DNA of 64,000 nt from Ignavibacteria bacterium. GTDB lineage: Bacteria; Bacteroidota; Ignavibacteria; Tepidaquicellales; OLB5. Made by a program: the position numbers and the translations under genes. The notes below the pieces were generated by a model. That model was not told the DNA's origin. It saw only the letters and a list, made by a program, of their open reading frames with translations, and ran no database searches. Each line of letters starts with the position of its first letter. Within the stretch, counting starts at the first letter, position 1. This document shows, in pieces, positions 1 to 64,000 of the stretch. The stretch is taken from NCBI GenBank assembly GCA_017303675.1, contig JAFLBX010000001.1, forward strand, positions 1,437,970-1,501,969, read 5' to 3'.

Positions 1-2849
1 GGAAGGAGCATACTGATATCTGACTCAACCAAAACCTCTTTAAATACCGGCTTGCTGCTTTTCTGCGTAAGCTGCTGAAGTGTTTCAGCAGGCAGAGATT
101 CAGCAGGAATGGTTTCCTTCAGCTCGGATACTGCTTCATCCAGAAGCTGCATATACATATCAAAGCCAATTTCACCAATAAATCCGCTTTGCTCTTTTCC
201 CAGCAGGTTCCCTGCGCCGCGGATCTCAAGGTCCTTTAACGCCAGGTTCATTCCGCTGCCGAGTTCTGAGAATTCTTCAAGAGCGTGAAGCCTGCGGATA
301 GCCTGTTTGGTTAATGAGCTTTGAGGGGGAGTAACCAGGTAAGCATATGATTTTATATTAGATCTACCAACCCTGCCCCTCAACTGGTATAATTCAGCAA
401 GCCCGAAATTATCAGCCCTGTTTATTATAATTGTGTTTACGCTGGGTATATCAAGTCCTGATTCAATAATTTTTGTACACAATAGTACATTAGATTTTTT
501 CTCAAGGAACCGCATCATAACATTTTCCAATTGTGCAGGAGACATTTGCCCGTGAGCGACTGCTACTTTTGCATAAGGCACTATCTCTTCAATAATTTCA
601 GCAAGTTCTTCGAGCTTTGCTATCTTATCGTTAACAAAATAAACCTGCCCGCCGCGCTGCAGCTCCCTGGAAATTGCGTTAGCCAATACTTTTTTATCAA
701 AGTTAACAATTTCTGTGTGAATAGGCTGCCTGTTCTTCGGGGCAGTATTGATAATGGAAAGATCTCTTGCTCCAAGTAGGGAAAAATTAAGTGTCCTTGG
801 AATAGGTGTAGCTGTTAAAGTTAATACATCAACATTTTCACGAAGGAACTTCAGCTTTTCTTTTGCTTTTACACCGAATCTTTGTTCTTCATCAATAATT
901 AACAAGCCCAGATCTTTAAAATGTACATCCTTTGAAAGCAGCCGGTGTGTGCCAATTATTATATTTATTTTTCCGTCCTCAAGCTTCTGCAGGATCTCTT
1001 TTTGTTCTTTTTTAGTTTTAAATCTTGAAAGGTGGTCAACTTCAGTTGCCCATGATGAGAGCCTGTCTTTAAATGTATTGTAATGCTGTTCTGCAAGTAT
1101 AGTTGTAGGTACAAGAACTGCAACCTGTTTATTATCAACCACGGCTTTAAATGCTGCTCTTACCGCTACTTCGGTTTTGCCAAAGCCAACATCACCGCAA
1201 ACAAGCCTGTCCATTGGGTTTTCTGATTCCATATCTCGCTTAACCGCTTCGGTAGCGCTTGCCTGGTCAACAGTATCTTCATACATAAAGCTTGCTTCAA
1301 GCTCCTTTTGCCAGATCGAATCACCTGAAAACCTGAATCCTTTTTGTGATTTTCGTTTTGAATAAAGCAATATAAGATCGCGGGCAATTTCCTGGATCTT
1401 CTTCTTTGTTTTCTGTTTAATGCGTTCCCATTCGCTGCCGCCAAGCTTATTCAGCTTTGGAGTAACACCTTCCTGCGCTGAAAATTTCTTTATCATGTTC
1501 AGCGAATTAAGGTTTACAAAGACCATATCGTTATCTTTGTAAAGCAGCTTTACTGCTTCCTGCTCAACACCGCCGGTAACAATTTTTTTAAGCCCGGCAT
1601 ATTTACCAATACCAAAATGCTGATGTACCATAAAATCGCCGTAGTTTACCGAGCTTAATTCCTTAAAGGTTATTCCTCCGAATTTCCTTTTCCGCTTTGC
1701 CGGGCGGAAGTACCTTCCGAATACCTGGTGCTCTGTATAAACAGCGGCTTTTGCCGAAGGCATTATAAAACCTTCATGAAATGAACCGTTCAGGAATTCT
1801 ATTCCTTCAAGTTCTTCACTTCCCAGCAGGTCCTCAACAAGCTCCCGTGTCCGGTTCAGCTGGTAATCATCAGTACATGATATGTAAACTGTATATTCCG
1901 CTGAATTCATTTCCCGCAGGTTTTCGGCAAATAATTTTGTGTTTGAGCTGAATGAAGGCTGTGACCTGGAATCAAAGAACAGTTCTGTGATCAATGACTT
2001 TTCAGCTTCACCTATTGATTCATTCTTTACCAGTGGAAAACCGGAAAAATAAGAGCGTTTAAAGTTTATGGTTTTATAATAGATCTCAGGAAGGTCTTCT
2101 TTGATAAGATCAGGTTCATCAAGCAAGAACAATGTATCATTTTTGATATAATCTATAAGCTTTTCTGAGGAAGCCTCATCAATATTAAGCAGCTCTGCCG
2201 AAGGCAGGATTTCTATTGAATTAAGCTGGGCAATTGAGCGCTGAGTAACAGGATCAAATTCTCTTATTGATTCAACAGTATCACCGAAAAATTCAATCCT
2301 CACCGGCTGGTTCAGGTTTTCAGGAAAAATATCAATTATACCACCGCGAACAGCATAGTCATTTTCTTCTTCAACAATTTTTTTCCTGGTGAAATTAAAG
2401 CCTTTTAGCTTACCAAGCAGCTTATCAAATACAAAGTCACTGTTTTTTGCCAGTATAATTGTGTTTTTCCTGAAAGAATCTTCAGTAATTACATTTTTAT
2501 TAAGCGCTGCAGGTGAAGTTACAATAATGAAGCTGTTATCACCTGTTAATTTTTTTAATGTGCCTGAAAGAGTATTTACTTCAGATTCAAACTCTTCGTC
2601 AAATTCACCAAGGTATAAACCGGCTGTATCTTCACCTGTCAGCAGGTTAAGATCATCTTTAAGCTTAAACAGCCTGTTATGGTCATTTGAACAGAATATT
2701 ATTTTTTTGTTTTGTTCATACAGGGCTGAAATTACAAATGCAGGCAAAGAACCTCGTAACCCTGTAAAAAAAAGATCTTTGCCGGAACTTTCTTTTATGA
2801 TTGTAAATTCGGGTGAGTTAAATATTTTATGTTTTAACTTGTTTAACAC
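1..2849 (-). CDS. mfd: Transcription-repair coupling factor Mfd (C-terminus cut by window edge)
   Basis: ATP-dependent translocase that removes stalled RNA polymerase from damaged DNA and recruits UvrA. 949 residues are visible of about 1,100-1,150 usual, so the distal C-terminal regulatory part lies outside the window. In order: a UvrB-like N-terminal region, an RNA-polymerase-interacting domain around residue 425, then an SF2 translocase with Walker A GDVGFGKTE (Lys558), DEEQRFG box, TATPIPRTL and RGRVGRS motifs. The most likely start is GTG at 2849-2847, which overlaps the rsmA stop by 7 bases, so translation is probably coupled. Last gene of a minus-strand set with rsmA and the acylase. 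The family assignment is firm; the exact start is an inference. Confidence 0.95.
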   Translation of the reverse strand, partial: MLNKLKHKIFNSPEFTIIKESSGKDLFFTGLRGSLPAFVISALYEQNKKIIFCSNDHNRLFKLKDDLNLLTGEDTAGLYLGEFDEEFESEVNTLSGTLKKLTGDNSFIIVTSPAALNKNVITEDSFRKNTIILAKNSDFVFDKLLGKLKGFNFTRKKIVEEENDYAVRGGIIDIFPENLNQPVRIEFFGDTVESIREFDPVTQRSIAQLNSIEILPSAELLNIDEASSEKLIDYIKNDTLFLLDEPDLIKEDLPEIYYKTINFKRSYFSGFPLVKNESIGEAEKSLITELFFDSRSQPSFSSNTKLFAENLREMNSAEYTVYISCTDDYQLNRTRELVEDLLGSEELEGIEFLNGSFHEGFIMPSAKAAVYTEHQVFGRYFRPAKRKRKFGGITFKELSSVNYGDFMVHQHFGIGKYAGLKKIVTGGVEQEAVKLLYKDNDMVFVNLNSLNMIKKFSAQEGVTPKLNKLGGSEWERIKQKTKKKIQEIARDLILLYSKRKSQKGFRFSGDSIWQKELEASFMYEDTVDQASATEAVKRDMESENPMDRLVCGDVGFGKTEVAVRAAFKAVVDNKQVAVLVPTTILAEQHYNTFKDRLSSWATEVDHLSRFKTKKEQKEILQKLEDGKINIIIGTHRLLSKDVHFKDLGLLIIDEEQRFGVKAKEKLKFLRENVDVLTLTATPIPRTLNFSLLGARDLSIINTAPKNRQPIHTEIVNFDKKVLANAISRELQRGGQVYFVNDKIAKLEELAEIIEEIVPYAKVAVAHGQMSPAQLENVMMRFLEKKSNVLLCTKIIESGLDIPSVNTIIINRADNFGLAELYQLRGRVGRSNIKSYAYLVTPPQSSLTKQAIRRLHALEEFSELGSGMNLALKDLEIRGAGNLLGKEQSGFIGEIGFDMYMQLLDEAVSELKETIPAESLPAETLQQLTQKSSKPVFKEVLVESDISMLL

Positions 2850-3625
2850 AGTCGGTTGCTTAATTCAATAAATTCATCAACTGATAAGCTCTCGGCCCGT
2901 CTGCCAAGATCTATTTCTGCTTTTGAAAGATCAATATCAATATTTTTCAGGCAGTTTCTCAGGGTTTTTCTGCGGGTTCCAAAAGCTGCTTTTACAAGTC
3001 TTCTGAAAAATTCTATGTCCTTAACGCGCTCTTCAATTGAATTTGTAAAATCAAAATAAATTATACGGGAATCAACTTTAGGTTTTGGATAAAAACAGCT
3101 TCTTGAAACTTTGAATAACAACGAGGAAGTGCTGAATACATTTAATATTACACTCGGTATTCCATATTCTTTACTGTTCGGTTCTGCAGTAATTCTTCTT
3201 GCAACTTCTTCCTGTATCATCAGCTGTGCATCTTTTATTATGTGCCTGTTATCCGCCAGCTTAAATATTATAGGCGAGGTAATATTGTAGGGAATATTTC
3301 CTATCACCCTTAGCTTATCATAAGGATCTTTAATTAGTTTGTTAAGATCAAGCTTTAGAAAATCTTTGTTAATGATATTTAGGCCGGGGAAAAGTTCTTT
3401 TAATATTGCACAGTTGTTGCGGTCAAGCTCTATTACCGTAAGGTTATTGGTTTTTTCAAGTATGAACCTTGTTATTGCTCCTTTACCTGGTCCTATTTCA
3501 ATTATATGCTCCCCGGGCTGAATATTAAAAGCGTTAACAATGTTTCGGCAAATATTTTCGTCGGTAAGGTAGTTTTGTCCCATCGATTTTTTGGGGCGCG
3601 CATTATTTCCGGTTATTTCACTCAA
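2843..3625 (-). CDS. rsmA: 16S rRNA dimethyladenosine transferase RsmA (KsgA)
   Basis: S-adenosylmethionine-dependent enzyme that dimethylates two adjacent adenines near the 3' end of 16S rRNA during small-subunit maturation. It is 260 residues, a normal length. The SAM-binding loop IEIGPGKG is at about residues 42-49 and the catalytic NIPYN motif at 110-114. The N-terminal KKSMGQNYL is the usual family signature. The ATG start lies 20 bases after the acylase stop, and the stop overlaps the GTG of mfd, so it sits in the middle of a likely three-gene transcript. Confidence 0.97.
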   Translation of the reverse strand: MSEITGNNARPKKSMGQNYLTDENICRNIVNAFNIQPGEHIIEIGPGKGAITRFILEKTNNLTVIELDRNNCAILKELFPGLNIINKDFLKLDLNKLIKDPYDKLRVIGNIPYNITSPIIFKLADNRHIIKDAQLMIQEEVARRITAEPNSKEYGIPSVILNVFSTSSLLFKVSRSCFYPKPKVDSRIIYFDFTNSIEERVKDIEFFRRLVKAAFGTRRKTLRNCLKNIDIDLSKAEIDLGRRAESLSVDEFIELSNRLC

Positions 3626-3645
3626 TTATGATCATAATAGTTGTT

Positions 3646-6210
3646 TCAGGGATTTAGAATTAAGAGACTGTATTTTTTTTCGGTCATTTCCTGTTCATTT
3701 GTTACATTTTTTTTATACTCGCCATAGCTCCACATTCTTGCCTGGTCGCCGTAATGAGTACTTACAGGCTGACCCGATTGACCTGTTGAATTAATTGATA
3801 GCGGATGTTCGATATCCGCTAAATTGACTATCATTCTCATTGATGCACCAACAACAACATCAAATTTACCTTTTTCTATAACATCACTGAAACGGTATTC
3901 AGTATTATTTACACTGGTTTGGTCTCCTCCAACATCATACGGACCAATATTAAAAGTCTTATCCAGGGCTTCAACAAAACCAAGAGGGTGCCTGAATTTT
4001 ATTGAATGAACTGAAGCCCAGTTCCAGGAATTCACATCTTTCCCCGGGAATTTATTTTTCAGGAATTCCACAGCCTGTATTATGCTTTTTTTAACTATAC
4101 CAGATCTTTTTTCCTGTGATGCTGTATTTACATTATCGAACCATTCGTTTTCAGGATTTTTCATGATCCGTTCAAGTGAACGGTATGGAATATTCTGGAT
4201 TGAAATAAAATCATTGAAAATATTTTCACCTAATTCATCTTCAAAAATATTTTTTATTAAATAGACCAGGTAAGTATTATAAATAACTGAAGCTGGTTCA
4301 TTTTTACCTATTTCACCATTCCAGTTCCTGAGCTTTTCAATTGCAGCTATTGTTTCATTATCATAACCTGAATTGCCATTCTGAGTATCACCCGTGAAAT
4401 CCTTTAAAATCTCCCTGGCATAAGGAGAGTCATAACTGTTCTGAAGCAGCTTAAAATCTTCTGCATCAAAAAGTGACCTGCTATCAATAAATTGTTTAAT
4501 ACGGGTGAATCTTGAAGCAGGTTCCCACAAGTATGATATGTAGAATTTGTCCTTTATATCCTTTAACCATGAAAAAGGATCCGTATTGGCAGTTATAATG
4601 TATCCTTCAGGCGGGTTGTAAAGCTCCGGTAATTTTTCAAAATCAATATACCCTGTCCAGTTTAATTCATCTTCACCTGGAAAAATATAAGTAAATTCAG
4701 TATTTGATTTCCTTACAGGGATCTTACCGCCAACCCTGTAGCCAATATTCCCGTTAATATCTGCGTATAAAAAATTCTGGGCAGGTACATTAAAATCTTT
4801 TAGTGAAGCTTTGAACTCTTCCCAGCTTGAAGCTGTGTTAATACCAAAGAAACATTTCACTTCATCACTTTGTTCAAATCCGGTCCATCGGAATGTCATT
4901 AATTTATCCCTGTATGGGTCATCGGGATTGATCTGCATATCAGCAAATCCTCGCATTTTAAGATCAGAGATCACAGGACCGATCTTGGTTGTGTATATAA
5001 TGTAATCGGTCTCAACAGAATCCTTGATATATATCTTTTCTTTTATAGAATCAAGCGCAATTGACTGATTATTATAAATGTATTTCCCGGCGTTTGAGGA
5101 GTCGCGTTTCAGAATAATGAAATCATTATCATCGTTCATCAGGTTGGTTAGCCCCCAGCTGATATTCTTGTTGTTACCAATAACAACACCCGGTATACCC
5201 GGAAAGGTCATGCCCCTAACATCAAGCTTTCCTCCTTTAATATACATTTCATACCATCGCGATGGCGCCTGAAGAGCAAGATGAGGATCGTTGGCTAAAA
5301 TTGGTTTGCCATTAATAGAGCGGCTTCCGGATACTACCCAGGAATTGCTTCCTGTATGAGAGCCTTTAATTCCGATGAATTTTCTGTAATTATTATCAGC
5401 TTCAAAGAAACTTTTGCCTAATGCAGAAACAAGCTTTAAGTATTCTGCATTACTGTTTTCAAGTGCGCCGGTTTCATTATTCTTCTTTTTTTTCTTAGGT
5501 GAATTTGTTTCTTCGTTCTCTTCTGTGGAATCTGCCAGCTCAATTACAGGTTTTGTATAAATGGTAATATTTGTATCCGGAAATATGAGAGAGGTTTTTT
5601 CAATGCCTGTTTTGCTGAGTATTTCACCCATCACGTAATCAGTATACCATGCAATGTTCAGGTCCCAGCCCATCATGCGGGCAAGCATCAAAGATTGTTC
5701 CGGTTTCCATGGTTCAGGCCTGTAATTCAATGCGTCAAATTCAACAGGCAGATTTTCATAATGTGTTTCTATGAACTTATTAACACCCTCGGTATATGAA
5801 GTAAGTATCTGTTTTGATTCAGGGCTGATATTATTATACCAGTTATATGAAAATCGGTGAATACCTATGGTTCGGAATAGTTTATCAAATTCAATAACCT
5901 GGGAACCAAATACTTCCGATAGCCTGCCTTCTGCGACCCGGCGGGTCAAATCCATCTGCCAAAGCCTATCCTGGGCATGAATGTAACCCTGTGTAAAATA
6001 GGCGTCATCCTGATTTTGTGCCAATACATGAGGAACTCCATAATCATCAAAATATACTTTAACCTGCGATTTTAAGCCGGAAACGGCAATTTGACCGGAA
6101 GTAGGGTAAAATGATTGTTTGGAAAGGATATTAAATAGTACGCCCAGAACAATAATTGCGGGTATAATAATTATAAAGATGCCAAGAAACGTTTTAACGT
6201 ATTTATTCAT
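3646..6210 (-). CDS. Penicillin-acylase family (S45) N-terminal nucleophile hydrolase
   Basis: Secreted or membrane-anchored amidase of the penicillin G acylase/acyl-homoserine-lactone acylase family; the substrate cannot be told from sequence. Residues 8-29 form one hydrophobic segment. The alpha chain runs to a spacer, and self-cleavage is expected before Ser288 in GSNSW, the nucleophile that starts the beta chain. A charged low-complexity insert at about residues 225-252, with a run of five lysines, sits in the spacer before that serine. It has 854 residues, normal for the family in Bacteroidetes-like genomes. First gene of the set leading into rsmA and mfd. A physiological role in peptide or cell-envelope amide turnover is only a guess. 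Confidence 0.9.
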   Translation of the reverse strand: MNKYVKTFLGIFIIIIPAIIVLGVLFNILSKQSFYPTSGQIAVSGLKSQVKVYFDDYGVPHVLAQNQDDAYFTQGYIHAQDRLWQMDLTRRVAEGRLSEVFGSQVIEFDKLFRTIGIHRFSYNWYNNISPESKQILTSYTEGVNKFIETHYENLPVEFDALNYRPEPWKPEQSLMLARMMGWDLNIAWYTDYVMGEILSKTGIEKTSLIFPDTNITIYTKPVIELADSTEENEETNSPKKKKKNNETGALENSNAEYLKLVSALGKSFFEADNNYRKFIGIKGSHTGSNSWVVSGSRSINGKPILANDPHLALQAPSRWYEMYIKGGKLDVRGMTFPGIPGVVIGNNKNISWGLTNLMNDDNDFIILKRDSSNAGKYIYNNQSIALDSIKEKIYIKDSVETDYIIYTTKIGPVISDLKMRGFADMQINPDDPYRDKLMTFRWTGFEQSDEVKCFFGINTASSWEEFKASLKDFNVPAQNFLYADINGNIGYRVGGKIPVRKSNTEFTYIFPGEDELNWTGYIDFEKLPELYNPPEGYIITANTDPFSWLKDIKDKFYISYLWEPASRFTRIKQFIDSRSLFDAEDFKLLQNSYDSPYAREILKDFTGDTQNGNSGYDNETIAAIEKLRNWNGEIGKNEPASVIYNTYLVYLIKNIFEDELGENIFNDFISIQNIPYRSLERIMKNPENEWFDNVNTASQEKRSGIVKKSIIQAVEFLKNKFPGKDVNSWNWASVHSIKFRHPLGFVEALDKTFNIGPYDVGGDQTSVNNTEYRFSDVIEKGKFDVVVGASMRMIVNLADIEHPLSINSTGQSGQPVSTHYGDQARMWSYGEYKKNVTNEQEMTEKKYSLLILNP

Positions 6211-6221
6211 TTAAATATATA

Positions 6222-6229
6222 CAAATATA
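6222..6229 (-). promoter_or_regulatory. Possible -7 element of the acylase-rsmA-mfd transcript
   Basis: TATATTTG on the minus strand matches the Bacteroidetes -7 consensus TAnnTTTG and ends 12 bases before the acylase ATG. The triplet at the expected -33 position is TTT rather than TTG, so only the -7 half is well supported. Confidence 0.45.
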
Positions 6230-6303
6230 ACCATATTACATTTGAACTTAAATTCTTATTTTCGCCTTAGTAAATCAAAGGAAAATCACCGGAGAATAAA
6301 CAA

Positions 6304-7374
6304 ATGAAAAAAGCAGCATTACTTATTGCCCTCTTTTTTATCAGCACCACAGCATTTTCACAGATCGACTTCAAAAAAGGTTCGGTTTCAGAAGTGCTTG
6401 CTATGGCTAAAGCCGAAAACAAAATTGTTATGGTTGATGTATTAACAGAATGGTGTAAATGGTGCATCGAGCTCGATAACAAAGTTTATGCGAAAAAAGA
6501 AGTATCAGATTTTGCCAATGCAAACCTGATAAGCTACAAGATAGATGCTGAAAAAGGTGAAGGTGTGGATTTTGCGAAAAAATACCAGATTAAAGGCTAC
6601 CCCTCGATTCTTTTCCTCGATGGTGACGGCAATGAAATTGACAGAATTTACGGTTATGTTCCGGCTAAAGATTTTCTTGAAATGATGCAGGATTACAATA
6701 AAGGGGTCAACACTTTTTCATACCTGAAAGCTGAAGTTGAAAAAAACCCTTCTAATATTGATGCTTCTTTAAAGCTTGCTGATAAATATTCAATGTACAG
6801 CGAAACTGACAAAGCCAAGGAACTATTGAATAAAATAGTAGAAATGGATGGCTCTAATGCAGGCGGTAAGACTGACGATGCAAAATTCAGGTTAATACTT
6901 TTTACAGAAAAGGATGAAAAAGCAAAACAGCTTGAATCATTTATAAAAGATAATCCAAATAGCGACCAGTTAAAAGACGCTTACGTTGCACTTTCAGAAG
7001 CATATTATTATGAATTAAGTGATATGCCTTCGGCAGATAAATGGTTCAAAGAAACATTGACCAAATACCCGAATGATGATGCTGTTAATTCAAGTTATGG
7101 ACAGTATATGAACCAGGTTGCAGTTGGATTTGCCGATAAAGGTACCGGTCCCGAAGACTATAATAAAGGATTAGGCTTCATAGAAACCGCATTAAAGTAT
7201 GTTGCAGGTTCAGTGAATGAAGCGAGTTCATTTTATATCCAGTCTAAGCTGTATTTTAATCTGAAAGAATATTCAAAAGCGCTGGAATCAGTTGATAAAG
7301 CATTGAAGATATTTGACAGGAAGCTGTACAGAGAACATAAAGCCAAGGTAGAACAGCAGTTAAGCCAAAAATAA
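6304..7374 (+). CDS. Secreted thioredoxin-fold protein with C-terminal helical repeats
   Basis: Signal peptide at residues 1-20 (ends AFSQ), so the mature protein is periplasmic. A thioredoxin-like domain follows with redox motif W50-C-K-W-C54 and a likely cis-proline in KGYPSILF. From about residue 125 the chain is built of TPR-like helical pairs. This architecture fits a periplasmic thiol-disulfide protein; partner proteins are unknown. A GGAG sits 12 bases before the ATG, a rare Shine-Dalgarno-like signal here. Head of a plus-strand series; the next gene begins one base after its stop. Confidence 0.85.
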   Translation: MKKAALLIALFFISTTAFSQIDFKKGSVSEVLAMAKAENKIVMVDVLTEWCKWCIELDNKVYAKKEVSDFANANLISYKIDAEKGEGVDFAKKYQIKGYPSILFLDGDGNEIDRIYGYVPAKDFLEMMQDYNKGVNTFSYLKAEVEKNPSNIDASLKLADKYSMYSETDKAKELLNKIVEMDGSNAGGKTDDAKFRLILFTEKDEKAKQLESFIKDNPNSDQLKDAYVALSEAYYYELSDMPSADKWFKETLTKYPNDDAVNSSYGQYMNQVAVGFADKGTGPEDYNKGLGFIETALKYVAGSVNEASSFYIQSKLYFNLKEYSKALESVDKALKIFDRKLYREHKAKVEQQLSQK

Positions 7375-7375
7375 A

Positions 7376-7795
7376 ATGAAAAGAGCAGCGCTTTTAACAG
7401 TAAAAGCCCTCTTTATTATTCTGCTGTTCGCTGTAATACAGCAAATGGTGAACAGTTCACTTGATATATACAACAACTTTGCTTATGATAAAGCAGTTTT
7501 AAGATACACTCCTTATGGCTACGTTTCTCTGCTTGATGATCCCAATGACTATCACAGCAGTAATGCTGAAGTTAAGGGCGGAGATTTTGTTTATGTTGAA
7601 AACTGGGAATCAGCCGATAACGGCAGTATTGTTTTCGCAAAGGTCAGGTCAAAGTTCAGTTCAGGATATGTAAACAACAGAATGCTTGTTGAAGCCAGGA
7701 TAAATGTTATGCCTATATTTTCTGTGGTAATGCTTACTTTGATATTTATTTATACAGCCAGGAAAGTTTATTTGAAAAAAAATAAAGCTTATTAA
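7376..7795 (+). CDS. Small membrane protein with SH3-like loop domain
   Basis: Function not recognised. It has 139 residues with hydrophobic segments at about 8-26 and 112-131. The region between resembles a bacterial SH3-like strand domain (GGDFVYVENW followed by GYVNNRML). The ATG is one base past the thioredoxin-like gene stop, so the two are probably translated together. The arrangement suggests a small domain on one side of the membrane anchored at both ends, possibly a partner of the upstream redox protein. Confidence 0.65.
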   Translation: MKRAALLTVKALFIILLFAVIQQMVNSSLDIYNNFAYDKAVLRYTPYGYVSLLDDPNDYHSSNAEVKGGDFVYVENWESADNGSIVFAKVRSKFSSGYVNNRMLVEARINVMPIFSVVMLTLIFIYTARKVYLKKNKAY

Positions 7796-7807
7796 GGAAA
7801 GAAAAAA

Positions 7808-8065
7808 TTGTATTCAGCAAAAATTAAAGTAACACTTCGTAAATCAATTTTAGACCCGCAGGGGAAGGCAGTTGAGCACTCTCTTCAAAGCCTTGGCTTC
7901 AATAATATACTAGATACGAGAATAGGGAAGTACGTTGAGCTAAAGATCGATACAAAATCTGATGAAGAAGCAAGGATTGTTACAGATGAAGTATGCAAAA
8001 AGCTTCTGGCTAACCAGGTTATGGAAGATTACGAGTTTGAAGTAGTTAGTATTAACGGAAATTAA
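7808..8065 (+). CDS. purS: Phosphoribosylformylglycinamidine synthase subunit PurS
   Basis: Small structural subunit of the three-part FGAM synthase, which carries out the fourth step of purine synthesis with PurL and PurQ. It has 85 residues, typical for PurS, with the family's IRVTLRK-like opening (AKIKVTLRK), GKAVEHSLQSLGF and the RIGKYVEL segment. Translation starts at TTG; no ATG is available upstream. It lies 35 bases before purQ. purL is not in the window. Confidence 0.94.
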   Translation: MYSAKIKVTLRKSILDPQGKAVEHSLQSLGFNNILDTRIGKYVELKIDTKSDEEARIVTDEVCKKLLANQVMEDYEFEVVSINGN

Positions 8066-8100
8066 ACAATAAGAAATTAAATTTCAGATAACACAGGTAA

Positions 8101-8787
8101 ATGAGTAAGGCTAAATTCGGTGTAGTGGTTTTTCCCGGTTCAAACTGTGATCATGATGCTTACAATACGTTAAAGCACATTCTGAACCAGGATACTGAAT
8201 TTTTGTGGCATAAAGAAAGCTCTATAGGCAACAGAAATGTAATAATTGTACCGGGCGGATTTTCTTATGGAGATTACCTGCGCTGCGGAGCAATAGCGAG
8301 GTTTTCGCCTATTATGAAAGATGTTGTAAGGCATGCTTCAAGCGGTGGGGTTGTGATCGGAATTTGTAATGGATTCCAGATCCTATGCGAATCCGGCCTT
8401 TTGCCCGGAGCATTAATAAGGAATCAAAGCCTGAAATTTGTATGCAAAAATGTTACATTGAATATAGAAAACAAAAACACCATTTTTACCAGTTCTTATA
8501 ACGGTAACGAGAATGTAATGCCGGGTAAAATGGTTGTACCTGTTGCACATGGCGATGGTAATTATATTTGCGATAGTGATACACTGAAATCTCTGAATGA
8601 TAATTCACAGGTAGTTTTCAGGTATGAAGAAAATCCCAATGGCGCAATTGATAATATTGCGGGGATAATAAATAAGCAGGGAAATGTATTGGGAATGATG
8701 CCTCACCCTGAACGTGCAAGCGAATCTTTGGTGGGCGGAAGTGACGGCAGGTATTTATTTGAGAGTGTTATTAATTCTTTAAATTAA
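8101..8787 (+). CDS. purQ: Phosphoribosylformylglycinamidine synthase glutaminase subunit PurQ
   Basis: Class I glutamine amidotransferase that supplies ammonia to PurL in purine synthesis. It has 228 residues, full length. The catalytic triad is visible: Cys89 in GICNGFQ, and His202 and Glu204 in MPHPERA. The oxyanion and glutamine-binding region [14 protein letters not shown] at about 51-64 is intact. It directly follows purS; tatA begins 52 bases later. Confidence 0.97.
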
Positions 8788-8839
8788 AAAGTTTTTAATT
8801 AATAAATGTTCCTGTTAAAGGGAACAATGGAGCAATAAT

Positions 8840-9025
8840 ATGTTTGGATTAGGTCCGCAGGAAATAATTTTAATCTGCATCGTTATCCTGGTGCTGTTTG
8901 GAGCCAAAAAGATACCTGATCTTATGTCAGGCCTCGGAAAAGGTATGAGGGAGTTCAAAAAAGCTTCCCGTGATATTGAATCAGAGATCAACAATGCAGC
9001 CTCTGATGAGAAAAAGTCGAGCTGA
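8840..9025 (+). CDS. tatA: Sec-independent translocase subunit TatA/TatE
   Basis: Membrane subunit forming the Tat protein-export channel for folded proteins. It has 61 residues: a short N-terminal transmembrane helix (about 7-21), the hinge FGAKKIPDL, then an amphipathic helix and a charged tail, the standard TatA layout. A GGAG lies about 9 bases before the ATG. It sits between purQ and gatA, which is not a functional pairing. A likely client encoded in this window is the amine oxidase at 12576, which has a twin-arginine signal. Confidence 0.93.
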
Positions 9026-9064
9026 AAATAAACCGTTTAAGGTGAATATAATCTTTTAAGAAAT

Positions 9065-10483
9065 ATGTATAATGATTACGCTGCTCTGAGGAATGAACTT
9101 GTATCAGGCAAAGTTACCTGTAAAGAAATTGTAGAATATTACCTGGGTAATATTGATAAAGGAAAGCATCTGAATGCTTTCCTTTTGGTATTTAAAGAAG
9201 AAGCGTTAAAACGCGCTGAAGAAATAGACGCGAAGCTTAAGGCAGGAACTGCCGGCAAACTTGCAGGAATGGTCATAGCTGTTAAAGATGTATTATCATT
9301 AAAAGGCCACAAGCTTACATGTTCATCAAAGATCCTGGAAAATTTTGAAGCATTATATACGGCAACTTCTGTACAGAGATTAATTGATGAAGACGCTATA
9401 ATAATCGGTAAAACCAATTGTGATGAATTCGCAATGGGTTCATCCAATGAAAATTCGGCTTACGGCAGTGTACTGAATCCAATTGATAATTCCAGGGTTC
9501 CCGGAGGTTCATCCGGCGGCAGCGCCGCTGCTGTTGCTGCAGATATGTGTATGGTATCTCTTGGGACTGATACAGGAGGCTCAATTCGCCAGCCTGCTGC
9601 CTTTTGCGGGATAGCCGGCTTAAAGACAACTTACGGCAGAATTTCAAGGTATGGATTAACTGCTTTTGCATCGTCATTCGATTCCGTAGGTCCTTTTTCC
9701 GGGAATATTTATAATGCAGCACTTGTGCTTGAAGTAATGGCAGGAAAAGATAAGCATGACTCAACTTCAGTTGAACATTCTGTAGATTCCTATTCTGCAG
9801 AACTGAGTAATATAAATCCCGCTAAAGTTACAATCGGTATTGTTGAAGATCTTGATGAAGAAGGGCTTCAGGATGAAATTAAAGATTCCATGAGCCGCGC
9901 TATTGAATTCCTTAAAGTCAAAGGTTGTAAAATAGTCAATGTAAAGCTGCCGAATTTACGATATTCCATTCAGGCTTATTATATCTTAACCACTGCAGAA
10001 GCTTCAAGTAATCTAGCCAGGTATGACGGCGCAAGATACGGAGTGAGGGCAAAAGATTCTGCTCTAGAAGATATGTATGTTAACTCAAGGTCAACCGGTT
10101 TTGGACCCGAAGTGAAAAGAAGGATAATGCTCGGAACTTATGTGCTTTCACACGGATACTATGATGCTTACTATAAAAAAGCACAAAAAGTACGCCGGCT
10201 TATAAAAGAAGATTTCAAAAATGCTTTTGAGAAAGTTGATTTCATATTAACACCAACAACACCTACAACAGCTTTTAAGCTTGGCGAAAAGACCAATGAC
10301 CCATTAGCTATGTATCTTAATGATATTTATACAACTTCTTCGAATTTATCCGGTAATCCTGCCTTAAGCGTCCCATTCGGAAATGATAAAACAGGTCTGC
10401 CTGTAGGTCTGCAGGTAATTGGAAAAGATTTTGATGAAGCAGGGATTTTAAAGCTGGGAAATTTATTAATGAACAGTAAATAA
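9065..10483 (+). CDS. gatA: Glutamyl-tRNA(Gln) amidotransferase subunit A
   Basis: Amidase subunit of GatCAB, which converts misacylated Glu-tRNA(Gln) or Asp-tRNA(Asn). It has 472 residues, normal. The Ser-cis-Ser-Lys triad is present: Lys74 in AVKD, Ser149 in GGSSGGS and Ser173 in TDTGGSIRQP, with the same spacing (75 and 24 residues) as in Staphylococcus GatA. gatB and gatC are not in the window. Last gene of the plus-strand set; its stop is one base from that of the converging gene. Confidence 0.96.
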   Translation: MYNDYAALRNELVSGKVTCKEIVEYYLGNIDKGKHLNAFLLVFKEEALKRAEEIDAKLKAGTAGKLAGMVIAVKDVLSLKGHKLTCSSKILENFEALYTATSVQRLIDEDAIIIGKTNCDEFAMGSSNENSAYGSVLNPIDNSRVPGGSSGGSAAAVAADMCMVSLGTDTGGSIRQPAAFCGIAGLKTTYGRISRYGLTAFASSFDSVGPFSGNIYNAALVLEVMAGKDKHDSTSVEHSVDSYSAELSNINPAKVTIGIVEDLDEEGLQDEIKDSMSRAIEFLKVKGCKIVNVKLPNLRYSIQAYYILTTAEASSNLARYDGARYGVRAKDSALEDMYVNSRSTGFGPEVKRRIMLGTYVLSHGYYDAYYKKAQKVRRLIKEDFKNAFEKVDFILTPTTPTTAFKLGEKTNDPLAMYLNDIYTTSSNLSGNPALSVPFGNDKTGLPVGLQVIGKDFDEAGILKLGNLLMNSK

Positions 10484-10484
10484 A

Positions 10485-10787
10485 TCAGGCGTAGTTATTT
10501 ACCTGGAATGCCTCGTATTCTTCAATGCTTATTTCTATCTTTTTCTTAAGCTGCAAATAAACAACTTCCACATTATCTCCAAGGTACCACTCTTTACTTT
10601 TCTTAATTTTAAAATTCTTCATTATATCTGAATCAAGTATGCTCTTAACTTTGCTTAAATCATCAGGATTATGAATAATTATTCCCCTGATCTGGCATTT
10701 ACCTGTAAATAAAAAATAGTCAACTTTAAAATTGATCGAAATATTCTGTAAGGCCACAATTGCCTTTTTTAACTGTTCATTTGTCAT
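10485..10787 (-). CDS. Conserved-looking hypothetical protein (100 aa)
   Basis: I do not recognise this family. It encodes 100 residues with a mixed alpha/beta pattern, no signal peptide and no membrane segment, so it is likely cytoplasmic. It converges on gatA with a single base between stops. A perfect TATTTTTG -7 box on the minus strand (10793-10800) lies only 5 bases before its ATG, which supports the start and suggests an mRNA with almost no leader. Confidence 0.6.
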   Translation of the reverse strand: MTNEQLKKAIVALQNISINFKVDYFLFTGKCQIRGIIIHNPDDLSKVKSILDSDIMKNFKIKKSKEWYLGDNVEVVYLQLKKKIEISIEEYEAFQVNNYA

Positions 10788-10909
10788 AATTACAAAAATA
10801 CTTAATTAAAACCTAAATTTAAAGAGTATTTTACCTGCCGGTTTTATTAAAAATATTTATTTGAGTGACTAATTTCTTAATTTTTCGTTTATTATAATTG
10901 GAAATTCCA

Positions 10910-11479
10910 ATGAAAAAAATCAACATTGTATGTCTGGGCGGCAGTATGGAAAAGAGCTCATCAACTCTGGCTGTACTGAATTATGCTGCTGAAAACCTGA
11001 AAAAACTGGGAGCTAACGTTTATGTTGCAGATATCAGGTCATTAGCCCTGCCTTTATTCAGCTATAAAACATTAATGACTATCAAGAACAGAAATTTCCT
11101 GCGGTTAATTGGTAAAATCAAAGAGGCAGACGGTTTTTTGTTTGCTTCACCAGAATACCACGGAACAGTTAGCTCTGCATTTAAAAATGTCATAGATTAC
11201 CTTGAGGTTCTGGCTGAAGAAAATCCTCCTTATCTGAGCTTAAAGCCTGTAGGTTGTATTTCATTGGGAGGGGCTGAAAATGCCGGTTACGCTACATTAA
11301 ATACTATGGTAAACATTGTGCATAACCTCAGAGGGGTTGCAGCGCCAAACAGCCTTGCTATCGGTTACGGGAGCTCATTGTTTGATAAAAACGGAAATCT
11401 CAAAAATGAACCTGTTATTAAAAGGCTTAAAAGGCTTACAAATGAATTATACATTTTAGCAGAAAGATTAAGAAATTAA
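10910..11479 (+). CDS. NADPH-dependent FMN reductase family flavoprotein
   Basis: Flavodoxin-fold FMN reductase/azoreductase-like protein that would reduce flavin or quinone-type acceptors with NAD(P)H. With the ATG at 10910 it has 189 residues. An in-frame TTG 12 bases upstream is possible but the chain begins naturally at MKKINIVCLGGS, the first strand and phosphate-binding loop. SPEYHGTVSSAFKNVIDYL is the hallmark flavin-binding loop. It lies 14 bases before the ion-channel gene and may share a transcript with it and the amine oxidase; its electron partner is unknown. Confidence 0.88.
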   Translation: MKKINIVCLGGSMEKSSSTLAVLNYAAENLKKLGANVYVADIRSLALPLFSYKTLMTIKNRNFLRLIGKIKEADGFLFASPEYHGTVSSAFKNVIDYLEVLAEENPPYLSLKPVGCISLGGAENAGYATLNTMVNIVHNLRGVAAPNSLAIGYGSSLFDKNGNLKNEPVIKRLKRLTNELYILAERLRN

Positions 11480-11493
11480 TTATTGAAGTCATA

Positions 11494-12564
11494 ATGAAAG
11501 ATATGTATACCAGAAAGAGGATTTTCATCAGTTTGATTCCGCTGGCACTTTTTTTAATTTTTGCGTGCGGGGCTTTTTGGCAAAATAAAACCGAAAATGT
11601 TCAAAAAAAGGATTCAGTTGAAAAGATTCAGAAAACAGAAACCACTGGGACTTCTGAAACATCTGATGATAAAACACAGGCAATTGATACAGTAAAGATA
11701 GGCGCATATATATTTTCACTGTATGACCTGGACTTTCCGGGAAATAAGCTGAATGCAGATTTTTACCTTTGGTATAATACTACAAAAGACAGCATGGGTC
11801 TGCTTGAAAACCTTGAAATAATTAACGCTACTGAGCTGAATAAATCATATGAAATGAATGAAAAAAGAGGCAGCATTTTTTTTCATTCAGTACGGATAAA
11901 TACAAAAATTAAAGAAGAATGGGACGTGACAAACTTTCCGTTCGATAAACAGGTAATAGAAATAAAGATCGAGGACTTTGATAAAGATAATACAAAAATG
12001 ATCTTTGTTGCAGATACTGCAGCAAGCAAAATTGATAAAGATGTTCATCTTGACGGATGGAAAATTAAAAACTTTGGAATAAAGATAGATGACCATACTT
12101 ATGAAACAAATTACGGCGATCCGGATATTCCGCTTAATGAATATTCTTCTTTTTCAAGGGCAACTCTCCATTTTACTCTTGAACGTGAAGGCAAAGGACT
12201 TTTCTTCAAATTATTTATTGGACTCTTTATTTCTGTGTTAATTTCACTTTTAACCTTCTTCATTAATCCGCTTGATCTTGACCCGAGATTCGGGCTCTCA
12301 GTGGGAGCGATCTTTGCGGCTATAGCTAGCCAATATGTTATTACATCTACACTTCCGCAGAATGAAAGGCTGACTCTTGTAGATATTCTGCATGATATCT
12401 CCTTTATCTATATTTTTGTATGTATTTTAATTTCTACAATTTCACTTCATTACATGAAGCTTGGAAAAGAAAAACAATCGCAAAAGCTTGACAGGATCAG
12501 TTTCTTTGTTTTCGCTTCTACTTATCTTATTTTGATAATTTATTTCGTTGGTAAAGCAATTTAA
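11494..12564 (+). CDS. Prokaryotic pentameric ligand-gated ion channel homologue
   Basis: Member of the GLIC/ELIC (Cys-loop receptor) superfamily, expected to form a pentameric ligand- or pH-gated cation channel. It has 356 residues: hydrophobic N-terminus (10-24) followed by Cys25, a charged linker to about 65, an extracellular beta-sandwich, then four membrane helices. WDVTNFPFDKQVIEIKIEDF (143-162) matches the beta6-beta7 pro-loop, without disulfide cysteines, as in bacterial members. DVHLDGWKIKNF (183-194) parallels GLIC. M1 is about 237-257, M2 265-286, M3 299-321, M4 334-352. The LIFAC sequence at 21-25 resembles a lipobox, unusual for a channel. Downstream of an FMN reductase and 11 bases before a Tat-exported amine oxidase. 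Family is firm; the ligand is unknown. Confidence 0.88.
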   Translation: MKDMYTRKRIFISLIPLALFLIFACGAFWQNKTENVQKKDSVEKIQKTETTGTSETSDDKTQAIDTVKIGAYIFSLYDLDFPGNKLNADFYLWYNTTKDSMGLLENLEIINATELNKSYEMNEKRGSIFFHSVRINTKIKEEWDVTNFPFDKQVIEIKIEDFDKDNTKMIFVADTAASKIDKDVHLDGWKIKNFGIKIDDHTYETNYGDPDIPLNEYSSFSRATLHFTLEREGKGLFFKLFIGLFISVLISLLTFFINPLDLDPRFGLSVGAIFAAIASQYVITSTLPQNERLTLVDILHDISFIYIFVCILISTISLHYMKLGKEKQSQKLDRISFFVFASTYLILIIYFVGKAI

Positions 12565-12575
12565 TTTTTAAATAA

Positions 12576-13940
12576 ATGAAAACAACAAGAAGAGATTTTC
12601 TTAAAACAACTGCCGTTCTTGCAGCAGGTGCAGCTATTATTCCGCCTGTATTCAGCATAAATAAAGGTGTAAAGCCTAAGGTTGTAATTATCGGGGCAGG
12701 GTTCGCCGGACTTTCAGCTGCTTACCGCCTTAAGCAAAAAGGCTGTGAAGTTACAGTACTTGAAAGCAGGGGGCGTGTTGGGGGCAGGGTTTTTTCGCAT
12801 CCTATAGATACCGACGAAAATCTAGTGATCGAGCTTGGGGCAGAATGGGTTGGAGCTTCTCATGAAAGAATGATAACAATGTGCAAAGAGTTCGGGCTTG
12901 AGCTGCAAAATAACCAGTTTGAATCTCATTTAACTTATGCCGGGGAGTATTTCCCAAAAGGAAAGTGGGATTATTCTTCAGACTGGAAAGCAAAATTCAA
13001 TAAACTGATCAATGATTATGCTAACTTCCGGGAAGAAGATAAAAAAAGACTTGATAAAATAGATTGGTGGAGATATTTGGTAAATAACGGAATCACAGAA
13101 CGCGACCTGGAGATACGTGACCTACTTGATAGTACCGATTTTGGTGAATGTATCAGGCATGTATCAGCATATGCAGCAATTGCTGAATATGCTGAATCAA
13201 GCGAAAAGAACGAAATGGATTTTAAAATAAAAGGCGGCAACAGCATGTTCTCAAAATCTTTGGCTGAAAGAATAGGTGCTGAAAATATAAAGCTGAAACA
13301 TAAAGTTACTGAAATAAACCAGGCTGACGGAAAAGTAGATGTGAAATGTGATAACGGAACAGTTTTTTCGGGTGATAATCTTATTTGTACAATTCCAACT
13401 TATTCTATGATGAATATTTCGTGGAAACCGGGACTCCCTGAAGAAAAGATCAATGCTATAAATGAGCTTCAATATGCAAGAATAAGCAAGCATGCAGTTT
13501 TGTTCAGTGAAAGATTCTGGAAAGATGAAGACTTTGATATGGTTACAGATATTTACGGACATTATTTCTACCATGCTACAAAGAACCAGCCCGGAGTAAA
13601 AGGCGCGCTTATTTCTTATACTATAGGAGATAAAGCTGATGTAATTGCAAGACAGAATGATGAATTTAAAGCTGATGTGATTAATAATTCCCTAAGACAG
13701 GCTTTTGGAGATGTGAAAAATAAAATTCTTACACAATTAAATTATTATTGGGGAAAAGATGAATTTACCAAAGGCGGATATGCATTATACGGAACAGGAC
13801 AATGGTTCACAGTTATGCCGGTATTAAAAAAGAAATTTATGAGTACTTATTTTGCAGGCGAGCATATTGCAGATTGGCAGGGATTCATGGAAGGTGCAAT
13901 TGTTACCGGCGAAGAAGCGGCAGATGAGATAGCCGGCTGA
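12576..13940 (+). CDS. Tat-exported flavin amine oxidase (FAD-dependent)
   Basis: Flavin-containing oxidoreductase of the monoamine oxidase/phytoene-desaturase superfamily, expected to oxidise an amine in the periplasm. It begins with a twin-arginine signal, TRRDFLKTT at residues 3-11 plus a hydrophobic stretch. The dinucleotide-binding loop is G40-A-G-F-A-G45 and the ESRGRVGGR motif follows. The C-terminal FAD contact GEHIADWQGFMEGA is present. The cysteine used for covalent FAD in mitochondrial MAO is not evident. It has 454 residues, full length. Probably co-transcribed with the ion channel gene upstream; the substrate is not determinable from sequence. Confidence 0.9.
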   Translation: MKTTRRDFLKTTAVLAAGAAIIPPVFSINKGVKPKVVIIGAGFAGLSAAYRLKQKGCEVTVLESRGRVGGRVFSHPIDTDENLVIELGAEWVGASHERMITMCKEFGLELQNNQFESHLTYAGEYFPKGKWDYSSDWKAKFNKLINDYANFREEDKKRLDKIDWWRYLVNNGITERDLEIRDLLDSTDFGECIRHVSAYAAIAEYAESSEKNEMDFKIKGGNSMFSKSLAERIGAENIKLKHKVTEINQADGKVDVKCDNGTVFSGDNLICTIPTYSMMNISWKPGLPEEKINAINELQYARISKHAVLFSERFWKDEDFDMVTDIYGHYFYHATKNQPGVKGALISYTIGDKADVIARQNDEFKADVINNSLRQAFGDVKNKILTQLNYYWGKDEFTKGGYALYGTGQWFTVMPVLKKKFMSTYFAGEHIADWQGFMEGAIVTGEEAADEIAG

Positions 13941-13942
13941 AC

Positions 13943-14875
13943 TTACTGTTTAAAACTTTTTATGTAGTCAAGTAATTCTGCATCCAGTATCTTTATAGAT
14001 TTACCTGTAACTTCTTCAAGCTGGCTTATACCGGTATTATCTTTGCTGTATTTATCCCTGAATGTTCTATAATATTTTTCTAAAAGCCCTGCTTCCTGAA
14101 GCATCATCAGCAGGTACCTTGATTGCGCGTAATAATAAGATGTGCGTTTACCATAAAGCTCTTCATCATTGGTTTCCATCAAATGTTTTAAGCCGGTATA
14201 TGTATCTTCATTTAAAGCTCTTCTAAGCGGCAGTATTCTCCAGCTGAACTCACCTATAAGGTTACCGTTTTTAAATAAAGATTTTTCGTTTAGCGAAGCA
14301 AAACCTTCATCAAACCATGAAGGCGCATCAGGAAAATCAGACCTGATAAAACGATGCGTTATTTCATGTAAAATACTTCCTTTCCAGTTAACATACCTGA
14401 TTACAATAACATTTTTGGATATCTTGTAGAAGCCGTAAGGAGAGATATCATTTTCTGCAATATCGTAATTATCCAGAACGAATTTTTTGTAATTATCATA
14501 CTGTTCAAAAAGATAAACAGGTGTAACTTCACCAGGGACATCATTTACATAGTTGTAGGTCATGGCGTCTATTGTATATCTCACATCAGTATCAATAAGC
14601 CTGTAGGTTAATTCATCATTCATATCAGAAAAAATAACAAATTGCCTGAATTTTGTGACGGACATTCCTTGCGGAATTTGCCCGGAATGTAAATTTATAA
14701 CAGAACTGTAATCAAGCTCAGGATATACTTCTTCAATTTCAGAAAGGCTTTTTTTGACGTCAATTCTGGAGTCAGTTGAATCAAATTTATCCGGTTTGAG
14801 GTCAGATCTTTGATTACCGCATCCCAGTAAAATTGATAAAATTATAAATAGTATTATTATTAAGCTTTTTGCCAT
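13943..14875 (-). CDS. Lipoprotein with gluzincin (peptidase MA-like) zinc-protease domain
   Basis: Putative zinc metalloprotease at the cell envelope. A lipoprotein signal ends at Cys19 (SILLGC). The zinc site is H170-E-I-T-H174 with a downstream glutamate, Glu190 in WFDEGFA, the HExxH...E pattern of peptidase MA-like proteins. It has 310 residues. It converges with the amine oxidase (2 bases between stops) and diverges from arsC. The substrate is unknown. Confidence 0.8.
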   Translation of the reverse strand: MAKSLIIILFIILSILLGCGNQRSDLKPDKFDSTDSRIDVKKSLSEIEEVYPELDYSSVINLHSGQIPQGMSVTKFRQFVIFSDMNDELTYRLIDTDVRYTIDAMTYNYVNDVPGEVTPVYLFEQYDNYKKFVLDNYDIAENDISPYGFYKISKNVIVIRYVNWKGSILHEITHRFIRSDFPDAPSWFDEGFASLNEKSLFKNGNLIGEFSWRILPLRRALNEDTYTGLKHLMETNDEELYGKRTSYYYAQSRYLLMMLQEAGLLEKYYRTFRDKYSKDNTGISQLEEVTGKSIKILDAELLDYIKSFKQ

Positions 14876-14939
14876 TAATTCCTGGTTTGAAAATATAACA
14901 ATTAACTCTCATATTTAATTTCAATATAATTTTAACTAA

Positions 14940-15353
14940 ATGAAAGCTAAAATACTGGTTTTATGCACCGGCAATTCATGCCGCTCACAAATGGCTGAGG
15001 GAATATTGAAAGTGATGTACCCTGATTTTGAGATATTTTCAGCGGGTACAAGGCCTGAGAAAAATGTGAATCCTTATGCAATAGAAGTAATGAAAGAAAT
15101 TGGAATAGATATTTCAGGGCATTACCCAAAAAATGCCGATCAATTTAAAGGGATGGATTTTGAATACGTTATCACAGTATGTGATAATGCTAAAGAAATA
15201 TGTCCGGTGTTTACAGGTAATGTAAAACACAGGCTGCACAAAGGTTTTGAAGATCCGTTCAATGCAACCGGAAGTGATGATGAGAAAAAGGCGGTTTACA
15301 GAAAAGTCAGGGATGAAATTAAGAGTGCTTTTAAAGATTTATTCAAAGATTAA
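14940..15353 (+). CDS. arsC: Thioredoxin-coupled arsenate reductase (LMW phosphatase fold)
   Basis: Reduces arsenate to arsenite using a cysteine relay regenerated by thioredoxin. It has 137 residues. The phosphatase-type loop is C9-T-G-N-S-C-R15; the two other redox cysteines, Cys81 and Cys88 in VCDNAKEICPV, match Cys10/Cys82/Cys89 of the plasmid pI258 enzyme with the same spacing, separating it from plain tyrosine phosphatases. HKGFEDP is also typical. No arsenite pump or ArsR gene is adjacent, so it stands alone. Thioredoxin reductase is encoded at 53.5 kb. Confidence 0.9.
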   Translation: MKAKILVLCTGNSCRSQMAEGILKVMYPDFEIFSAGTRPEKNVNPYAIEVMKEIGIDISGHYPKNADQFKGMDFEYVITVCDNAKEICPVFTGNVKHRLHKGFEDPFNATGSDDEKKAVYRKVRDEIKSAFKDLFKD

Positions 15354-15369
15354 AATTTTTAAGATATCA

Positions 15370-17913
15370 CTAAAACGTTATTTTGAATGTTGTACCTGCA
15401 GTATTTTCCATAGAAATTGTACCGTCTATTTGACCTACAAGAGTGTTAACAAGCTGCAAGCCTAGTGATTTGGTTTTTCTGTAATCAAGCTCTTTAGGGA
15501 AGCCGATACCGTTATCACTCAGGATAATTTCGTATTTCCCTTCATTTTTTCCAAATGAAATATTTATTTTACCTTTGTTATTTCCCGGGAATGCGTATTT
15601 AAGCGAATTTGATATCAGCTCATTAAGAATTAAACCGCACGGAATAGCAAGATCTATGCTTAGGTTTATATCAACAGCGTCAATTACTACCCCGATATCC
15701 CCCTGCCTTGATTTAAATACATGGAATAAATGTTCAGTAAGCTGTTTTAAATACTCTGAAAAATCAACCTCGGAAAAATCTTTTGACTGGTATAATTTTT
15801 GATGCACCAATGCCATTGAGCGTATCCTGTTCTGGCTGTCTACAAGCAGATCCAAAGATCTTTCATCTTTAACGTAACTGGATTGCAGCTTAAGCAGGCT
15901 TGAAACAACCTGAAGGTTATTTTTTACTCTGTGGTGGATCTCCTTTAATAGCAGTTCTTTTTCTTTTAATGAACGGCTTATGTTTTGTTCTGCGATCTTC
16001 CTTTCGGTAATATCGATAAGAATTCCTGATAAATATGATTCTTTTTCATTCACTTTGACCCTGAACATATGATCTTCTATCCAAATAAATTCACCGTTTT
16101 TCTTTTTTACCCTGAATTCCATGTTCAGAATTCCGTCATCGTGGTTTTTATGCCAGTTGCTTAGTGCTTTTTTTACAGCAGGCAGGTCTTCTTCGTACAT
16201 TATACTTCCGAAGAAATATTTGTTTTCCAGTACTTCAGCCGGCGAATAGCCTATCATATCCCAAATATTATCAGATATAAAATCTTTACCAAGTCCTGAT
16301 TGATAAATTACCACTTTTGGAAGGTTCTTAAGAATAGCTGAAAGCTTAGTCTCTGTTTCAAGCATTTTCAGCTGTGTTTTTTTCTGCTCTGTAATATCTA
16401 TCATGATACCGGAATAATAAGGTTTACCGCTTACCGGTCTTACTTCAAACATGTGATCTTCCAGCCAAACTACTTCGTTATTTTTATTCCGGACCCTAAT
16501 TTCGTTGCTAACAACACCTGCAGCTCCCAGTTTCTTCCATTCTGCTACTTTATTATCGTATGCAACAATATCATCTTCAAGCATTAATTCACTGAATAAT
16601 GAATCATTTTCCATAAATTTTTCAGCAGGGTAACCAAGGATATCCATTATATTTTCTGATACAAAGTTTACATTATCCCCGTATTCATAAATTGTTACAT
16701 TTGGCAGATTATTCAGTACAGCAGTTAGCCTTGCCTGGGTTTGCGCAAGCTTTTTTTCAGCTTCAATTCTGTCAGTTATATCCACAACCTGTGCTATCTG
16801 CTGAAATGGCTTGCCTGAAGTATCCCTTAAAACATTCAGTCTCAGCTCAACATAAATAATATTGCCGTTTTTATGAATATATCTTTTTTCGAAATGAAAG
16901 TTAGAGCTATCCCCGTTTAATGCTTTATTGAAATAATTATCATCTATCATTATATCATCTGGATGCGTAATATCTTCAAATGTCATTGTCAAAAGCTCTT
17001 TTTTAGAATATCCTGTGATATCGCAGTATGCTTTATTTACCTTTAAAAAACTTTTGCTCAGGTCAGTTAAAGCCATGCCAATCGGGGCATTATCAAAAAT
17101 AGACTGCAGCTGCTGCTCACTTTCTTTAAGCGCAACTTCTGCTCTTTTACGGGCAGTTATATCCCTGCCGACTGTCTGGTATTCAGAAATATTACCCTCA
17201 TTATCAAGTATAGCAGTATCTGTCCATCTTAGCCAGCGGATTTCTCCATCAGGCCTTATAACGCGGTGTGTGAACTGCCCAACAGTATTATTTTTATCAA
17301 GTGAAACAAAAAACTTCGAAAAGCGTTCTAGATCTTCTACAGGCATTTGCGGAATGTATCTTTTCCCAATCAGCTCTTCACGGGTTTTATGAAAATAATT
17401 ACAGTATACATCATTAACATATGTAAAGGTTCCGTCCGGCTTCCACCTGGTTATCATTTCTGTTTGCTGTTCTACAAGGGTTTTATAGCGTTCTTTGTTT
17501 TCCAGAAGCTCCTGTTCGGTCTGCTTCCTGTCTGTCATATCAATTAATACACCGAAGAGCGATACCGGAATATTATTTTCATATGAAATTGAAACAATAT
17601 CTTTGAACCATTTAACATTTCCGTTTGAAGCAATTACCCTGTATTCAAACTCATGGTCTTTGTTCTGCGATATGTGATATTTACTGAATTCAGAAGCCCA
17701 GCTCATGTCATCATGATGAAGATGTTCATACCAAAATCCGGGTTTGAACCAGTCATTTTTCGGGTAACCCAGAATTGATTCTGCCATTCTGCTGATATAA
17801 GTAAATCTTCTTAAAGTCAGATCAAAAACATATGTGATAACATTCAGTCCTTCGATCAGCTCCCTGAAACGGTCTTTTACTATTATATTATGATTGTTAT
17901 CTGTATAGTTCAA
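15370..17913 (-). CDS. Five-PAS sensor histidine kinase (HisKA_2 type)
   Basis: Cytoplasmic-looking sensor kinase with no clear membrane segment or signal peptide. It has 847 residues: five PAS/PAC modules in the first ~640 residues, then a HisKA_2 dimerisation box EIHHRVKNNLQ with predicted phospho-acceptor His661, and a HATPase domain with DNGIGFP. The fourth and fifth PAS modules are near copies of each other (NLPNVTIY versus NLPKVVIY, EDHMFEV versus EDHMFRV), indicating internal duplication. Such HisKA_2 kinases commonly signal light, redox or general stress. No response regulator gene is adjacent. The ligand is unknown. Confidence 0.92.
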   Translation of the reverse strand: MNYTDNNHNIIVKDRFRELIEGLNVITYVFDLTLRRFTYISRMAESILGYPKNDWFKPGFWYEHLHHDDMSWASEFSKYHISQNKDHEFEYRVIASNGNVKWFKDIVSISYENNIPVSLFGVLIDMTDRKQTEQELLENKERYKTLVEQQTEMITRWKPDGTFTYVNDVYCNYFHKTREELIGKRYIPQMPVEDLERFSKFFVSLDKNNTVGQFTHRVIRPDGEIRWLRWTDTAILDNEGNISEYQTVGRDITARKRAEVALKESEQQLQSIFDNAPIGMALTDLSKSFLKVNKAYCDITGYSKKELLTMTFEDITHPDDIMIDDNYFNKALNGDSSNFHFEKRYIHKNGNIIYVELRLNVLRDTSGKPFQQIAQVVDITDRIEAEKKLAQTQARLTAVLNNLPNVTIYEYGDNVNFVSENIMDILGYPAEKFMENDSLFSELMLEDDIVAYDNKVAEWKKLGAAGVVSNEIRVRNKNNEVVWLEDHMFEVRPVSGKPYYSGIMIDITEQKKTQLKMLETETKLSAILKNLPKVVIYQSGLGKDFISDNIWDMIGYSPAEVLENKYFFGSIMYEEDLPAVKKALSNWHKNHDDGILNMEFRVKKKNGEFIWIEDHMFRVKVNEKESYLSGILIDITERKIAEQNISRSLKEKELLLKEIHHRVKNNLQVVSSLLKLQSSYVKDERSLDLLVDSQNRIRSMALVHQKLYQSKDFSEVDFSEYLKQLTEHLFHVFKSRQGDIGVVIDAVDINLSIDLAIPCGLILNELISNSLKYAFPGNNKGKINISFGKNEGKYEIILSDNGIGFPKELDYRKTKSLGLQLVNTLVGQIDGTISMENTAGTTFKITF

Positions 17914-17989
17914 AATATTGAATTACTCATTTTCGATTTATTAAAATATGAAATAAAATAAATAATGTAATTAACGTATATAGGGGATA

Positions 17990-18030
17990 AAAAAAAATCT
18001 TAAACTTATATATTATATAAGCTTAAGATT
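17990..18030 (-). terminator. Intrinsic terminator of tonB
   Basis: On the minus strand after the tonB stop there is a long hairpin: AATCTTAA... at 17996 pairs with ...TTAAGATT at 18030, 17 positions per arm with one mismatch and a very short loop, followed by a run of T residues (17990-17997). This is a standard intrinsic terminator, although the stem is AT-rich. Confidence 0.8.
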
Positions 18031-18054
18031 TAAATTTACTTTGTGTTATTCCGG

Positions 18055-18843
18055 TTAGTTCAGTTTGAAGCTAAATGGCACGTTTACCCAAACCTTTACC
18101 GGTTTATTGCTTTGCAAGCCGGGGGTAAACTGCAGCTGTCTTGCTTTATCTTTAACTTCATCATGGAATACTTCCGGTCCGCTTAAGCTGCCAAGCTTTA
18201 TTACATTACCGTCGGGTCCGACAAGAACTTTTACAGTTACTTTTCCCTGTATTCCTGTTTCAACAGCAAGCTCAGGGTAGTTCATTTCAGAACGTACCTG
18301 CGTTAAGTTTATACATTCCGGTGCAACATCAACTTCACTTATGCCATATACATCTTTTGGCGGATCCTTTACAACATCTTTCACCCTGTCATCAATCTTT
18401 ACGTCATCTATTTTTATATTATTATTTGAAGCTATAATAATAGTATCGCCTGTTCTTGATGTTGTTGTATTTATATTATTAAGCTCATCCTGTGTTTTCA
18501 ACACTACGTCATCAGCATCTGATTTCTTTACCGGCTGCGGCTCCAGCGAAGAAAGGTCTTTTACTTTTTGAACAACCTCCTCTTTTACAGGGGGTATTTC
18601 CGTTTCTTCAACAGGCGGAGGAGTGAAATCAACATCTGTGATAATTATAGGCGTTTTAGGATTATATGGGATATCCTTAGCTTTTGATTGATTTATATAA
18701 GCCAGCAGCATATAAGCAGCTATCAATGCAACATGGATTGTTACTGCTACAATAAAGCCTTTCAGGGTATATCCCTGGTGGAGCTTTTTAAGCTCCGGTG
18801 CTCCGTACTTATCGTTGTTTATGAGTGTTATTGTGTCGTACAT
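18055..18843 (-). CDS. TonB family energy transducer
   Basis: Inner-membrane-anchored protein that couples the proton-motive force through ExbBD to TonB-dependent receptors. It has 262 residues: cytoplasmic start, one membrane helix at about 29-50, a proline/valine/glutamate-rich periplasmic spacer (TPPPVEETEIPPV), and a C-terminal TonB domain with VTVKVLVGPDGNV and a NVPFSFKLN ending. A strong GGAGGAAG lies 3 bases before the ATG, one of the clearest ribosome sites here. exbB/exbD are not adjacent. A possible client is the receptor at 58.2 kb. Confidence 0.92.
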   Translation of the reverse strand: MYDTITLINNDKYGAPELKKLHQGYTLKGFIVAVTIHVALIAAYMLLAYINQSKAKDIPYNPKTPIIITDVDFTPPPVEETEIPPVKEEVVQKVKDLSSLEPQPVKKSDADDVVLKTQDELNNINTTTSRTGDTIIIASNNNIKIDDVKIDDRVKDVVKDPPKDVYGISEVDVAPECINLTQVRSEMNYPELAVETGIQGKVTVKVLVGPDGNVIKLGSLSGPEVFHDEVKDKARQLQFTPGLQSNKPVKVWVNVPFSFKLN

Positions 18844-18858
18844 AACTTCCTCCTTATT

Positions 18859-18880
18859 AAGGCTGCTTTATTCCAGCCTT
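18859..18880 (-). promoter_or_regulatory. 5' leader hairpin before tonB
   Basis: AAGGCTG and CAGCCTT form a perfect 7-bp stem with an 8-base loop in the tonB leader, ending 7 bases before the GGAGG ribosome-binding site. It may stabilise the message or affect initiation; only the inverted repeat itself is seen. Confidence 0.4.
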
Positions 18881-18953
18881 TAAAAGTTATACTTTCTGTA
18901 TTTCTTAATGTTCCTGAATATTACAGCTTGAAAAATCAGTAAGCTGAGTATTG

Positions 18954-18984
18954 TTGAAATCATTATTTATTATTCATATTTTGC
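18954..18984 (+). promoter_or_regulatory. Possible promoter of the SdiA-regulated-like lipoprotein gene
   Basis: TTG at 18954-18956, 20 bases, then TATTTTGC at 18977-18984, which matches the Bacteroidetes -7 consensus at 4 of 6 fixed positions. The exact 20-base spacing equals that of the better promoters in this window. The ATG follows 7 bases later. Confidence 0.35.
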
Positions 18985-18991
18985 ATAGAAT

Positions 18992-19927
18992 ATGAAAAGT
19001 AATTTATTCAAAATACTGGCCTTTTTTACGGTTTTAGCAATATTTTCAGCATCAGGCTGCGGTTCAAAAAAACCTCCTAAAGAAAAAGAAAATAACAAAG
19101 AGAAATCTTCGGATATTCAGCAAAAATCCAATGATAAAACCTCATCAGGTAAAAGCAGCCTGGGTGATTACAGCTTTTCTTCGGAAGAGCCTGAGCGTAT
19201 AAGTCTTCCCTCTGAGCTGATTGAAGTTTCAGGGATAACTTTTACCGGCGATAACAGGTTATTTGCTCATGGTGATGAAGACGGTGATATTTATGAAATA
19301 GACCCTGCAACAGGCAAGCTGATCAAAAATTTTTCAATAGGCAGCTTTTTAACTGTCAAAGGAGATTTTGAAGATATTGCATTTGCCCGTGGAAAATTTT
19401 ATTTGGTTGAATCAAAGGGTAAAATTTATGAATTTCCTGAAGGAAGCAGTGGTGAGCTGGTAAAGTTCAATACTTACAAAACCTTTCTAACCGAAAAAAA
19501 CGATGTAGAAGGCCTGTGTTTTGATAATGAAACAAATTCATTGTTATTGGCATGCAAAGGCTCAGGCGGAAAAGAATACGGCAAAGATAAAACAGTATAT
19601 ACATTTTCATTTGATAATATGGAACTGGATCCCGCTCCGCGTTTTATAATTTCAGGTAAAGATATAAAAAATAACAGTGCTGAAGGAAAGTTTAACCCTT
19701 CAGGGATCTCGAAAAATCCTATTAGCGGTACTTTTTTTATCATCGCAGCCAGCGGAAATACAATACTTGAAGTCTCAAAAACAGGAGAGGTACTCGATCA
19801 GGCAGACCTGCCTGAAAAAGTTCACATTCAGGCTGAAGGAATTGCTTTTAAAAGTGACGGTACACTATATATCAGTAATGAAGGAAGAGGTAAACAGGCT
19901 TATATCATAATTTATAAAATGAATTAA
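18992..19927 (+). CDS. SdiA-regulated-like beta-propeller lipoprotein
   Basis: Lipoprotein: signal peptide with SASGC, then a low-complexity charged linker (KKPPKEKENNKE) to about residue 58. The rest resembles the SdiA-regulated/YjiK family, a beta-propeller fold, with repeats such as GDEDGDIYEIDPATGKL, DFEDIAFARGKFYLVES and EGIAFKSDGTLYISNEG. It has 311 residues. A carbohydrate, nucleotide or metal ligand is possible but undetermined. It diverges from tonB. Confidence 0.75.
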   Translation: MKSNLFKILAFFTVLAIFSASGCGSKKPPKEKENNKEKSSDIQQKSNDKTSSGKSSLGDYSFSSEEPERISLPSELIEVSGITFTGDNRLFAHGDEDGDIYEIDPATGKLIKNFSIGSFLTVKGDFEDIAFARGKFYLVESKGKIYEFPEGSSGELVKFNTYKTFLTEKNDVEGLCFDNETNSLLLACKGSGGKEYGKDKTVYTFSFDNMELDPAPRFIISGKDIKNNSAEGKFNPSGISKNPISGTFFIIAASGNTILEVSKTGEVLDQADLPEKVHIQAEGIAFKSDGTLYISNEGRGKQAYIIIYKMN

Positions 19928-20008
19928 TATTTATTTCCCGGCTGTTCAGCATAATATCCATTTTTTTCAATTTGATTACCAGCTTTCATCCAAAAATCCG
20001 GAGGCCAA

Positions 20009-22696
20009 ATGTGTTTTTATAAGAAGCAGTTATTAATCCTTATATTATTTATTTATTTTTTAATTCCATATTTCATGTACTCTCAAACGCCCACTGAGTG
20101 GTTTTCAGGGTATAAAACAATTACCCCGGGGAAGGAATATGAAGCAGGAGCTATCCATGAATTATTTTTTGGCTCACACTGGCGAGAAGTTTGGATAACA
20201 CCTGTGAAGGCGGGTATTGTTGACCTTTCTAAATATGGCGGCGGATTAACCCCTACTGAAAAGGGCGGCGGACTTCAGACAAAAGCTTTGAAATTCAAAG
20301 GCAATGACGGCAAAGAATACAAATTCAGATCTTTGAATAAAGATCCTAAAAAAACCCTTCCTTTAGAGCTTCAGGAATCCATTGCTAAAGATGTGATCCA
20401 GGATCAGATTAGTTCATCAAATCCATATGCAGGTTTTGTTGTTAATCCTATACTTGATGCAGCTGGAGTTTTTCATTCTGAATATACCCTTGTTGTTTTA
20501 CCGGATGACCCGCTGCTTGGTGAATTCAGGAAAGAGTTCAGCGGCTTACCCGGTATTATGGAAATTGTGCCTGATGAAGCTCAGTTTGAAGGTTCTGATA
20601 AAGTTATTGGTACTGTAAAGCTGCTGGATAGGCTCAACAAAGAATTTGATGAATCCGTTGACAGCAGGTCATTTTTAAAAGCAAGGCTGCTTGATATTTT
20701 CTTGGGTGATTGGGACAGGCACAAAGACCAATGGAAATGGATTCGGTATGATAACGGTGATAAAAAAACATATGTACCGTTTCCAATGGATAGAGACCAG
20801 GCATTTTCAAAGTTTGACGGTTTATTGCCTTTCATTGCGGAGCAAAATGTACCACAGCTGAATAATTTTGGATACAGTTTCCCAAAACTGCGGTATATGA
20901 CATGGAGCGGGAGATACCTTGATCAAAGGTTTTTAAGTTTCCTGACTAAAGATACCTGGGATGAAGTTACAAATGATGTGCTTGGAAAATTAACCGATGA
21001 TGTTATAAAAAATGCTGTGAAACAGCTGCCGCCTGAAGTATATAATATTGCTAAAGATGAGATTATTTCTAAGCTTATATCCCGGAGAGATAATCTCAAA
21101 GAAGCTTCCGGTGATTATTATGAACTGGTAAATTCCGTTGTAGATATCTTTCTTACTGATAAGGATGATTTCATCAGGGTGGGATTTAACCCCGTTACAA
21201 ACACTTTCGATTACGGTAAAGAACAAGAGGATTTCACTGAGATAACAATTTTTAAAGGAAAGGAAAGCAGCGAAGGTATTCTGGATAAAAGTGAAATTAT
21301 CAAACAGAAAAGATTCAGCAATGAGCTGACAGAAGAGATAAGGATCTATATGCAGGATGGAGATGATGAATCCGTAATTACCGGGAAATCTGATTATGCG
21401 CCAAAAATAAGGATTATTGGGGGAGATGGCAGGGATATTGTAAAAAATTCAACCGGTGAAAATATACTTTTTTATGATGACGGAAAAAAATCTGAAACCA
21501 GCGGTAATGTATCTGAGGATAACAGTAAATATGTACCTGAATATGAAAAAATGGAAAAATATTTAAAAAGCAATAAAGACCGGATTTCAAAAGATGAAAG
21601 AAAAAAATATGAAGAGAAAATTGCTAATCTAAAATATGATCCTGTAAATCCTCCTGATAAATTCAATATGTCAAGTTTTATCCCGTTATTTTTATATAAC
21701 CCGGATATTGGTCCCTTATTTGGCGGAACTTACAGTTATCGCAAATATGGTTTCAGGATGGATCCGTATTTATATAAACTTAACTTTACTGCAGGTTACG
21801 CGCCTAAAAAAAAGAGCCTGACCGGTTTAGTGGCAGATCTGGATTTCGACTTTAACGGAATATTAAAGAATGCAACCGTTAATTTTCATTTCAGAAAGTC
21901 CGGGCTTGAAATAAATAATTACTTTGGGCAGGGGAATAATTCTTTATTCAATAATAATGAATATGAAAGTAATCAATACGAGGTTATTCATGAGGAGTTT
22001 ACTTTGGATCCATCTGTTACCTGGCCCGGAAACAGTATTTTGAATTACAGGGCTGGTATTACTTATAAAAATTTTGATGTCAAACAAAGTGATACTATTG
22101 ATTATACATTAACCGGTGTAACAACATCACCCGTAAATCTCATGGGCTTTAATGCCGGTATTACCCTTGATGCCCGGGATCATAGAACAGCCCCCTTCAA
22201 GGGATATTTCTTACAGGTAAACGGAGCTTACTTTCCCGGATTGTTTGAGAAAAATTATAGTTTTGGCAGGGTATCTGGCGACCTGAGGGGATATTTGGGA
22301 TATAAGCAAAATATATCTCTTGGCATCAGGCTATGGGGAGAAAAAATTATCGGAGATTATCCGTTTTTTGAATCAGCTTTTTTGGGAGGTTCCCGGCTCT
22401 TGAGAGGATTTGCAGGAGAAAGATTTGCCGGTGATGGTGCTTTATTGGGTTCTGCAGAGCTGAGACTAAAGCTGTTTGATATGAATATTCTTTTACCTGA
22501 AACTGTAGGGATTTTTACATTTGCTGAATCAGGAAGGGTTTTTGTAAAAGGGGAATCATCCAATTTATGGCATACAAGCTATGGTGCCGGAATTTTTATG
22601 TTTTTACTAAACCGGGATATTACATTCAGGTTCACCGCTGCAAGATCTAAAGAAAGACAAAAGGTATTTTATTTCGGAACCGGGTTTTCATTCTAA
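20009..22696 (+). CDS. Omp85/BamA-type outer-membrane barrel with kinase-like N-terminal domain
   Basis: 895 residues. Signal peptide ends near SQTPTEW (residue 25). Residues about 30-420 resemble a HipA/Fam20C-like kinase fold: a basic N-lobe-like strand set (KALKFKGNDGKEYKFRSL), then LLDIFLGDWDRHKDQW with Asp236-Arg-His238 as candidate catalytic loop and Asp261 in PMDRDQAF as candidate metal-binding aspartate. From about 590 to the end is an Omp85/surface-antigen barrel that ends in Phe. GGAGG lies 5 bases before the ATG. Related Bacteroidetes proteins sharing the GDWDRHxDQW motif are often annotated as metallophosphoesterases or outer-membrane proteins; no metallophosphatase motifs are seen here. 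The kinase reading is an inference from motif pattern. Confidence 0.75.
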   Translation: MCFYKKQLLILILFIYFLIPYFMYSQTPTEWFSGYKTITPGKEYEAGAIHELFFGSHWREVWITPVKAGIVDLSKYGGGLTPTEKGGGLQTKALKFKGNDGKEYKFRSLNKDPKKTLPLELQESIAKDVIQDQISSSNPYAGFVVNPILDAAGVFHSEYTLVVLPDDPLLGEFRKEFSGLPGIMEIVPDEAQFEGSDKVIGTVKLLDRLNKEFDESVDSRSFLKARLLDIFLGDWDRHKDQWKWIRYDNGDKKTYVPFPMDRDQAFSKFDGLLPFIAEQNVPQLNNFGYSFPKLRYMTWSGRYLDQRFLSFLTKDTWDEVTNDVLGKLTDDVIKNAVKQLPPEVYNIAKDEIISKLISRRDNLKEASGDYYELVNSVVDIFLTDKDDFIRVGFNPVTNTFDYGKEQEDFTEITIFKGKESSEGILDKSEIIKQKRFSNELTEEIRIYMQDGDDESVITGKSDYAPKIRIIGGDGRDIVKNSTGENILFYDDGKKSETSGNVSEDNSKYVPEYEKMEKYLKSNKDRISKDERKKYEEKIANLKYDPVNPPDKFNMSSFIPLFLYNPDIGPLFGGTYSYRKYGFRMDPYLYKLNFTAGYAPKKKSLTGLVADLDFDFNGILKNATVNFHFRKSGLEINNYFGQGNNSLFNNNEYESNQYEVIHEEFTLDPSVTWPGNSILNYRAGITYKNFDVKQSDTIDYTLTGVTTSPVNLMGFNAGITLDARDHRTAPFKGYFLQVNGAYFPGLFEKNYSFGRVSGDLRGYLGYKQNISLGIRLWGEKIIGDYPFFESAFLGGSRLLRGFAGERFAGDGALLGSAELRLKLFDMNILLPETVGIFTFAESGRVFVKGESSNLWHTSYGAGIFMFLLNRDITFRFTAARSKERQKVFYFGTGFSF

Positions 22697-22697
22697 G

Positions 22698-23561
22698 CTA
22701 AAATCCGTAAACAATATTTATACCGTTTATAGTGGGAGAAAAAGAGAAACCCCCGCCTTTTTTCAGCTTTTGTTTTTCATGCTTTTCCCTCTCACGCTCC
22801 CTGCTTAATACAAACATTGAAGAACCAAAACCCAAAGCTGCGCCAAAAAATACATCGCTGAACCAATGCTTATCGTAATGCAGCCTGGCATAACCTGTTA
22901 GCGCTGCAAAGGAATATAATATACCCCTGGCCCACCATGTATCAATCTGTTCGGCAAGTATTGTAGAAGTGGCAAATGCTACCACAGTATGCCCCGAAGG
23001 AAAAGATTGTGTATCACCGGCAGAATTGAACCATGAAAATTCATACTGGCTGCCCGATGAACTGAAAGGACGGTGTCTTCCAGTTGCGTATCTTAATGCC
23101 ATCGTTAGTGTACCTGAATAAACCAGTGACTGGATCAGCATTCTGCCCGTTTTTCTTAATTCACTTTCCCTTGCCAGCAGGCCGAATGTGTACATTGCTC
23201 CCCCTAAAATACTGGGATATTGTACGTAACCGTAAAAAGTCGGCCCATCCAGAAAATTTCCGGCGTATTTTTCAGGTCCGGGAACAGAAAATTCTTTTCG
23301 AATTTCGTCATCAAGCGGTGATACCAGTGCTGTTGTGCCGATAACTGCAGATGTATAAATTAAATTTTTGCTGCTTGTGAACGGAGCAGCGTAAAATGCT
23401 CCCCAGTCAATAGCGAAATATTTCAGATCATAACCAAGATCTTTAATAATAGTGGATTTTGAGTGTTTTAAAGAGTTTTTTTTAAGTGTAACAGTCGAAT
23501 CTGAATAAGAAACATAATTTATCGCTAATAAGAAAAATAGACAACCGGCTAATTGTTTCAT
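22698..23561 (-). CDS. Secreted PAP2-family phosphatase
   Basis: Lipid or pyrophosphate phosphatase of the PAP2 (phosphatidic acid phosphatase type 2) family. It has 287 residues. Signal peptide at the N-terminus; several moderately hydrophobic segments. All three catalytic motifs are seen: R157-x6-R164-P165 (RYATGRHRP), P188-S-G-H191, and R226-x5-H232-x3-D236. Candidate substrates are undecaprenyl pyrophosphate or lipid A phosphates; not resolvable here. One base separates its stop from that of the converging Omp85 gene. Confidence 0.88.
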   Translation of the reverse strand: MKQLAGCLFFLLAINYVSYSDSTVTLKKNSLKHSKSTIIKDLGYDLKYFAIDWGAFYAAPFTSSKNLIYTSAVIGTTALVSPLDDEIRKEFSVPGPEKYAGNFLDGPTFYGYVQYPSILGGAMYTFGLLARESELRKTGRMLIQSLVYSGTLTMALRYATGRHRPFSSSGSQYEFSWFNSAGDTQSFPSGHTVVAFATSTILAEQIDTWWARGILYSFAALTGYARLHYDKHWFSDVFFGAALGFGSSMFVLSREREREKHEKQKLKKGGGFSFSPTINGINIVYGF

Positions 23562-23641
23562 TAATTTACTGAATTAATATTATCATAAATTATTTATAAA
23601 TTAACGGGTTTTAAGAACTAAGACAAGTATATAATCAATCT

Positions 23642-24688
23642 ATGTCATTTAAAAAAAATACAGCGGTCAAGCTTAAAAATATTTTATACGTGACATTTTT
23701 CGGCGGAATTATTGGTACTTTGTTTACCTGTATTGCTTTCGGGTTTGATATCGAGCGGGCAATTAAAGGTTTTATTGCAGGTATAATGATCACTTCACTT
23801 AGTGCATATTTTGAAACTTTTATTTTTAAAGGAAAATTAAAAAAGCTCAGATTCTCAATAATTTTACTGTTGCGGTCATTGACTTATATTACAATAATTT
23901 CATTTTCAGTGCTTCTGGTTTGGATAGTTCATGAATCTATGTTAAACAGCAGGGGATTAATTGCGACAATATTAACTGATGATTTCAGGAAATTTATTAC
24001 AGGGGTTTTTCCGTTTATTTTTTTATTCGCCTTTTCTTTCAGCTTTTTAATGAATTTTCTTATCCAAATTAATGACCTGCTGGGCAAAGGTGTGCTTTTA
24101 AGCTATATAACTGGTAAATATCACAAACCGAAGATGGAAGAAAGGTTCTTTATGTTCCTTGATCTTGAATCTTCAACAACTATTGCTGAAACTATAGGTC
24201 CGCTGAAATATCATGAATTCATGAACAGCTATTTTTTTGATATAAACGATCCGATCATAGAATCTAAAGGTGAAATTTATCAATATGTTGGTGATGAAGT
24301 GGTTATCAGCTGGAAAAAAAGCAGCGGCATCAAGAATCTAAACTGTATAAAGTGTTATTTTGATATTAAAAGGAAAATAGATTCACTGCAGGATAAATAT
24401 ATTAAAGATTTCGGTTTGATACCCGGGTTTAAAGGTGGTATACATTATGGCGAAGTTGTTATCGGTGAAGTTGGTGATTCACGCAAAGAAATAGTATTTC
24501 ACGGTGATGTTATGAATACTGCTTCGCGTATCCAGGGACAGGCTAAGGTGTTTAACCGGCAGCTGCTGATCTCAGAAGATGCCTTAAAATATCTGAATCT
24601 AAGGGATGTTTATAAATCTGCTGATCTTGGTATTTTTAAGCTGAAAGGTAAAGAAACAGAAACAGTTATTTATGATATTACTGAATAA
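23642..24688 (+). CDS. Membrane class III nucleotide cyclase with unusual base-recognition residues
   Basis: Predicted to make a cyclic nucleotide. It has 348 residues: about four membrane helices in residues 10-145, then a class III catalytic domain. Metal ligands are Asp174 (FLDLESST) and Asp218 (YVGDEVV), and the transition-state pair is Asn292/Arg296 (NTASRIQ). At the positions that select adenine in classical enzymes (Lys and Asp), I read Gln214 (IYQYVGD) and Val285 (IVFHGD). Similar motifs are known in Bacteroidetes-type cyclases, so the product may not be cAMP. It converges on ppk1 with 2 bases between stops. Confidence 0.88.
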   Translation: MSFKKNTAVKLKNILYVTFFGGIIGTLFTCIAFGFDIERAIKGFIAGIMITSLSAYFETFIFKGKLKKLRFSIILLLRSLTYITIISFSVLLVWIVHESMLNSRGLIATILTDDFRKFITGVFPFIFLFAFSFSFLMNFLIQINDLLGKGVLLSYITGKYHKPKMEERFFMFLDLESSTTIAETIGPLKYHEFMNSYFFDINDPIIESKGEIYQYVGDEVVISWKKSSGIKNLNCIKCYFDIKRKIDSLQDKYIKDFGLIPGFKGGIHYGEVVIGEVGDSRKEIVFHGDVMNTASRIQGQAKVFNRQLLISEDALKYLNLRDVYKSADLGIFKLKGKETETVIYDITE

Positions 24689-24690
24689 TA

Positions 24691-26757
24691 TCATTTAAAA
24701 TGCTTCATGTAATCATATATTTCATACTGAGATCTGTGATCTTGAGGGCTTTCGGTTTTACGGTATGTGTTTGTCTGCTTTTCATCAATCAATCTGGCCT
24801 TTACATTATCATTTAGCTTAATATTTACAATATGTTTTATCATGTTTTTCAGCTCGGTATTATATACCGGGAAAGCAACTTCAATTCTTCTGCTTAAATT
24901 ACGTTTCATCCAGTCTGCACTTGATAAATATATTTTTTCATCACCCCCGTTATTAAAAATATATACCCTGTCATGTTCAAGGAACCTGTCTATTATGCTT
25001 ATACCCCTGATATTTTCACTCATTTGTTTAACACCCGGAATAAGGCAGCATATACCGCGGACAATCATATTTACTTTAACCCCTGCAGCACTTGCCTCAT
25101 AAAGCTTTTTTATCATCCTTTCATCTTCCAGGCTGTTAAGCTTAATTGTTATTGCAGCAGGCAGGCCTTTTTGGGCAAATGCAATTTCATTTTCTACCAT
25201 CGCCTGGAAGCCCTGGCGCATTCCATAATGTGCAACCAGCAAGTGTTTGAATTCATACCCGTTTTCTTTGCCTTCAAGGGCTTCAAATACTTTGCCAACT
25301 TCGTCGGCCAGTTCTGGATTAGCAGTAAAAAAACCGTAATCGGTGTATAACCTAGCGGTTTTTTCATTAAAATTTCCTGTGGAAAGATATGCGTAATTTT
25401 TTTCAGTATTATTTTCCATACGCGTTATTAGGGCAATCTTGGCATGTACTTTTAATCCCGGTAAGCTGTAAAGAACCTTCACGCCGGCTTTCTGCATTTC
25501 TTCTGCGCTTTTAATGTTGATCTCTTCATCAAAACGGGCTTTAATTTCCACAAATGCAGTTACATCTTTTCCGCGGTGAGCAGCTTTTATAAGAGCGTTC
25601 ACTATCTTTGAATCCTTAGCAACCCTGTATTGTGTGATCTTTATTGATCTCACATCAGGATCTTTTGCTGCCTGTTCAAAAGCATTAATAACATAATCGT
25701 ATGACTGATAAGGAAAGTATAAAAGCTGGTCTTTTTCTGATGCTGAATCAAATATATTCTTTTTTATATCCAGCTCTTTTGATTTAAGGGGTTTCATCTC
25801 CGGGTAATTCAGCTCATTCATTCCCGGGTTCGGAAAAGTAAAAAAGTCGCTGAAGTTATGATACTTGCCCCCGGGATAAAGATCTTCATCAGAAAGTAAG
25901 AGTGCTTCTTTAAGAAAATTCAGAAATGAAGCCGGCATTGACCTGTCATACAGGAATCTTGAAGGAGCTCCGCTGGAGCGCTTTGCCAGGCTTTTTTTCA
26001 TTTTATCCAGCAGATTTCCTGAAAATTCATCTTCAATATAAAGTTCTGCATCTCGTGTTAATTTTACTGCATAAGATTCATGTACGTTATATCCATAAAA
26101 AATATTTGGCAGAAAGTAACGGATAATATCATCCAGGAACATGATATAGTTATTGTTGCCTATCTTAGGCAGAAGAATGAACCTATCAATGTGATTTGTC
26201 GGAATTTCTACAATTGCTGAAAGGTACCGCTTATTTTTTAGTTGTTTATCGGTTCTGTTATTCTGTTTTGAAGATAATTTAACGGCAAGGTAAAGCCTTT
26301 GATTCCTTAAAAACGGAGTGATCTTCTTTTTGGCAATTATCATAGGCATAATATGCGGCACAACCTGTGAATTGAAGAGTTCCGATATAAATTCTTTTTG
26401 TACAATGTTTAACTGTGTGTGATCTACCAGGTATATATTATTTTGTTCAAGCTCAGGCCTGATAACATCAGCAAATGTTTTGCCGTATTCTTCCTGCATT
26501 TTAACTACAGTCTTATGCAGCTTTTCAAGAAGCTTTTCCACATCAAACTTCAGCTCTTTTTGTGTTTTCTTTTTTAGATCCAGCAATGATCTTAAAGAAG
26601 CCACGCGAACGCGGAAAAATTCATCCAGGTTTGATGAAAAGATCGCAAGGAATTTTATTTTTTCATAAAGCGGTGTTGCAGGATCTTTTGCTTCCTGTAA
26701 TACCCGGTGATTGAATGATAGCCAGCTTAATTCGCGGTTAAAAAATTTATATTCCAT
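24691..26757 (-). CDS. ppk1: Polyphosphate kinase 1
   Basis: Makes inorganic polyphosphate from ATP, through a phosphohistidine intermediate. It has 688 residues, full length, with the four-domain PPK1 order. The start MEYKFFNRELSWLSFNHRVLQEA is the family N-terminus; the catalytic region has VEIKARFDE and PGLKVHAKIALITR, whose histidine is the autophosphorylated residue, followed by YLSTGNFNEKTARLYTDYG. It begins inside the end of the sixA-like gene (11-base overlap), so both are probably expressed together. Confidence 0.97.
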   Translation of the reverse strand: MEYKFFNRELSWLSFNHRVLQEAKDPATPLYEKIKFLAIFSSNLDEFFRVRVASLRSLLDLKKKTQKELKFDVEKLLEKLHKTVVKMQEEYGKTFADVIRPELEQNNIYLVDHTQLNIVQKEFISELFNSQVVPHIMPMIIAKKKITPFLRNQRLYLAVKLSSKQNNRTDKQLKNKRYLSAIVEIPTNHIDRFILLPKIGNNNYIMFLDDIIRYFLPNIFYGYNVHESYAVKLTRDAELYIEDEFSGNLLDKMKKSLAKRSSGAPSRFLYDRSMPASFLNFLKEALLLSDEDLYPGGKYHNFSDFFTFPNPGMNELNYPEMKPLKSKELDIKKNIFDSASEKDQLLYFPYQSYDYVINAFEQAAKDPDVRSIKITQYRVAKDSKIVNALIKAAHRGKDVTAFVEIKARFDEEINIKSAEEMQKAGVKVLYSLPGLKVHAKIALITRMENNTEKNYAYLSTGNFNEKTARLYTDYGFFTANPELADEVGKVFEALEGKENGYEFKHLLVAHYGMRQGFQAMVENEIAFAQKGLPAAITIKLNSLEDERMIKKLYEASAAGVKVNMIVRGICCLIPGVKQMSENIRGISIIDRFLEHDRVYIFNNGGDEKIYLSSADWMKRNLSRRIEVAFPVYNTELKNMIKHIVNIKLNDNVKARLIDEKQTNTYRKTESPQDHRSQYEIYDYMKHFK

Positions 26758-27250
26758 TTTTAAACATTTTTGGATAGATGAAGTATTGTAAATTTCCTTT
26801 AGTATTCTGAATCTCCTGCCAGTTTTTAATTACAAAACTTATCTTGACTATTCCGCAGGTAGGAATATTTTGAATATCTGAATTACTTATATAATTTGCA
26901 AAATCTGTAATTCCGTAGTTATGGCTGAATAACATGACATTTTTATGATCTTTATTGATATTTGAAATAACATCAATGAACTCATTTATTCCGGCCATGT
27001 AAAGATTTTTGTTAACTTCTATATTCTTTGTTTTATAGTCCAGCTTTTCTGCAATTAATTTGGCGGTTTTTAAAGCTCTTTTAGCGGGACTTGAAATGAT
27101 CAAATCCGGGAATTCCTGCTTGTTTTTTAGAATATTTCCCATTAAAGGAGCGTCATTTTTACCCCTTTCATTCAACGGACGTTCTTTATCTGCTAAACCG
27201 GGTTCAGACCAGCTGGATTTGGCATGCCTGCATAAAAATAAGTTCATCAT
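26747..27250 (-). CDS. sixA: SixA-type phosphohistidine phosphatase
   Basis: Histidine-phosphatase-superfamily protein with the catalytic RHG-like motif at the N-terminus (LFLCRHAKSSW), the arrangement of SixA, and ISSPAKRALKTA and MLFSHNYGI motifs for the other active-site residues. The ATG at 27250 gives 167 residues; a longer in-frame start at 27307 would place coding sequence over the TAATTTTG -7 box at 27259-27266, so the shorter start is preferred. It overlaps ppk1 by 11 bases. SixA removes phosphate from histidine in phosphorelay proteins; a role linked to polyphosphate metabolism is possible. Confidence 0.88.
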   Translation of the reverse strand: MMNLFLCRHAKSSWSEPGLADKERPLNERGKNDAPLMGNILKNKQEFPDLIISSPAKRALKTAKLIAEKLDYKTKNIEVNKNLYMAGINEFIDVISNINKDHKNVMLFSHNYGITDFANYISNSDIQNIPTCGIVKISFVIKNWQEIQNTKGNLQYFIYPKMFKNGI

Positions 27251-27258
27251 AAGAATAA

Positions 27259-27266
27259 CAAAATTA
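27259..27266 (-). promoter_or_regulatory. -7 element of the sixA-ppk1 unit
   Basis: TAATTTTG on the minus strand is a full match to TAnnTTTG, 8 bases before the sixA ATG. No TTG lies at the 20-base spacing, so the -33 half is weak. Confidence 0.4.
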
Positions 27267-27312
27267 ACTAAATATAATTTATAATAATACTGAAATTGAA
27301 ATGACAATTAGT

Positions 27313-27320
27313 TAAATTTG
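27313..27320 (+). promoter_or_regulatory. -7 element of the RCK potassium channel gene
   Basis: TAAATTTG is a full match to TAnnTTTG and ends 5 bases before the ATG, which predicts an mRNA with almost no leader. The triplet 20 bases upstream is CTG, one change from TTG. Confidence 0.45.
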
Positions 27321-27325
27321 TTTAT

Positions 27326-28339
27326 ATGACAAATGAACTGCTGAGAAAATTCCGAATTCCTTTTTTATTGTTATTTATTGTTTTATTAACAGGAACTTCC
27401 GGCTATTGGTTTGTTGGCGGCGGAAAATATTCCCTTTTAGATTGTTTTTATATGACTGTAATTACAATTCTTACAATTGGTTATGGCGAAATCATTGATC
27501 TTACCAATAATAATTGGGGAAGATTATTTACAATTTTAATAGCTTTTACCGGAATTGGAACAGCAACATACATTATTTCGACTTTTACGGCCTTAATAGT
27601 GGAAGGGCAGCTAAAAGAAACTTTTAAAAAACGAAGAATGGAAAAGAGCATTAAGAAACTTCATGATCATTATATCATTTGCGGTGCCGGAAGAGTAGGC
27701 TCTGTTATATTACATGAACTTTATACAACAGGAAGAGCCTGTGTGGTTATTGATAATGATGAAGAAATAATTCAGCTTGTAAGTGATAAGTATCCTGAGC
27801 TGATTGCAATTGCCGGTGATGCCGATATTGAAGAAGTACTTGAAAAAAGCGGTATTAAAAATGCCGCAGGCATTTTTGCATCCACGGGTGATGATAACCA
27901 AAATCTTGTGATAAGCCTGACTGCCAAATATTTAAATCCGGATATTCGTGTAGTTGCAAGGTGCCTTGAAGCAGCTAATCAGCAGAAAATGAAAAAAGCC
28001 GGTGCCGATACTGTGATAACAGAGAACTTTATTGCAGGTATGAGAATGGCATCAGAAATGGTGAGGCCTACTGTAGTGAGCTTCCTGGATAAGATGCTTG
28101 CCGATAAGGATAAAAACCTGAGAGTTGAAGAAATACTGATGAAAGAAAAATATGCCGGTAAAAGAATTGCTGATATTGATATGGAAAGGTTCACTGATAC
28201 ATTGATACTTGCGGTTTTATATAAAGAAAACTGGACTTACAGTCCGAAGGGTGATCATGTTCTTGAATCAGGCAGCAGCATAGTTGTAATTACCACCCCT
28301 GAAGAAAGGGAAAAGCTGATACATCATTTCAGGGCGTAA
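27326..28339 (+). CDS. RCK-domain potassium channel (two-helix pore plus TrkA domains)
   Basis: Potassium channel of the Kch/MthK type. It has 337 residues: TM1 at about 11-29, pore loop with selectivity filter T50-I-G-Y-G54, TM2 at about 66-92, then a TrkA-N (RCK) Rossmann domain beginning HYIICGAGRVGS, and a TrkA-C domain from about 250. RCK domains bind nucleotides or cations and gate the pore. It diverges from sixA-ppk1 and converges on the HD-Pycsar-TM gene with one base between stops. Confidence 0.94.
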   Translation: MTNELLRKFRIPFLLLFIVLLTGTSGYWFVGGGKYSLLDCFYMTVITILTIGYGEIIDLTNNNWGRLFTILIAFTGIGTATYIISTFTALIVEGQLKETFKKRRMEKSIKKLHDHYIICGAGRVGSVILHELYTTGRACVVIDNDEEIIQLVSDKYPELIAIAGDADIEEVLEKSGIKNAAGIFASTGDDNQNLVISLTAKYLNPDIRVVARCLEAANQQKMKKAGADTVITENFIAGMRMASEMVRPTVVSFLDKMLADKDKNLRVEEILMKEKYAGKRIADIDMERFTDTLILAVLYKENWTYSPKGDHVLESGSSIVVITTPEEREKLIHHFRA

Positions 28340-28340
28340 T

Positions 28341-29645
28341 TTATGCCGGTGGTGTACTTGAATAGTTTAACAGGATAGCAATAATATAAGCCAGAACCGA
28401 TGCTACCAGACCATACATGAAAATGCTGTAACATACCCTTAAATATTTGAATTTTCTTCCTACTGCCTGTCCTAAAAAGTAAAAATCTTTTACCATAGAG
28501 CTGTATAAGTAATCTTTATCGTGCATCATTTCATCCATACCCCACTGAAAGTCATCAAGTGGCATATTGAAAAAATTTCCAAAGAAAAGCAGGTTGGTTT
28601 TTCTTGATTTTATATCTTCCTGCGAAAAAACTCCTGTTGAAATTTTCGGTTTTGTTACAAGTATCCCGAATATTATGCAGGAAAGACAAACTGTTAATAA
28701 CATTACAGTTGGAATAAGCAAAAAGAACTGTGAATCTTCCTGCATTTCTGAAAAAAGGTTAGTCAGTATCAAACTGATAATAAGAGTGTTTACAGTTATC
28801 ATAATATTCGCTTTACTGTCAGCCATTGCTGAAAACTCTACATGAGTCCTTACAGTATTGCGGAACATCGTTTCGATCCCGCGTTCTGCTACTTTAGCTG
28901 ATTCTTTTTTGAAAGCGATCTTTTCTTTTTCAACTGCCAGCTTCTCTTCATCTTTTCTTGAAGCAATTTTCTGCCGTTCAATTTCTAGCTTTTCTTTTTC
29001 GAATTCAAGCTTGGCTTTTTTCCCGGCTTCATCGTTTGCCTGCTGTAATAATTTTCTGTAATTTTTCTGAGCCTTTAAAAGATTAATTGATTGCTGCTGA
29101 GAAAATTTCCTGCGGGCATATTGAGTAAAAAACCTGTGGGTTGAAAGAAGGTCCACACTGGCTTTATACCAGTCAGCTTCGCTGACATGGTTTATACCCA
29201 GGGTTTCCCATTCAGTTTTTAATAGCTCTGAATATTCAAAAAAATCTTCCTGCCCAAAATGTATAAGATCGGCGTCGCAAATTACCTGTTCCATCAGGTT
29301 TTGAGGCGCTTGCGGCATTTTGGTTGAATTGATACAGCCCAATACGAGGTTTATTTTGCCGGGATCATAATTATGTTCATTCAGAAATTTTGCGGCAATT
29401 TCTTTTCCAGCATCTTCATGCCCGTTATATGTTACCGTGTAACCGGAGTCGTGAAACCATGCTGCAAGTGTTACTATTTCCAGTTCGCTGTCATTTAAAC
29501 CTGACTTGGTTCCTATTTTTATTGAATTGTTAACAACATCAAGGGTATGAGCATAGTTGTGATAGATCATGTTTGGTGAAAGTTTTTCACTGAACAGATC
29601 TGAAATGAAATTTTCAGCAGCCTTTATAATATTTACATGAGGCAT
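28341..29645 (-). CDS. HD-domain phosphohydrolase fused to Pycsar-type transmembrane domain
   Basis: 434 residues in three parts. Residues 1-170: HD-superfamily hydrolase with metal ligands His33 (NYAHTLDV), His65-Asp66 (WFHDSGY), His76 (NGHEDAG) and Asp124 (VICDADL). About 195-265: highly charged coiled coil. About 265-434: a transmembrane module beginning VEFSAMADSKANIMITVN with two pairs of hydrophobic segments, the pattern of the Pycsar effector family (DUF5706/Pycsar_TM). HD proteins of this type may cleave a nucleotide second messenger. Family members without a neighbouring cyclase are common in Bacteroidetes-like chromosomes, so a defence role is not established. A perfect-spacing promoter precedes it. 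Confidence 0.85.
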   Translation of the reverse strand: MPHVNIIKAAENFISDLFSEKLSPNMIYHNYAHTLDVVNNSIKIGTKSGLNDSELEIVTLAAWFHDSGYTVTYNGHEDAGKEIAAKFLNEHNYDPGKINLVLGCINSTKMPQAPQNLMEQVICDADLIHFGQEDFFEYSELLKTEWETLGINHVSEADWYKASVDLLSTHRFFTQYARRKFSQQQSINLLKAQKNYRKLLQQANDEAGKKAKLEFEKEKLEIERQKIASRKDEEKLAVEKEKIAFKKESAKVAERGIETMFRNTVRTHVEFSAMADSKANIMITVNTLIISLILTNLFSEMQEDSQFFLLIPTVMLLTVCLSCIIFGILVTKPKISTGVFSQEDIKSRKTNLLFFGNFFNMPLDDFQWGMDEMMHDKDYLYSSMVKDFYFLGQAVGRKFKYLRVCYSIFMYGLVASVLAYIIAILLNYSSTPPA

Positions 29646-29665
29646 AAATTATTGTTATTTCAGGT

Positions 29666-29696
29666 TAAAAATATCCTAATAATTGTAATTATTCAA
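29666..29696 (-). promoter_or_regulatory. Promoter of the HD-Pycsar-TM gene
   Basis: On the minus strand: TTG (29694-29696), exactly 20 bases, then TATTTTTA (29666-29673), one mismatch from TAnnTTTG. It lies 20 bases before the ATG, inside the gap after the glycosyltransferase gene. Confidence 0.6.
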
Positions 29697-29723
29697 TCTA
29701 TATTACAATGCTTGAAAAATTAT

Positions 29724-31187
29724 TTATTGTTTTATAAATACCCTTATATCGATATTCTCCCAGGTGGTTTGATCAGCTACAAGGTAATCAATTATTTCCC
29801 GGGAAATTGAGTATTCACTGCCATCTTTGCGGAATTGATAAACAGGAACGCTTAAACAGTTATTTACAGTGCTCTTGTAATCTTTAACCTGTTGAATTCC
29901 GGGAATTGATTCAATTTCCTTAAGAGTCACATCGTCATCAACAAACGGAGACCCTTCGAGGTAACTGCACCATACTATTAAAGCTTTTGGTGTATTGTTC
30001 AGGTTGGTTTGTGAAAGCAGGGTGAATTTTTCTCCGCCGGTCTGCGATTCATCAAGAGCATTTGCTACCTGGTGCATATTCGTAATGATCCTGTAATCAG
30101 GGTAATTTAAAGAACTGAACCGGACAATATCTTCAGATACTTTTTCAATTTCAAATTTATTATGGTATGGGGTAGAATACGGTCCAAAAACGAACATCAG
30201 AACAAACAATACTATACTGATTATAATATTTCCTGCCGGTTGTTTTACTTTGGTAAAGAAAAATCCTGCACCGGCAGCAGCAATGATACCAAATGCCGGG
30301 CCAACTACCGCAACATATCTTAATTGCCCTATGCTGCAGGTTAAATTCAATCCTTTCAGCGCAAGCAGTGTCTGTACAGCTATGCCGCCGAAAAAAATAA
30401 GCACTAATATCCGGTAATCTTTAAATTCTTTTTTGAGATATAATATTGCAATACCGCTTATAAAAAATGCAGCCTGCAGGAATCCGAAAATTTTTGGTGA
30501 GTGCATAAGGTAATAATACCAGTCGACCCCGACATCAATTTTGAGAAGGCGTGAATGCAGTGTCATATCATAAAAGAACTGTGTTGGATTTAATGTGATT
30601 ATTGTTGTATAAAGATACCACATTAATGGACCGGTCAGCGCAAACGGTAATATTTTAAAATTCTTTCTGTATGCATATATCAGGAAATACAAAGCGCATA
30701 CAAATGAGTATTCCGTACGGAAAATGAAGATAAGCGATGAGCTGATCAGAACCAGTTTTGGCTTATCTTTTAAATAAAAATAAAACGAAAGTATTATTAA
30801 AAATGCCGCAGGAAGCTCCGCCAGTGTTGTATATGAAATATTGAACAGTACAGGCTGGAACCCTATAACGGGAATAACCCACTCCGCATAAGGAACATTT
30901 TTTTCTTTTAGAATTTTATATGCAATAAAAACGGTTAAAATAAATATTAACCCGGAAGCAATTTGAACGCCTTTTAAGCCAAATTGTGCGGGTAAAGCAA
31001 AAAGCAGTACCCTTCCCATCCTGTGCCATGCGCCAATACTTTGTGAAAAGGAATCGAAATAATGCCTGTTATAATTAAAGTGGCTTGAATCATCAATGAA
31101 ATAAAAGCCGTCGGAATTGAAGATCCAAATTGCCTGTACAGCTATAAGTGCAGCCCAGAAGAGGTATTTTCTTGTTTTACTTTCCAA
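29724..31187 (-). CDS. Polytopic membrane protein, glycosyltransferase-like
   Basis: 487 residues with about ten hydrophobic helices and a C-terminal soluble part (about 370-487). The first extracytoplasmic loop contains FYFIDDSSHFNY, an acidic pair in the position typical of GT-C-fold (PMT/ArnT-like) lipid-linked glycosyltransferases. The sugar and acceptor are unknown, and the family match is by topology and the Asp-Asp motif only. It has its own promoter and no co-directional neighbour close upstream. Confidence 0.65.
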   Translation of the reverse strand: MESKTRKYLFWAALIAVQAIWIFNSDGFYFIDDSSHFNYNRHYFDSFSQSIGAWHRMGRVLLFALPAQFGLKGVQIASGLIFILTVFIAYKILKEKNVPYAEWVIPVIGFQPVLFNISYTTLAELPAAFLIILSFYFYLKDKPKLVLISSSLIFIFRTEYSFVCALYFLIYAYRKNFKILPFALTGPLMWYLYTTIITLNPTQFFYDMTLHSRLLKIDVGVDWYYYLMHSPKIFGFLQAAFFISGIAILYLKKEFKDYRILVLIFFGGIAVQTLLALKGLNLTCSIGQLRYVAVVGPAFGIIAAAGAGFFFTKVKQPAGNIIISIVLFVLMFVFGPYSTPYHNKFEIEKVSEDIVRFSSLNYPDYRIITNMHQVANALDESQTGGEKFTLLSQTNLNNTPKALIVWCSYLEGSPFVDDDVTLKEIESIPGIQQVKDYKSTVNNCLSVPVYQFRKDGSEYSISREIIDYLVADQTTWENIDIRVFIKQ

Positions 31188-31204
31188 TTATACTATATAA
31201 GGTA

Positions 31205-31235
31205 CAAAAATACTTTTATAATAAATGCTTATCAA
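31205..31235 (-). promoter_or_regulatory. Promoter of the glycosyltransferase-like gene
   Basis: On the minus strand: TTG (31233-31235), exactly 20 bases, then a perfect TATTTTTG (31205-31212), 17 bases before the ATG at 31187. Confidence 0.65.
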
Positions 31236-31312
31236 TGAAATAATTATGATGTATTATAGAACTTTAAAATGAAATGAATAATTGATAATTTAGCATACAT
31301 TCAATAGATAGA

Positions 31313-32296
31313 TTGAAATCTAAATTATTAAAATTCACAAAGCTTGGGCTTTACTGCCCCCGTGCAGATCTTTATATTGATCCTGCAGGAAAGACAAATA
31401 AGGCAGTTATTACACATGCTCACAGCGATCACGTCAGGAGAGGTTCAGCTAATTATTTAGCTCATCCTGTAACTGCTGAACTTATAAAGCACCGGCTTGG
31501 AAATAAAATAAATGTTCAGGGGCTTGAATACGGTAAAGTTATAAATATTAACGGTGTAAAAATATCTTTACATCCTGCGGGACATGTTCCGGGCTCTTCA
31601 CAGGTAAGGCTTGAAAGTTCAGGGGAGATAGCTGTGATAAGCGGTGATTATAAAACTGAAAATGACAGCTTAAGTACACCATTTGAGCCTGTAAAATGCA
31701 ATTTGTTCGTAACTGAATCAACCTTCGCTTTGCCTGTTTATAAATGGGAAGAGCAGGAAACAATTTACAAACAAATCAACAATTGGTGGGCAAGAAACAG
31801 CTCAGCAGGAATTGTTTCAATTCTTTGCGGCTACTCAATAGGCAAAGCACAGAGAATAATTAAACACCTCGATACAACACTTGGTAAGATCTATACGCAT
31901 TCAGTAATTGAAGATGTAAACGATATTCTGAGAAGATGTAATTTAAATCTGCCGCGAACATACAGAATTAATGAAAACGCTTCTTATGATGAACTGAAAG
32001 GGAACATAGTTATAGCACCGCCTTCATTTACAAATAGGGAGTGGCTAAGCAATATCCGTAAATATTCGATCGGGTATGCATCCGGATGGTTTAAAACACG
32101 CAGAGCTTGGGGCAGGCAATCCGTTGATATAGGTTTTGTATTATCAGATCATTCAGATTGGGATGGCTTAAACAGATCAGTGCTTGATACCGAAGCAGAA
32201 ATTGTTTATGCAACTCATGGTTTTACGGGGCAATTTGTTAAGTATCTCCGTGAAAACAATATTGATGCATATGAACTGAATAACCATGAAGTGTAA
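31313..32296 (+). CDS. Ligase-associated DNA exonuclease (metallo-beta-lactamase fold)
   Basis: DNA-end processing nuclease of the ligase-associated repair cluster. It has 327 residues with the metallo-beta-lactamase metal motif T-H35-A-H37-S-D39-H40, plus GHVPGSSQV and ISGDYKTE. Translation starts at TTG; there is no in-frame ATG nearby. It is the first gene of four and overlaps the ligase gene by 11 bases, so coupled expression is likely. Founding descriptions come from other bacteria; the exact DNA substrate here is inferred. Confidence 0.92.
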   Translation: MKSKLLKFTKLGLYCPRADLYIDPAGKTNKAVITHAHSDHVRRGSANYLAHPVTAELIKHRLGNKINVQGLEYGKVININGVKISLHPAGHVPGSSQVRLESSGEIAVISGDYKTENDSLSTPFEPVKCNLFVTESTFALPVYKWEEQETIYKQINNWWARNSSAGIVSILCGYSIGKAQRIIKHLDTTLGKIYTHSVIEDVNDILRRCNLNLPRTYRINENASYDELKGNIVIAPPSFTNREWLSNIRKYSIGYASGWFKTRRAWGRQSVDIGFVLSDHSDWDGLNRSVLDTEAEIVYATHGFTGQFVKYLRENNIDAYELNNHEV

Positions 32297-33908
32297 ATAT
32301 GAATATAGAACAAAGGGTATATGGAGTAACGGAATATTGAAAAACTTTGCTGAACTTTGTTCTTTGCTGGGGCAAACTGCTAATACAGAATATAAGGAAC
32401 TACTTCTGTTTGAATACTTAAAAAATTCAAATGAAGAGGATATTCTTTGGGCTATGTTTCTGCTTTCCGGTCACAAATTACAAAAATTAGTAAGTATCGG
32501 AGATATCTGGAATATCTTATCAGAACATTCAGGAATTCCTCAGTGGTTAATTGATGAATCATTTTTGATTAGCGGTGATAAAGCTGAAACGATTTCTTTA
32601 ATAATGCAGCAGCAAAGTTCTGATAAGAGATACTCTCTTTCTGAAATAATGCTATATATTGAAGAATTAAAACAATTTGAACTATCTGTAATATTCGAAA
32701 AAATTATCGTTATTTTAAGTAAGCTTAATACGGATGAAAAATATTATTTCATAAAGCTTGTTAACGGAAGTTTTAACCCGGAAATTGAAATCAGCTCAAT
32801 TGTAAATATCCTTATAAAAATGTATAAAACAGATGAGGTATCAGCATACCATCTGCTGAAAAATATTGACCCCTTTCAAAAAAAATTAAAGCCAATTTTA
32901 TCTCATTATAAAAAATATAAAGATACATTAAAAATATATCCTTTTTGTACTACCTGTGAATTAAATAATTCTGAAGTTATTACCACTGCATTTAAGGACT
33001 GGCAAATTGAGTGGAAATGGGACGGACACAGGGTACAATTTGTGTATAGAAATAATGAATTGCTAGTGTGGTCCAGGCATAATGGATTGATTACAGAGAA
33101 ATTTCCTGAATTTTATCAAATTACAAGAGACTTACCAAATGGAATTGTGATAGAAGGAGAAGTTATAGCATTCAGCAGCGGCAAACCCTTACCGTATAAT
33201 ATTCTTTTTGACAGGCTGAAAAGTAAAACCATTTCAAAAGCTGTGACAAGTGAAGCTCCTATTACGCTTATAGCTTATGATTTACTGGAATATAATGGAA
33301 TAGATCTGCGGGAAAAGCCGTTGGCCGAGCGGCGGAAGCAGCTTGAGCAGCTATTGTTAATACTTGGAAGCCAAAATGTCATATATCCTTCCCCGGTATT
33401 AGAAGTCAGATCATGGAAGTCGCTTAACGAAATTAAAACTTCACTCCCGCAATACTGCAAAGGCATCATTTTAAAACGTCTCGATTCAGCTTATTTATCC
33501 GAAGGGAACAGGTTTAGCTTGAATAAAGAGCCATTTTCTGTTAATGGAGTTTTATTATATGCTCAACGGGGATCCGGAATTGGTAACTTTTATGATTTTA
33601 CCTTTGGTGTTTGGGATGAAGGTAAACTCATTACATTTACTAAGGTCAGGAATAATTTAACGGCAGATGATCTAATTGAAGTAGAAAATTTCATCAAAGA
33701 AAATACTCTCGAAAAATTCGGACCTGTTAGAATCGTAAAGCCGGAACTTGTTTTTGAGTTACACTTTCAAGGGATTGCGGGTTCGAAAAGACATAAAGCC
33801 GGTATAACACTCAGGAACCCGGAAATTAACCGCTGGTTAAAAGATAAAAAGCCTCACGATGCCGGTCATTTAAATGATCTGAAAGAGATATTAAATGCAG
33901 GCAAATAG
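32286..33908 (+). CDS. ATP-dependent DNA ligase of the ligase-associated repair cluster
   Basis: Nick-sealing ligase. It has 540 residues: N-terminal alpha-helical DNA-binding region (about 1-200), nucleotidyltransferase domain with motif I K244-W-D-G (EWKWDGHR), motif IV-like VIEGEVIAF, and a C-terminal OB domain with RHKAGITLRNPEI. The 11-base overlap with the exonuclease and 14-base overlap with the helicase place it in a tightly packed unit. A main NAD-dependent ligase is expected elsewhere in the genome, outside this window. Confidence 0.95.
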   Translation: MKCKYEYRTKGIWSNGILKNFAELCSLLGQTANTEYKELLLFEYLKNSNEEDILWAMFLLSGHKLQKLVSIGDIWNILSEHSGIPQWLIDESFLISGDKAETISLIMQQQSSDKRYSLSEIMLYIEELKQFELSVIFEKIIVILSKLNTDEKYYFIKLVNGSFNPEIEISSIVNILIKMYKTDEVSAYHLLKNIDPFQKKLKPILSHYKKYKDTLKIYPFCTTCELNNSEVITTAFKDWQIEWKWDGHRVQFVYRNNELLVWSRHNGLITEKFPEFYQITRDLPNGIVIEGEVIAFSSGKPLPYNILFDRLKSKTISKAVTSEAPITLIAYDLLEYNGIDLREKPLAERRKQLEQLLLILGSQNVIYPSPVLEVRSWKSLNEIKTSLPQYCKGIILKRLDSAYLSEGNRFSLNKEPFSVNGVLLYAQRGSGIGNFYDFTFGVWDEGKLITFTKVRNNLTADDLIEVENFIKENTLEKFGPVRIVKPELVFELHFQGIAGSKRHKAGITLRNPEINRWLKDKKPHDAGHLNDLKEILNAGK

Positions 33909-36417
33909 ATCAAAAAGTAAACGAACCCCTGTAAAAAATTTAACTGCTGTTTTACAATCAATACAGGAAAGGGAGCAATTTGCTTTAAAAATTATTTATG
34001 ACTGGTTTCATAAAAACAAAAAAGCTCCATTTGAATTTCAAAAGCAGGCATGGCAATACTATCTAAACGGATATAACGGATTATTAAATGCTCCTACGGG
34101 CAGCGGCAAGACCTATGCTCTTTGGCTTCCGGTAGTTATGGAATATATAATAAATAACCCTGACTACAAGAAAAAAAAGTACAACGGAATACAGCTTTTA
34201 TGGATAACGCCGCTTAAGGCTCTTTCAAAAGATATCGAAAAAGCCATGAAAGATGTTTTGGAAGCTTTGGAAATACCATGGCAGGTGAGTACCAGAACAG
34301 GTGATACGACACAAAGCATCAGGGCAAGGCAGAATAAAAACCTGCACGAAGTTCTTATCACAACCCCGGAAAGTGTGCACGTGATGCTCTCACAAAAAGG
34401 TTATGCAAACCTGTTTAAGAACCTGAAAGCAGTTGTAGCAGATGAATGGCATGAGCTTTTAGGTTCGAAAAGAGGTGTACAGACCGAGCTGGCGCTCTCC
34501 AGGCTTCGGGGAGTTAAACCAGACCTGAAAGTATGGGGAATATCAGCAACAATCGGGAATCTCAGCGAAGCAATGGATGTATTGCTGGGTGAGAAAAAGG
34601 GTAAATGCAAAATTGTTCGCGCTGAACTGGAAAAGAAAATAGAGATACATTCAGTATTGCCTGATGAAGTGGAAAAATTCCCATGGGCAGGACATTTGGG
34701 AATACGTTTAATTGATAAGATAATACCTATTCTCAGGGCAAACAGATCAACTCTCATTTTTACCAATACACGTTCACAATCAGAAATATGGTATCAGAAG
34801 ATACTTGAGCTTTACCCTGAGTTTGCAGGTGAAATTGCTTTGCATCATAGCTCCATTGATAAGGAAATGAGAAACTGGGTAGAGCGTGCCCTGCATAATG
34901 AAAAATTAAAAGTTGTTGTGTGTACATCAAGCCTTGATCTTGGTGTTGACTTCCGGCCGGTTGATAATGTTATTCAGATCGGAAGCCCAAAAGGTGTGGC
35001 AAGATTTCTTCAGCGCGCCGGAAGAAGCGGCCACCAGCCTGATGCTTTAAGCAGGATATATTTTGTACCGACTCATTCACTCGAGCTTGTTGAAGGCGCA
35101 GCTTTAAAAGAAGCTATAAACCAGAAGGTTTTCGAAGACCGGCAGCCTGTTCTAAAGCCATATGATGTGCTTATACAATATCTTGTAACATTAGCAGTTT
35201 CAGATGGTTTTGATGAAAATGAGCTTTATAATGAAATCAGGGCGACTTTCGCTTTCCAGACACTTCGTGAAGATGAATGGTCATGGATAATGAAGTTCAT
35301 AACTACAGGCGGAGATACACTGAAGAATTATGATGAATACCGCAAAGTAGAGTTTGAGGATGGCTTATACAGGCTTAAAGACAGAAGAAAAGCACTCTTT
35401 CATAAGCTTTCCATTGGAACAATAGACAGCGATCTAAGCATGAATGTAAGATACCTCAGCGGCGGCAGACTGGGTACTATTGAAGAAGGATTTATAGCTT
35501 CCCTGAAAACCGGCGATACATTTTCTTTTGCCGGCAGGAATGTTGAGCTTGTTTCAATAAAGGATAATACCGCATTTGTACGGAGAAGCAAAAAACGCTC
35601 AAGCCGCGTGCCAAGCTGGCAGGGAGGCAGAATGCCTCTATCATCAAGGCTGACTGAAATGCTGAGGATAAAATTAAATGAAGCGCTTGAAGTAAACCCC
35701 AAAGATATTGAAATTGCTGCTATTAAGCCCCTGGTTGCTCTTCAGGCTTCAAGATCTGCTGTGCCTAAGAGTAATGAGCTGCTTATAGAAAAATTTCAAA
35801 CTGAAGAAGGATATCATTTGTTCGTTTACCCGTTTGAAGGAAGGCTGGTTCATGAAGGTATGGCTGCAATTTTATCTTACAGGATCTCACAGCTTAAACC
35901 AATGACTTTTTCATATGCAATGAATGATTATGGCTTTGAGCTTTTGAGTGATACAGAAATTCCCATTGAAGATGCGATAAATAATAACTTATTTTCGGAT
36001 GAAAACTTAACGGAACATATTTATAAAAGTATTAACAGCGGAGAGCTTGCAAAACGCAGGTTCAGGCCTATTGCAAGGATAGCCGGCCTTATTTTTACAG
36101 GTTACCCCGGGAAATATAAAACATCAAAAAACCTTCAGGCATCAGCGCAGCTTTTGTTTGAAGTCTTCAGTAAATATGAACCAGGCAGCCTGCTTATTAA
36201 ACAGGCGCATGAAGAAATGCTGCAGTTCCAGCTGGAAGAGTACAGGCTTAGAACTGCACTAAGCAGGATAAGAGGACAAAAAATAATTATTACGCATCCG
36301 TCAAAACCAACACCGTTCGCTTTTCCTATCATGGTTGATTCTATGAGAGAAAAAATGAGCTCTGAAAAGCTTGTTGACAGGGTTAAAAAAATGCAGCTTA
36401 AATTCGAAAAAGATTAA
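33895..36417 (+). CDS. Ligase-associated Lhr-type DEAD/DEAH helicase
   Basis: Superfamily 2 DNA helicase related to Lhr. It has 840 residues. Motifs: Q-like FQKQAWQY, Walker A with Lys72 (APTGSGKT), Asp183-Glu-Trp-His box (ADEWHEL), GISATIG, TSSLDLGVDF and QRAGRSGHQP. The C-terminal region carries the winged-helix and Lhr-specific core. It overlaps the ligase gene by 14 bases and precedes the phosphoesterase by 74 bases. Probable role: unwinding or strand annealing at damaged DNA ends with the other products. Confidence 0.95.
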   Translation: MQANRSKSKRTPVKNLTAVLQSIQEREQFALKIIYDWFHKNKKAPFEFQKQAWQYYLNGYNGLLNAPTGSGKTYALWLPVVMEYIINNPDYKKKKYNGIQLLWITPLKALSKDIEKAMKDVLEALEIPWQVSTRTGDTTQSIRARQNKNLHEVLITTPESVHVMLSQKGYANLFKNLKAVVADEWHELLGSKRGVQTELALSRLRGVKPDLKVWGISATIGNLSEAMDVLLGEKKGKCKIVRAELEKKIEIHSVLPDEVEKFPWAGHLGIRLIDKIIPILRANRSTLIFTNTRSQSEIWYQKILELYPEFAGEIALHHSSIDKEMRNWVERALHNEKLKVVVCTSSLDLGVDFRPVDNVIQIGSPKGVARFLQRAGRSGHQPDALSRIYFVPTHSLELVEGAALKEAINQKVFEDRQPVLKPYDVLIQYLVTLAVSDGFDENELYNEIRATFAFQTLREDEWSWIMKFITTGGDTLKNYDEYRKVEFEDGLYRLKDRRKALFHKLSIGTIDSDLSMNVRYLSGGRLGTIEEGFIASLKTGDTFSFAGRNVELVSIKDNTAFVRRSKKRSSRVPSWQGGRMPLSSRLTEMLRIKLNEALEVNPKDIEIAAIKPLVALQASRSAVPKSNELLIEKFQTEEGYHLFVYPFEGRLVHEGMAAILSYRISQLKPMTFSYAMNDYGFELLSDTEIPIEDAINNNLFSDENLTEHIYKSINSGELAKRRFRPIARIAGLIFTGYPGKYKTSKNLQASAQLLFEVFSKYEPGSLLIKQAHEEMLQFQLEEYRLRTALSRIRGQKIIITHPSKPTPFAFPIMVDSMREKMSSEKLVDRVKKMQLKFEKD

Positions 36418-36440
36418 TTCTAATATAACAGAGACTACTT

Positions 36441-37130
36441 ATTAAACGGGATAACTTTCATAACATTACCCTTTTTGATGAAGAGCTGACTTTGCTTCCT
36501 TACAAAGCTATTTACATTGAAAAGCATAAAACACTTATTGTCAGCGATATTCACCTGGGCAAGGTAGGACATTTCAGAAATGCCGGTATAGCTATTCCCG
36601 GCGGTCTTGCTGAAGCTGACCTGGTTACGCTTGATATGATATTACAGGAAATTGATGTAAATGAATTATTCGTGCTTGGAGACTTATTTCACAGCGGGGT
36701 AAATTATGATGTAAGGCTGTTTGATGCATGGCGTGATGTTCATCATAATATCGATATCAATCTGGTTAAGGGAAACCATGATATAATGTCAGATGAAATA
36801 TATTCCCATTTTGAAATACGCCTTCATAAAAAATATTTTTTATGGAACCGCTTTTTGTTTACCCATAAACCTTTGGATGAATCCGTACAGCTGAATGGAT
36901 GCGACTATGTTTTCTGCGGGCATATCCACCCGGGTGTGAGACTTATAGGCAAAGGAAAACAGGCAGTAAACCTGCCGTGTTTTCATTTCACTGAAAAGCA
37001 GTGTGTTTTGCCTGCATTTGGTGAGTTTACAGGTAAATGTATTGTAAAGCCTAATGGTAAAGACAGGGTTTTTGTTGTTGCTAAGAGTGAAAATGATTAT
37101 GCTGTATTAAAAGTAGATAAAAATATTTAA
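36441..37130 (+). CDS. pdeM: Ligase-associated metallophosphoesterase PdeM (start codon uncertain)
   Basis: Calcineurin-like phosphoesterase of the repair cluster. Metal-site motifs in order: VSDIHLGK, LGDLFHS, VKGNHD, THKP and FCGHIHPG. The first ordinary start is TTG at 36492, giving 212 residues, but the in-frame sequence before it (NITLFDEELTLLPYKA) continues the family's conserved N-terminus back to a stop at 36426. No ATG, GTG or TTG exists in that stretch. ATT at 36441 would give about 229 residues. The listed start is therefore a hypothesis; a sequencing slip is the alternative. Confidence 0.85.
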   Translation: MKRDNFHNITLFDEELTLLPYKAIYIEKHKTLIVSDIHLGKVGHFRNAGIAIPGGLAEADLVTLDMILQEIDVNELFVLGDLFHSGVNYDVRLFDAWRDVHHNIDINLVKGNHDIMSDEIYSHFEIRLHKKYFLWNRFLFTHKPLDESVQLNGCDYVFCGHIHPGVRLIGKGKQAVNLPCFHFTEKQCVLPAFGEFTGKCIVKPNGKDRVFVVAKSENDYAVLKVDKNI

Positions 37131-37141
37131 GATTTCATATA

Positions 37142-37174
37142 TAAAAAAAGCAGCCAATATAATTATTGGCTGCT
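37142..37174 (-). terminator. Terminator, usable in both directions, between pdeM and the tRNA
   Basis: AGCAGCCAAT (37149-37158) pairs perfectly with ATTGGCTGCT (37165-37174) around a 6-base loop. On the minus strand the stem is followed by seven T, ideal for the aspS-macro-ahcY-tRNA transcript; on the plus strand by TATTATTT, weaker, for pdeM. Confidence 0.85.
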
Positions 37175-37189
37175 TATTATTTAAACCCG

Positions 37190-37262
37190 AGCTGGTGACC
37201 GGGATCGAACCGGTGGCCTGCGCATTACGAATGCGCTGCTCTACCAGCTGAGCTACACCAGC
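37190..37262 (-). tRNA. tRNA-Thr (anticodon CGT)
   Basis: Full cloverleaf on the minus strand: acceptor GCTGGTG/CACCAGC, D arm AGCTCAGCTGGTAGAGC, anticodon stem GCGCA with loop TTCGTAA (anticodon CGT, reads ACG), T arm with CCGGTTCGATCCCGG, discriminator T. CCA is not encoded. It lies 48 bases after the ahcY stop and 16 bases before the terminator, so it is probably the last element of the aspS-macro-ahcY transcript and would be released by processing. Confidence 0.95.
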
Positions 37263-37310
37263 TTAAACAGGCTTCAAAACTTCGTTATAAATTTTAAAGC
37301 CCTGTATAAA

Positions 37311-38636
37311 TTAATACCTGTACCATTCTGCTTTGAAAGGTCCTTCAACTTCTACACCAATATATTTTGCCTGCTCAGGTGTTAAAGTCTCAAGCTTTGC
37401 TCCTACTTTTGCAAGATGAAGCTTTGCAACCTTTTCATCAAGATGCTTTGGAAGCACATACACCTTGTTTTCATAGTTTGTATGGTTGTTCCAGAGCTCT
37501 ATCTGTGCAAGTACCTGGTTTGAAAATGAATTTGACATTACAAATGACGGGTGGCCCATTGCGCAGCCAAGATTAACAAGTCTGCCTTCAGCCAGAATTA
37601 TTATCTCTTTGCCGTCAACATTGTATATATCAACCTGCGGTTTGATAGTTTCTTTGGTGTTTCCGTAATTCTTGTTAAGCCATGCCATATCAATTTCATT
37701 ATCAAAATGTCCGATATTGCAAACAATTGCCTTATCTTTCATCGATTTGAAATGCCTGTCCGTAATAATGTTCAGGTTTCCTGTTGCTGTAACAAGAATA
37801 TCTGCAACTTTTGCAGCTTCATCCATTGTAACAACCTGGTATCCGTCCATTGCAGCCTGAAGAGCGCAGATAGGATCAATTTCTGTAACCATTACACGTG
37901 CACCTGCGCCGCGTAATGACTGTGCAGAACCCTTGCCTACATCACCATAGCCGGCTACAACTGCAAGCTTGCCGGCCATCATAACATCTGTAGCGCGTCG
38001 GATTGCATCAACAAGTGATTCTTTGCATCCGTATTTGTTATCAAATTTTGATTTTGTTACAGAATCATTTACGTTGATACACGGTAATGAAAGTGTACCG
38101 TTTTTCATTCTTTCATAAAGCCTGTGAACACCGGTTGTGGTTTCTTCACTGATTCCTTTAATTCCTGCGATAAGCTCCGGGTAATCATCCAAAACCATAT
38201 TGGTCAGGTCGCCGCCATCATCAAGTATCATATTGAGAGGTCTGTCAAATGATCCGAAGAACAATGTCTGCTCAATACACCAGTTGAATTCTTCCTCGTT
38301 CATACCTTTCCATGCATAAACCGGAATTCCCGCAGCCGCAATTGCAGCCGCAGCATGATCCTGTGTTGAAAAGATATTGCATGATGACCATTTTACTTCA
38401 GCGCCTAATTCTATGAGTGTTTCTATAAGTACAGCTGTTTGAATAGTCATATGCAGACAACCGGCTATTCTTGCGCCTTTTAATGGTTTTGAATCTTTAT
38501 ATTCTTCCCTGATTGCCATTAAGCCCGGCATTTCAGCTTCAGCCAAACGGATCTCTTTTCTTCCCCATTCAGCAAGTGACATATCTTTCACTTTGAATTT
38601 TTCAAGCTTTAAATCTTTTTCTAATGTTTTAGGCAT
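37311..38636 (-). CDS. ahcY: Adenosylhomocysteinase (S-adenosylhomocysteine hydrolase)
   Basis: Splits S-adenosylhomocysteine to adenosine and homocysteine, using bound NAD, and so relieves product inhibition of methyltransferases. It has 441 residues, full length. The substrate region has [15 protein letters not shown]-like order and DDGGDLTN; the NAD-binding loop is [10 protein letters not shown]; the C-terminus EWYRY is the family ending. No SAH riboswitch fits in the 36-base gap upstream, so regulation likely comes from the aspS promoter. A tRNA follows. Confidence 0.97.
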
Positions 38637-38672
38637 TTTAATTTTGATTTGTTATGGTTTTATTTTTTTAAA

Positions 38673-39230
38673 TTATTTCTTTTTAATTTTACCTTCTAAA
38701 GCTTTTTTAAACAATGCATAAGTGTTTTCATCTATCAAACAGAACACAACTTTTTCAAGTGTGGTTTCTTCTTTTGCTTTTTTCTTTGCGTTAAAATGTT
38801 CAATTACCGTATCAACTATGATCTGTGAACTTTCCTCTACGGGATAGCCGAATATACCTGAGCTGATCGCTGGAATTGCAATAGACTTAAGTTTTTTCTT
38901 TTCGGCAACCTCCAAAGAGTTTTTTACAGCTGATGCCAGCTTATCAGCTTCTCCGGATTTACCGTCTTTATACCTTGGTCCAACAGCATGTATAACATGC
39001 TTAGCCTTCAGGTTTCCTCCTGTCGTTATTACTGCGCCGCCGGTTGGCACATTTCCTATCTTTTTGGATTCTTCCTGTATAATCCTTCCGCCGCGTTTTA
39101 CTATAGCTGCGGCAAGACCGCCGTTGTGCATTAAAAATGTGTTGGCAGGATTCACAATTGCATCAGTATCAAGAAGGGTTATATCACCCTGGATCACATC
39201 GAATTCCGTATTTGCTGTTTTAATGCTCAT
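38673..39230 (-). CDS. Macro-domain ADP-ribose processing protein
   Basis: Macro domain of the MacroD/YmdB class, expected to hydrolyse O-acetyl-ADP-ribose or remove ADP-ribose from proteins. It has 185 residues. The ADP-ribose pocket has DITLLDTDAIVNPANTFLMH followed by GGLAAAIVKRGG, and the second loop AIPAISSGIFGYP. The ATG follows the aspS stop after one base. A plausible link to the flanking aspS and ahcY genes is adenosine/nucleotide by-product control, but this is inference. Confidence 0.93.
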   Translation of the reverse strand: MSIKTANTEFDVIQGDITLLDTDAIVNPANTFLMHNGGLAAAIVKRGGRIIQEESKKIGNVPTGGAVITTGGNLKAKHVIHAVGPRYKDGKSGEADKLASAVKNSLEVAEKKKLKSIAIPAISSGIFGYPVEESSQIIVDTVIEHFNAKKKAKEETTLEKVVFCLIDENTYALFKKALEGKIKKK

Positions 39231-39231
39231 T

Positions 39232-41025
39232 TTAATTTTTTATTAATATTCCCAGGTCGTTTAATTGTCTTGCATCAACAGGACTTGGTGAATTATCCAT
39301 CAATCCAACTGCGCTTGTAGTTTTTGGGAATGCAATAGTTTCGCGGATATCTTTGGTGCCGCAAAGTGTGGCAATTATCCTGTCAAATCCTAATGCAAAG
39401 CCGCCATGGGGCGGAGCCCCGTATTTGAATGCTCCAAGCAAGAACCCGAATTTCTCTTCCTGTTCTTCCTTTGTCAGTTTAAGTACGTTAAATACCTGTG
39501 ATTGAATATCGCCTCTGTGTATCCTTATTGAGCCTGAACCGAACTCGCTTCCGTTGCAAACCATGTCATAGCATTTTGCTCGTATTGATGTCAGCTTTTC
39601 GATATTCGCAGCCGGATCTTTACAGCCTTCTGCAAGCTTTGCAAGGTCAGCATCATGCGGCATCGTAAAAGCGTGATGTTCTGCAACAATTTCTCCTGAA
39701 TCTTCATCATAACCAAACAGCGGGAAATCATTTACCCAAAGCAGCTCATTTCTTGTTTCATCTATCAGTTTGAACTGTTCAGCAAGCTTTAATCTTAAGT
39801 TCCCTAAACCGCTTAATACTTTCTTTTTTTCACCGGATAAAATGAATAATACATCACCGGCTTCAGCTGTAAAACTATTTTTTACCTTCGCCTGAATTTC
39901 TTCACTTAGGAATTTCAGCATCGGTGATGAAGTTGTTCCGTCAGTGTTATACTTTATATAACCAAGCCCGCCGAATTTTAAAGTCTTAACATAATCAGTT
40001 AGCCCGTCTATGATTTTCCTGGTTACATCCTGCCCGCTCAGCTTTATTCCTGCAACAATTCCGCCTGCAGAAATTGCATCAGCAAAAACCTTGAAATCAC
40101 ATGTACGTACAGTTTCAGTGATATTAACTATTTTTAATTCGCCTTTAATTCTCAGGTCAGGTTTATCACTTCCGTATGCTGCCATAGCTTCATCATAGCT
40201 CATAGTTCTGAAAGGCTGCTGTAATTCAACTCCTTTAACATTTTTCCATATATCGCAAACAACACCTTCAACCACCCTGAAAACATCCTGCTCTTCGACA
40301 AATGACATTTCAAGATCAATTTGAGTGAACTCAGGCTGGCGGTCAGCCCTTAGATCTTCATCACGAAAACATTTGCATATCTGCACATACCTGTCCATAC
40401 CGCTTACCATCAGTATTTGTTTATATGTCTGCGGTGACTGCGGTAGTGCGTAAAATTTACCCTTGTGAACTCTTGAAGGAACTAAATAATCACGCGCTCC
40501 TTCAGGTGTTGATTTCATCAGTATAGGGGTTTCTATCTCAACAAAATTTTCACGCTCAAAAAATTTATGAACTATATTATAAACTTTGCTTCTTAATACC
40601 AGGTTATCAGCTATTTTTTTTCTTCTCAGATCCAGGTAACGGTATTTAAACCTTAATTCCTCTGAAGCTTTAAGCTCTTCTTCAATTACAAATGGTGTGG
40701 TTTCCGAAGTGTTAAGTATTTCAATGCCGGATGCAAGTACTTCAATTTCCCCGGTATCCATATTAGGATTTACTGAGGATCTTTTCTGTACAGTACCTGT
40801 GGCAGAAACTACATATTCCAGTCCAAGTGATTTTGCAGTATCATAGACAGGCTTGTTTTCAGAGTTAACTGTAACCTGTGAAATCCCGTATCTATCGCGT
40901 AAATTTATAAAAATCACACCGCCAAGATCTCTTACTTGAGATACCCAGCCGTTCAATGTAACAGTTTTACCTTCATCGGCAAGCCTCAACTCGCCGCAGG
41001 TATTGGTTCTTTTAGTAAATTTCAT
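39232..41025 (-). CDS. aspS: Aspartyl-tRNA synthetase (bacterial type)
   Basis: Class II synthetase charging tRNA(Asp). With the ATG at 41025 it has 597 residues. Anticodon-binding OB fold first (GWVSQVRDLGGVIFINLRDR), then the catalytic core with FRDEDLRADRQPEFTQID, the bacterial GAD insertion in the middle, and motif 3 GFALGFDRI near the C-terminus. An in-frame ATG at 41052 is rejected because a perfect -33/-7 promoter occupies 41033-41063. That promoter ends about 7 bases before the ATG. Whether it discriminates Asp from Asn is not determined. Confidence 0.96.
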   Translation of the reverse strand: MKFTKRTNTCGELRLADEGKTVTLNGWVSQVRDLGGVIFINLRDRYGISQVTVNSENKPVYDTAKSLGLEYVVSATGTVQKRSSVNPNMDTGEIEVLASGIEILNTSETTPFVIEEELKASEELRFKYRYLDLRRKKIADNLVLRSKVYNIVHKFFERENFVEIETPILMKSTPEGARDYLVPSRVHKGKFYALPQSPQTYKQILMVSGMDRYVQICKCFRDEDLRADRQPEFTQIDLEMSFVEEQDVFRVVEGVVCDIWKNVKGVELQQPFRTMSYDEAMAAYGSDKPDLRIKGELKIVNITETVRTCDFKVFADAISAGGIVAGIKLSGQDVTRKIIDGLTDYVKTLKFGGLGYIKYNTDGTTSSPMLKFLSEEIQAKVKNSFTAEAGDVLFILSGEKKKVLSGLGNLRLKLAEQFKLIDETRNELLWVNDFPLFGYDEDSGEIVAEHHAFTMPHDADLAKLAEGCKDPAANIEKLTSIRAKCYDMVCNGSEFGSGSIRIHRGDIQSQVFNVLKLTKEEQEEKFGFLLGAFKYGAPPHGGFALGFDRIIATLCGTKDIRETIAFPKTTSAVGLMDNSPSPVDARQLNDLGILIKN

Positions 41026-41032
41026 AGAACTA

Positions 41033-41063
41033 CAAAAATACGCAAAAAACAAAAGGCTTTCAA
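41033..41063 (-). promoter_or_regulatory. Promoter of aspS-macro-ahcY-tRNA
   Basis: Minus strand: TTG (41061-41063), exactly 20 bases, then perfect TATTTTTG (41033-41040). The aspS ATG starts 8 bases below the last base of the -7 box, so the predicted leader is only a few bases. Confidence 0.7.
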
Positions 41064-41222
41064 TGTTTAAATTTATAGGGTTTTTGCGTTTATTATCTGT
41101 TTATTAATAATTTTTTAGTTTTCCCTTGAAACAGTAGATGTATTTGAATATACTTGCTGCAATATCTTTAAGCCCTTCTATTTAATAACCATTTAATCAA
41201 TTTATTAATTTAAATACAATTT

Positions 41223-42563
41223 ATGATAAAAAGCCTTCGTCCTTTTTCCGTACTTCTTTTTTTTATTTCAATAATTTTATCAGGTGCAGTCTTTATTGAA
41301 AATCCCAAAATCAACTCCACATCAGATGTAATACCTTTATGGAGCACGGGCACAGAAATTCCTATATCTGTTCGTGCGGGCAATTCAGCCGGCTATTCAA
41401 AAAATGGTGAAGGTTACCTGTTCATTGTATCGGGCAGAAATTCAGCCGATGTTATTATTAAAACCGTACAGAAGTACAGGGTCAGTACAAATACATGGGA
41501 TACTGTTGCTCCGCATCCGACGGGTTTGCTTGGGGGTGCTACAGCAATATTGGGAGATAGTCTTTACATAGTTGGGGGAGTGATAAATCCGCCGGGCTCC
41601 GGAATTAATACAGTGACTAAATATATCATTACACAAAATACATGGAGCAATGCTGCAAATTTTCCGGCCGGCATTGTAGATGCTAAAGCAGTTTCTTACC
41701 AGGATAGTATTATTTATGTTGCAGGAGGCTTGAGCGGTCTTTCATCTGCAGGATTAGTTTACATGTATAATGCAAATTCCAATCAGTGGCGTGCTGCAAC
41801 ACCTTTTCCTTCGGCAACGAGGCGGAATTTTGGCGGGTTTGCAATTACCGGGGATACTTTGGTTTATATGTGCGGTACATCAGCATTTGGTTCATCACAA
41901 TATTTTGATAGCGTATATGTTGGTGTAATAAATCAAAATAACAGGTCAGAGATTACATGGACACGCGGAGCAAATTTTCCGGGGCAAACAAGAACTTTTT
42001 TCGATGCTCATTCCTGGGGAAGCAGCGGAATAATAATGACAGGGGGAAGTACTGATAACACATTTAATACCAATTCAAATGAATGTTATACTTTCAGTCC
42101 CGGGGCAAATTCATGGCAAAGGCTTCCTGATAAACCAACTTCATGGTTAACCGGTCAAAGCGGATCGGTTAACACCGGAAATAATATATGGAAACTGATC
42201 TGCGCAAGCGGATACGCTTCTTCTTATCTATCTCAAAATGAAATCCTCTCTGATACTCTATTACCGATTGGATTGCTGCAACATAATAACAGTTTACCAA
42301 CAAGATCTTCTTTAATGCAGAATTATCCGAATCCTTTTAATCCGGAAACAACCATTAATTTTGAACTTTCAGAATACTCATTTGCCGAATTTATTATTTA
42401 TGATGTTAACGGAAAACAAATTGATATCGCATATTCGGGGAATCTTAACGCCGGAAGTTATAAATTCAATTGGTCTCCTGTTGGTTTACCAAGCGGAGTT
42501 TATTTTTATACTCTTAAAACGGAAAAATTTGCAGAAACAAGAAAAATGATTCTGTTAAAATAG
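41223..42563 (+). CDS. Secreted Kelch-like beta-propeller protein with T9SS sorting domain
   Basis: 446 residues. N-terminal hydrophobic signal at about 7-26. Residues about 45-340 are Kelch-like repeats, each with a GG pair and a late tryptophan (IVGGV...NTWSNAANFP, VAGGL...NQWRAATPFP, MTGGST...NSWQRLPDKP). The last ~80 residues are a type IX secretion sorting domain: LMQNYPNPFNPETTI, then a beta-sandwich with GVYFYTLKTEK and ending KMILLK. It should be exported to the cell surface or released. Ligand unknown. Confidence 0.88.
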   Translation: MIKSLRPFSVLLFFISIILSGAVFIENPKINSTSDVIPLWSTGTEIPISVRAGNSAGYSKNGEGYLFIVSGRNSADVIIKTVQKYRVSTNTWDTVAPHPTGLLGGATAILGDSLYIVGGVINPPGSGINTVTKYIITQNTWSNAANFPAGIVDAKAVSYQDSIIYVAGGLSGLSSAGLVYMYNANSNQWRAATPFPSATRRNFGGFAITGDTLVYMCGTSAFGSSQYFDSVYVGVINQNNRSEITWTRGANFPGQTRTFFDAHSWGSSGIIMTGGSTDNTFNTNSNECYTFSPGANSWQRLPDKPTSWLTGQSGSVNTGNNIWKLICASGYASSYLSQNEILSDTLLPIGLLQHNNSLPTRSSLMQNYPNPFNPETTINFELSEYSFAEFIIYDVNGKQIDIAYSGNLNAGSYKFNWSPVGLPSGVYFYTLKTEKFAETRKMILLK

Positions 42564-42584
42564 CGATTAACTACACATGTGTTT

Positions 42585-42614
42585 AAAAAGGACAGTTAAT
42601 ATACTGTCCTTTTT
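42585..42614 (+). terminator. Intrinsic terminator of the Kelch protein gene
   Basis: AAAAAGGACAGT pairs perfectly with ACTGTCCTTTTT around a 6-base loop (TTAATA-like), 21 bases after the stop codon, with its U-tract built into the stem and followed by AATAATTATT. Strong, and symmetric enough to act both ways. Confidence 0.88.
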
Positions 42615-42649
42615 AATAATTATTAATTAGTTACGCTTAGTCTTTGCAA

Positions 42650-42680
42650 TTGAATAAGCCATCAAATAGCCCTATATTTG
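42650..42680 (+). promoter_or_regulatory. Promoter of hldE1-hldE2-tamB-rnr
   Basis: TTG (42650-42652), exactly 20 bases, then perfect TATATTTG (42673-42680). An in-frame TTG candidate start at 42678 would lie inside the -7 box, so the true start is the downstream TTG at 42720, giving a leader of about 35 bases. Confidence 0.7.
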
Positions 42681-42719
42681 CTTAATTTTATTCATTTTTG
42701 CAAAATCACAAAATTTCAC

Positions 42720-43712
42720 TTGAATATTACAGAAGCAAAGTTAAAAAGCATTTTTAAGAGGTCTAAAGGCAGAAAAATTGCTATTATTGGCGATGTAATG
42801 CTGGATAAATACGTTTACGGCACAATTTCCCGTATATCTCCTGAAGCCCCTGTACCTGTCGTTGATATAGATAAAACCGAATTCCGACTTGGCGGAGCGG
42901 CAAATGTGGCAAATAATATCAAAGCTCTGGAAGCAGAACCGGTTCTTATCGGGGTAATTGGCAATGATTATGATTCAAAACATTACCTTGATGTTATGAG
43001 AGCTCTTGGTCTTTCAACCGTAGGAATTATAAAAGATAATTCCAGACCCACAACAGCAAAAACCAGGGTTATTGCCCACTCACAGCATGTACTAAGGGTT
43101 GATAGCGAGATCAAAGATGATATTAATACTTCAACAGGAAAAAAAATTATTGATTACCTTAACAGGAATATCAGATCATTTGCTGCAGTTATTTTACAGG
43201 ATTATAATAAAGGTGTATTAACATCAGGGATGATTTCAAAGATAATAAGTATTGCTAAAAAATATAATAAGCCTGTATATGTTGATCCCAAATTCCACAA
43301 TTTTTTTGAATACAGAGATGTAACGGTTTTTAAGCCTAACCGAAAAGAAACCGCAGATATCCTTGCTATGAAAATTGACGGAGAGGAATCAGTTAAAGAA
43401 GCAGGCAGAAAGCTTATTGATAAGCTTAACTGTGAGTATCTTGTACTTACGCGCGGTGAAAAAGGTATGATGTTATTTGATAAGGAAAAAAATAAAACGG
43501 TTATACTGAACATTCCGACCAAAGCGAGAAAAGTTGCTGATGTATCCGGTGCAGGCGATACTGTTATTTCTACAATAGCAGTTATGCTTGCAGGCGGCGC
43601 AAATATTATAGAAGCTGTAATGCTGGCAAACCAGGCTGCCGGGATTGTATGTGAAGAAGTAGGCATTATCCCGATCACCAAAAAAGCATTACTCGATTCA
43701 TACAAAAATTGA
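42720..43712 (+). CDS. hldE1: D-glycero-beta-D-manno-heptose-7-phosphate kinase
   Basis: PfkB-family sugar kinase phosphorylating heptose-7-phosphate at C1 for ADP-heptose and lipopolysaccharide core synthesis. TTG start, 330 residues. N-terminal IAIIGDVMLDKYVYG, the sugar-binding RLGGAANVANNIKAL, and the C-terminal catalytic DVSGAGDTVIS are all standard for RfaE domain 1. Here the two RfaE activities are separate genes (22-base gap). Confidence 0.95.
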   Translation: MNITEAKLKSIFKRSKGRKIAIIGDVMLDKYVYGTISRISPEAPVPVVDIDKTEFRLGGAANVANNIKALEAEPVLIGVIGNDYDSKHYLDVMRALGLSTVGIIKDNSRPTTAKTRVIAHSQHVLRVDSEIKDDINTSTGKKIIDYLNRNIRSFAAVILQDYNKGVLTSGMISKIISIAKKYNKPVYVDPKFHNFFEYRDVTVFKPNRKETADILAMKIDGEESVKEAGRKLIDKLNCEYLVLTRGEKGMMLFDKEKNKTVILNIPTKARKVADVSGAGDTVISTIAVMLAGGANIIEAVMLANQAAGIVCEEVGIIPITKKALLDSYKN

Positions 43713-43733
43713 TAATATAATTAACTGCTGAAA

Positions 43734-44213
43734 TTGAACAATATATTTGAATCAACTGATGACCTTGGTTTTTTAAACAGGCTTAGAGCTGAAAATAAAA
43801 AAATTGTTTTTACTAACGGTGTATTTGATATAATCCATCGCGGACATGTTGAATACCTGGCCGAAGCTAAAAATTGCGGTGATGTATTAATAGTTGGTTT
43901 AAATTCTGACAGTTCTGTTAAAATGATAAAAGGTGATAAACGCCCGATCGTCAGTCAGGATAACCGCGCTTTTGTGCTTGCGAATTTAAAACCGGTGGAT
44001 TTTGTTGTAATATTTTATGAAGATACTCCGTACAATATTATTAAAAAGATCATGCCTGATTACCTTGTAAAAGGTGCTGATTGGGCTGAAGATAAAATTG
44101 TAGGGTCTGATATTGTTAAACAGGCAGGCGGAGAAATAAAACGCATTAAATTTGTTGAAAATAACTCATCAACAAATATTATTGAAAAAATAACTGAGCT
44201 TTACTGCAAATAA
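43734..44213 (+). CDS. hldE2: D-beta-heptose 1-phosphate adenylyltransferase
   Basis: Converts heptose 1-phosphate to ADP-heptose. TTG start, 159 residues. Cytidylyltransferase-fold motif G29-V-F-D-I-I-H35-R-G-H38 and the late SSTNIIEKI motif match RfaE domain 2. Its N-terminus has the FTNGVFDIIHRGH core close to the start, as expected. The stop is 7 bases before tamB. Confidence 0.95.
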   Translation: MNNIFESTDDLGFLNRLRAENKKIVFTNGVFDIIHRGHVEYLAEAKNCGDVLIVGLNSDSSVKMIKGDKRPIVSQDNRAFVLANLKPVDFVVIFYEDTPYNIIKKIMPDYLVKGADWAEDKIVGSDIVKQAGGEIKRIKFVENNSSTNIIEKITELYCK

Positions 44214-44220
44214 CTGCTAT

Positions 44221-47200
44221 TTGGCTGAAGAAAAAAATATAGTTACTAAACAGGAAAAAAAAATACCGCCCGTAAACAATAACGGCGCTGTTAAGGGCAG
44301 GAAAAAATTTCGTTTTTTTTCTTCACTTATCCTGATTTTTGCAATTCTATTGTTGTTCTTAACCCTACTGGTTTCTGTAACCCAAACCTCATTTTTCAGG
44401 GATTTTGTCAAAGGCTATCTTGTTGATATGATCAATGAAGATTTTGCAAAAAAACAATCTTCATTAAAGATAGGCGGACTTGATGGAAATTTCTTCAGTG
44501 AAATAATCATAACCGATGTTTTACTGACTGTAAAACAGGATGAAATGATTAAGCTTGATAAGGTAAAGCTTAATTTTGATATTTTCGGTTTAATGAATAA
44601 AACTGTCGAAGTTACAGAAGCTGTAATAAATAATCCAACTGTTAACTTCGTAAAAATTCCCGGTAATAACGGTGATTCTCTTTTTAATTTTGTTTATCTT
44701 TTTTCTTCTGAAGATACAACAAAAGATACTTCTGATTTTGAATGGAAAATTAATGTGAAAAGACTCAGGCTTGAAAACCTGAATTTTACAATGCTTGGTT
44801 CAAAACCCGAAGACCTGCCTGTAAAAGACCTTAAAGTAATTAATGCCCCGAATTTTACAACGGAGAATTTAAGGATTAACTCTTTAACACTGGAAACCCG
44901 TGCACAGTATGATAAAAATGCGATCCAGCTTTGGATAGATCATCTCAGTTTCCGCTCAAATTTCGGGTTTGATCTCAAAGGGCTCTCAGGTGATTTTTAT
45001 ATCTCAAAATCCCGTGCTGAAATTAATAAACTGAATATTGAAACTTCCAGAAGCTGGGTACAAATGCAGTATGTATTCATTGATAAGCTTGATCTTATGA
45101 ATGTAGAAGGTCTTCCATCATTTAAGGGTAAAGATCTCAGGCTTAGCCTTGTGGGTAAAAATTTCGATTTTGATGACCTTAAAGCATTTTTGCCCGCTGT
45201 GGATTTTCTAAACGGAAATCTGTTTTTTGAGCTGAAAGCAAAGGGAAAATTTGATGATATCATTGTTGAAACCTGCAGAATAGAAACACCGAATACCAAT
45301 ATGGGTTTTTCAGGCAGAATGGTTAACCTGATTGATCCCGAAAACCTTTGGTTTGATGTTAAAAGCAATGAATTCCGCATAGACCCCGTTGATACAAAAA
45401 GATATACTCCCGGGCTGCCGATACCTGACTATACTCACGTAGGTGTTGTAACAGGAAATGTATCTTATAAAGGAGAACCCCTGAATTTTGAATCAACATT
45501 TGATGTACAGTCTTCAGTAGGCAATGCCAAAGGGTTCTTCAATCTTAACCTTACAACCCCTAATTTTAATTATAATACATCAGTTGATGTAACAAAAGGA
45601 AATATTGGCAAGGTAATCAAAAACCCCAAGCTGGAAAGTGATATTAACGGGCATGTTGAAGCTGTAGGAAGCGGGTTTGCATTAGGGGTCATTAATACTA
45701 CCCTTAAATATGAATTAAGAGATACTAAATTACTCGAGCAAAAGATAGATAAATCACAGGGTGTTTTAAATTTGAGGGGATATAATGTTGAAATGGATGT
45801 TCAGTATGCCTCCGGAAAATTTGATGCCGGTGTCAAAGGTCAGGTCAATATCCGTGATTTCAATAACCCTGTATATTCACTTAAAGGACAGGTCAAGAAC
45901 CTGGATATTTCTGCAATTACAAAAAATAACTCCGATAAAAGCAGCCTTACTTTTGCTTTTGACGTGAACGGTAAAGGGATTTCGCCTGAAAATATTGAAG
46001 GAACTTATAATATCAATCTTGCTAATTCTTATTACGGCAATTATGATTTTATTGCTACACCCGTTGACCTCAAAATATCCACTTCAGGATCAAGTGATTA
46101 TATTACTTTAAGCTCAAACCTGGTAGATTTCAATGCTAAAGGAAATTTTAAAATTGCAGAAATAGGCGATGTTATTGCCGGCAATATTGTAATGATTCAA
46201 AATGAAATTTCAAAGAAATTCAGGCTTGATACATTACTTCCGGTGCAAACTGCAAAAATAGTTACATCAGATATGGATTTTACATATGATCTTAAAACCA
46301 AAGATCCGGATGCAATTTCCAAAATGTTCTTTCTGAGTGATATGTATTTTAACGGCAGTGTTAAAGGGAGGATACGGAACTCAGCCAAAGGCTTTGAGGG
46401 GACCACCTCGGTTAATCTGAATCATTTCGCTTATAAAGATACTGTGTTTTTACTCAGAAATTCCAAAGCTGAGTTTAAACACTTCAATGACTATACTATT
46501 TATCAAAATGATAATAAAGGTGATTTTGATTCATTTAATTCTTTAATTACATTTACTGCCGATACTCTGAGATTAAGCTCGAGAACTTTTGATAGTGTAA
46601 AAACTGTTTATAAGCTTGAAAACGAGGTACAGCATTATTCAATATCGGGTGCACAGGATTCAACTATAGCTGTTATGCTTGGCGGTACTATAGACCTGGC
46701 TTCTGATTCGGTAACGTTATATATAGATACGTTACTTGCAAGCTATAACAGAATCGACGCAAACAACTCGGGACAAATGAGCATCAGTTATCATCCATTT
46801 TCAAAAGATCAGCGAATAGTTTTTGATAAATTCACCATTCAAGGCGACTTTCTGAAGCTCAATGCCGGTGGGTTTTATTCATTTACAGATTCAAGCAATG
46901 TGTACTTAGAAGCAGGGAATATCAGTATTCCGGCAATAATGGAGCTTATTTATAATCCCAAGAACCTTTATAACAAGAAAGGTAATATTGATGAATATAA
47001 AACTCCCTTTAAAGGAAATATCAGAAGGTTACTGCTTACATTTAAGGGAAATATGGATAATCCCAGCCTTGGACTTGAATTGAATACAAGCCTTCTTCGC
47101 TATGATAACAATAAAGTGGGCAGGGTAGATGCTTTTATTGATTATTCAGGTAACAACCTTTCAACCGATGTTTTAATGAGCAATGCTCAGGGACAGGGCA

Positions 47201-48819
47201 GGCTGAGGCTGACCGGTAATGTTCCTTTCAACAATCCGTTAAAAACACCTGATAGTTCAACTTATATGACTGTTTTAACCAGTCCGCTTGATCTTAACCT
47301 GAAAGCAACGAACTTCCAGATAAACTTTTTCTCGAAAGCTATTCCGAATTTTACTGATCTCAGGGGATTTTTAGACGGCGAAATATCAGCAAAAGGAACC
47401 ATTGCTGACCCGGTTTTAACAGGGAATGCAAATATTACCAAAGGAAGATTATTCTTTACATGGAATGGGTTATATTACAGGTTTGAAACAAGCCTGAAAA
47501 CAGATCAATCAGACCTGATTGTTGAAAAATTCTCAATCTATAATGACAGGGATCAATCAAGGCACATTGATGTTTTCGGCAAAATAAATTTTGCCGGCTT
47601 AAGCGTAAATGATATAGACTTAACAACACAGGGCGATATGTATTTCCTCGATGGTTCTTCAATACAGAACAGGTTCGGTTTTTACGGAGAAATGCTCGGC
47701 GGGATCGGAACCCCGCCAATAAGGATAAAAGGCAATCTCAGGAATTTGCTTGTATCAGGGCAGCTTGTTATTAAAAGCGCAAAATTATTTTTCCCTGCTA
47801 TTTCAAGCCTTGCTTATGATATATATTCTGATGATTTTACTTACAGGATTCTTACAGATTCAACCGGATTTAAATTCCTTGATACCACCATTACAGTTTC
47901 AGAAGAAGATATAGGAAATCTTGATCCTTTTTTAAAATACAATTACATTCTTGAAAAACGTGAGCCAACTGTAGCAGATTACATTACTTATGATCTTGAT
48001 ATTCTTATGGAAAAGAATATCGCAGTAAATGTAAATATGAACAGCCTTACCCGTGAAGAGCTTAATGGAGAATTCCAGGGGAATTTAAGGCTTGATAATA
48101 AAACGCCTGACCGAAGGTTCCAGCTTTTCGGAAGATTGAACATTGTAGGTGATTCCTATTACAGGTTCTATAAGAATTTTTCTATAAGAGACAGCCATCT
48201 CGATTTTAACGGGGATTATAATAATCCATCCCTCTCGATAAAAGCGCAGTATAAAAATATCAGGACTGTGGATAATAACCAGGAAATAATGTTCGTTAAT
48301 CTCGATATTTCCGGCACCCGGTATCAGCCTAAAATTACTTTATCACTTGAAGATGAAAACGGAAATAAAAAAGAAGGCTCTGAAGCGCAGGCAACAGCAA
48401 TATCGTACCTGCTGTTTGGATCACTTTTAAATACATCAGGACTAGGTGCTACTGCACTGACTAACCTGGGAAATAATTTTGGTTCAGGCCTTGCTTCTTC
48501 TTTGTTATTCAAAGCTTTGCGGAATATTGCACCGTTTATTGTAAATACAGAAGTTATTTATAATGGCGGGAATATCAGTAATACTGATATTAAAATTACC
48601 TCAGCTTTTGGCGATGCAATTGTTAAATTCGGCGGAAAAATTCTTAGTAATATCAATAATCTGGAGGTAAGCCTTGAATATCCGCTCAATAAGCTTTTTA
48701 AAGTCAATGTATCCAACAATTTACTCATCCAGATTTCACGATCATATAAAAACTCACTTTTTATAACAGATCAGGGGTTTGATAACCGAGCCGGTTTAAC
48801 CTATAAGATCCGTTATTAA
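44221..48819 (+). CDS. tamB: TamB-type translocation/assembly (DUF490) protein
   Basis: Very large periplasm-spanning protein (1,532 residues) that links the inner membrane to the outer membrane for lipid transport and barrel assembly with an Omp85-type partner. TTG start. A membrane helix at about 35-57 anchors it (FSSLILIFAILLLFLTLLVS), then a long run of beta-rich repeats, and the C-terminal DUF490 domain from about 1,150 with AISYLLFGSLLNTSGLGA and SLEYPLNKLFKVNVSNN. Its end NRAGLTYKIRY is the family signature. Located between the heptose genes and rnr, consistent with envelope biogenesis. Confidence 0.93.
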   Translation: MAEEKNIVTKQEKKIPPVNNNGAVKGRKKFRFFSSLILIFAILLLFLTLLVSVTQTSFFRDFVKGYLVDMINEDFAKKQSSLKIGGLDGNFFSEIIITDVLLTVKQDEMIKLDKVKLNFDIFGLMNKTVEVTEAVINNPTVNFVKIPGNNGDSLFNFVYLFSSEDTTKDTSDFEWKINVKRLRLENLNFTMLGSKPEDLPVKDLKVINAPNFTTENLRINSLTLETRAQYDKNAIQLWIDHLSFRSNFGFDLKGLSGDFYISKSRAEINKLNIETSRSWVQMQYVFIDKLDLMNVEGLPSFKGKDLRLSLVGKNFDFDDLKAFLPAVDFLNGNLFFELKAKGKFDDIIVETCRIETPNTNMGFSGRMVNLIDPENLWFDVKSNEFRIDPVDTKRYTPGLPIPDYTHVGVVTGNVSYKGEPLNFESTFDVQSSVGNAKGFFNLNLTTPNFNYNTSVDVTKGNIGKVIKNPKLESDINGHVEAVGSGFALGVINTTLKYELRDTKLLEQKIDKSQGVLNLRGYNVEMDVQYASGKFDAGVKGQVNIRDFNNPVYSLKGQVKNLDISAITKNNSDKSSLTFAFDVNGKGISPENIEGTYNINLANSYYGNYDFIATPVDLKISTSGSSDYITLSSNLVDFNAKGNFKIAEIGDVIAGNIVMIQNEISKKFRLDTLLPVQTAKIVTSDMDFTYDLKTKDPDAISKMFFLSDMYFNGSVKGRIRNSAKGFEGTTSVNLNHFAYKDTVFLLRNSKAEFKHFNDYTIYQNDNKGDFDSFNSLITFTADTLRLSSRTFDSVKTVYKLENEVQHYSISGAQDSTIAVMLGGTIDLASDSVTLYIDTLLASYNRIDANNSGQMSISYHPFSKDQRIVFDKFTIQGDFLKLNAGGFYSFTDSSNVYLEAGNISIPAIMELIYNPKNLYNKKGNIDEYKTPFKGNIRRLLLTFKGNMDNPSLGLELNTSLLRYDNNKVGRVDAFIDYSGNNLSTDVLMSNAQGQGRLRLTGNVPFNNPLKTPDSSTYMTVLTSPLDLNLKATNFQINFFSKAIPNFTDLRGFLDGEISAKGTIADPVLTGNANITKGRLFFTWNGLYYRFETSLKTDQSDLIVEKFSIYNDRDQSRHIDVFGKINFAGLSVNDIDLTTQGDMYFLDGSSIQNRFGFYGEMLGGIGTPPIRIKGNLRNLLVSGQLVIKSAKLFFPAISSLAYDIYSDDFTYRILTDSTGFKFLDTTITVSEEDIGNLDPFLKYNYILEKREPTVADYITYDLDILMEKNIAVNVNMNSLTREELNGEFQGNLRLDNKTPDRRFQLFGRLNIVGDSYYRFYKNFSIRDSHLDFNGDYNNPSLSIKAQYKNIRTVDNNQEIMFVNLDISGTRYQPKITLSLEDENGNKKEGSEAQATAISYLLFGSLLNTSGLGATALTNLGNNFGSGLASSLLFKALRNIAPFIVNTEVIYNGGNISNTDIKITSAFGDAIVKFGGKILSNINNLEVSLEYPLNKLFKVNVSNNLLIQISRSYKNSLFITDQGFDNRAGLTYKIRY

Positions 48820-48835
48820 CATAATTTAAAATAAA

Positions 48836-50959
48836 TTGTCCGGAAAAAAATCAGAAGAGCTGAAACAGCAAATTTCAGGTTTATTCAGAAAAAATCCATC
48901 CCTTTCTGTAAAATTCAATATGCTGTTTAACAAGCTTAGAGTTAATAAATCACTTAAAGCTGAAGTAAGAACCCTGCTAGCCGAACTGGTAAGAGATGGT
49001 GAGCTTCAAAAGAACGGCAAATATTATGAATATAACGGAAGAACTGATTTTTATGAAGGGATTATTACACTTGATAAAAAAAATGAATATGCCGCTGAAA
49101 TTTCGACTGATCGGGGGACATTAATCCTGCCGATAAGAAAGAAAAACCTTATGACAGCGCTTACTGGCGATAAAGTTGAAGTTACTATAATAGAATATGC
49201 CGGAAGCAATGAACGCGAAGCCATAGTTGAAAATATTATTGAACGGGTTAAGCATACTGTTGTAGGAAAGCTTGAGTTCAGCAGCAAAGGAGAAGATTAT
49301 GCATTCGTTATCCCTGATGACAGAAAATTCAGAAAAGATATATTTATCCCAAAAGCGGCTCTTAAAGGGGCGGTGAACGGTGATAAAGTCATTTGTGAAA
49401 TTGTTAATTGGGAATACCAGGACCTTTCACCCGAAGGCAAGATCACTAAAATACTCGGCAAAGCCGGTGATGTAACCACGGAATTTAAAGCGCTTATAAA
49501 AAAGTACGGGCTAACTAAAACTTTCCCCAAGAATGTTAGGGAAGAATTGAAGAAGCTGGAAGAAGACGGGTTGTTCGAAATTTCTGAGGCTGAAATTAAG
49601 ACACGTAAAGATCTGCGAAATGAACTTATATTTACTATTGATCCGGTTGACGCCAAAGATTTTGATGATGCAATCTCGCTGGATATATTGAGCAGCGGAA
49701 ATTATTACCTTGGAGTGCATATTGCAGATGTCAGTCACTATGTCACAGAAGGCTCTGCCCTTGATGAAGAAGCGCTGCTGCGGGGAACAAGTGTATACCT
49801 GATGAACGATGTTGTTCCTATGCTTCCCGAAAAGCTTTCCAATGATATTTGTTCATTAAAGGAAAAGGTTGACCGCCTTGTATTTTCCTGCTTTATGGAA
49901 ATAGATAAAAAGGGCAATATTATTAAATATGATGTATGTAAATCAGTTATCAACAGTAAAAAAAGATTTACATATGAAGAAGTACAGAACATTCTGGATA
50001 AACAGGAAGGAAAATTCCTGCATAAGCTTAATGAAATGAATGAGCTTCACAGGATACTTTTTAAACGCAGGCTTGATGAAGGAAGTCTTGATTTTGAATC
50101 TACTGAGGTTAAGGCTGAGATCGAGAACGGATTGATAAAAAGTATAAAGCCTAAAGAACGGCTGGAATCTATGAGGCTTATCGAGGATTTTATGCTGGTT
50201 GCAAATAAATGTGTAACCTTGTTTGTGGAAAGACAAAAAAGAAAAATTCCGTTTATTTACAGGATACATGATACCCCGGATAAAAAGCGCATTGTGGAGC
50301 TTTCACAATTCGTAAAACAGTTCGGCATCAGGCTTGATCCTGAAAATAAACGCTCTATCCAGAAAATGCTGATGGAAATTGAAGGCAGGCCGGAAGAGTA
50401 TCTAATAAATGATATTACAATAAGGGCAATGTCAAAGGCAATTTATTCCGAAGAAAATATCGGGCATTACGGACTTGGTTTTGATCATTACACTCACTTT
50501 ACTTCTCCTATCAGAAGATATCCTGATCTTATTGTACACCGCATTTTATTTGATATTTTAAATGGAATGAATGCAAAAAAATCGGCTCATTACAGCAAAG
50601 TTCTGCCGGATATCAGCAAACAGTCAACCGATAGGGAAATAAACGCTGTTCAGGCAGAACGTGAAGCAATAAAAATTTTACAGTGCCAGTATATGGAAAA
50701 CCAGGTCGGCATGATATTGAACGGTATCGTTTCCGGCATTTCTGAATATGGTATTTATGTGGAAATTACAGAAAGTATGATAGAAGGTATGGTAAGGCTC
50801 CGCGATATGAACGATGATTATTATATATTAGACCAGCAGAATTACCAGATAGTTGGAAGGAACAGAAGAAAAAAATACAGGATCGGCGATAAGGTCAAGG
50901 TTAAAGTTCATAAGGTTGATACTGAACACAGGTGGATTGATCTCGCATTTGTTAGATAA
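48836..50959 (+). CDS. rnr: Ribonuclease R (RNase II family 3'-5' exoribonuclease)
   Basis: Processive exoribonuclease that degrades structured RNA. TTG start, 707 residues, at the normal length. Winged-helix and cold-shock regions come first, then the RNB catalytic domain with DPVDAKDFDDAISL (about 269-282), the metal-binding aspartates, and YTHFTSPIRRYPDL. An S1 domain ends the protein (VSGISEYGIYVEIT). It is the last gene of the heptose-tamB unit; its stop is 5 bases from that of priA on the other strand. Confidence 0.95.
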   Translation: MSGKKSEELKQQISGLFRKNPSLSVKFNMLFNKLRVNKSLKAEVRTLLAELVRDGELQKNGKYYEYNGRTDFYEGIITLDKKNEYAAEISTDRGTLILPIRKKNLMTALTGDKVEVTIIEYAGSNEREAIVENIIERVKHTVVGKLEFSSKGEDYAFVIPDDRKFRKDIFIPKAALKGAVNGDKVICEIVNWEYQDLSPEGKITKILGKAGDVTTEFKALIKKYGLTKTFPKNVREELKKLEEDGLFEISEAEIKTRKDLRNELIFTIDPVDAKDFDDAISLDILSSGNYYLGVHIADVSHYVTEGSALDEEALLRGTSVYLMNDVVPMLPEKLSNDICSLKEKVDRLVFSCFMEIDKKGNIIKYDVCKSVINSKKRFTYEEVQNILDKQEGKFLHKLNEMNELHRILFKRRLDEGSLDFESTEVKAEIENGLIKSIKPKERLESMRLIEDFMLVANKCVTLFVERQKRKIPFIYRIHDTPDKKRIVELSQFVKQFGIRLDPENKRSIQKMLMEIEGRPEEYLINDITIRAMSKAIYSEENIGHYGLGFDHYTHFTSPIRRYPDLIVHRILFDILNGMNAKKSAHYSKVLPDISKQSTDREINAVQAEREAIKILQCQYMENQVGMILNGIVSGISEYGIYVEITESMIEGMVRLRDMNDDYYILDQQNYQIVGRNRRKKYRIGDKVKVKVHKVDTEHRWIDLAFVR

Positions 50960-50964
50960 ACAAC

Positions 50965-53472
50965 TCAGTAAAAGCTCAGTGGATCAACATCTATATTTAT
51001 CCTTTCTCCCGTTCTTAGCTTTAATGAAGCTGTAAATTCATTCAAACCCCTTATCAAAGTTTCACTTTGCGAAATGGTATCCCCGGTCGTTTTCATAACC
51101 TTAAGTATAATATGCATTCTGAAAGTATTTTTGATCTTATAGATCAATGCCGGTGCAGGTTTTAAAAGCTCAATATATATCTCACTTCCCCAGCCCGTAA
51201 GTGTATTATTAAGAAAGTGGTAAATTTTCCAGGAGTGATTATTCACACTTACCTGGTTAGGAGAAGATACTTCGATAAGTATCATCTTTGAAAATGGCGG
51301 ATACCTGTGAAGCTGCCTGTGTTTAATTTCCTTTTCAAAAAAAGCAGTATAATTATGTTCTTCAACAAGCGGGAAAATATAATTATCGGGGTTCATAGTC
51401 TGAATGACAACCAATCCGTCATCACTTATCCTGCCTGACCTGCCTGAAACCTGCATCAGAAGCTGAAAAGTTTTTTCTGATGCCCTGAAATCAGGTATAT
51501 AAAGCCCGATATCAGCGGATATTACGCCAACAAGGTAAACATTCGGAAAGTCGAGCCCTTTTGAGATCATCTGCGTGCCTATAAGAATATCGAACTCACC
51601 ATCATGAAAGCTTTTCAGGATCCTGCGATGCGCATCTTTTCCTTTAACAGTATCCGCATCCATTCTCATGCTTCTTGCTTCGGGAAAAAGCCTCTGTATT
51701 TCTTCTTCGATCTTTTCAGTTCCAACACCAACAAGTTTCAGGTTATTGCTGCCGCAAATTTCACAATTTGTAAGCAGGTTTTCTGTTGAACCGCAGTAAT
51801 GGCACCTTAAGTTATTTTTATGCTTGTGATATATCATTGTTATATCACAGTTCCTGCACATTTTTACTGTGCCGCAATCAAGGCATTGCTGGTAAGCAGA
51901 GTATCCTCTGCGGTTTTGCATTAAAATAACTGATTGTTTTTTCTTTAATGCCGAATCAATATAAGCTATCAGCCTTGAAGAAAGTACACGCTGTTCCTGT
52001 GTTTCATATTTTTTATACTTGCTCGGATTCCTCAGCTCATCAAGCATATTAACAATTTCAACCTTTGGCTGCTTTGTTTTTAATGCACGGTGGGGAAGCT
52101 CTAATAATGAATATTTTCCGGCTTTATAATTGTAAAAACTTTCCATTGAAGGTGTTGCTGAACCCAGTATAATAACAGCATTGTTCAGCTTAGCCCTTAC
52201 TATTGCTGAATCACGGGCATTATATTTTGGGTTCTTTTCAGTCTGTTTATATGAATGGTCATGCTCCTCATCGACAATTATCATTCCAAGGTTCTTCAGC
52301 GGAGCAAATAAAGCTGAACGCGCTCCAATCACGATTTTTATCTCGCCTGATCTTATCCGCTGGTAAACATCAAATCTTTGGCCTTCAGAAAGTTTGCTGT
52401 GTATTACACCGATAATATCACCGAAATATGTTTTAAACCTGTGAATAAGCTGAGGCGTTAAAGAAATTTCCGGCACAAGGACTATGGCTGTACGGTCATT
52501 ATTCAACACATTCTGAATTGCTTCGATGTAAACCTGTGTTTTACCGCTGCCTGTTACACCGAAAAGCAGGTATGTTTTGAATTTTCCAAGTGAAGAGTTA
52601 ATTTCCTTAAGCACATTTTTCTGGTCTGAATTAAGCTCTATGATTTTTTTGTCATCGCTGAATTCCTGGTTGCCGGAACGGTTCACCTGCTTTTGTATTA
52701 GTGTCACGAATTCACGTTTTTCCAGTGATTTAAGTACTGAAGGCGCTGAACTCGTAGATTTAAGTACATCTGAAGCTTTAGCTTCTGAGATCTTATTTTT
52801 TACAAGGTATTTTAATACTTTCACCTGGCAGGTAGAACGGAATTTGTTTTCTTTAAAAAAAATTTCAAGGGATGCCTTTGAATAATCCCTGAATTCTTCA
52901 AGAAGGTCAAATCTTACATATTTTTCAAATTTTGGTTTAGCTGTTTCTGTTGATAAAACAAATTCCTGCACCAGAGCCCCGCTTGCAGTTAGTGAATTTA
53001 CCGCATTTCTTACGCTTGCTGATTTCAGTTTGTTTTCAATTTGTTTTATCGAGAGGGTCTTTTCTTTAAGTAAAGATATTATGTTCTTCTGAAGCTGTGT
53101 ATAATTTGAATTGGGTATGTTTTCTGATGCTGAATAAAGTATCCTGGTTTCAATATTCACCCCTTTGGGAACTACAGCAAATACCACTTCACCGATCGGG
53201 GCAATGTAATATGCAGAGATCCACTTGCAGAAGCTCAGCATTTCATCATTCAGTAAAGGAACGGGGTCCAGAACTTTTTTGATATTTTTCAGCTTTGTAA
53301 GTTCTGTTTTATCGCTTACTGAAAGTACAATTCCTGTTATATCTTTATTGCCGAATGGCGCTAAAACGCGAACTCCCGGCAAAACGCTTTCTCTAAGTTC
53401 TTCGGGGATACTGTAAGTAAAATGAGAGCTTACCGGTATATTAAAAGCAATATTTGCGAATTTTTCTTGCAT
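50965..53472 (-). CDS. priA: Primosomal replication restart helicase PriA
   Basis: 3'-5' DNA helicase that reloads the replisome at stalled forks. With ATG at 53472 it has 835 residues (MQEKFANIAF start). N-terminal DNA-binding domain, Walker A LLFGVTGSGKTQ, DEEH box, zinc-binding cysteines in CLDCGTVKMCRNCDITMIYH and CHYCGSTENLLTNCEICGS, and the motif ASEKTFQLLMQVSGRSGR. The longer ATG at 53493 lies inside a terminator hairpin, so it is rejected. No obvious promoter lies between that hairpin and this start. Confidence 0.94.
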   Translation of the reverse strand: MQEKFANIAFNIPVSSHFTYSIPEELRESVLPGVRVLAPFGNKDITGIVLSVSDKTELTKLKNIKKVLDPVPLLNDEMLSFCKWISAYYIAPIGEVVFAVVPKGVNIETRILYSASENIPNSNYTQLQKNIISLLKEKTLSIKQIENKLKSASVRNAVNSLTASGALVQEFVLSTETAKPKFEKYVRFDLLEEFRDYSKASLEIFFKENKFRSTCQVKVLKYLVKNKISEAKASDVLKSTSSAPSVLKSLEKREFVTLIQKQVNRSGNQEFSDDKKIIELNSDQKNVLKEINSSLGKFKTYLLFGVTGSGKTQVYIEAIQNVLNNDRTAIVLVPEISLTPQLIHRFKTYFGDIIGVIHSKLSEGQRFDVYQRIRSGEIKIVIGARSALFAPLKNLGMIIVDEEHDHSYKQTEKNPKYNARDSAIVRAKLNNAVIILGSATPSMESFYNYKAGKYSLLELPHRALKTKQPKVEIVNMLDELRNPSKYKKYETQEQRVLSSRLIAYIDSALKKKQSVILMQNRRGYSAYQQCLDCGTVKMCRNCDITMIYHKHKNNLRCHYCGSTENLLTNCEICGSNNLKLVGVGTEKIEEEIQRLFPEARSMRMDADTVKGKDAHRRILKSFHDGEFDILIGTQMISKGLDFPNVYLVGVISADIGLYIPDFRASEKTFQLLMQVSGRSGRISDDGLVVIQTMNPDNYIFPLVEEHNYTAFFEKEIKHRQLHRYPPFSKMILIEVSSPNQVSVNNHSWKIYHFLNNTLTGWGSEIYIELLKPAPALIYKIKNTFRMHIILKVMKTTGDTISQSETLIRGLNEFTASLKLRTGERINIDVDPLSFY

Positions 53473-53502
53473 AAAAAAGGGATAGAAGTTCATTCTATCC
53501 CT
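53473..53502 (-). terminator. Terminator-like hairpin between trxB and priA
   Basis: On the minus strand AGGGATAGAA pairs perfectly with TTCTATCCCT around a 5-base loop, then TTTTTT runs directly into the priA ATG. Normal for an intrinsic terminator of the TPR-trxB message, but its tail abuts the next start codon, so it may also act on priA expression. Confidence 0.75.
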
Positions 53503-53527
53503 GCTAAAATATCAATAAAAAAATTAA

Positions 53528-54484
53528 TTAACCGTGATGTTCAGTTGATTCAAGATACCTTTCAACATCTATAGCAGCCATACAGCCGGAACCTGCCGCT
53601 GTTATAGCCTGCCTGTAAACATGATCCTGGGCGTCTCCGCAAACAAATACACCCGGTATATTGGTGTTTGTATTAACTTTGCTGGTTTTAATATATCCGG
53701 TTTCTTCCAGTTCTATTTGACCTTTAAAAATATCTGTATTTGGTTTATGTCCTATTCCAAGAAAAATACCTTCAACTTCATGGTCTTTAACTTCCCCGGT
53801 TTTTACATTTTTAAGCCTTGCATGGGTGACCCTTTTTTTGCCGCCTTCATTAACACCTATAACTTCTTCAAGGACGGTATCGGTTACCAGCTTGATCTTT
53901 GGATTTTTCATAGCTCTTTCAAGCATGATCTTGGAAGCGCGGAATTCTTCTCTTCTGTGAACTATCATAACCTCTTTGCCGAATTTTGTCAGGTAATTCG
54001 CTTCTTCCATAGCCGTATCACCGCCGCCTATAACTATTATGCGTTGATCTTTAAAGAAAAATCCGTCGCATGTAGCGCATGCTGATACGCCAAATCCCAT
54101 GTATTCAGATTCCGATGGAAGCCCCAGTAGCTTTGCTGAAGCGCCTGTAGCTATAATAACAGATTTTGCAAGATACTCTTTGCCTTCTACGTATAGTTTG
54201 AAAGGAGCTGAGGAAAAATCAACTTTATCAACATATTTAAACTGGCAGTCAGCTCCAAAACGCTGAGCCTGTTTACGCATAACATCCATAAGCTCCGGAC
54301 CCATAATTCCGTGTTCAAATCCGGGATAATTTTCAACTTCTGTTGTAATGGTTAACTGTCCACCGGGCTGCATGCCTTCAAATACGAGGGGTTTTAAGTT
54401 CGCGCGTCCTGTATATAATGCGGCGGTTAAGCCGGCCGGACCCGAACCGATTATAATAACATTGTGTACATTCTGATCACTCAT
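53528..54484 (-). CDS. trxB: Thioredoxin reductase
   Basis: FAD enzyme that reduces thioredoxin with NADPH. It has 318 residues. FAD-binding GSGPAGLTAALYTGRA near the N-terminus, the redox pair C-A-T-C at about residues 135-138 (VSACATCDG), NADPH loop VIGGGDTAMEEA, and the C-terminal FVCGDAQDHVYRQAITAAGSG. It follows the TPR gene by about 34 bases and ends before a clear terminator. It supplies reducing power that ArsC and other thiol proteins need. Confidence 0.97.
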   Translation of the reverse strand: MSDQNVHNVIIIGSGPAGLTAALYTGRANLKPLVFEGMQPGGQLTITTEVENYPGFEHGIMGPELMDVMRKQAQRFGADCQFKYVDKVDFSSAPFKLYVEGKEYLAKSVIIATGASAKLLGLPSESEYMGFGVSACATCDGFFFKDQRIIVIGGGDTAMEEANYLTKFGKEVMIVHRREEFRASKIMLERAMKNPKIKLVTDTVLEEVIGVNEGGKKRVTHARLKNVKTGEVKDHEVEGIFLGIGHKPNTDIFKGQIELEETGYIKTSKVNTNTNIPGVFVCGDAQDHVYRQAITAAGSGCMAAIDVERYLESTEHHG

Positions 54485-54518
54485 TTTAGTATAAAATTAA
54501 CATTAATAGAATATAAAA

Positions 54519-56177
54519 TTATTTGTACTTATTTACTTTTTGTTTTATAGTTTCATTGGAAGGATTAAGGCTTAATGCTTCATTCCATGCTTTTAATGCT
54601 TTTACAATTTCACCCATGGCTTCATATACATCGCCCAAATGGTCATATAGGGTTTCATTTTTACCAAGCTTGATAGCTTTTTCAATATATATAACAGCGT
54701 TTTTGTAATCTTTTAGCTTGTATAATATCCAGCCGTATGTATCAAGGTAAGAAGCATTATCGGGCTCTTTTTCAAGAGTTTTTTTGGACATCTCTTTTGC
54801 TTCCGTAAGCTTTTCACCAATTTCAGAAAGATGATATGCATAATTGTTCAGCAGTAAAATATTGTCGGGGTGATATTTGAAAGCCTGTTCATACAGCCTT
54901 GAGCATTCCTCGTTCATCCTGAGGTCATCGTAAACCAAACCCAGGTTGCTTAAAGTATTAAGATCAGAAGGGTTCAGCTCAAGCGCTTTTTCAAGCGGCT
55001 CAAGCGCAGAACGGTTATCGCCCAATCTGTAGAATGAATTGCCAAGCAGGTAATTTAACCTGAAATCATCCGGAAATTTATCAGAGCCTTTTTTGAATAC
55101 TTCAGCTGATTTTTTAAAATTATTTTTTTCGTAATAGTAAAATCCAACCTGAACGTATAGTTCAGCCGATGTATCAGTTGCTGCGATCAGATTGTTAAAT
55201 CGTTCATCCGCATCCTGAGGGTTATCAAGTGCATCCATATAAATAAGGTAATATTTCGGCATCCACTCACCGGGATATGCGGATTCAAGGTTCTGCAGAA
55301 TATTCCGCGAAACACCTAATGCTTCTTTATCTTCTGCCGAAGCCTGGAAAAATGCAATGGCAACATCCATCTTTGTCATGAAATCAACACTGTCGCGGTT
55401 CAGCAGCTTGCTGTATTTATCAAATGCTTCCTGGTTCTTATGCTGCCTGAAATAAAGCTTTATAACCTCGGTCTGCACATCCCTGTTGTTTGGGTTTGTG
55501 CTTAAAATTTCTTCATATATCCTTATCGCATTATCATAATCAGGGATTTTTACATACGTGGCTGCCGCAGAATATTTCAGGTTCAGATCTGTCGGATTCA
55601 AAACAAGAAGTTTTTCTACTGTAGCTGCTGTATTGGCGTAATCTTTGAATGATTCATAAATATCTGCCATTCTTAAAAGAACAGTTTCATCGTACTGGTA
55701 ATTTTCTGTTATGTTCTCATAATATTTCAGGGCTTCAGAAGGCATTTTAAGGGCTTCATACATTCTGCCCATATTATAAATAATATTAATGTCATCCGGA
55801 TTTTTGTCTGAAATTTCCTTAAGGTATTTTAGAGCGTTGTTATAGTCTCCTAATATTATATAAGTATCAGAAACGTGTTCCTTGTAATCCATGTTATTTG
55901 GATTAATCTTGATGGCTTCAAGACCGTACTCCAGCGCTTTTTGATGCTGCGTTACGTTTGAATAGAGCTTCGAAAGCGCAAAGTATATTCCTGCTGCTTT
56001 TTCAATTTTCAGGGCATCATTGTATTTGCTTATTGCAGCAAGGTAATTATCCTTCAGTTCAAGGGTTTTAGCTTCAATAAACAGCTCTACAGCCTTTGGG
56101 TTTGATGGGTCATCCTGAGCATATAAATTGCTAAAAACAGCAAAAAATATAACAAAATATAAGAAAATTCTTTTCAT
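54519..56177 (-). CDS. Secreted tetratricopeptide-repeat protein
   Basis: 552 residues. Signal peptide at 1-20 (FFAVFSNLYAQ) when started at ATG 56177; an ATG at 56216 lies upstream of the -7 box and is rejected. The rest is roughly 14 tetratricopeptide-like repeats (for example ALKYLKEISDKNPDDINIIY and ALEPLEKALELNPSDLNTL), a scaffold for protein-protein binding in the periplasm. It resembles generic TPR proteins of FCB bacteria. The trxB gene follows in the same direction. Confidence 0.88.
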   Translation of the reverse strand: MKRIFLYFVIFFAVFSNLYAQDDPSNPKAVELFIEAKTLELKDNYLAAISKYNDALKIEKAAGIYFALSKLYSNVTQHQKALEYGLEAIKINPNNMDYKEHVSDTYIILGDYNNALKYLKEISDKNPDDINIIYNMGRMYEALKMPSEALKYYENITENYQYDETVLLRMADIYESFKDYANTAATVEKLLVLNPTDLNLKYSAAATYVKIPDYDNAIRIYEEILSTNPNNRDVQTEVIKLYFRQHKNQEAFDKYSKLLNRDSVDFMTKMDVAIAFFQASAEDKEALGVSRNILQNLESAYPGEWMPKYYLIYMDALDNPQDADERFNNLIAATDTSAELYVQVGFYYYEKNNFKKSAEVFKKGSDKFPDDFRLNYLLGNSFYRLGDNRSALEPLEKALELNPSDLNTLSNLGLVYDDLRMNEECSRLYEQAFKYHPDNILLLNNYAYHLSEIGEKLTEAKEMSKKTLEKEPDNASYLDTYGWILYKLKDYKNAVIYIEKAIKLGKNETLYDHLGDVYEAMGEIVKALKAWNEALSLNPSNETIKQKVNKYK

Positions 56178-56185
56178 TGGAAGCG

Positions 56186-56216
56186 TAAATATAGCCTTAT
56201 ACATTTTTAATAACAA
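56186..56216 (-). promoter_or_regulatory. Promoter of the TPR-trxB unit
   Basis: Minus strand: TTG (56214-56216), exactly 20 bases, then TATATTTA (56186-56193), one mismatch from TAnnTTTG. It lies 8 bases before the ATG, again a very short leader. Confidence 0.6.
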
Positions 56217-56356
56217 AGTAAAAATGCGGTTTATTGCCTGAATATCAATAATTATAGTGTAAAATATTACTAAAAAAGTTAAATTAGTTTACATATTAAA
56301 CAACATATAAAAAAAATAATAATTCCATATTTAAATTGTTTCATAAAAATAAAAAA

Positions 56357-58156
56357 ATGAAAAATTTTAAAGTTTTATTACGGGTTTTTATATTCTCATT
56401 TTATTGTATCACAGGTTCAGGTTTCAGCCAGTTTTTGAATCCTGTTTATAATCAGCCTGTGATACCGGATGTGATGGGATATGTTAATATTCTTGAAACA
56501 AGCGGAAACGATAATTACAATACAGTATATAACCTGGATTCATTCCCGTTATTTTCCGGATTTCCTAAAACTCTCTCAGGTACAACATTTGAAGGCGGCA
56601 TCCTCTGCAACATGGATAGCGATAACGATCTTGAAATTGTATTTAATATCGGTTTTACTGTGCAGGCGTGGAATTATGACGGATCAAGCGTAAGCGGATG
56701 GCCTCAGACAGTTGCCACCTATGGACTTGAAGGAGCGCCTGCTTTCGGTGATATTGACGGCGATGGCATAGAGGAAATAGTTGTAACAAATCACGGGTTA
56801 ACATCCGGCGGTTTCATTTATGCATACAGAAAGAACGGGACACTTGTTCCTAACTTTCCTATAAACCACGGTTACAGCTCCAGGACCCCTGTGCTTGCCA
56901 ATATGGATAATGCCGGCGGACTTGAGATAATTGTAAATAAAAGGCTTTCAGGTTCAGGTGAAGTTTGGATATACCGCGGCAATGCAACTACATTCCCCGG
57001 ATGGCCGAAAACTTTAAACCATGTTCCGGCATCAAGCGCTGCTGTTGGTGATATAACCGGTGACGCTTTCCCTGAAGTGGTGATGGAATCATATTCAGGA
57101 TTGTTCGCATGGGGACCTGACGGTAATCCTTTGACAGGCTTTCCTTATCTGATGCCCAACAGTGATGTAAACTCCTATTCATCCCCTGTACTTGCAGATG
57201 TTGACGGCGATAATGTAAGGGAAATTATCTTCGGAACTCACGTTCTTGGCGGCGGAGGTTACGTATATATTTTAAAAAATAACGGTACAGTATTAAGCGG
57301 ATGGCCAAAGCCAACAACACAATGGATCTACGGTCCGCCTGCCGTTGGATATATTGACGGAGATAACCTGATCGATATAGCTGTCGGAGATCAGGTATTA
57401 AGCGGTTCACCCATTGATCAATTGTACGCGTGGAATAAAAATGGTGACCCGCTCGCGGGCTTTCCAATACCACAGCTTAATGCAATTAACAGCCAGGTAA
57501 CTATTGCTGATATTGATAACGATAACAGTATGGAGCTGATTTGTGATGATAATACACAAACAGGCGGGAGAGGGAAGTACCTGGCGTTTAATCATGATGG
57601 CACTCCCGTTGCAGGCTGGGATGTAAATACATCAGGCGCTACATTTTTTACAACCCCCATGCTTGGCGATGTGAACCGGGACGGAATACTTGATATTGCC
57701 GGTGCAGGATGTGTTACTTCTCCAGCAACCGCTAACATTTATTTATGGAATACCGGTTCACCGTTTACTGCAAATAAAGTAATTATTCCAATGTGGCAGT
57801 ATAACAGCAGGCATAACGGAGTTTATGGCGATAATCCGCTGGTTGGAATAGTACCCGTTTCAAATAATATTCCGGAGAGCTTTGAGCTTAAACAGAACTA
57901 TCCAAACCCGTTCAATCCCGTAACTAAGATCAGATTTTCCGTTCCATCCGGAAATTCCGGCTCAGGGAGCTTGTTGGTTAAATTATCAGTATATGATATA
58001 ACCGGAAAGTTAACTGCAGTGTTGTTAAACAGTGTACTTCAGGCAGGGGAGTATGAAACGGAATTCAATGCTTCGCAGCTTTCAAGCGGTATTTATTTTT
58101 ATGAATTGAATGCTGTTGGTTTGAAGCTGACAAATAAAATGGTTCTTGTTAAATAA
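56357..58156 (+). CDS. Secreted FG-GAP/VCBS-like repeat protein with T9SS sorting domain
   Basis: With ATG at 56357 it has 599 residues. Signal peptide ends near GSGFSQ. The body is about seven FG-GAP-like propeller repeats, each with a calcium-type DxDxDG loop (GDIDGDGIEEI, ADVDGDNVREI, GDVNRDGILDI) and a GWPK-type strand. The C-terminus is a T9SS sorting domain: LKQNYPNPFNPVTKIRF and the ending KMVLVK. Expected to be surface-attached or released, possibly calcium-binding and adhesive. It has no co-directional partner. Confidence 0.88.
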   Translation: MKNFKVLLRVFIFSFYCITGSGFSQFLNPVYNQPVIPDVMGYVNILETSGNDNYNTVYNLDSFPLFSGFPKTLSGTTFEGGILCNMDSDNDLEIVFNIGFTVQAWNYDGSSVSGWPQTVATYGLEGAPAFGDIDGDGIEEIVVTNHGLTSGGFIYAYRKNGTLVPNFPINHGYSSRTPVLANMDNAGGLEIIVNKRLSGSGEVWIYRGNATTFPGWPKTLNHVPASSAAVGDITGDAFPEVVMESYSGLFAWGPDGNPLTGFPYLMPNSDVNSYSSPVLADVDGDNVREIIFGTHVLGGGGYVYILKNNGTVLSGWPKPTTQWIYGPPAVGYIDGDNLIDIAVGDQVLSGSPIDQLYAWNKNGDPLAGFPIPQLNAINSQVTIADIDNDNSMELICDDNTQTGGRGKYLAFNHDGTPVAGWDVNTSGATFFTTPMLGDVNRDGILDIAGAGCVTSPATANIYLWNTGSPFTANKVIIPMWQYNSRHNGVYGDNPLVGIVPVSNNIPESFELKQNYPNPFNPVTKIRFSVPSGNSGSGSLLVKLSVYDITGKLTAVLLNSVLQAGEYETEFNASQLSSGIYFYELNAVGLKLTNKMVLVK

Positions 58157-58166
58157 GGTAAAGATT

Positions 58167-58217
58167 ATTCATCCGATGAACTGCCGGAGCAGTCAGGCTC
58201 TAAGTCATCGGATGAAT
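58167..58217. terminator. Long inverted repeat between converging genes
   Basis: ATTCATCCGATGA (58167-58179) and TCATCGGATGAAT (58205-58217) are perfect 13-base inverted arms, and the 25-base loop contains a second small hairpin CTGC-CGGA-GCAG. It lies between the converging FG-GAP and receptor genes, where a bidirectional terminator is expected, but neither side has a strong T run. Function is inferred from position. Confidence 0.55.
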
Positions 58218-58224
58218 ATTGAGA

Positions 58225-60597
58225 TCAAAACTCAACTCTTATTCCTGAATTAAAATTGCGGTTAGGCGCCTGGGTTCTTTCAAGCTCCTGGTAAGATTCA
58301 TTTAACACATTGTTTACTGCAAAAAATATCGTTGCATTGCTGAAGAGCTTTTTGGTAAGCTTCATATCCATAAGAAAATATGCTTTAGGCTCTTCATATT
58401 TATAAAACAGGTCTTCTTCAACATCGCTTACATATTTTCCGGTTATATTGAATGTAAAATCAAAATAACTCAGGTCTGTATGAAAATTCAAAATATGTTT
58501 AGGCTTATAAGGCAGGTATTCATCTTTTCTGTTAACTGAAAGGTCTTTGGCATCAATTAAGCTGTAATTGAAACCGAATGAGTACCCGAGGTCTTTTTTC
58601 AGTAATTTAAGTGAGCTTGAATAATCTATAAGGAATTCAAGACCTCTAATCTGCGCTTTTGCTATATTCTGAACCTGGAAAGGACCGTAAATTCCGCCGC
58701 CTACATTTACATACTGTATCAGGTTATCGTATTCATTAATATATGCTGAAATATCCAGTGTAAACCGTTTTTCATACTGCTTGCGGAAACCAAGCTCTAT
58801 AGATACCATTTCTTCAGGCTTTAGATCGGGATTAAAAATGAAATCAAATCCGCCGAATAATTCTTTTTTAAAATACAGCTCCGCTATTGAAGGAGCGCGA
58901 AACGCCCTGCCTACAAGAAACCTGAATGAAACATTTTTGAAAATTTCGCCATTTGTAACCGGTGAATACAAAAATGAAAGCTTGGGGCTTGCCTGGAGGA
59001 ACTGATTCATGCCGACAAACTTGTTATAATCCAGCCTGATGCCTACTGTTGTTGAAAGTATGCTGTTACCTTCTGGATCTTCTATGATCTTATGCTGATC
59101 CTGCGCAAAAACAGCAAAATTGTTCATTTGCTGGTTACCGTATAATATAGCTTCCGGATCTGATTTTACTACGTTCCACTGAATATCCGTTCCTGCAATA
59201 AAATAATTTTTCTTTGAAAACTGCAGGTCGAATTGTGATATATTCCCGAAATTATATGAGGTTATATAAGTGTTAAACCCTTTTGAGGGATCCTGAGCGA
59301 ATAAAATTGTGACCGGATTCTTTGGATTATAAAATGATACGCTGTTAAGCTTGTAGTAATAGAACCTGGATGTATATTTTGTGTTCTTTCCGGGAATTGC
59401 AGTATAAAAAGCATCGATACTCTGTGTTTCTTTATCAATTTTATCGCCAATGTAATAATCAGCTACCCTGTACGGCATTGAATAACCGCCCGGATCTTTG
59501 CGCCAGTAATGAGGGTAGTCTCCTTTGGATTTTGTATATTGAAGAGTAATTTCAAGATCACGGTTATTAATTACATCATACATTATTTTGGCAAGACCGC
59601 TGTAAAAATTATAACCGGTCTGCATTGCATGGCCGTCATTCTGCTTATAATTAAAATTCACCATGTAAGCAAGCTTGCGGTATGTATTGCTGTGAAGCAG
59701 GTCAAACCCTGAAAATGACCTTAAACCGTTCGTATACTTAAGGCTGTCATTGAGCTTTTCATAAAATCCGAAATTAGCGTTAATACTTGTAAATGATTTA
59801 TATGTCGGCTTTTTGGTAATAACATTTACAACACCGCCTATTGCCGATGAGCCGTATAAAGATGAAAACGCTCCTTTAACCACTTCGGTGCGCTCAATAA
59901 CGGAAACCGGGATCAATGACCATAATGCTCCTTTTGAATCACCGGTCAGTGACGGCCTGCCGTCAAGCAGCAGAAGAACGCGGTTTCCTATCCCGCCGCC
60001 GGCAACATCACTTGAGCCTCTTATGGATAAACTTTGTACGTTTATTCCGCTGGTCTTAAAGATAGTTACACCCTGAACATCGCTTAATACATCATCAAAT
60101 GTCAGCGGGTTGCGGTTTTTAATATCATCAGATGAAACAATTGAAATTGATGAAGGTGTTTGCTTTAATGTAAGCTCTGTTTTTGTAGCTGTTACATTTA
60201 TCTTGTCTGTTTCAATGTTTACAGGTGTAAGGAAGATATTGATATTTTTAATTTCATTTGCGCTGATGGTAATATCTGTCAGCTCTTCTTTTTCGTATCC
60301 AAGCCTGGTTGTTGAGATCTTATATATTCCCGCAGGTACACTTTTGAACTCAAAGTTACCGATAAGGTCACTGCTTGTTTCAGCTTTGAATGACCCGGAA
60401 CCGTCATTTGATTCAAGCTTTATTTTTGTATAGCTTACAAGACCGTCATTGGTCAGGTCAATTACCTTACCGGTAATTTTGGCAGCATACTCTTCAGCGT
60501 AACAAAGGTTAAATGAAATTAAAATAAAGCACAGCACTTTGCTTATTTTAAGCAAAGTGCTGTTTGAAAAATCATATTTGTGTGAAAAGAGTTTCAT
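58225..60597 (-). CDS. TonB-dependent outer-membrane receptor
   Basis: Outer-membrane active transporter. It has 790 residues: signal peptide to about 34 (NLCYA), a carboxypeptidase-regulatory-like beta-sandwich (about 38-115, typical of FCB receptors), plug domain about 130-240 (VQSLSIRGSS..., LLLLDGRPS, SSLYGSSAIGGVVNVITKK), then a 22-strand barrel ending in Phe. The substrate cannot be read; iron-siderophore, cobalamin or haem are candidates. Its ATG overlaps the preceding lipoprotein stop (TAATG), so the two are translationally coupled. Confidence 0.93.
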   Translation of the reverse strand: MKLFSHKYDFSNSTLLKISKVLCFILISFNLCYAEEYAAKITGKVIDLTNDGLVSYTKIKLESNDGSGSFKAETSSDLIGNFEFKSVPAGIYKISTTRLGYEKEELTDITISANEIKNINIFLTPVNIETDKINVTATKTELTLKQTPSSISIVSSDDIKNRNPLTFDDVLSDVQGVTIFKTSGINVQSLSIRGSSDVAGGGIGNRVLLLLDGRPSLTGDSKGALWSLIPVSVIERTEVVKGAFSSLYGSSAIGGVVNVITKKPTYKSFTSINANFGFYEKLNDSLKYTNGLRSFSGFDLLHSNTYRKLAYMVNFNYKQNDGHAMQTGYNFYSGLAKIMYDVINNRDLEITLQYTKSKGDYPHYWRKDPGGYSMPYRVADYYIGDKIDKETQSIDAFYTAIPGKNTKYTSRFYYYKLNSVSFYNPKNPVTILFAQDPSKGFNTYITSYNFGNISQFDLQFSKKNYFIAGTDIQWNVVKSDPEAILYGNQQMNNFAVFAQDQHKIIEDPEGNSILSTTVGIRLDYNKFVGMNQFLQASPKLSFLYSPVTNGEIFKNVSFRFLVGRAFRAPSIAELYFKKELFGGFDFIFNPDLKPEEMVSIELGFRKQYEKRFTLDISAYINEYDNLIQYVNVGGGIYGPFQVQNIAKAQIRGLEFLIDYSSSLKLLKKDLGYSFGFNYSLIDAKDLSVNRKDEYLPYKPKHILNFHTDLSYFDFTFNITGKYVSDVEEDLFYKYEEPKAYFLMDMKLTKKLFSNATIFFAVNNVLNESYQELERTQAPNRNFNSGIRVEF

Positions 60598-61097
60598 TAA
60601 AAGATTTTATTAGTCGTATCTGCCCAGCTTAAGAAATTAATATTACCAACTCCTGCATTGTTTGTTATAGTTGCTTTTAGGGTTGGTGAAAATAAGCATG
60701 ACATAGAATGTAAAGTATCGCATCCATATATACCCATTATTGGACTTTGTCCCCCGGACATTTTTCTGAAACCAACTGAAATTACATAGTTTCCGTCAGT
60801 TAAACCAACCAGTTTATAATTATATGCAGATTGACCTGCAACTACACTAATAGTATCATAAGCAGATGGACCTGCCATTGGAGGCCAGCCTGATTCCGGA
60901 TATGCTGAAATTAAATATGAACCTGAATCTATGAAACCTGTTTCAACGAATGTTACTGTTCCATTAACAGAATTTGCATCATAAGTAGGAGTTGTGTTGT
61001 TGTTTGTTGTTGTATCGTCACCGCAGCTGTTAATAATAATACCCACAAAAGCCACAATAACAAATAATCCCAAATGTTTTAATAATGTCTTTTTCAT
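60597..61097 (-). CDS. Small lipoprotein paired with the TonB receptor
   Basis: 166 residues. Lipoprotein signal ending IINSC at Cys25, then an asparagine/threonine-rich linker (TTTNNNTTP) and a compact beta-rich domain with no named family known to me. The TAATG junction with the receptor gene suggests it is a surface or periplasmic partner, perhaps ligand capture. The minus-strand start follows a tandem inverted-repeat region (61158-61193). Confidence 0.7.
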   Translation of the reverse strand: MKKTLLKHLGLFVIVAFVGIIINSCGDDTTTNNNTTPTYDANSVNGTVTFVETGFIDSGSYLISAYPESGWPPMAGPSAYDTISVVAGQSAYNYKLVGLTDGNYVISVGFRKMSGGQSPIMGIYGCDTLHSMSCLFSPTLKATITNNAGVGNINFLSWADTTNKIF

Positions 61098-61361
61098 TTA
61101 AATTTATTATTGATTTTGAAAATTAGTTAATTGTAAATCTTGATACAAAATTAAATATAGATGTCATCTAAAAATATGACTTATGTCATAAGTGAATAAG
61201 ATTTTGGTCAGTTTGTATAAATTATTGAAATCAAATAAATTAGATGTAAAAATTTCCGGTCGATTCATAAAAATTTTTCAAACCTTCACTTTTTCTATGA
61301 AAAAAAAATAGATTTGGTGAGCTGGTTTTCTATTACCTATTTCTTTAAATAATTATTCGCT
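61098..61361. other. 264-base intergenic region upstream of the receptor unit
   Basis: The longest gap in the window. It holds a possible -7 box (TAATTTTG, minus strand, 61146-61153), two tandem inverted repeats (61158-61170 and 61175-61193), and AT-rich sequence with no further ORF, riboswitch fold or tRNA that I can see. No clear terminator is visible for the upstream monooxygenase gene. Confidence 0.6.
61146..61193 (-). promoter_or_regulatory. Promoter with two tandem operator-like inverted repeats (receptor unit)
   Basis: A -7-like TAATTTTG is at 61146-61153. Just upstream are TAGATG-T-CATCTA (61158-61170) and ACTTATG-T-CATAAGT (61179-61193), both centred on ATGTCAT with centres 22 bases apart. 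The second also fits TATGAC-N4-GTCATA (61175-61190), the half-site layout of Crp/Fnr-type regulators. No TTG is at the -33 position. The regulator is not in the window. Confidence 0.5.
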
Positions 61362-61691
61362 TTACCTGGCTATTACTTCATAGGTTTTAAAGCTAGAATT
61401 CATAGGGGGTTCTTCGCCTTTTTCTTTGGCAATTTTTATATCTTCAAATCCGCGTTTATGTCCTTCAATAAATTCAGGTGATTTGGTCCAGTTTTTGAAC
61501 GTTTCTTCACTATCCCAGTGACTTACTATTAAATAATTATCGCTGCTGTCCTGCGGCTTTAAAACCTCCATATACTTAAATCCCGGCATACGGTCAATAG
61601 CTCCGGCTCTTGTTGCAAAAAGTTCTTCAAATCTGGGTTTATAATGATCCTTACAGCTGATGTAATTAATTGCTACAAAGTTTTTTTCCAT
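61362..61691 (-). CDS. Antibiotic-biosynthesis-monooxygenase fold protein, IsdG/HmoA-like
   Basis: Small dimeric ferredoxin-like protein, 109 residues from ATG 61691. It resembles haem-degrading monooxygenases: an early Asn (VAINYISC), MPGFKYMEVL, SHWDSEETFKNW and a His in EGHKRGF match the Asn/Trp/His positions of IsdG-type enzymes. Haem degradation is therefore plausible, but other ABM-fold enzymes share this shape. A longer ATG at 61727 would overlap the -7 box and is rejected. Preceded by two IscR-like operator sites. Confidence 0.75.
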   Translation of the reverse strand: MEKNFVAINYISCKDHYKPRFEELFATRAGAIDRMPGFKYMEVLKPQDSSDNYLIVSHWDSEETFKNWTKSPEFIEGHKRGFEDIKIAKEKGEEPPMNSSFKTYEVIAR

Positions 61692-61724
61692 ATTACAGTT
61701 AATTTTTATAATTATTTTATGAAA

Positions 61725-61777
61725 CAAACATAATAAATAATATCGGACTAATCAAGTCTAATTAGACTAAAATAGTC
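61725..61777 (-). promoter_or_regulatory. Promoter with two tandem Rrf2/IscR-type operators (monooxygenase)
   Basis: Minus strand: TTG (61753-61755), exactly 20 bases, then perfect TATGTTTG (61725-61732). Two sites with the GACT-N5-AGTC layout overlap or flank it: GACTAATCAAGTC (61746-61758), which covers the -33 TTG, and GACTAAAATAGTC (61765-61777), 19 bases apart centre to centre. The second is part of TTAGACTAAAATAGTCTAA and closely matches the core of type 1 IscR sites. Placement over the -33 fits repression. Confidence 0.65.
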
Positions 61778-61795
61778 TAATATTATCAAGTATAT

Positions 61796-61820
61796 AAAAA
61801 AAGCCGGTAAACCGGCTTTT
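61796..61820 (-). terminator. Intrinsic terminator of the M16 peptidase gene
   Basis: Minus strand: AAAAGCCGGT pairs with ACCGGCTTTT around a short AA-containing loop, followed by a run of T, 18 bases after the M16 stop. A standard strong terminator. Confidence 0.9.
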
Positions 61821-61838
61821 AAAATTTTTGTCAGATAA

Positions 61839-64000
61839 TTAATATCCGAAAATTTCTTCTAATGTAAGATATTTTACGTTTCCGTATTTGCTTAACGTTT
61901 CGATATCTAATTTGTTTTTATCACCAAGTACCATAATTGTGTATTTGGAATCTTTAACATTTTCAGCCTGGAATTTTTTTATATCTTCAATAGTAATAGT
62001 TTTTGCCCTCTCATAGATATCTTTTCTAATATCATGATCAAGCCCAAGCTTTTGCGCAGAAAGGTATGAGTTAAGAACTCCGGACTTTGTTATTCTTTCT
62101 GTGTTGAATTTCTGTACCAGATTATCCTTAGCGGAATTGAAAGTAATTTCTGAAACAGGCATTTCATTCAGCAGCCCGAAAAGTCCCGCCATTGCCTCAG
62201 GCAGCTTATCGGATTGAGTTCCGATGTACGCGATGTTGTAATGCGAACGGTCCTTTTTCTGGGGGATTGAGTATGATGAAAATGTGCTGTAAGCCAGAGC
62301 CTTTGATTCCCTTAACTCCTGGAACACTATACCTGCCATACCACCGCCGAAATATTCATTGTATAACGCAATGTATGGGATCTTTTCTTTATCATACAGA
62401 TCTTTCTTTGTCATCATTAATATTTCTGCCTGTACCATATCAGGATAGTTTACCACGTAAACAGTATTTTCTCCTGTTGCCAGCTCTTCATATTTTACAG
62501 GAACAGGTGCATCTTTCAGAGTACCGTTTGTCAGCGTGTATTCTGAATTTAATTTGGTGGAAATACTTTCTGATGAAAGCGGTCCGTAATACAGAATTTT
62601 CTGTTTATAGTTCGGAAGATCCTTAATGATACTGATAAGCTCATCCGGGTTCAGAGATGCAAGCTCTGTTTCTGTAAATATATCCGTATAAGGTGATCTT
62701 GCTCCGTACCTTCCGTAAGAATACATTGCATCCCACAATATAGTTTCTTTGTTAAGCTTGTTATCTGCCCGTACTTTAAGTACATCAGAAACCAGGTTTT
62801 TTAAAGCTTCATTTTCAGCCTTCAGGTCTGTAATTACAGATTCAAGCAGTATAAATGCTTTATCAAAGTTTTCATTCAGTCCGCTTAAAGTGAGCACTGT
62901 CTGGTCTTCACCGGTTGATATGCTGTATGAACATCCCAGCTTATAAAATTCTTCTTTAAGCTGAGAGGGTGAGTATTTGGAAGTGCCAAGGTATTCAAAA
63001 TATCCTGCTGCCAAAGGCAGCTTTTTATTGTTATAGCTTCCTATATCAAAAACAATACTCAGGTTAAACAGCTCATTTTCTTCGTTCTTTTTATAAAGCA
63101 GGGGAATATCATTTTTTACAGAAGTAACAAGCATATCATTATTATAATCCACAAAAACAGGCTGAATTTCCTCAGTAGTCATTTCCGATATCTCTGTTAA
63201 GAACTGTGATCTATCCTGACGGTTTACTTCAACAGGAGTTATCTGCGGCTTTTCAACTTTTTGAACGTTCTTATCTTCACCGGTTCTTTTATAAACCACA
63301 ACATAATTATCTTTATAGTTCTTTTGTGCAAAGTCTATAATTTCCTGCCTTGTTATTTTTTCAAGCCTTTGTATCCGGTTCACTTCATCTTCCCACGGAA
63401 TATCTTTAACAAATGCTTCTACAATATTCCCTGCCCTGGAGCGGTTTGATTCCTGTGATTTAATATCAGAAAGCTTAAGGTCATTTATAATTGCCTGCGG
63501 CAGCCATTCCGGGAATTCACCTTTTTTAACTTTTTCTACCTGCTCTAGTAATAATTCTTTAACGTCTTCAAGTTTCTGCTTTTCCCTTGGATTGCCGTAT
63601 AAAACGTGGGCTGAATAATCTTTATTAGTTACCACAAATGAACCTGATGCAAGTACTTTCTGGTTTTGGTTCAGGTTAAGGTCCAAAAGTCCTGCTGCGC
63701 TGTTAGCAAGTATCATATCAACCATTGTTGCCAGATCATTTTCTTTTGTATTCGCTCCCGGAAACCTGTAAGCCATCATGAGATACTCAGCTTCCTGACC
63801 GAATACATCTTTTTCAATTGGACCTTTTATTGGTTTTTCAACTGAAGGCTTGAATTCCGGTACTTCTTTTGAAGGCTTTGAGCCCCAGTATTTATCTATC
63901 AGCTCAATAGTTTTTTCAGGGTCCAGGTCACCTGAGAGCACAATTGCCATATTATTTGGCACATAATATGTATTATAGTACTCTATAACTTTTTTTATTG
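61839..64000 (-). CDS. M16-family zinc peptidase (N-terminus cut by window edge)
   Basis: Pitrilysin-type peptidase; about 720 C-terminal residues are visible. The reading frame continues to the window edge: the sequence before VPNNMAIVLSGD reads EYYNTYY, which is normal inside an M16 domain, so the apparent GTG at 63962 is not the start. Visible are the second half of the first M16 unit (LSGDLDPEKTIELIDKYWG) and the second M16 unit with SKALAYSTFSSYSIP and KYTIMVLGD. The zinc motif HxxEH is outside. Role: processing of peptides in the periplasm, likely secreted. Confidence 0.9.
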   Translation of the reverse strand, partial: IKKVIEYYNTYYVPNNMAIVLSGDLDPEKTIELIDKYWGSKPSKEVPEFKPSVEKPIKGPIEKDVFGQEAEYLMMAYRFPGANTKENDLATMVDMILANSAAGLLDLNLNQNQKVLASGSFVVTNKDYSAHVLYGNPREKQKLEDVKELLLEQVEKVKKGEFPEWLPQAIINDLKLSDIKSQESNRSRAGNIVEAFVKDIPWEDEVNRIQRLEKITRQEIIDFAQKNYKDNYVVVYKRTGEDKNVQKVEKPQITPVEVNRQDRSQFLTEISEMTTEEIQPVFVDYNNDMLVTSVKNDIPLLYKKNEENELFNLSIVFDIGSYNNKKLPLAAGYFEYLGTSKYSPSQLKEEFYKLGCSYSISTGEDQTVLTLSGLNENFDKAFILLESVITDLKAENEALKNLVSDVLKVRADNKLNKETILWDAMYSYGRYGARSPYTDIFTETELASLNPDELISIIKDLPNYKQKILYYGPLSSESISTKLNSEYTLTNGTLKDAPVPVKYEELATGENTVYVVNYPDMVQAEILMMTKKDLYDKEKIPYIALYNEYFGGGMAGIVFQELRESKALAYSTFSSYSIPQKKDRSHYNIAYIGTQSDKLPEAMAGLFGLLNEMPVSEITFNSAKDNLVQKFNTERITKSGVLNSYLSAQKLGLDHDIRKDIYERAKTITIEDIKKFQAENVKDSKYTIMVLGDKNKLDIETLSKYGNVKYLTLEEIFGY

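Follow-up and report, generated by a model that had tools for sequence, protein, structure and literature searches.

Heinz and Lithgow defined the 'Metallo' and 'noNterm' groups of Omp85 proteins in 2014, and fusions of an Omp85 barrel to PF00149 were already described in that study (PMC4104836). That study termed PF00149, which is a family of metallophosphoesterases, a metalloprotease; neither "kinase" nor "phosphoesterase" appears anywhere in its text. The protein described here shares a C-terminal Omp85 barrel with the 'Metallo' subfamily, and its relatives of 1200+ amino acids (aa) contain PF00149, whereas the protein itself lacks the PF00149 that 'Metallo' proteins carry in the chain. PlpD, a patatin-Omp85 protein, likewise has an enzyme domain ahead of its Omp85 barrel but differs in its enzyme and in having one POTRA.

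Among kinases, CotH (PF08757; PDB 5jd9/5jda) has a kinase-like fold and an equivalent motif and targets structures outside the cytoplasm, but it is a spore-coat kinase without a barrel and without the DRHxxQW form of the loop. The CtkA/HipA kinases (3akj; PF07804) include the best fold match, CtkA, with DRH aligned by sequence, but they are cytoplasmic or injected and have no barrel. Fam20C and Fam20A have a secreted atypical kinase fold, with active copies beside inactive paralogues; these kinases are eukaryotic, match the fold less well, and have neither barrel nor phosphatase. Full-text searches of the open-licence literature returned no reports of a kinase fold with Omp85 or of polyphosphate kinase (PPK) with SixA and a metallophosphoesterase, and kinase and phosphatase are unmentioned in a paper on the F. 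johnsoniae BAM (PMC12611786).

The window analyzed here is a stretch of 64,000 nucleotides from an Ignavibacteria bacterium (GenBank assembly GCA_017303675.1, contig JAFLBX010000001.1, forward-strand positions 1,437,970 to 1,501,969). An initial annotation had proposed that a kinase-like enzyme joined to an Omp85 barrel in this window would be a new arrangement. This holds in that a kinase domain inside the known Omp85-phosphoesterase family appears to be undescribed; the Omp85-PF00149 fusions were known (PMC4104836), and the layout is common rather than unique to the window.

Domain layout of the window protein

The open reading frame at 20009-22696 (+ strand) starts with ATG and encodes a protein of 895 aa (the window protein). 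It is the single copy of the kinase-Omp85 gene in the genome, and its nearest named relatives come from Ignavibacteria assemblies (80% identity, locus L072). A predicted signal peptide without a lipobox cysteine, MCFYKKQLLILILFIYFLIPYFMYS, occupies residues ~1-25 (20009..20083, +), and signal-peptide-like hydrophobic N-terminal stretches were also found in most other family members. The kinase-fold domain, supported by the AlphaFold2 (AF2) model and by Foldseek, follows at residues ~27-400 (20087..21208, +); these limits were set because barrel-less members of 423-425 aa consist of that domain alone. According to the model and family comparison, residues ~377-503 (21137..21517, +) form a beta-rich domain, which is present in barrel-bearing members and missing from the 423-425 aa proteins. 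A low-confidence linker at residues ~504-551 (21518..21661, +), with pLDDT < 50 across most of its length, takes the place of POTRA domains and leads into a 16-strand Omp85/TamA-type beta-barrel predicted by Pfam, AF2, and Foldseek at residues ~552-895 (21662..22693, +).

Pfam matched Omp85 (PF01103) at residues 642-895 (E 5.6e-13, 49.5 bits with a cut-off of 24) and gave zero matches in the N-terminal half. NCBIfam returned a sub-threshold Omp85 family match and nothing else. The full-length AF2 model (pLDDT 85.0) contained 16 C-terminal strands, the beta-rich domain, and the linker, which was disordered. These results bear out the initial annotation, which had placed a complete Omp85 barrel after the N-terminal domain. 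Foldseek matched the full-length model to BamA and TamA, with TMt 0.72-0.73 for the TamA barrel alone. The window protein thus combines two hallmarks of the Omp85 superfamily, a 16-strand C-terminal barrel with a profile match and the loop-6 motif (V/I/L)RG(F/Y). The motif is LRGF at residues 798-801 (22400..22411, +), equivalent to the Omp85 loop-6 VRGF/Y; in F. johnsoniae BamA the form is LRGY (PMC12611786). Neither Pfam nor the modeled secondary structure showed, ahead of the barrel, a POTRA of the kind that characterizes BamA, TamA, and PlpD. From the even strand number, the signal peptide, and the established Omp85 topology, we infer that the N-terminal domain of the modeled protein faces the periplasm.

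Predicted kinase fold and putative active site

Residues 27-500 were modeled by AF2 with a mean pLDDT of 93.7 and a pTM of 0.93, using an alignment of 61 relatives (A1). A Foldseek search against the PDB gave 17 matches with E <= 0.001, every one a kinase fold. The top match was CtkA (E 1.8e-6, TMt 0.50-0.55); the Foldseek probability was 1.00 for CtkA, PI4KII, CotH, and HipA and 0.99 for Fam20, with RIO, PI3K-like, and ordinary protein kinases ranking below these. A HipA/Fam20C-like kinase fold had been suggested from the sequence, and these matches agree with it, although Fam20C is not the closest fold: the Fam20 match (4kqa) ranked 10th (E 9.6e-5), after CtkA, PI4KII, and CotH. The likeness to known kinases goes no further than the fold (TM about 0.5, identity 12-14%). 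The model thus places the window protein, by its predicted kinase fold, in the atypical kinase-like superfamily.

Sequence comparison, though less strong than the structural matches, connected the domain to the same kinases. By phmmer, residues 209-315 matched CtkA at E 0.022 with DRH aligned on DRH. A phmmer search of the PDB with the full window protein yielded weak, chance-like JmjC matches, which were discarded, and CtkA at E 0.26, and a PDB search with the A1 profile gave nothing significant (best E 0.2). In hhalign comparisons, the family aligned with CotH at P 1.7e-4 (score 45.1; reversed control 22.3) and with HipA at P 1.5e-3 (score 35.0; reversed control 16.8); for comparison, the profiles of HipA and CotH, which are both placed in the Pfam kinase clan (PMC9758233), aligned with a score of 47.2. 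All Pfam kinase families remained below threshold across the 61 relatives. The CotH model (PF08757) did not match the window protein and matched two of the 61 relatives weakly (best E 0.023), and HipA_C (PF07804) matched neither the window protein nor anything else in its genome. Taken as predictions from model and sequence, the kinase fold and the architecture of the window protein are well supported.

Where the family has GDWDRH...FPMDRD, CotH relatives have GNWD...IPYDYD, and the CotH motif N-[WF]-D...P-x-D-x-D corresponds to the family's DWDRH...PxDRD. The motif stretch of a CotH relative matched the solved B. cereus CotH by phmmer at E 4e-10, and counting along the alignment puts the two Asp residues of that protein near chain positions 224 and 247. 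The D228Q variant of B. subtilis CotH is catalytically dead (PMC7821199), and D228 is probably the first of the two aligned motif Asp residues.

Conservation was calculated over 71 relatives, which had been picked by overall similarity and not by motif; loci L072-L151 were left out of the DRH counts because they had been fetched with a DRH-containing pattern. The catalytic-loop motif, D229-x3-GDWDRHxxQWxW, lies at residues 229-244 (20693..20740, +), with D236 as the putative catalytic Asp. Conservation was 99% for D229, 96% for D234, 97% for W235, 87% for D236, 96% for R237, 85% for H238, 90% for Q241, and 99% for W244. The predicted metal-binding loop, PxPMDRDQAF...G, lies at residues 257-271 (20777..20821, +); here D261 was conserved at 92%, D263 at 89%, and G271 at 100%, and W242 and R262 were likewise within the 85-100% range. 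Nearer the N-terminus are a glycine-rich loop region, GGLTPTEKGGGLQ, at residues 78-90 between predicted beta1 and beta2 (20240..20278, +), and R107, which closes predicted beta3, together with K111 (20327..20341, +); this stretch apparently marks the position of the kinase beta3 Lys. D132, in an alphaC-like helix (20402..20404, +), is 96% conserved and may be the salt-bridge acid. Most positions of GGL (78-80), GGG (86-88), Q90, R107, K111, and D132 were 85-100% conserved. In the model, R107 would occupy the usual Lys position and D132 the usual Glu position.

The initial annotation had singled out GDWDRHKDQW (Asp236-Arg-His238) and PMDRD (Asp261); both motifs sit where it placed them, the second also containing Asp263. 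It had named two outcomes that would refute it, no kinase-fold match or DRH residues that vary within the family; the Foldseek matches were kinase folds, and DRH and Asp261 proved to be conserved among the 71 relatives. D236 and D261 align by sequence with the CtkA and CotH motifs. Judged from its conservation, the DRH/Asp261 motif is not due to chance, and the protein has the putative catalytic Asp and metal Asp of the atypical kinase superfamily.

Besides the similarity being confined to the fold, features of the site count against a kinase reading: Q241 (90% Gln) replaces the usual catalytic-loop Asn, and an Arg apparently stands at the beta3 Lys position. Fam20-type kinases likewise depart at the catalytic-loop Asn. 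Like other kinase-fold enzymes that lie outside the standard family, the enzyme might instead catalyze another transfer, such as AMPylation or glutamylation, or its phosphate acceptor might be a small molecule, a glycan, or a lipid, for instance LPS, with the barrel positioning the enzyme at the membrane lipid. Family-wide conservation of the unusual residues Q241 and R107 is consistent with this, as are a PI4-kinase among the top structural matches and the known AMPylating and glutamylating kinase folds and the xylose kinase Fam20B (PMC7948968). However, the Asp/metal-Asp layout is that of the phosphotransferases CotH and CtkA, and the linked gene encodes a phosphoesterase; we regard this alternative as rather unlikely.

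Family architectures and degenerate paralogues

Within the phylum, 110 of the 296 genomes sampled carried the kinase-like domain, which also appeared on genome contigs from Gemmatimonadota, Calditrichota, and one Acidobacteriota bin. Three layouts were observed: kinase-barrel proteins of about 850-960 aa, to which the window protein belongs; proteins of about 1200-1400 aa in which a metallophosphoesterase (PF00149) at the N-terminus precedes the kinase and barrel; and shorter, barrel-less forms with a signal peptide or membrane anchor. The 423-425 aa barrel-less members have a transmembrane segment at the N-terminus. In two genomes (loci L055 and L057), 423 aa barrel-less members have as same-strand neighbors a 481 aa ORF plus a 428 aa ORF of a PAS-type cluster; the arrangement may be a sensor operon.

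Since the barrel-less relatives begin with a transmembrane anchor or a signal peptide, the domain appears to work outside the cytoplasm. These relatives also bear on whether the kinase domain is brought to the cell surface through the barrel by PlpD-like type V secretion, as PlpD, another enzyme-Omp85 fusion, has been proposed to export its own enzyme domain (PMC4104836). Such a role is very unlikely for the window protein, which lacks a POTRA; moreover, N-terminally anchored or barrel-less relatives indicate that barrel export is unnecessary for the role of the domain.

According to Pfam, PF00149 is absent from the window protein and present in 1240 aa relatives. The phosphoesterase is homologous in 58 fused relatives, is encoded by a separate gene directly upstream in four loci (L077, L078, L087, and L125), and lies within an upstream 722-aa ORF in another (L090). 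Its metal-binding motifs were intact in all five proteins checked. Fusion in some relatives and an adjacent gene in others constitute a Rosetta-stone link between the kinase and the phosphatase. A search of the window's genome, run with no positive control, gave no match to the linked phosphoesterase elsewhere, a point against the explanation proposed below.

The site has been lost in about nine relatives (L026, L030, L031, L060, L061, L062:5476-8115, L063, L070, and L071), and most cases of non-conservation at DRH/Asp261 are proteins missing the whole site. The glycine loop, R107, K111, D236, H238, and D261 disappear jointly (Fisher p 1e-3 to 6e-12), and eight degenerate members fall at four places in the tree, one of which is a clade of five. 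In L062, the degenerate copy immediately precedes an intact copy. Two genomes of one genus (L052 and L053) contain clusters of two or three barrel-less members, in which one member has DWSRR instead of DWDRH with intact ones alongside, like active/pseudokinase pairs. Judged from sequence, the joint loss in some paralogues follows the pattern of pseudokinases. The possibility of inactive kinase folds raised in the initial annotation thus applies to these paralogues but not to the window protein, which retains the full residue set. A pseudoenzyme, serving as a nucleotide- or polyphosphate-binding sensor or scaffold without turnover, is in keeping with degenerate paralogues that occur in several lineages beside intact copies (L062, L052, and L053). 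We consider it improbable, however: the site is complete and strongly conserved in the main family, including the window protein, and loss of its elements together is expected if catalysis is the norm.

Gene neighborhood and proposed role

Directly upstream of the gene, across an 81 bp gap, lies a predicted SdiA-regulated-like lipoprotein (18992..19927, +; PF06977, E 2.8e-10). Downstream are a convergent PAP2 phosphatase (22698..23561, -; PF01569), a class III nucleotide cyclase (23642..24688, +; PF00211, PycC-like in PADLOC), polyphosphate kinase PPK1 (24691..26757, -; four PPK Pfam domains), a SixA-like histidine phosphatase (26747..27307, -; PF00300, TIGR00249 below cut-off), and a membrane protein with HD and PycTM domains (28341..29645, -; PF01966 and PF18967). 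In a non-random choice of 120 loci around family members, the most frequent neighbor was HD-PycTM (55-60 loci), followed by SdiA-regulated-like (40), PPK1 (29-31), SixA (18-20), the cyclase (15), and the PAP2 phosphatase (12).

At least 23 of the 110 genomes had PPK1 within 15 kb of the family gene, where about 1 was expected, and at least 8 had it within 6 kb, where 0.4 was expected; this genome sample was similarity-based, and among the at least 23 genomes with a nearby PPK1 listed, 14 belong to one family (f30) with PPK1 11-12 kb away and are not independent. Since 272 of the 296 genomes encode PPK1, its mere presence alongside the family is uninformative and was set aside; proximity alone was used.

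The PycC-like cyclase and the PycTM-like HD protein stand about 4 kb apart and flank PPK1 and SixA, and the recurrence of HD-PycTM beside the kinase-Omp85 gene suggests a Pycsar arrangement of the housekeeping kind, not one of mobile defence. Judged from translations, the ORFs at 31313-37130 (+) form a row similar to the ligase-helicase (Lhr-type) cluster known from DNA repair: a metallo-beta-lactamase-type nuclease comes first, then an ATP-dependent DNA ligase and a large DEAD/DEAH helicase, and last a calcineurin-type phosphoesterase. In one genome of the class (G019:C15), a CotH-family gene (16534-17403) lies about 1.5 kb from a kinase-Omp85 gene (18872-20197), which could be chance.

The TamA/BamA-type barrel with its LRGF loop-6 motif might also suggest an outer-membrane protein assembly factor, with the N-terminal domain as a docking module standing in for POTRAs. 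A docking module would not be expected to keep a kinase site under strict conservation or to be linked with PPK1, SixA, and the phosphoesterase, and we give this explanation hardly any credence.

With modest confidence, drawn from model and alignments, we propose that the window protein is an atypical kinase that is anchored in the outer membrane, faces the periplasm, and belongs, usually together with a phosphatase, to an envelope module linked to polyphosphate. Its Omp85-type 16-strand barrel would be the outer-membrane anchor, and on the periplasmic side an atypical kinase domain resembling those of CtkA, HipA, CotH, and Fam20 would replace the POTRAs. D236 would act as catalytic base and D261 as metal ligand, while the glycine-rich loop and R107/K111 may bind nucleotide or phosphate. 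Phosphate would most likely be moved to an envelope substrate, whether protein, glycan, or lipid. Because the calcineurin-type phosphoesterase appears fused in most Bacteroidota relatives and as an adjacent gene in others, the two enzymes would work as a reversible pair. The conserved neighbors PPK1, SixA, HD-PycTM, and cyclase suggest ties to polyphosphate and cyclic-nucleotide signaling. Against the proposal, the periplasm is not known to contain ATP; polyphosphate or exported ATP is perhaps the donor, a guess prompted by the gene neighborhood. The analysis shows the predicted fold, the conservation, the architecture, and the synteny; the topology, catalysis, donor, and substrate given here are what we infer for the window protein. 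More tentatively, and with considerable doubt, kinase and phosphatase on one outer-membrane barrel might, as a conserved envelope system, reversibly phosphorylate periplasmic or outer-membrane targets by means of polyphosphate or exported ATP, coupled to cytoplasmic polyphosphate and cyclic-nucleotide signaling through the neighboring PPK1, SixA, cyclase, and HD-PycTM genes.

If the proposal is correct, a kinase, often with a phosphatase, would sit at the outer membrane on its periplasmic side, a location for which no phosphate donor is established, and this placement would span a large part of Bacteroidota, Ignavibacteria, and several more phyla. A large Pfam-blank region of an abundant protein family would gain an assigned fold and a probable active site, and the link of this region to polyphosphate genes would make envelope phosphorylation testable by point mutants.

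Follow-up and report, generated by a model that had tools for sequence, protein, structure and literature searches.

Iron-sulfur (Fe-S) proteins that control iron genes instead of Fur are known from alphaproteobacteria (PMC5863699, PMC4618611). RirA of Rhizobium, an Rrf2-family Fe-S protein that replaces Fur, represses uptake at sufficient iron (PMC5863699), and the IscR of Rhodobacter sphaeroides represses iron genes via a 19-bp palindrome, the Iron-Rhodo-box, which overlaps the promoter (PMC4618611). E. coli IscR leaves its type 1 sites when the Fe-S supply falls (PMC12594620), and in Yersinia IscR acts directly at the hmu haem-uptake genes alongside Fur (PMC5827684). Furthermore, Fur and IscR were named in other genomes of the same reactor as ours (PMC8510549), one Rrf2 gene near nos genes was noted in Melioribacter (PMC3534657), and Caulobacter IscR is the subject of a separate study (PMC11475020). 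Within the literature searched, whose coverage left most subscription journals outside, no description of iron or haem genes under Rrf2/IscR control was found for Ignavibacteria.

Here, we analyzed a stretch of 64,000 nt from an Ignavibacteria genome (the window), in which an earlier note had recognized two palindromic sites over the promoter of a haem-monooxygenase-like gene. Comparison with related genomes makes it likely that an Rrf2-family protein, referred to as R1, would repress this haem operon as long as the cell has ample Fe-S clusters, and that it has replaced Fur in this role. Rrf2 proteins in Fur's place (RirA, Rhodobacteraceae IscR) and IscR at the haem-uptake genes of Yersinia are already known, while novelty lies in the lineage, in the exchange of one box for the other at orthologous promoters, and in the lack of an R1 self-site within the window's own family (f1; the sister family is termed f2).

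Promoter architecture and controlled unit

The haem operon and its promoter region comprise the following features.

58225..60597, minus strand: TonB-dependent receptor (PF00593, PF07715; synteny)
60597..61097, minus strand: lipoprotein-like gene, following the ABM gene in f1 and part of f2
61362..61691, minus strand: haem-monooxygenase-like (ABM) gene, 109 aa (PF03992, 61.3 bits, cut-off 23.1)
61725..61732, minus strand: -7 element TATGTTTG, read from the sequence; most f1 promoters have TAnnTTTG at the corresponding position
61746..61758, minus strand: predicted proximal R1 operator, GACTTGATTAGTC gene-wise, GACTAATCAAGTC on the plus strand; overlaps the -33 TTG
61753..61755, minus strand: -33 element TTG inside the proximal site, from the sequence and the consensus in PMC6847099
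61765..61777, minus strand: predicted distal R1 operator, GACTATTTTAGTC gene-wise, GACTAAAATAGTC in the other reading; 19 nt upstream of the proximal site
61800..61819, no strand assigned: GC-rich hairpin AAAGCCGGT-AA-ACCGGCTTT with T on each strand after it, read from the sequence

Inspection of the sequence located both GACT-N5-AGTC sites where the earlier note had placed them, spaced 19 nt start to start, with the overlap of the -33 element and the -7 box TATGTTTG at a distance of 20 nt from the TTG on the minus strand of the gene. In these respects (TTG, 20 nt, TATGTTTG) the haem-gene promoter agrees with the Bacteroidetes-type -33/-7 consensus TTTG/TAnnTTTG (PMC6847099). The hairpin at 61800-61819 probably acts as a terminator between an M16 peptidase gene and the operator.

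The resemblance of the controlled gene to haem-degrading enzymes was corroborated by its PF03992 match, by PDB matches that include HmoB, MhuD (Rv3592) and IsdG/IsdI, and by the residues N9, W68 and H78, which were the same in all 41 homologous rows (duplicates counted). Asn-Trp-His forms the catalytic triad of IsdG-type haem monooxygenases. The protein thus shares the ABM family and the aligned triad residues with IsdG, HmoA, HmoB and MhuD, but differs from them in scoring below every NCBIfam haem-oxygenase cut-off, the best being HmuQ with 49.3 vs 130; haem is its presumed substrate. The top NCBIfam match of the TonB receptor was TonB-hemin (TIGR01785), at 185.7 bits below the cut-off of 316.85, and the lipoprotein-like gene had no Pfam or NCBIfam match.

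The order ABM gene, lipoprotein-like gene and TonB receptor on one strand recurs in relatives from both families, and the lipoprotein-like gene probably shares a transcription unit with the ABM gene. The unit under operator control probably extends to the downstream TonB receptor, although the gap of 264 nt between the ABM and lipoprotein-like genes holds a palindrome, TATGACTTATGTCATA, at 61175-61190, so that the receptor may have a promoter of its own. The same CRP/FNR-like palindrome was also seen in G010 and G008, and one similar to TATGACTTATGTCATA precedes a PD40 gene after spoT in L221.

Conservation of the predicted operator sites

A search of 148 related genomes yielded the ABM gene in 27 of them, and close matches among named genomes were mostly Ignavibacteria MAGs. 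The proximal box was present in all 14 f1 promoters of ABM orthologs and in none of the 11 from f2, whereas the distal box occurred as an exact GACT-N5-AGTC in 8 of the 14 f1 promoters, every time 19 nt from the proximal one. The distal site (61765-61777), which had been ranked as the better of the two, is therefore the less conserved (8/14 vs 14/14). Its reading GACTAAAATAGTC fits the core of type 1 IscR sites. At ABM orthologs outside f1 and f2 (G067, G083 and the named loci L126, L128 and L129), neither this GACT box nor the Fur-type box described below for f2 was detected.

Whether such sites could arise by chance was assessed from their frequency. The window held two GACT-N5-AGTC matches vs a shuffle mean of 0.32, a count of two being reached in 3 of 100 shuffles. 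Across the genome (3.65 Mb, 2 contigs), no over-representation was found (32 sites vs 163 for the reversed pattern), and a stricter form of the motif likewise showed no excess in 13 f1 genomes, our own included (41 rows vs 81 for the control). Of the two observations that the earlier note named as speaking against its reading, a motif no commoner than by chance was thus made, and the genome-wide argument was dropped, as the counts do not exceed those of control patterns; the case for the sites consequently rests on conservation, which rescues them. This conservation is local, with 1.82 bits per base at the proximal site vs 0.48 at -60 to -21 in the 14 f1 promoters. Moreover, collapsing the 41 rows over both strands left 33 distinct strict sites in the 13 f1 genomes, 28 of which fall at three recurring loci, namely the haem gene (15), a DUF6662/TonB locus (10) and a position after spoT (3; G000, G002 and G004). 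The remaining five lie elsewhere; four were inspected, G010:C167 being left out.

These results bear on the explanation that the sites are chance or structural palindromes without a regulator. While the genome-wide counts would fit this, presence in 14/14 promoters amid poorly conserved flanks, the spacing of 19 nt in 8/8 tandem cases and the clustering of 28/33 strict sites at three loci make it hardly credible.

Among other motif sites of the own genome, one lies within a coding region (C1:547913) and another in the spacer that separates a RidA-type gene from an aminotransferase gene (C1:418211). Pairs of GACTTCAAAAGTC- and GACTTTTGAAGTC-like sites, 65-76 nt apart, were seen at C1:575301-575391, C1:583137-583231 and C2:1513658-1513738; the GACTTCAAAAGTC family, encountered among the sites with one or two mismatches, looks like unrelated repeats.

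A Fur-type box in the sister family

Instead of the GACT box, a palindrome near TTATTTAGACTNAGTYTAAATAA was found in 9 of the 11 ABM promoters of f2, matching at least 19 of 23 positions, a score equalled in at most 1 of 200 shuffles; the exceptions, G025 and G022, score only 16 and 18. One f1 promoter, L039, also scores 19 of 23, elsewhere in the promoter (1/200 shuffles as high), and the ABM promoter of L124, from a MAG labelled Saprospiraceae, scores 20 of 23. Within one Fur subfamily, 19 of 21 genes have the same palindrome either ahead of fur or directly behind it, and the other two fur loci were without it; it was found at none of nine other FUR-family genes. FeoB-like genes adjoin fur in the nine loci that were opened of these 21, in most cases with a FeoA-like gene between, which was confirmed by Pfam in G022. 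A FeoB motif search had returned only 5 of the 21 loci, the motif being too strict, as reading of the nine loci showed. A TonB receptor gene of G022 has the palindrome upstream as well. Sitting at fur-feoAB and at iron genes, the f2 palindrome can be regarded as a Fur box, and iron-related control of the haem gene, as suggested in the earlier note, agrees with its presence at the orthologous operon.

No FUR-family gene was found in the own genome, which is listed as 100% complete. FUR-family genes occur in 27 of 29 f2 genomes vs 1 of 15 in f1, and this single f1 member (G002) is distant from the fur-feoAB subfamily (33 bits), which was found in 0/15 f1 genomes, a count that could partly reflect missing data since several f1 drafts are incomplete.

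A second target shows the same exchange. The ten strict sites of the DUF6662/TonB locus lie at one syntenic spot, occupied by a DUF6662 outer-membrane gene in G000, G005, G010 and G012, by a TonB receptor in G003 and G013 (Pfam for G003 only), and by neither in G002. R1 boxes precede the DUF6662 gene in 4/4 f1 cases, and a Fur-type box was recognized by eye in 4 of 6 readable f2 upstream regions, L081 (G043) being left out as the locus is cut.

Candidate regulators

Profile matching assigned three regulators of the relevant families to the own genome, two Rrf2 genes (R1 and R2) and one DtxR-type gene, so that the Rrf2-family genes on which the earlier note had made its reading depend do exist. 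The R1 gene (134 aa, with C93, C102 and C108 as presumed cluster ligands) lies at C1:2022211. Directly downstream, in the own genome as in G031, is a class-V aminotransferase gene (PF00266, 1e-84), whose sequence and position lead us to regard it as a cysteine desulfurase gene. Of the 25 R1-type genes in f2, 24 have GACT-N5-AGTC in the 150 nt ahead of them, mostly at 23 to 50 nt and with a consensus near ATASGACTATATTAGTCCNAT; the motif is absent upstream of 20 other f2 Rrf2 genes (0/20). This links the motif to Rrf2 genes, leaves an Rrf2-type operator as the best-supported identity of the tandem sites, and allows the regulator to be named as R1. In f1, the motif was not found before R1 (0/13) or R2 (0/13), so that for the own genome the link is made by homology only: f1 R1 proteins form a single clade (100/100) nested in the R1 group (support 94/93), the recognition helix is NIPYDLLSKILQKLK-like in both families, and three Cys of the effector region are conserved in 38/38 R1 proteins.

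With regard to the IscR label, Rrf2 membership holds, as R1 exceeds the cut-offs of PF02082 (109.1 vs 30 bits) and TIGR00738 (101.3 vs 73.3). The narrower designation does not, since R1 stays below the IscR equivalog cut-offs of TIGR02010 (67.6 vs 207.55) and NF008110 (42.7 vs 275); by the NCBIfam test it is IscR-like rather than IscR. No other specific NCBIfam subfamily matched R1 above its cut-off either, the RirA equivalog included (51.1 vs 193 bits).

The second Rrf2 protein, R2, was considered as an alternative owner of the box. Its gene closes the suf operon, which makes Fe-S clusters, its own-genome copy has three Cys in the effector region, and R2 was encountered in f1 alone, the family whose ABM gene bears the box. 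However, all ten f1 suf promoters read share a different, strictly kept element, AATCTTGACTNNNTTGTAYAGAT (in the own C1 at L067 8073-8095), the probable operator of R2, and none of them carries GACT-N5-AGTC. As the recognition helix of R2 also differs, and since in f2, which showed no R2-type gene, the box is associated with R1 genes, binding by R2 instead of R1 appears improbable, and R2 was rejected as box owner.

The DtxR-type gene was rejected as well:

L066 about 1695-1735 (own C1:687 kb): MntR-like gene of the DtxR family, whose own promoter holds TTTAGGCATACCTAAA, with a gene for a metal-binding lipoprotein close by

A metal-dependent DtxR/MntR-type repressor acting on a 19-bp palindrome could draw on the presence of this gene and on the length of TTAGACTAAAATAGTCTAA, which is that of a DtxR box. 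Yet TTTAGGCATACCTAAA is built on a different half-site, the top NCBIfam match of the protein is MntR, a metal-binding-protein gene adjoins it, and it is at R1 genes that the GACT box recurs, which renders this assignment highly improbable. With R2 and DtxR-type promoters carrying other elements and the box standing at f2 R1 genes, R1 is the best candidate regulator of the haem operon.

A different question is which signal R1 would sense. Like NsrR or RsrR, it might bind the sites in response to nitric oxide, oxygen or redox state, with haem turnover responding. Other three-Cys Rrf2 proteins reportedly sense NO or redox, R1 fits no specific NCBIfam subfamily above cut-off, and the gene after the DUF6662 target encodes a c-type cytochrome. 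We nevertheless regard this as rather unlikely, as the targets share the fur-feoAB box in f2 and R1 adjoins the putative cysteine desulfurase gene, both being expected for a regulator of iron or Fe-S supply.

Proposed mechanism and comparison with known systems

Under control by R1 through Fe-S supply, cluster-bound R1 dimers would, as long as Fe-S clusters abound, occupy the -33 region and the site just upstream, roughly two helical turns from each other, and exclude RNA polymerase; that R1 would act as a repressor is suggested by the proximal site covering the -33 element. Upon a drop in iron or Fe-S supply, R1 would lose its cluster and leave the DNA, a cluster dependence proposed by analogy with what is reported for the type 1 sites of E. 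coli IscR (PMC12594620) and for RirA (PMC5863699). The derepressed ABM-lipoprotein-TonB unit would then be transcribed, and haem would enter via the TonB receptor and be opened by the ABM enzyme. In f2, the same unit would be under Fur; f1 would have lost that Fur, its targets gaining R1 boxes. The order, Fur first and R1 later, we infer from f2 and from the further locus L124.

In comparison with described systems, R1 shares with RirA the Rrf2 family, three conserved Cys and a proposed role in Fur's place (PMC5863699), and differs in its score below the RirA model cut-off. As in Rhodobacter, whose master iron regulator is likewise not Fur, a promoter-overlapping palindrome of 19 bp is paired with an Rrf2-family protein (PMC4618611), but the phylum is another, Rhodobacteraceae IscR has one Cys vs three in R1, and here the haem operon tops the list of targets found. 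The adjoining putative iscS-type gene and, in f2, the type 1-like site before R1 recall E. coli IscR (PMC12594620, PMC4055776); in f1, in contrast, this self-site is lost, the box stands at haem genes, and R1 scores under the IscR equivalog cut-off. At the Yersinia hmu genes, IscR acts together with Fur, positively and via type II motifs (PMC5827684), whereas here the box types alternate between families.

The GACT-N5-AGTC box itself was found at three recurring loci of f1. We take it to resemble the IscR type 1 site and not the IRO box of RirA.

A broader proposal, which we hold to be about as likely as not, is that one whole family within the Ignavibacteria swapped its master iron regulator: Fur would have been lost, and an IscR-like Fe-S sensor, no longer tied to autoregulation, would have taken charge of the promoters of the haem operon, the DUF6662 outer-membrane gene and the TonB receptors, one box for another. 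This would have happened independently of the cases of RirA and Rhodobacter IscR. If true, this independent Fur-to-IscR-type case would allow study of how a regulon changes hands, and would test whether Fe-S proteins are a general fallback after Fur loss. In addition, a predicted iron/haem regulon is offered for uncultured Ignavibacteria.

Further elements near the DUF6662 gene

In the f2 loci L132 (G020:C139) and L081, the DUF6662 gene lies amid CusA-type efflux and heavy-metal-domain genes, so that the protein may concern metals other than iron. Upstream of the DUF6662 gene, a leader GGACAGGCTGA...TCAGCCTGTCC with two inner hairpins (L076 about 1414-1485, own C1) is conserved in four f1 genomes. 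It had no match in Rfam and is possibly an undescribed riboswitch-like element; a diverged copy of this leader was also seen in G002, which there lacks the DUF6662 gene.
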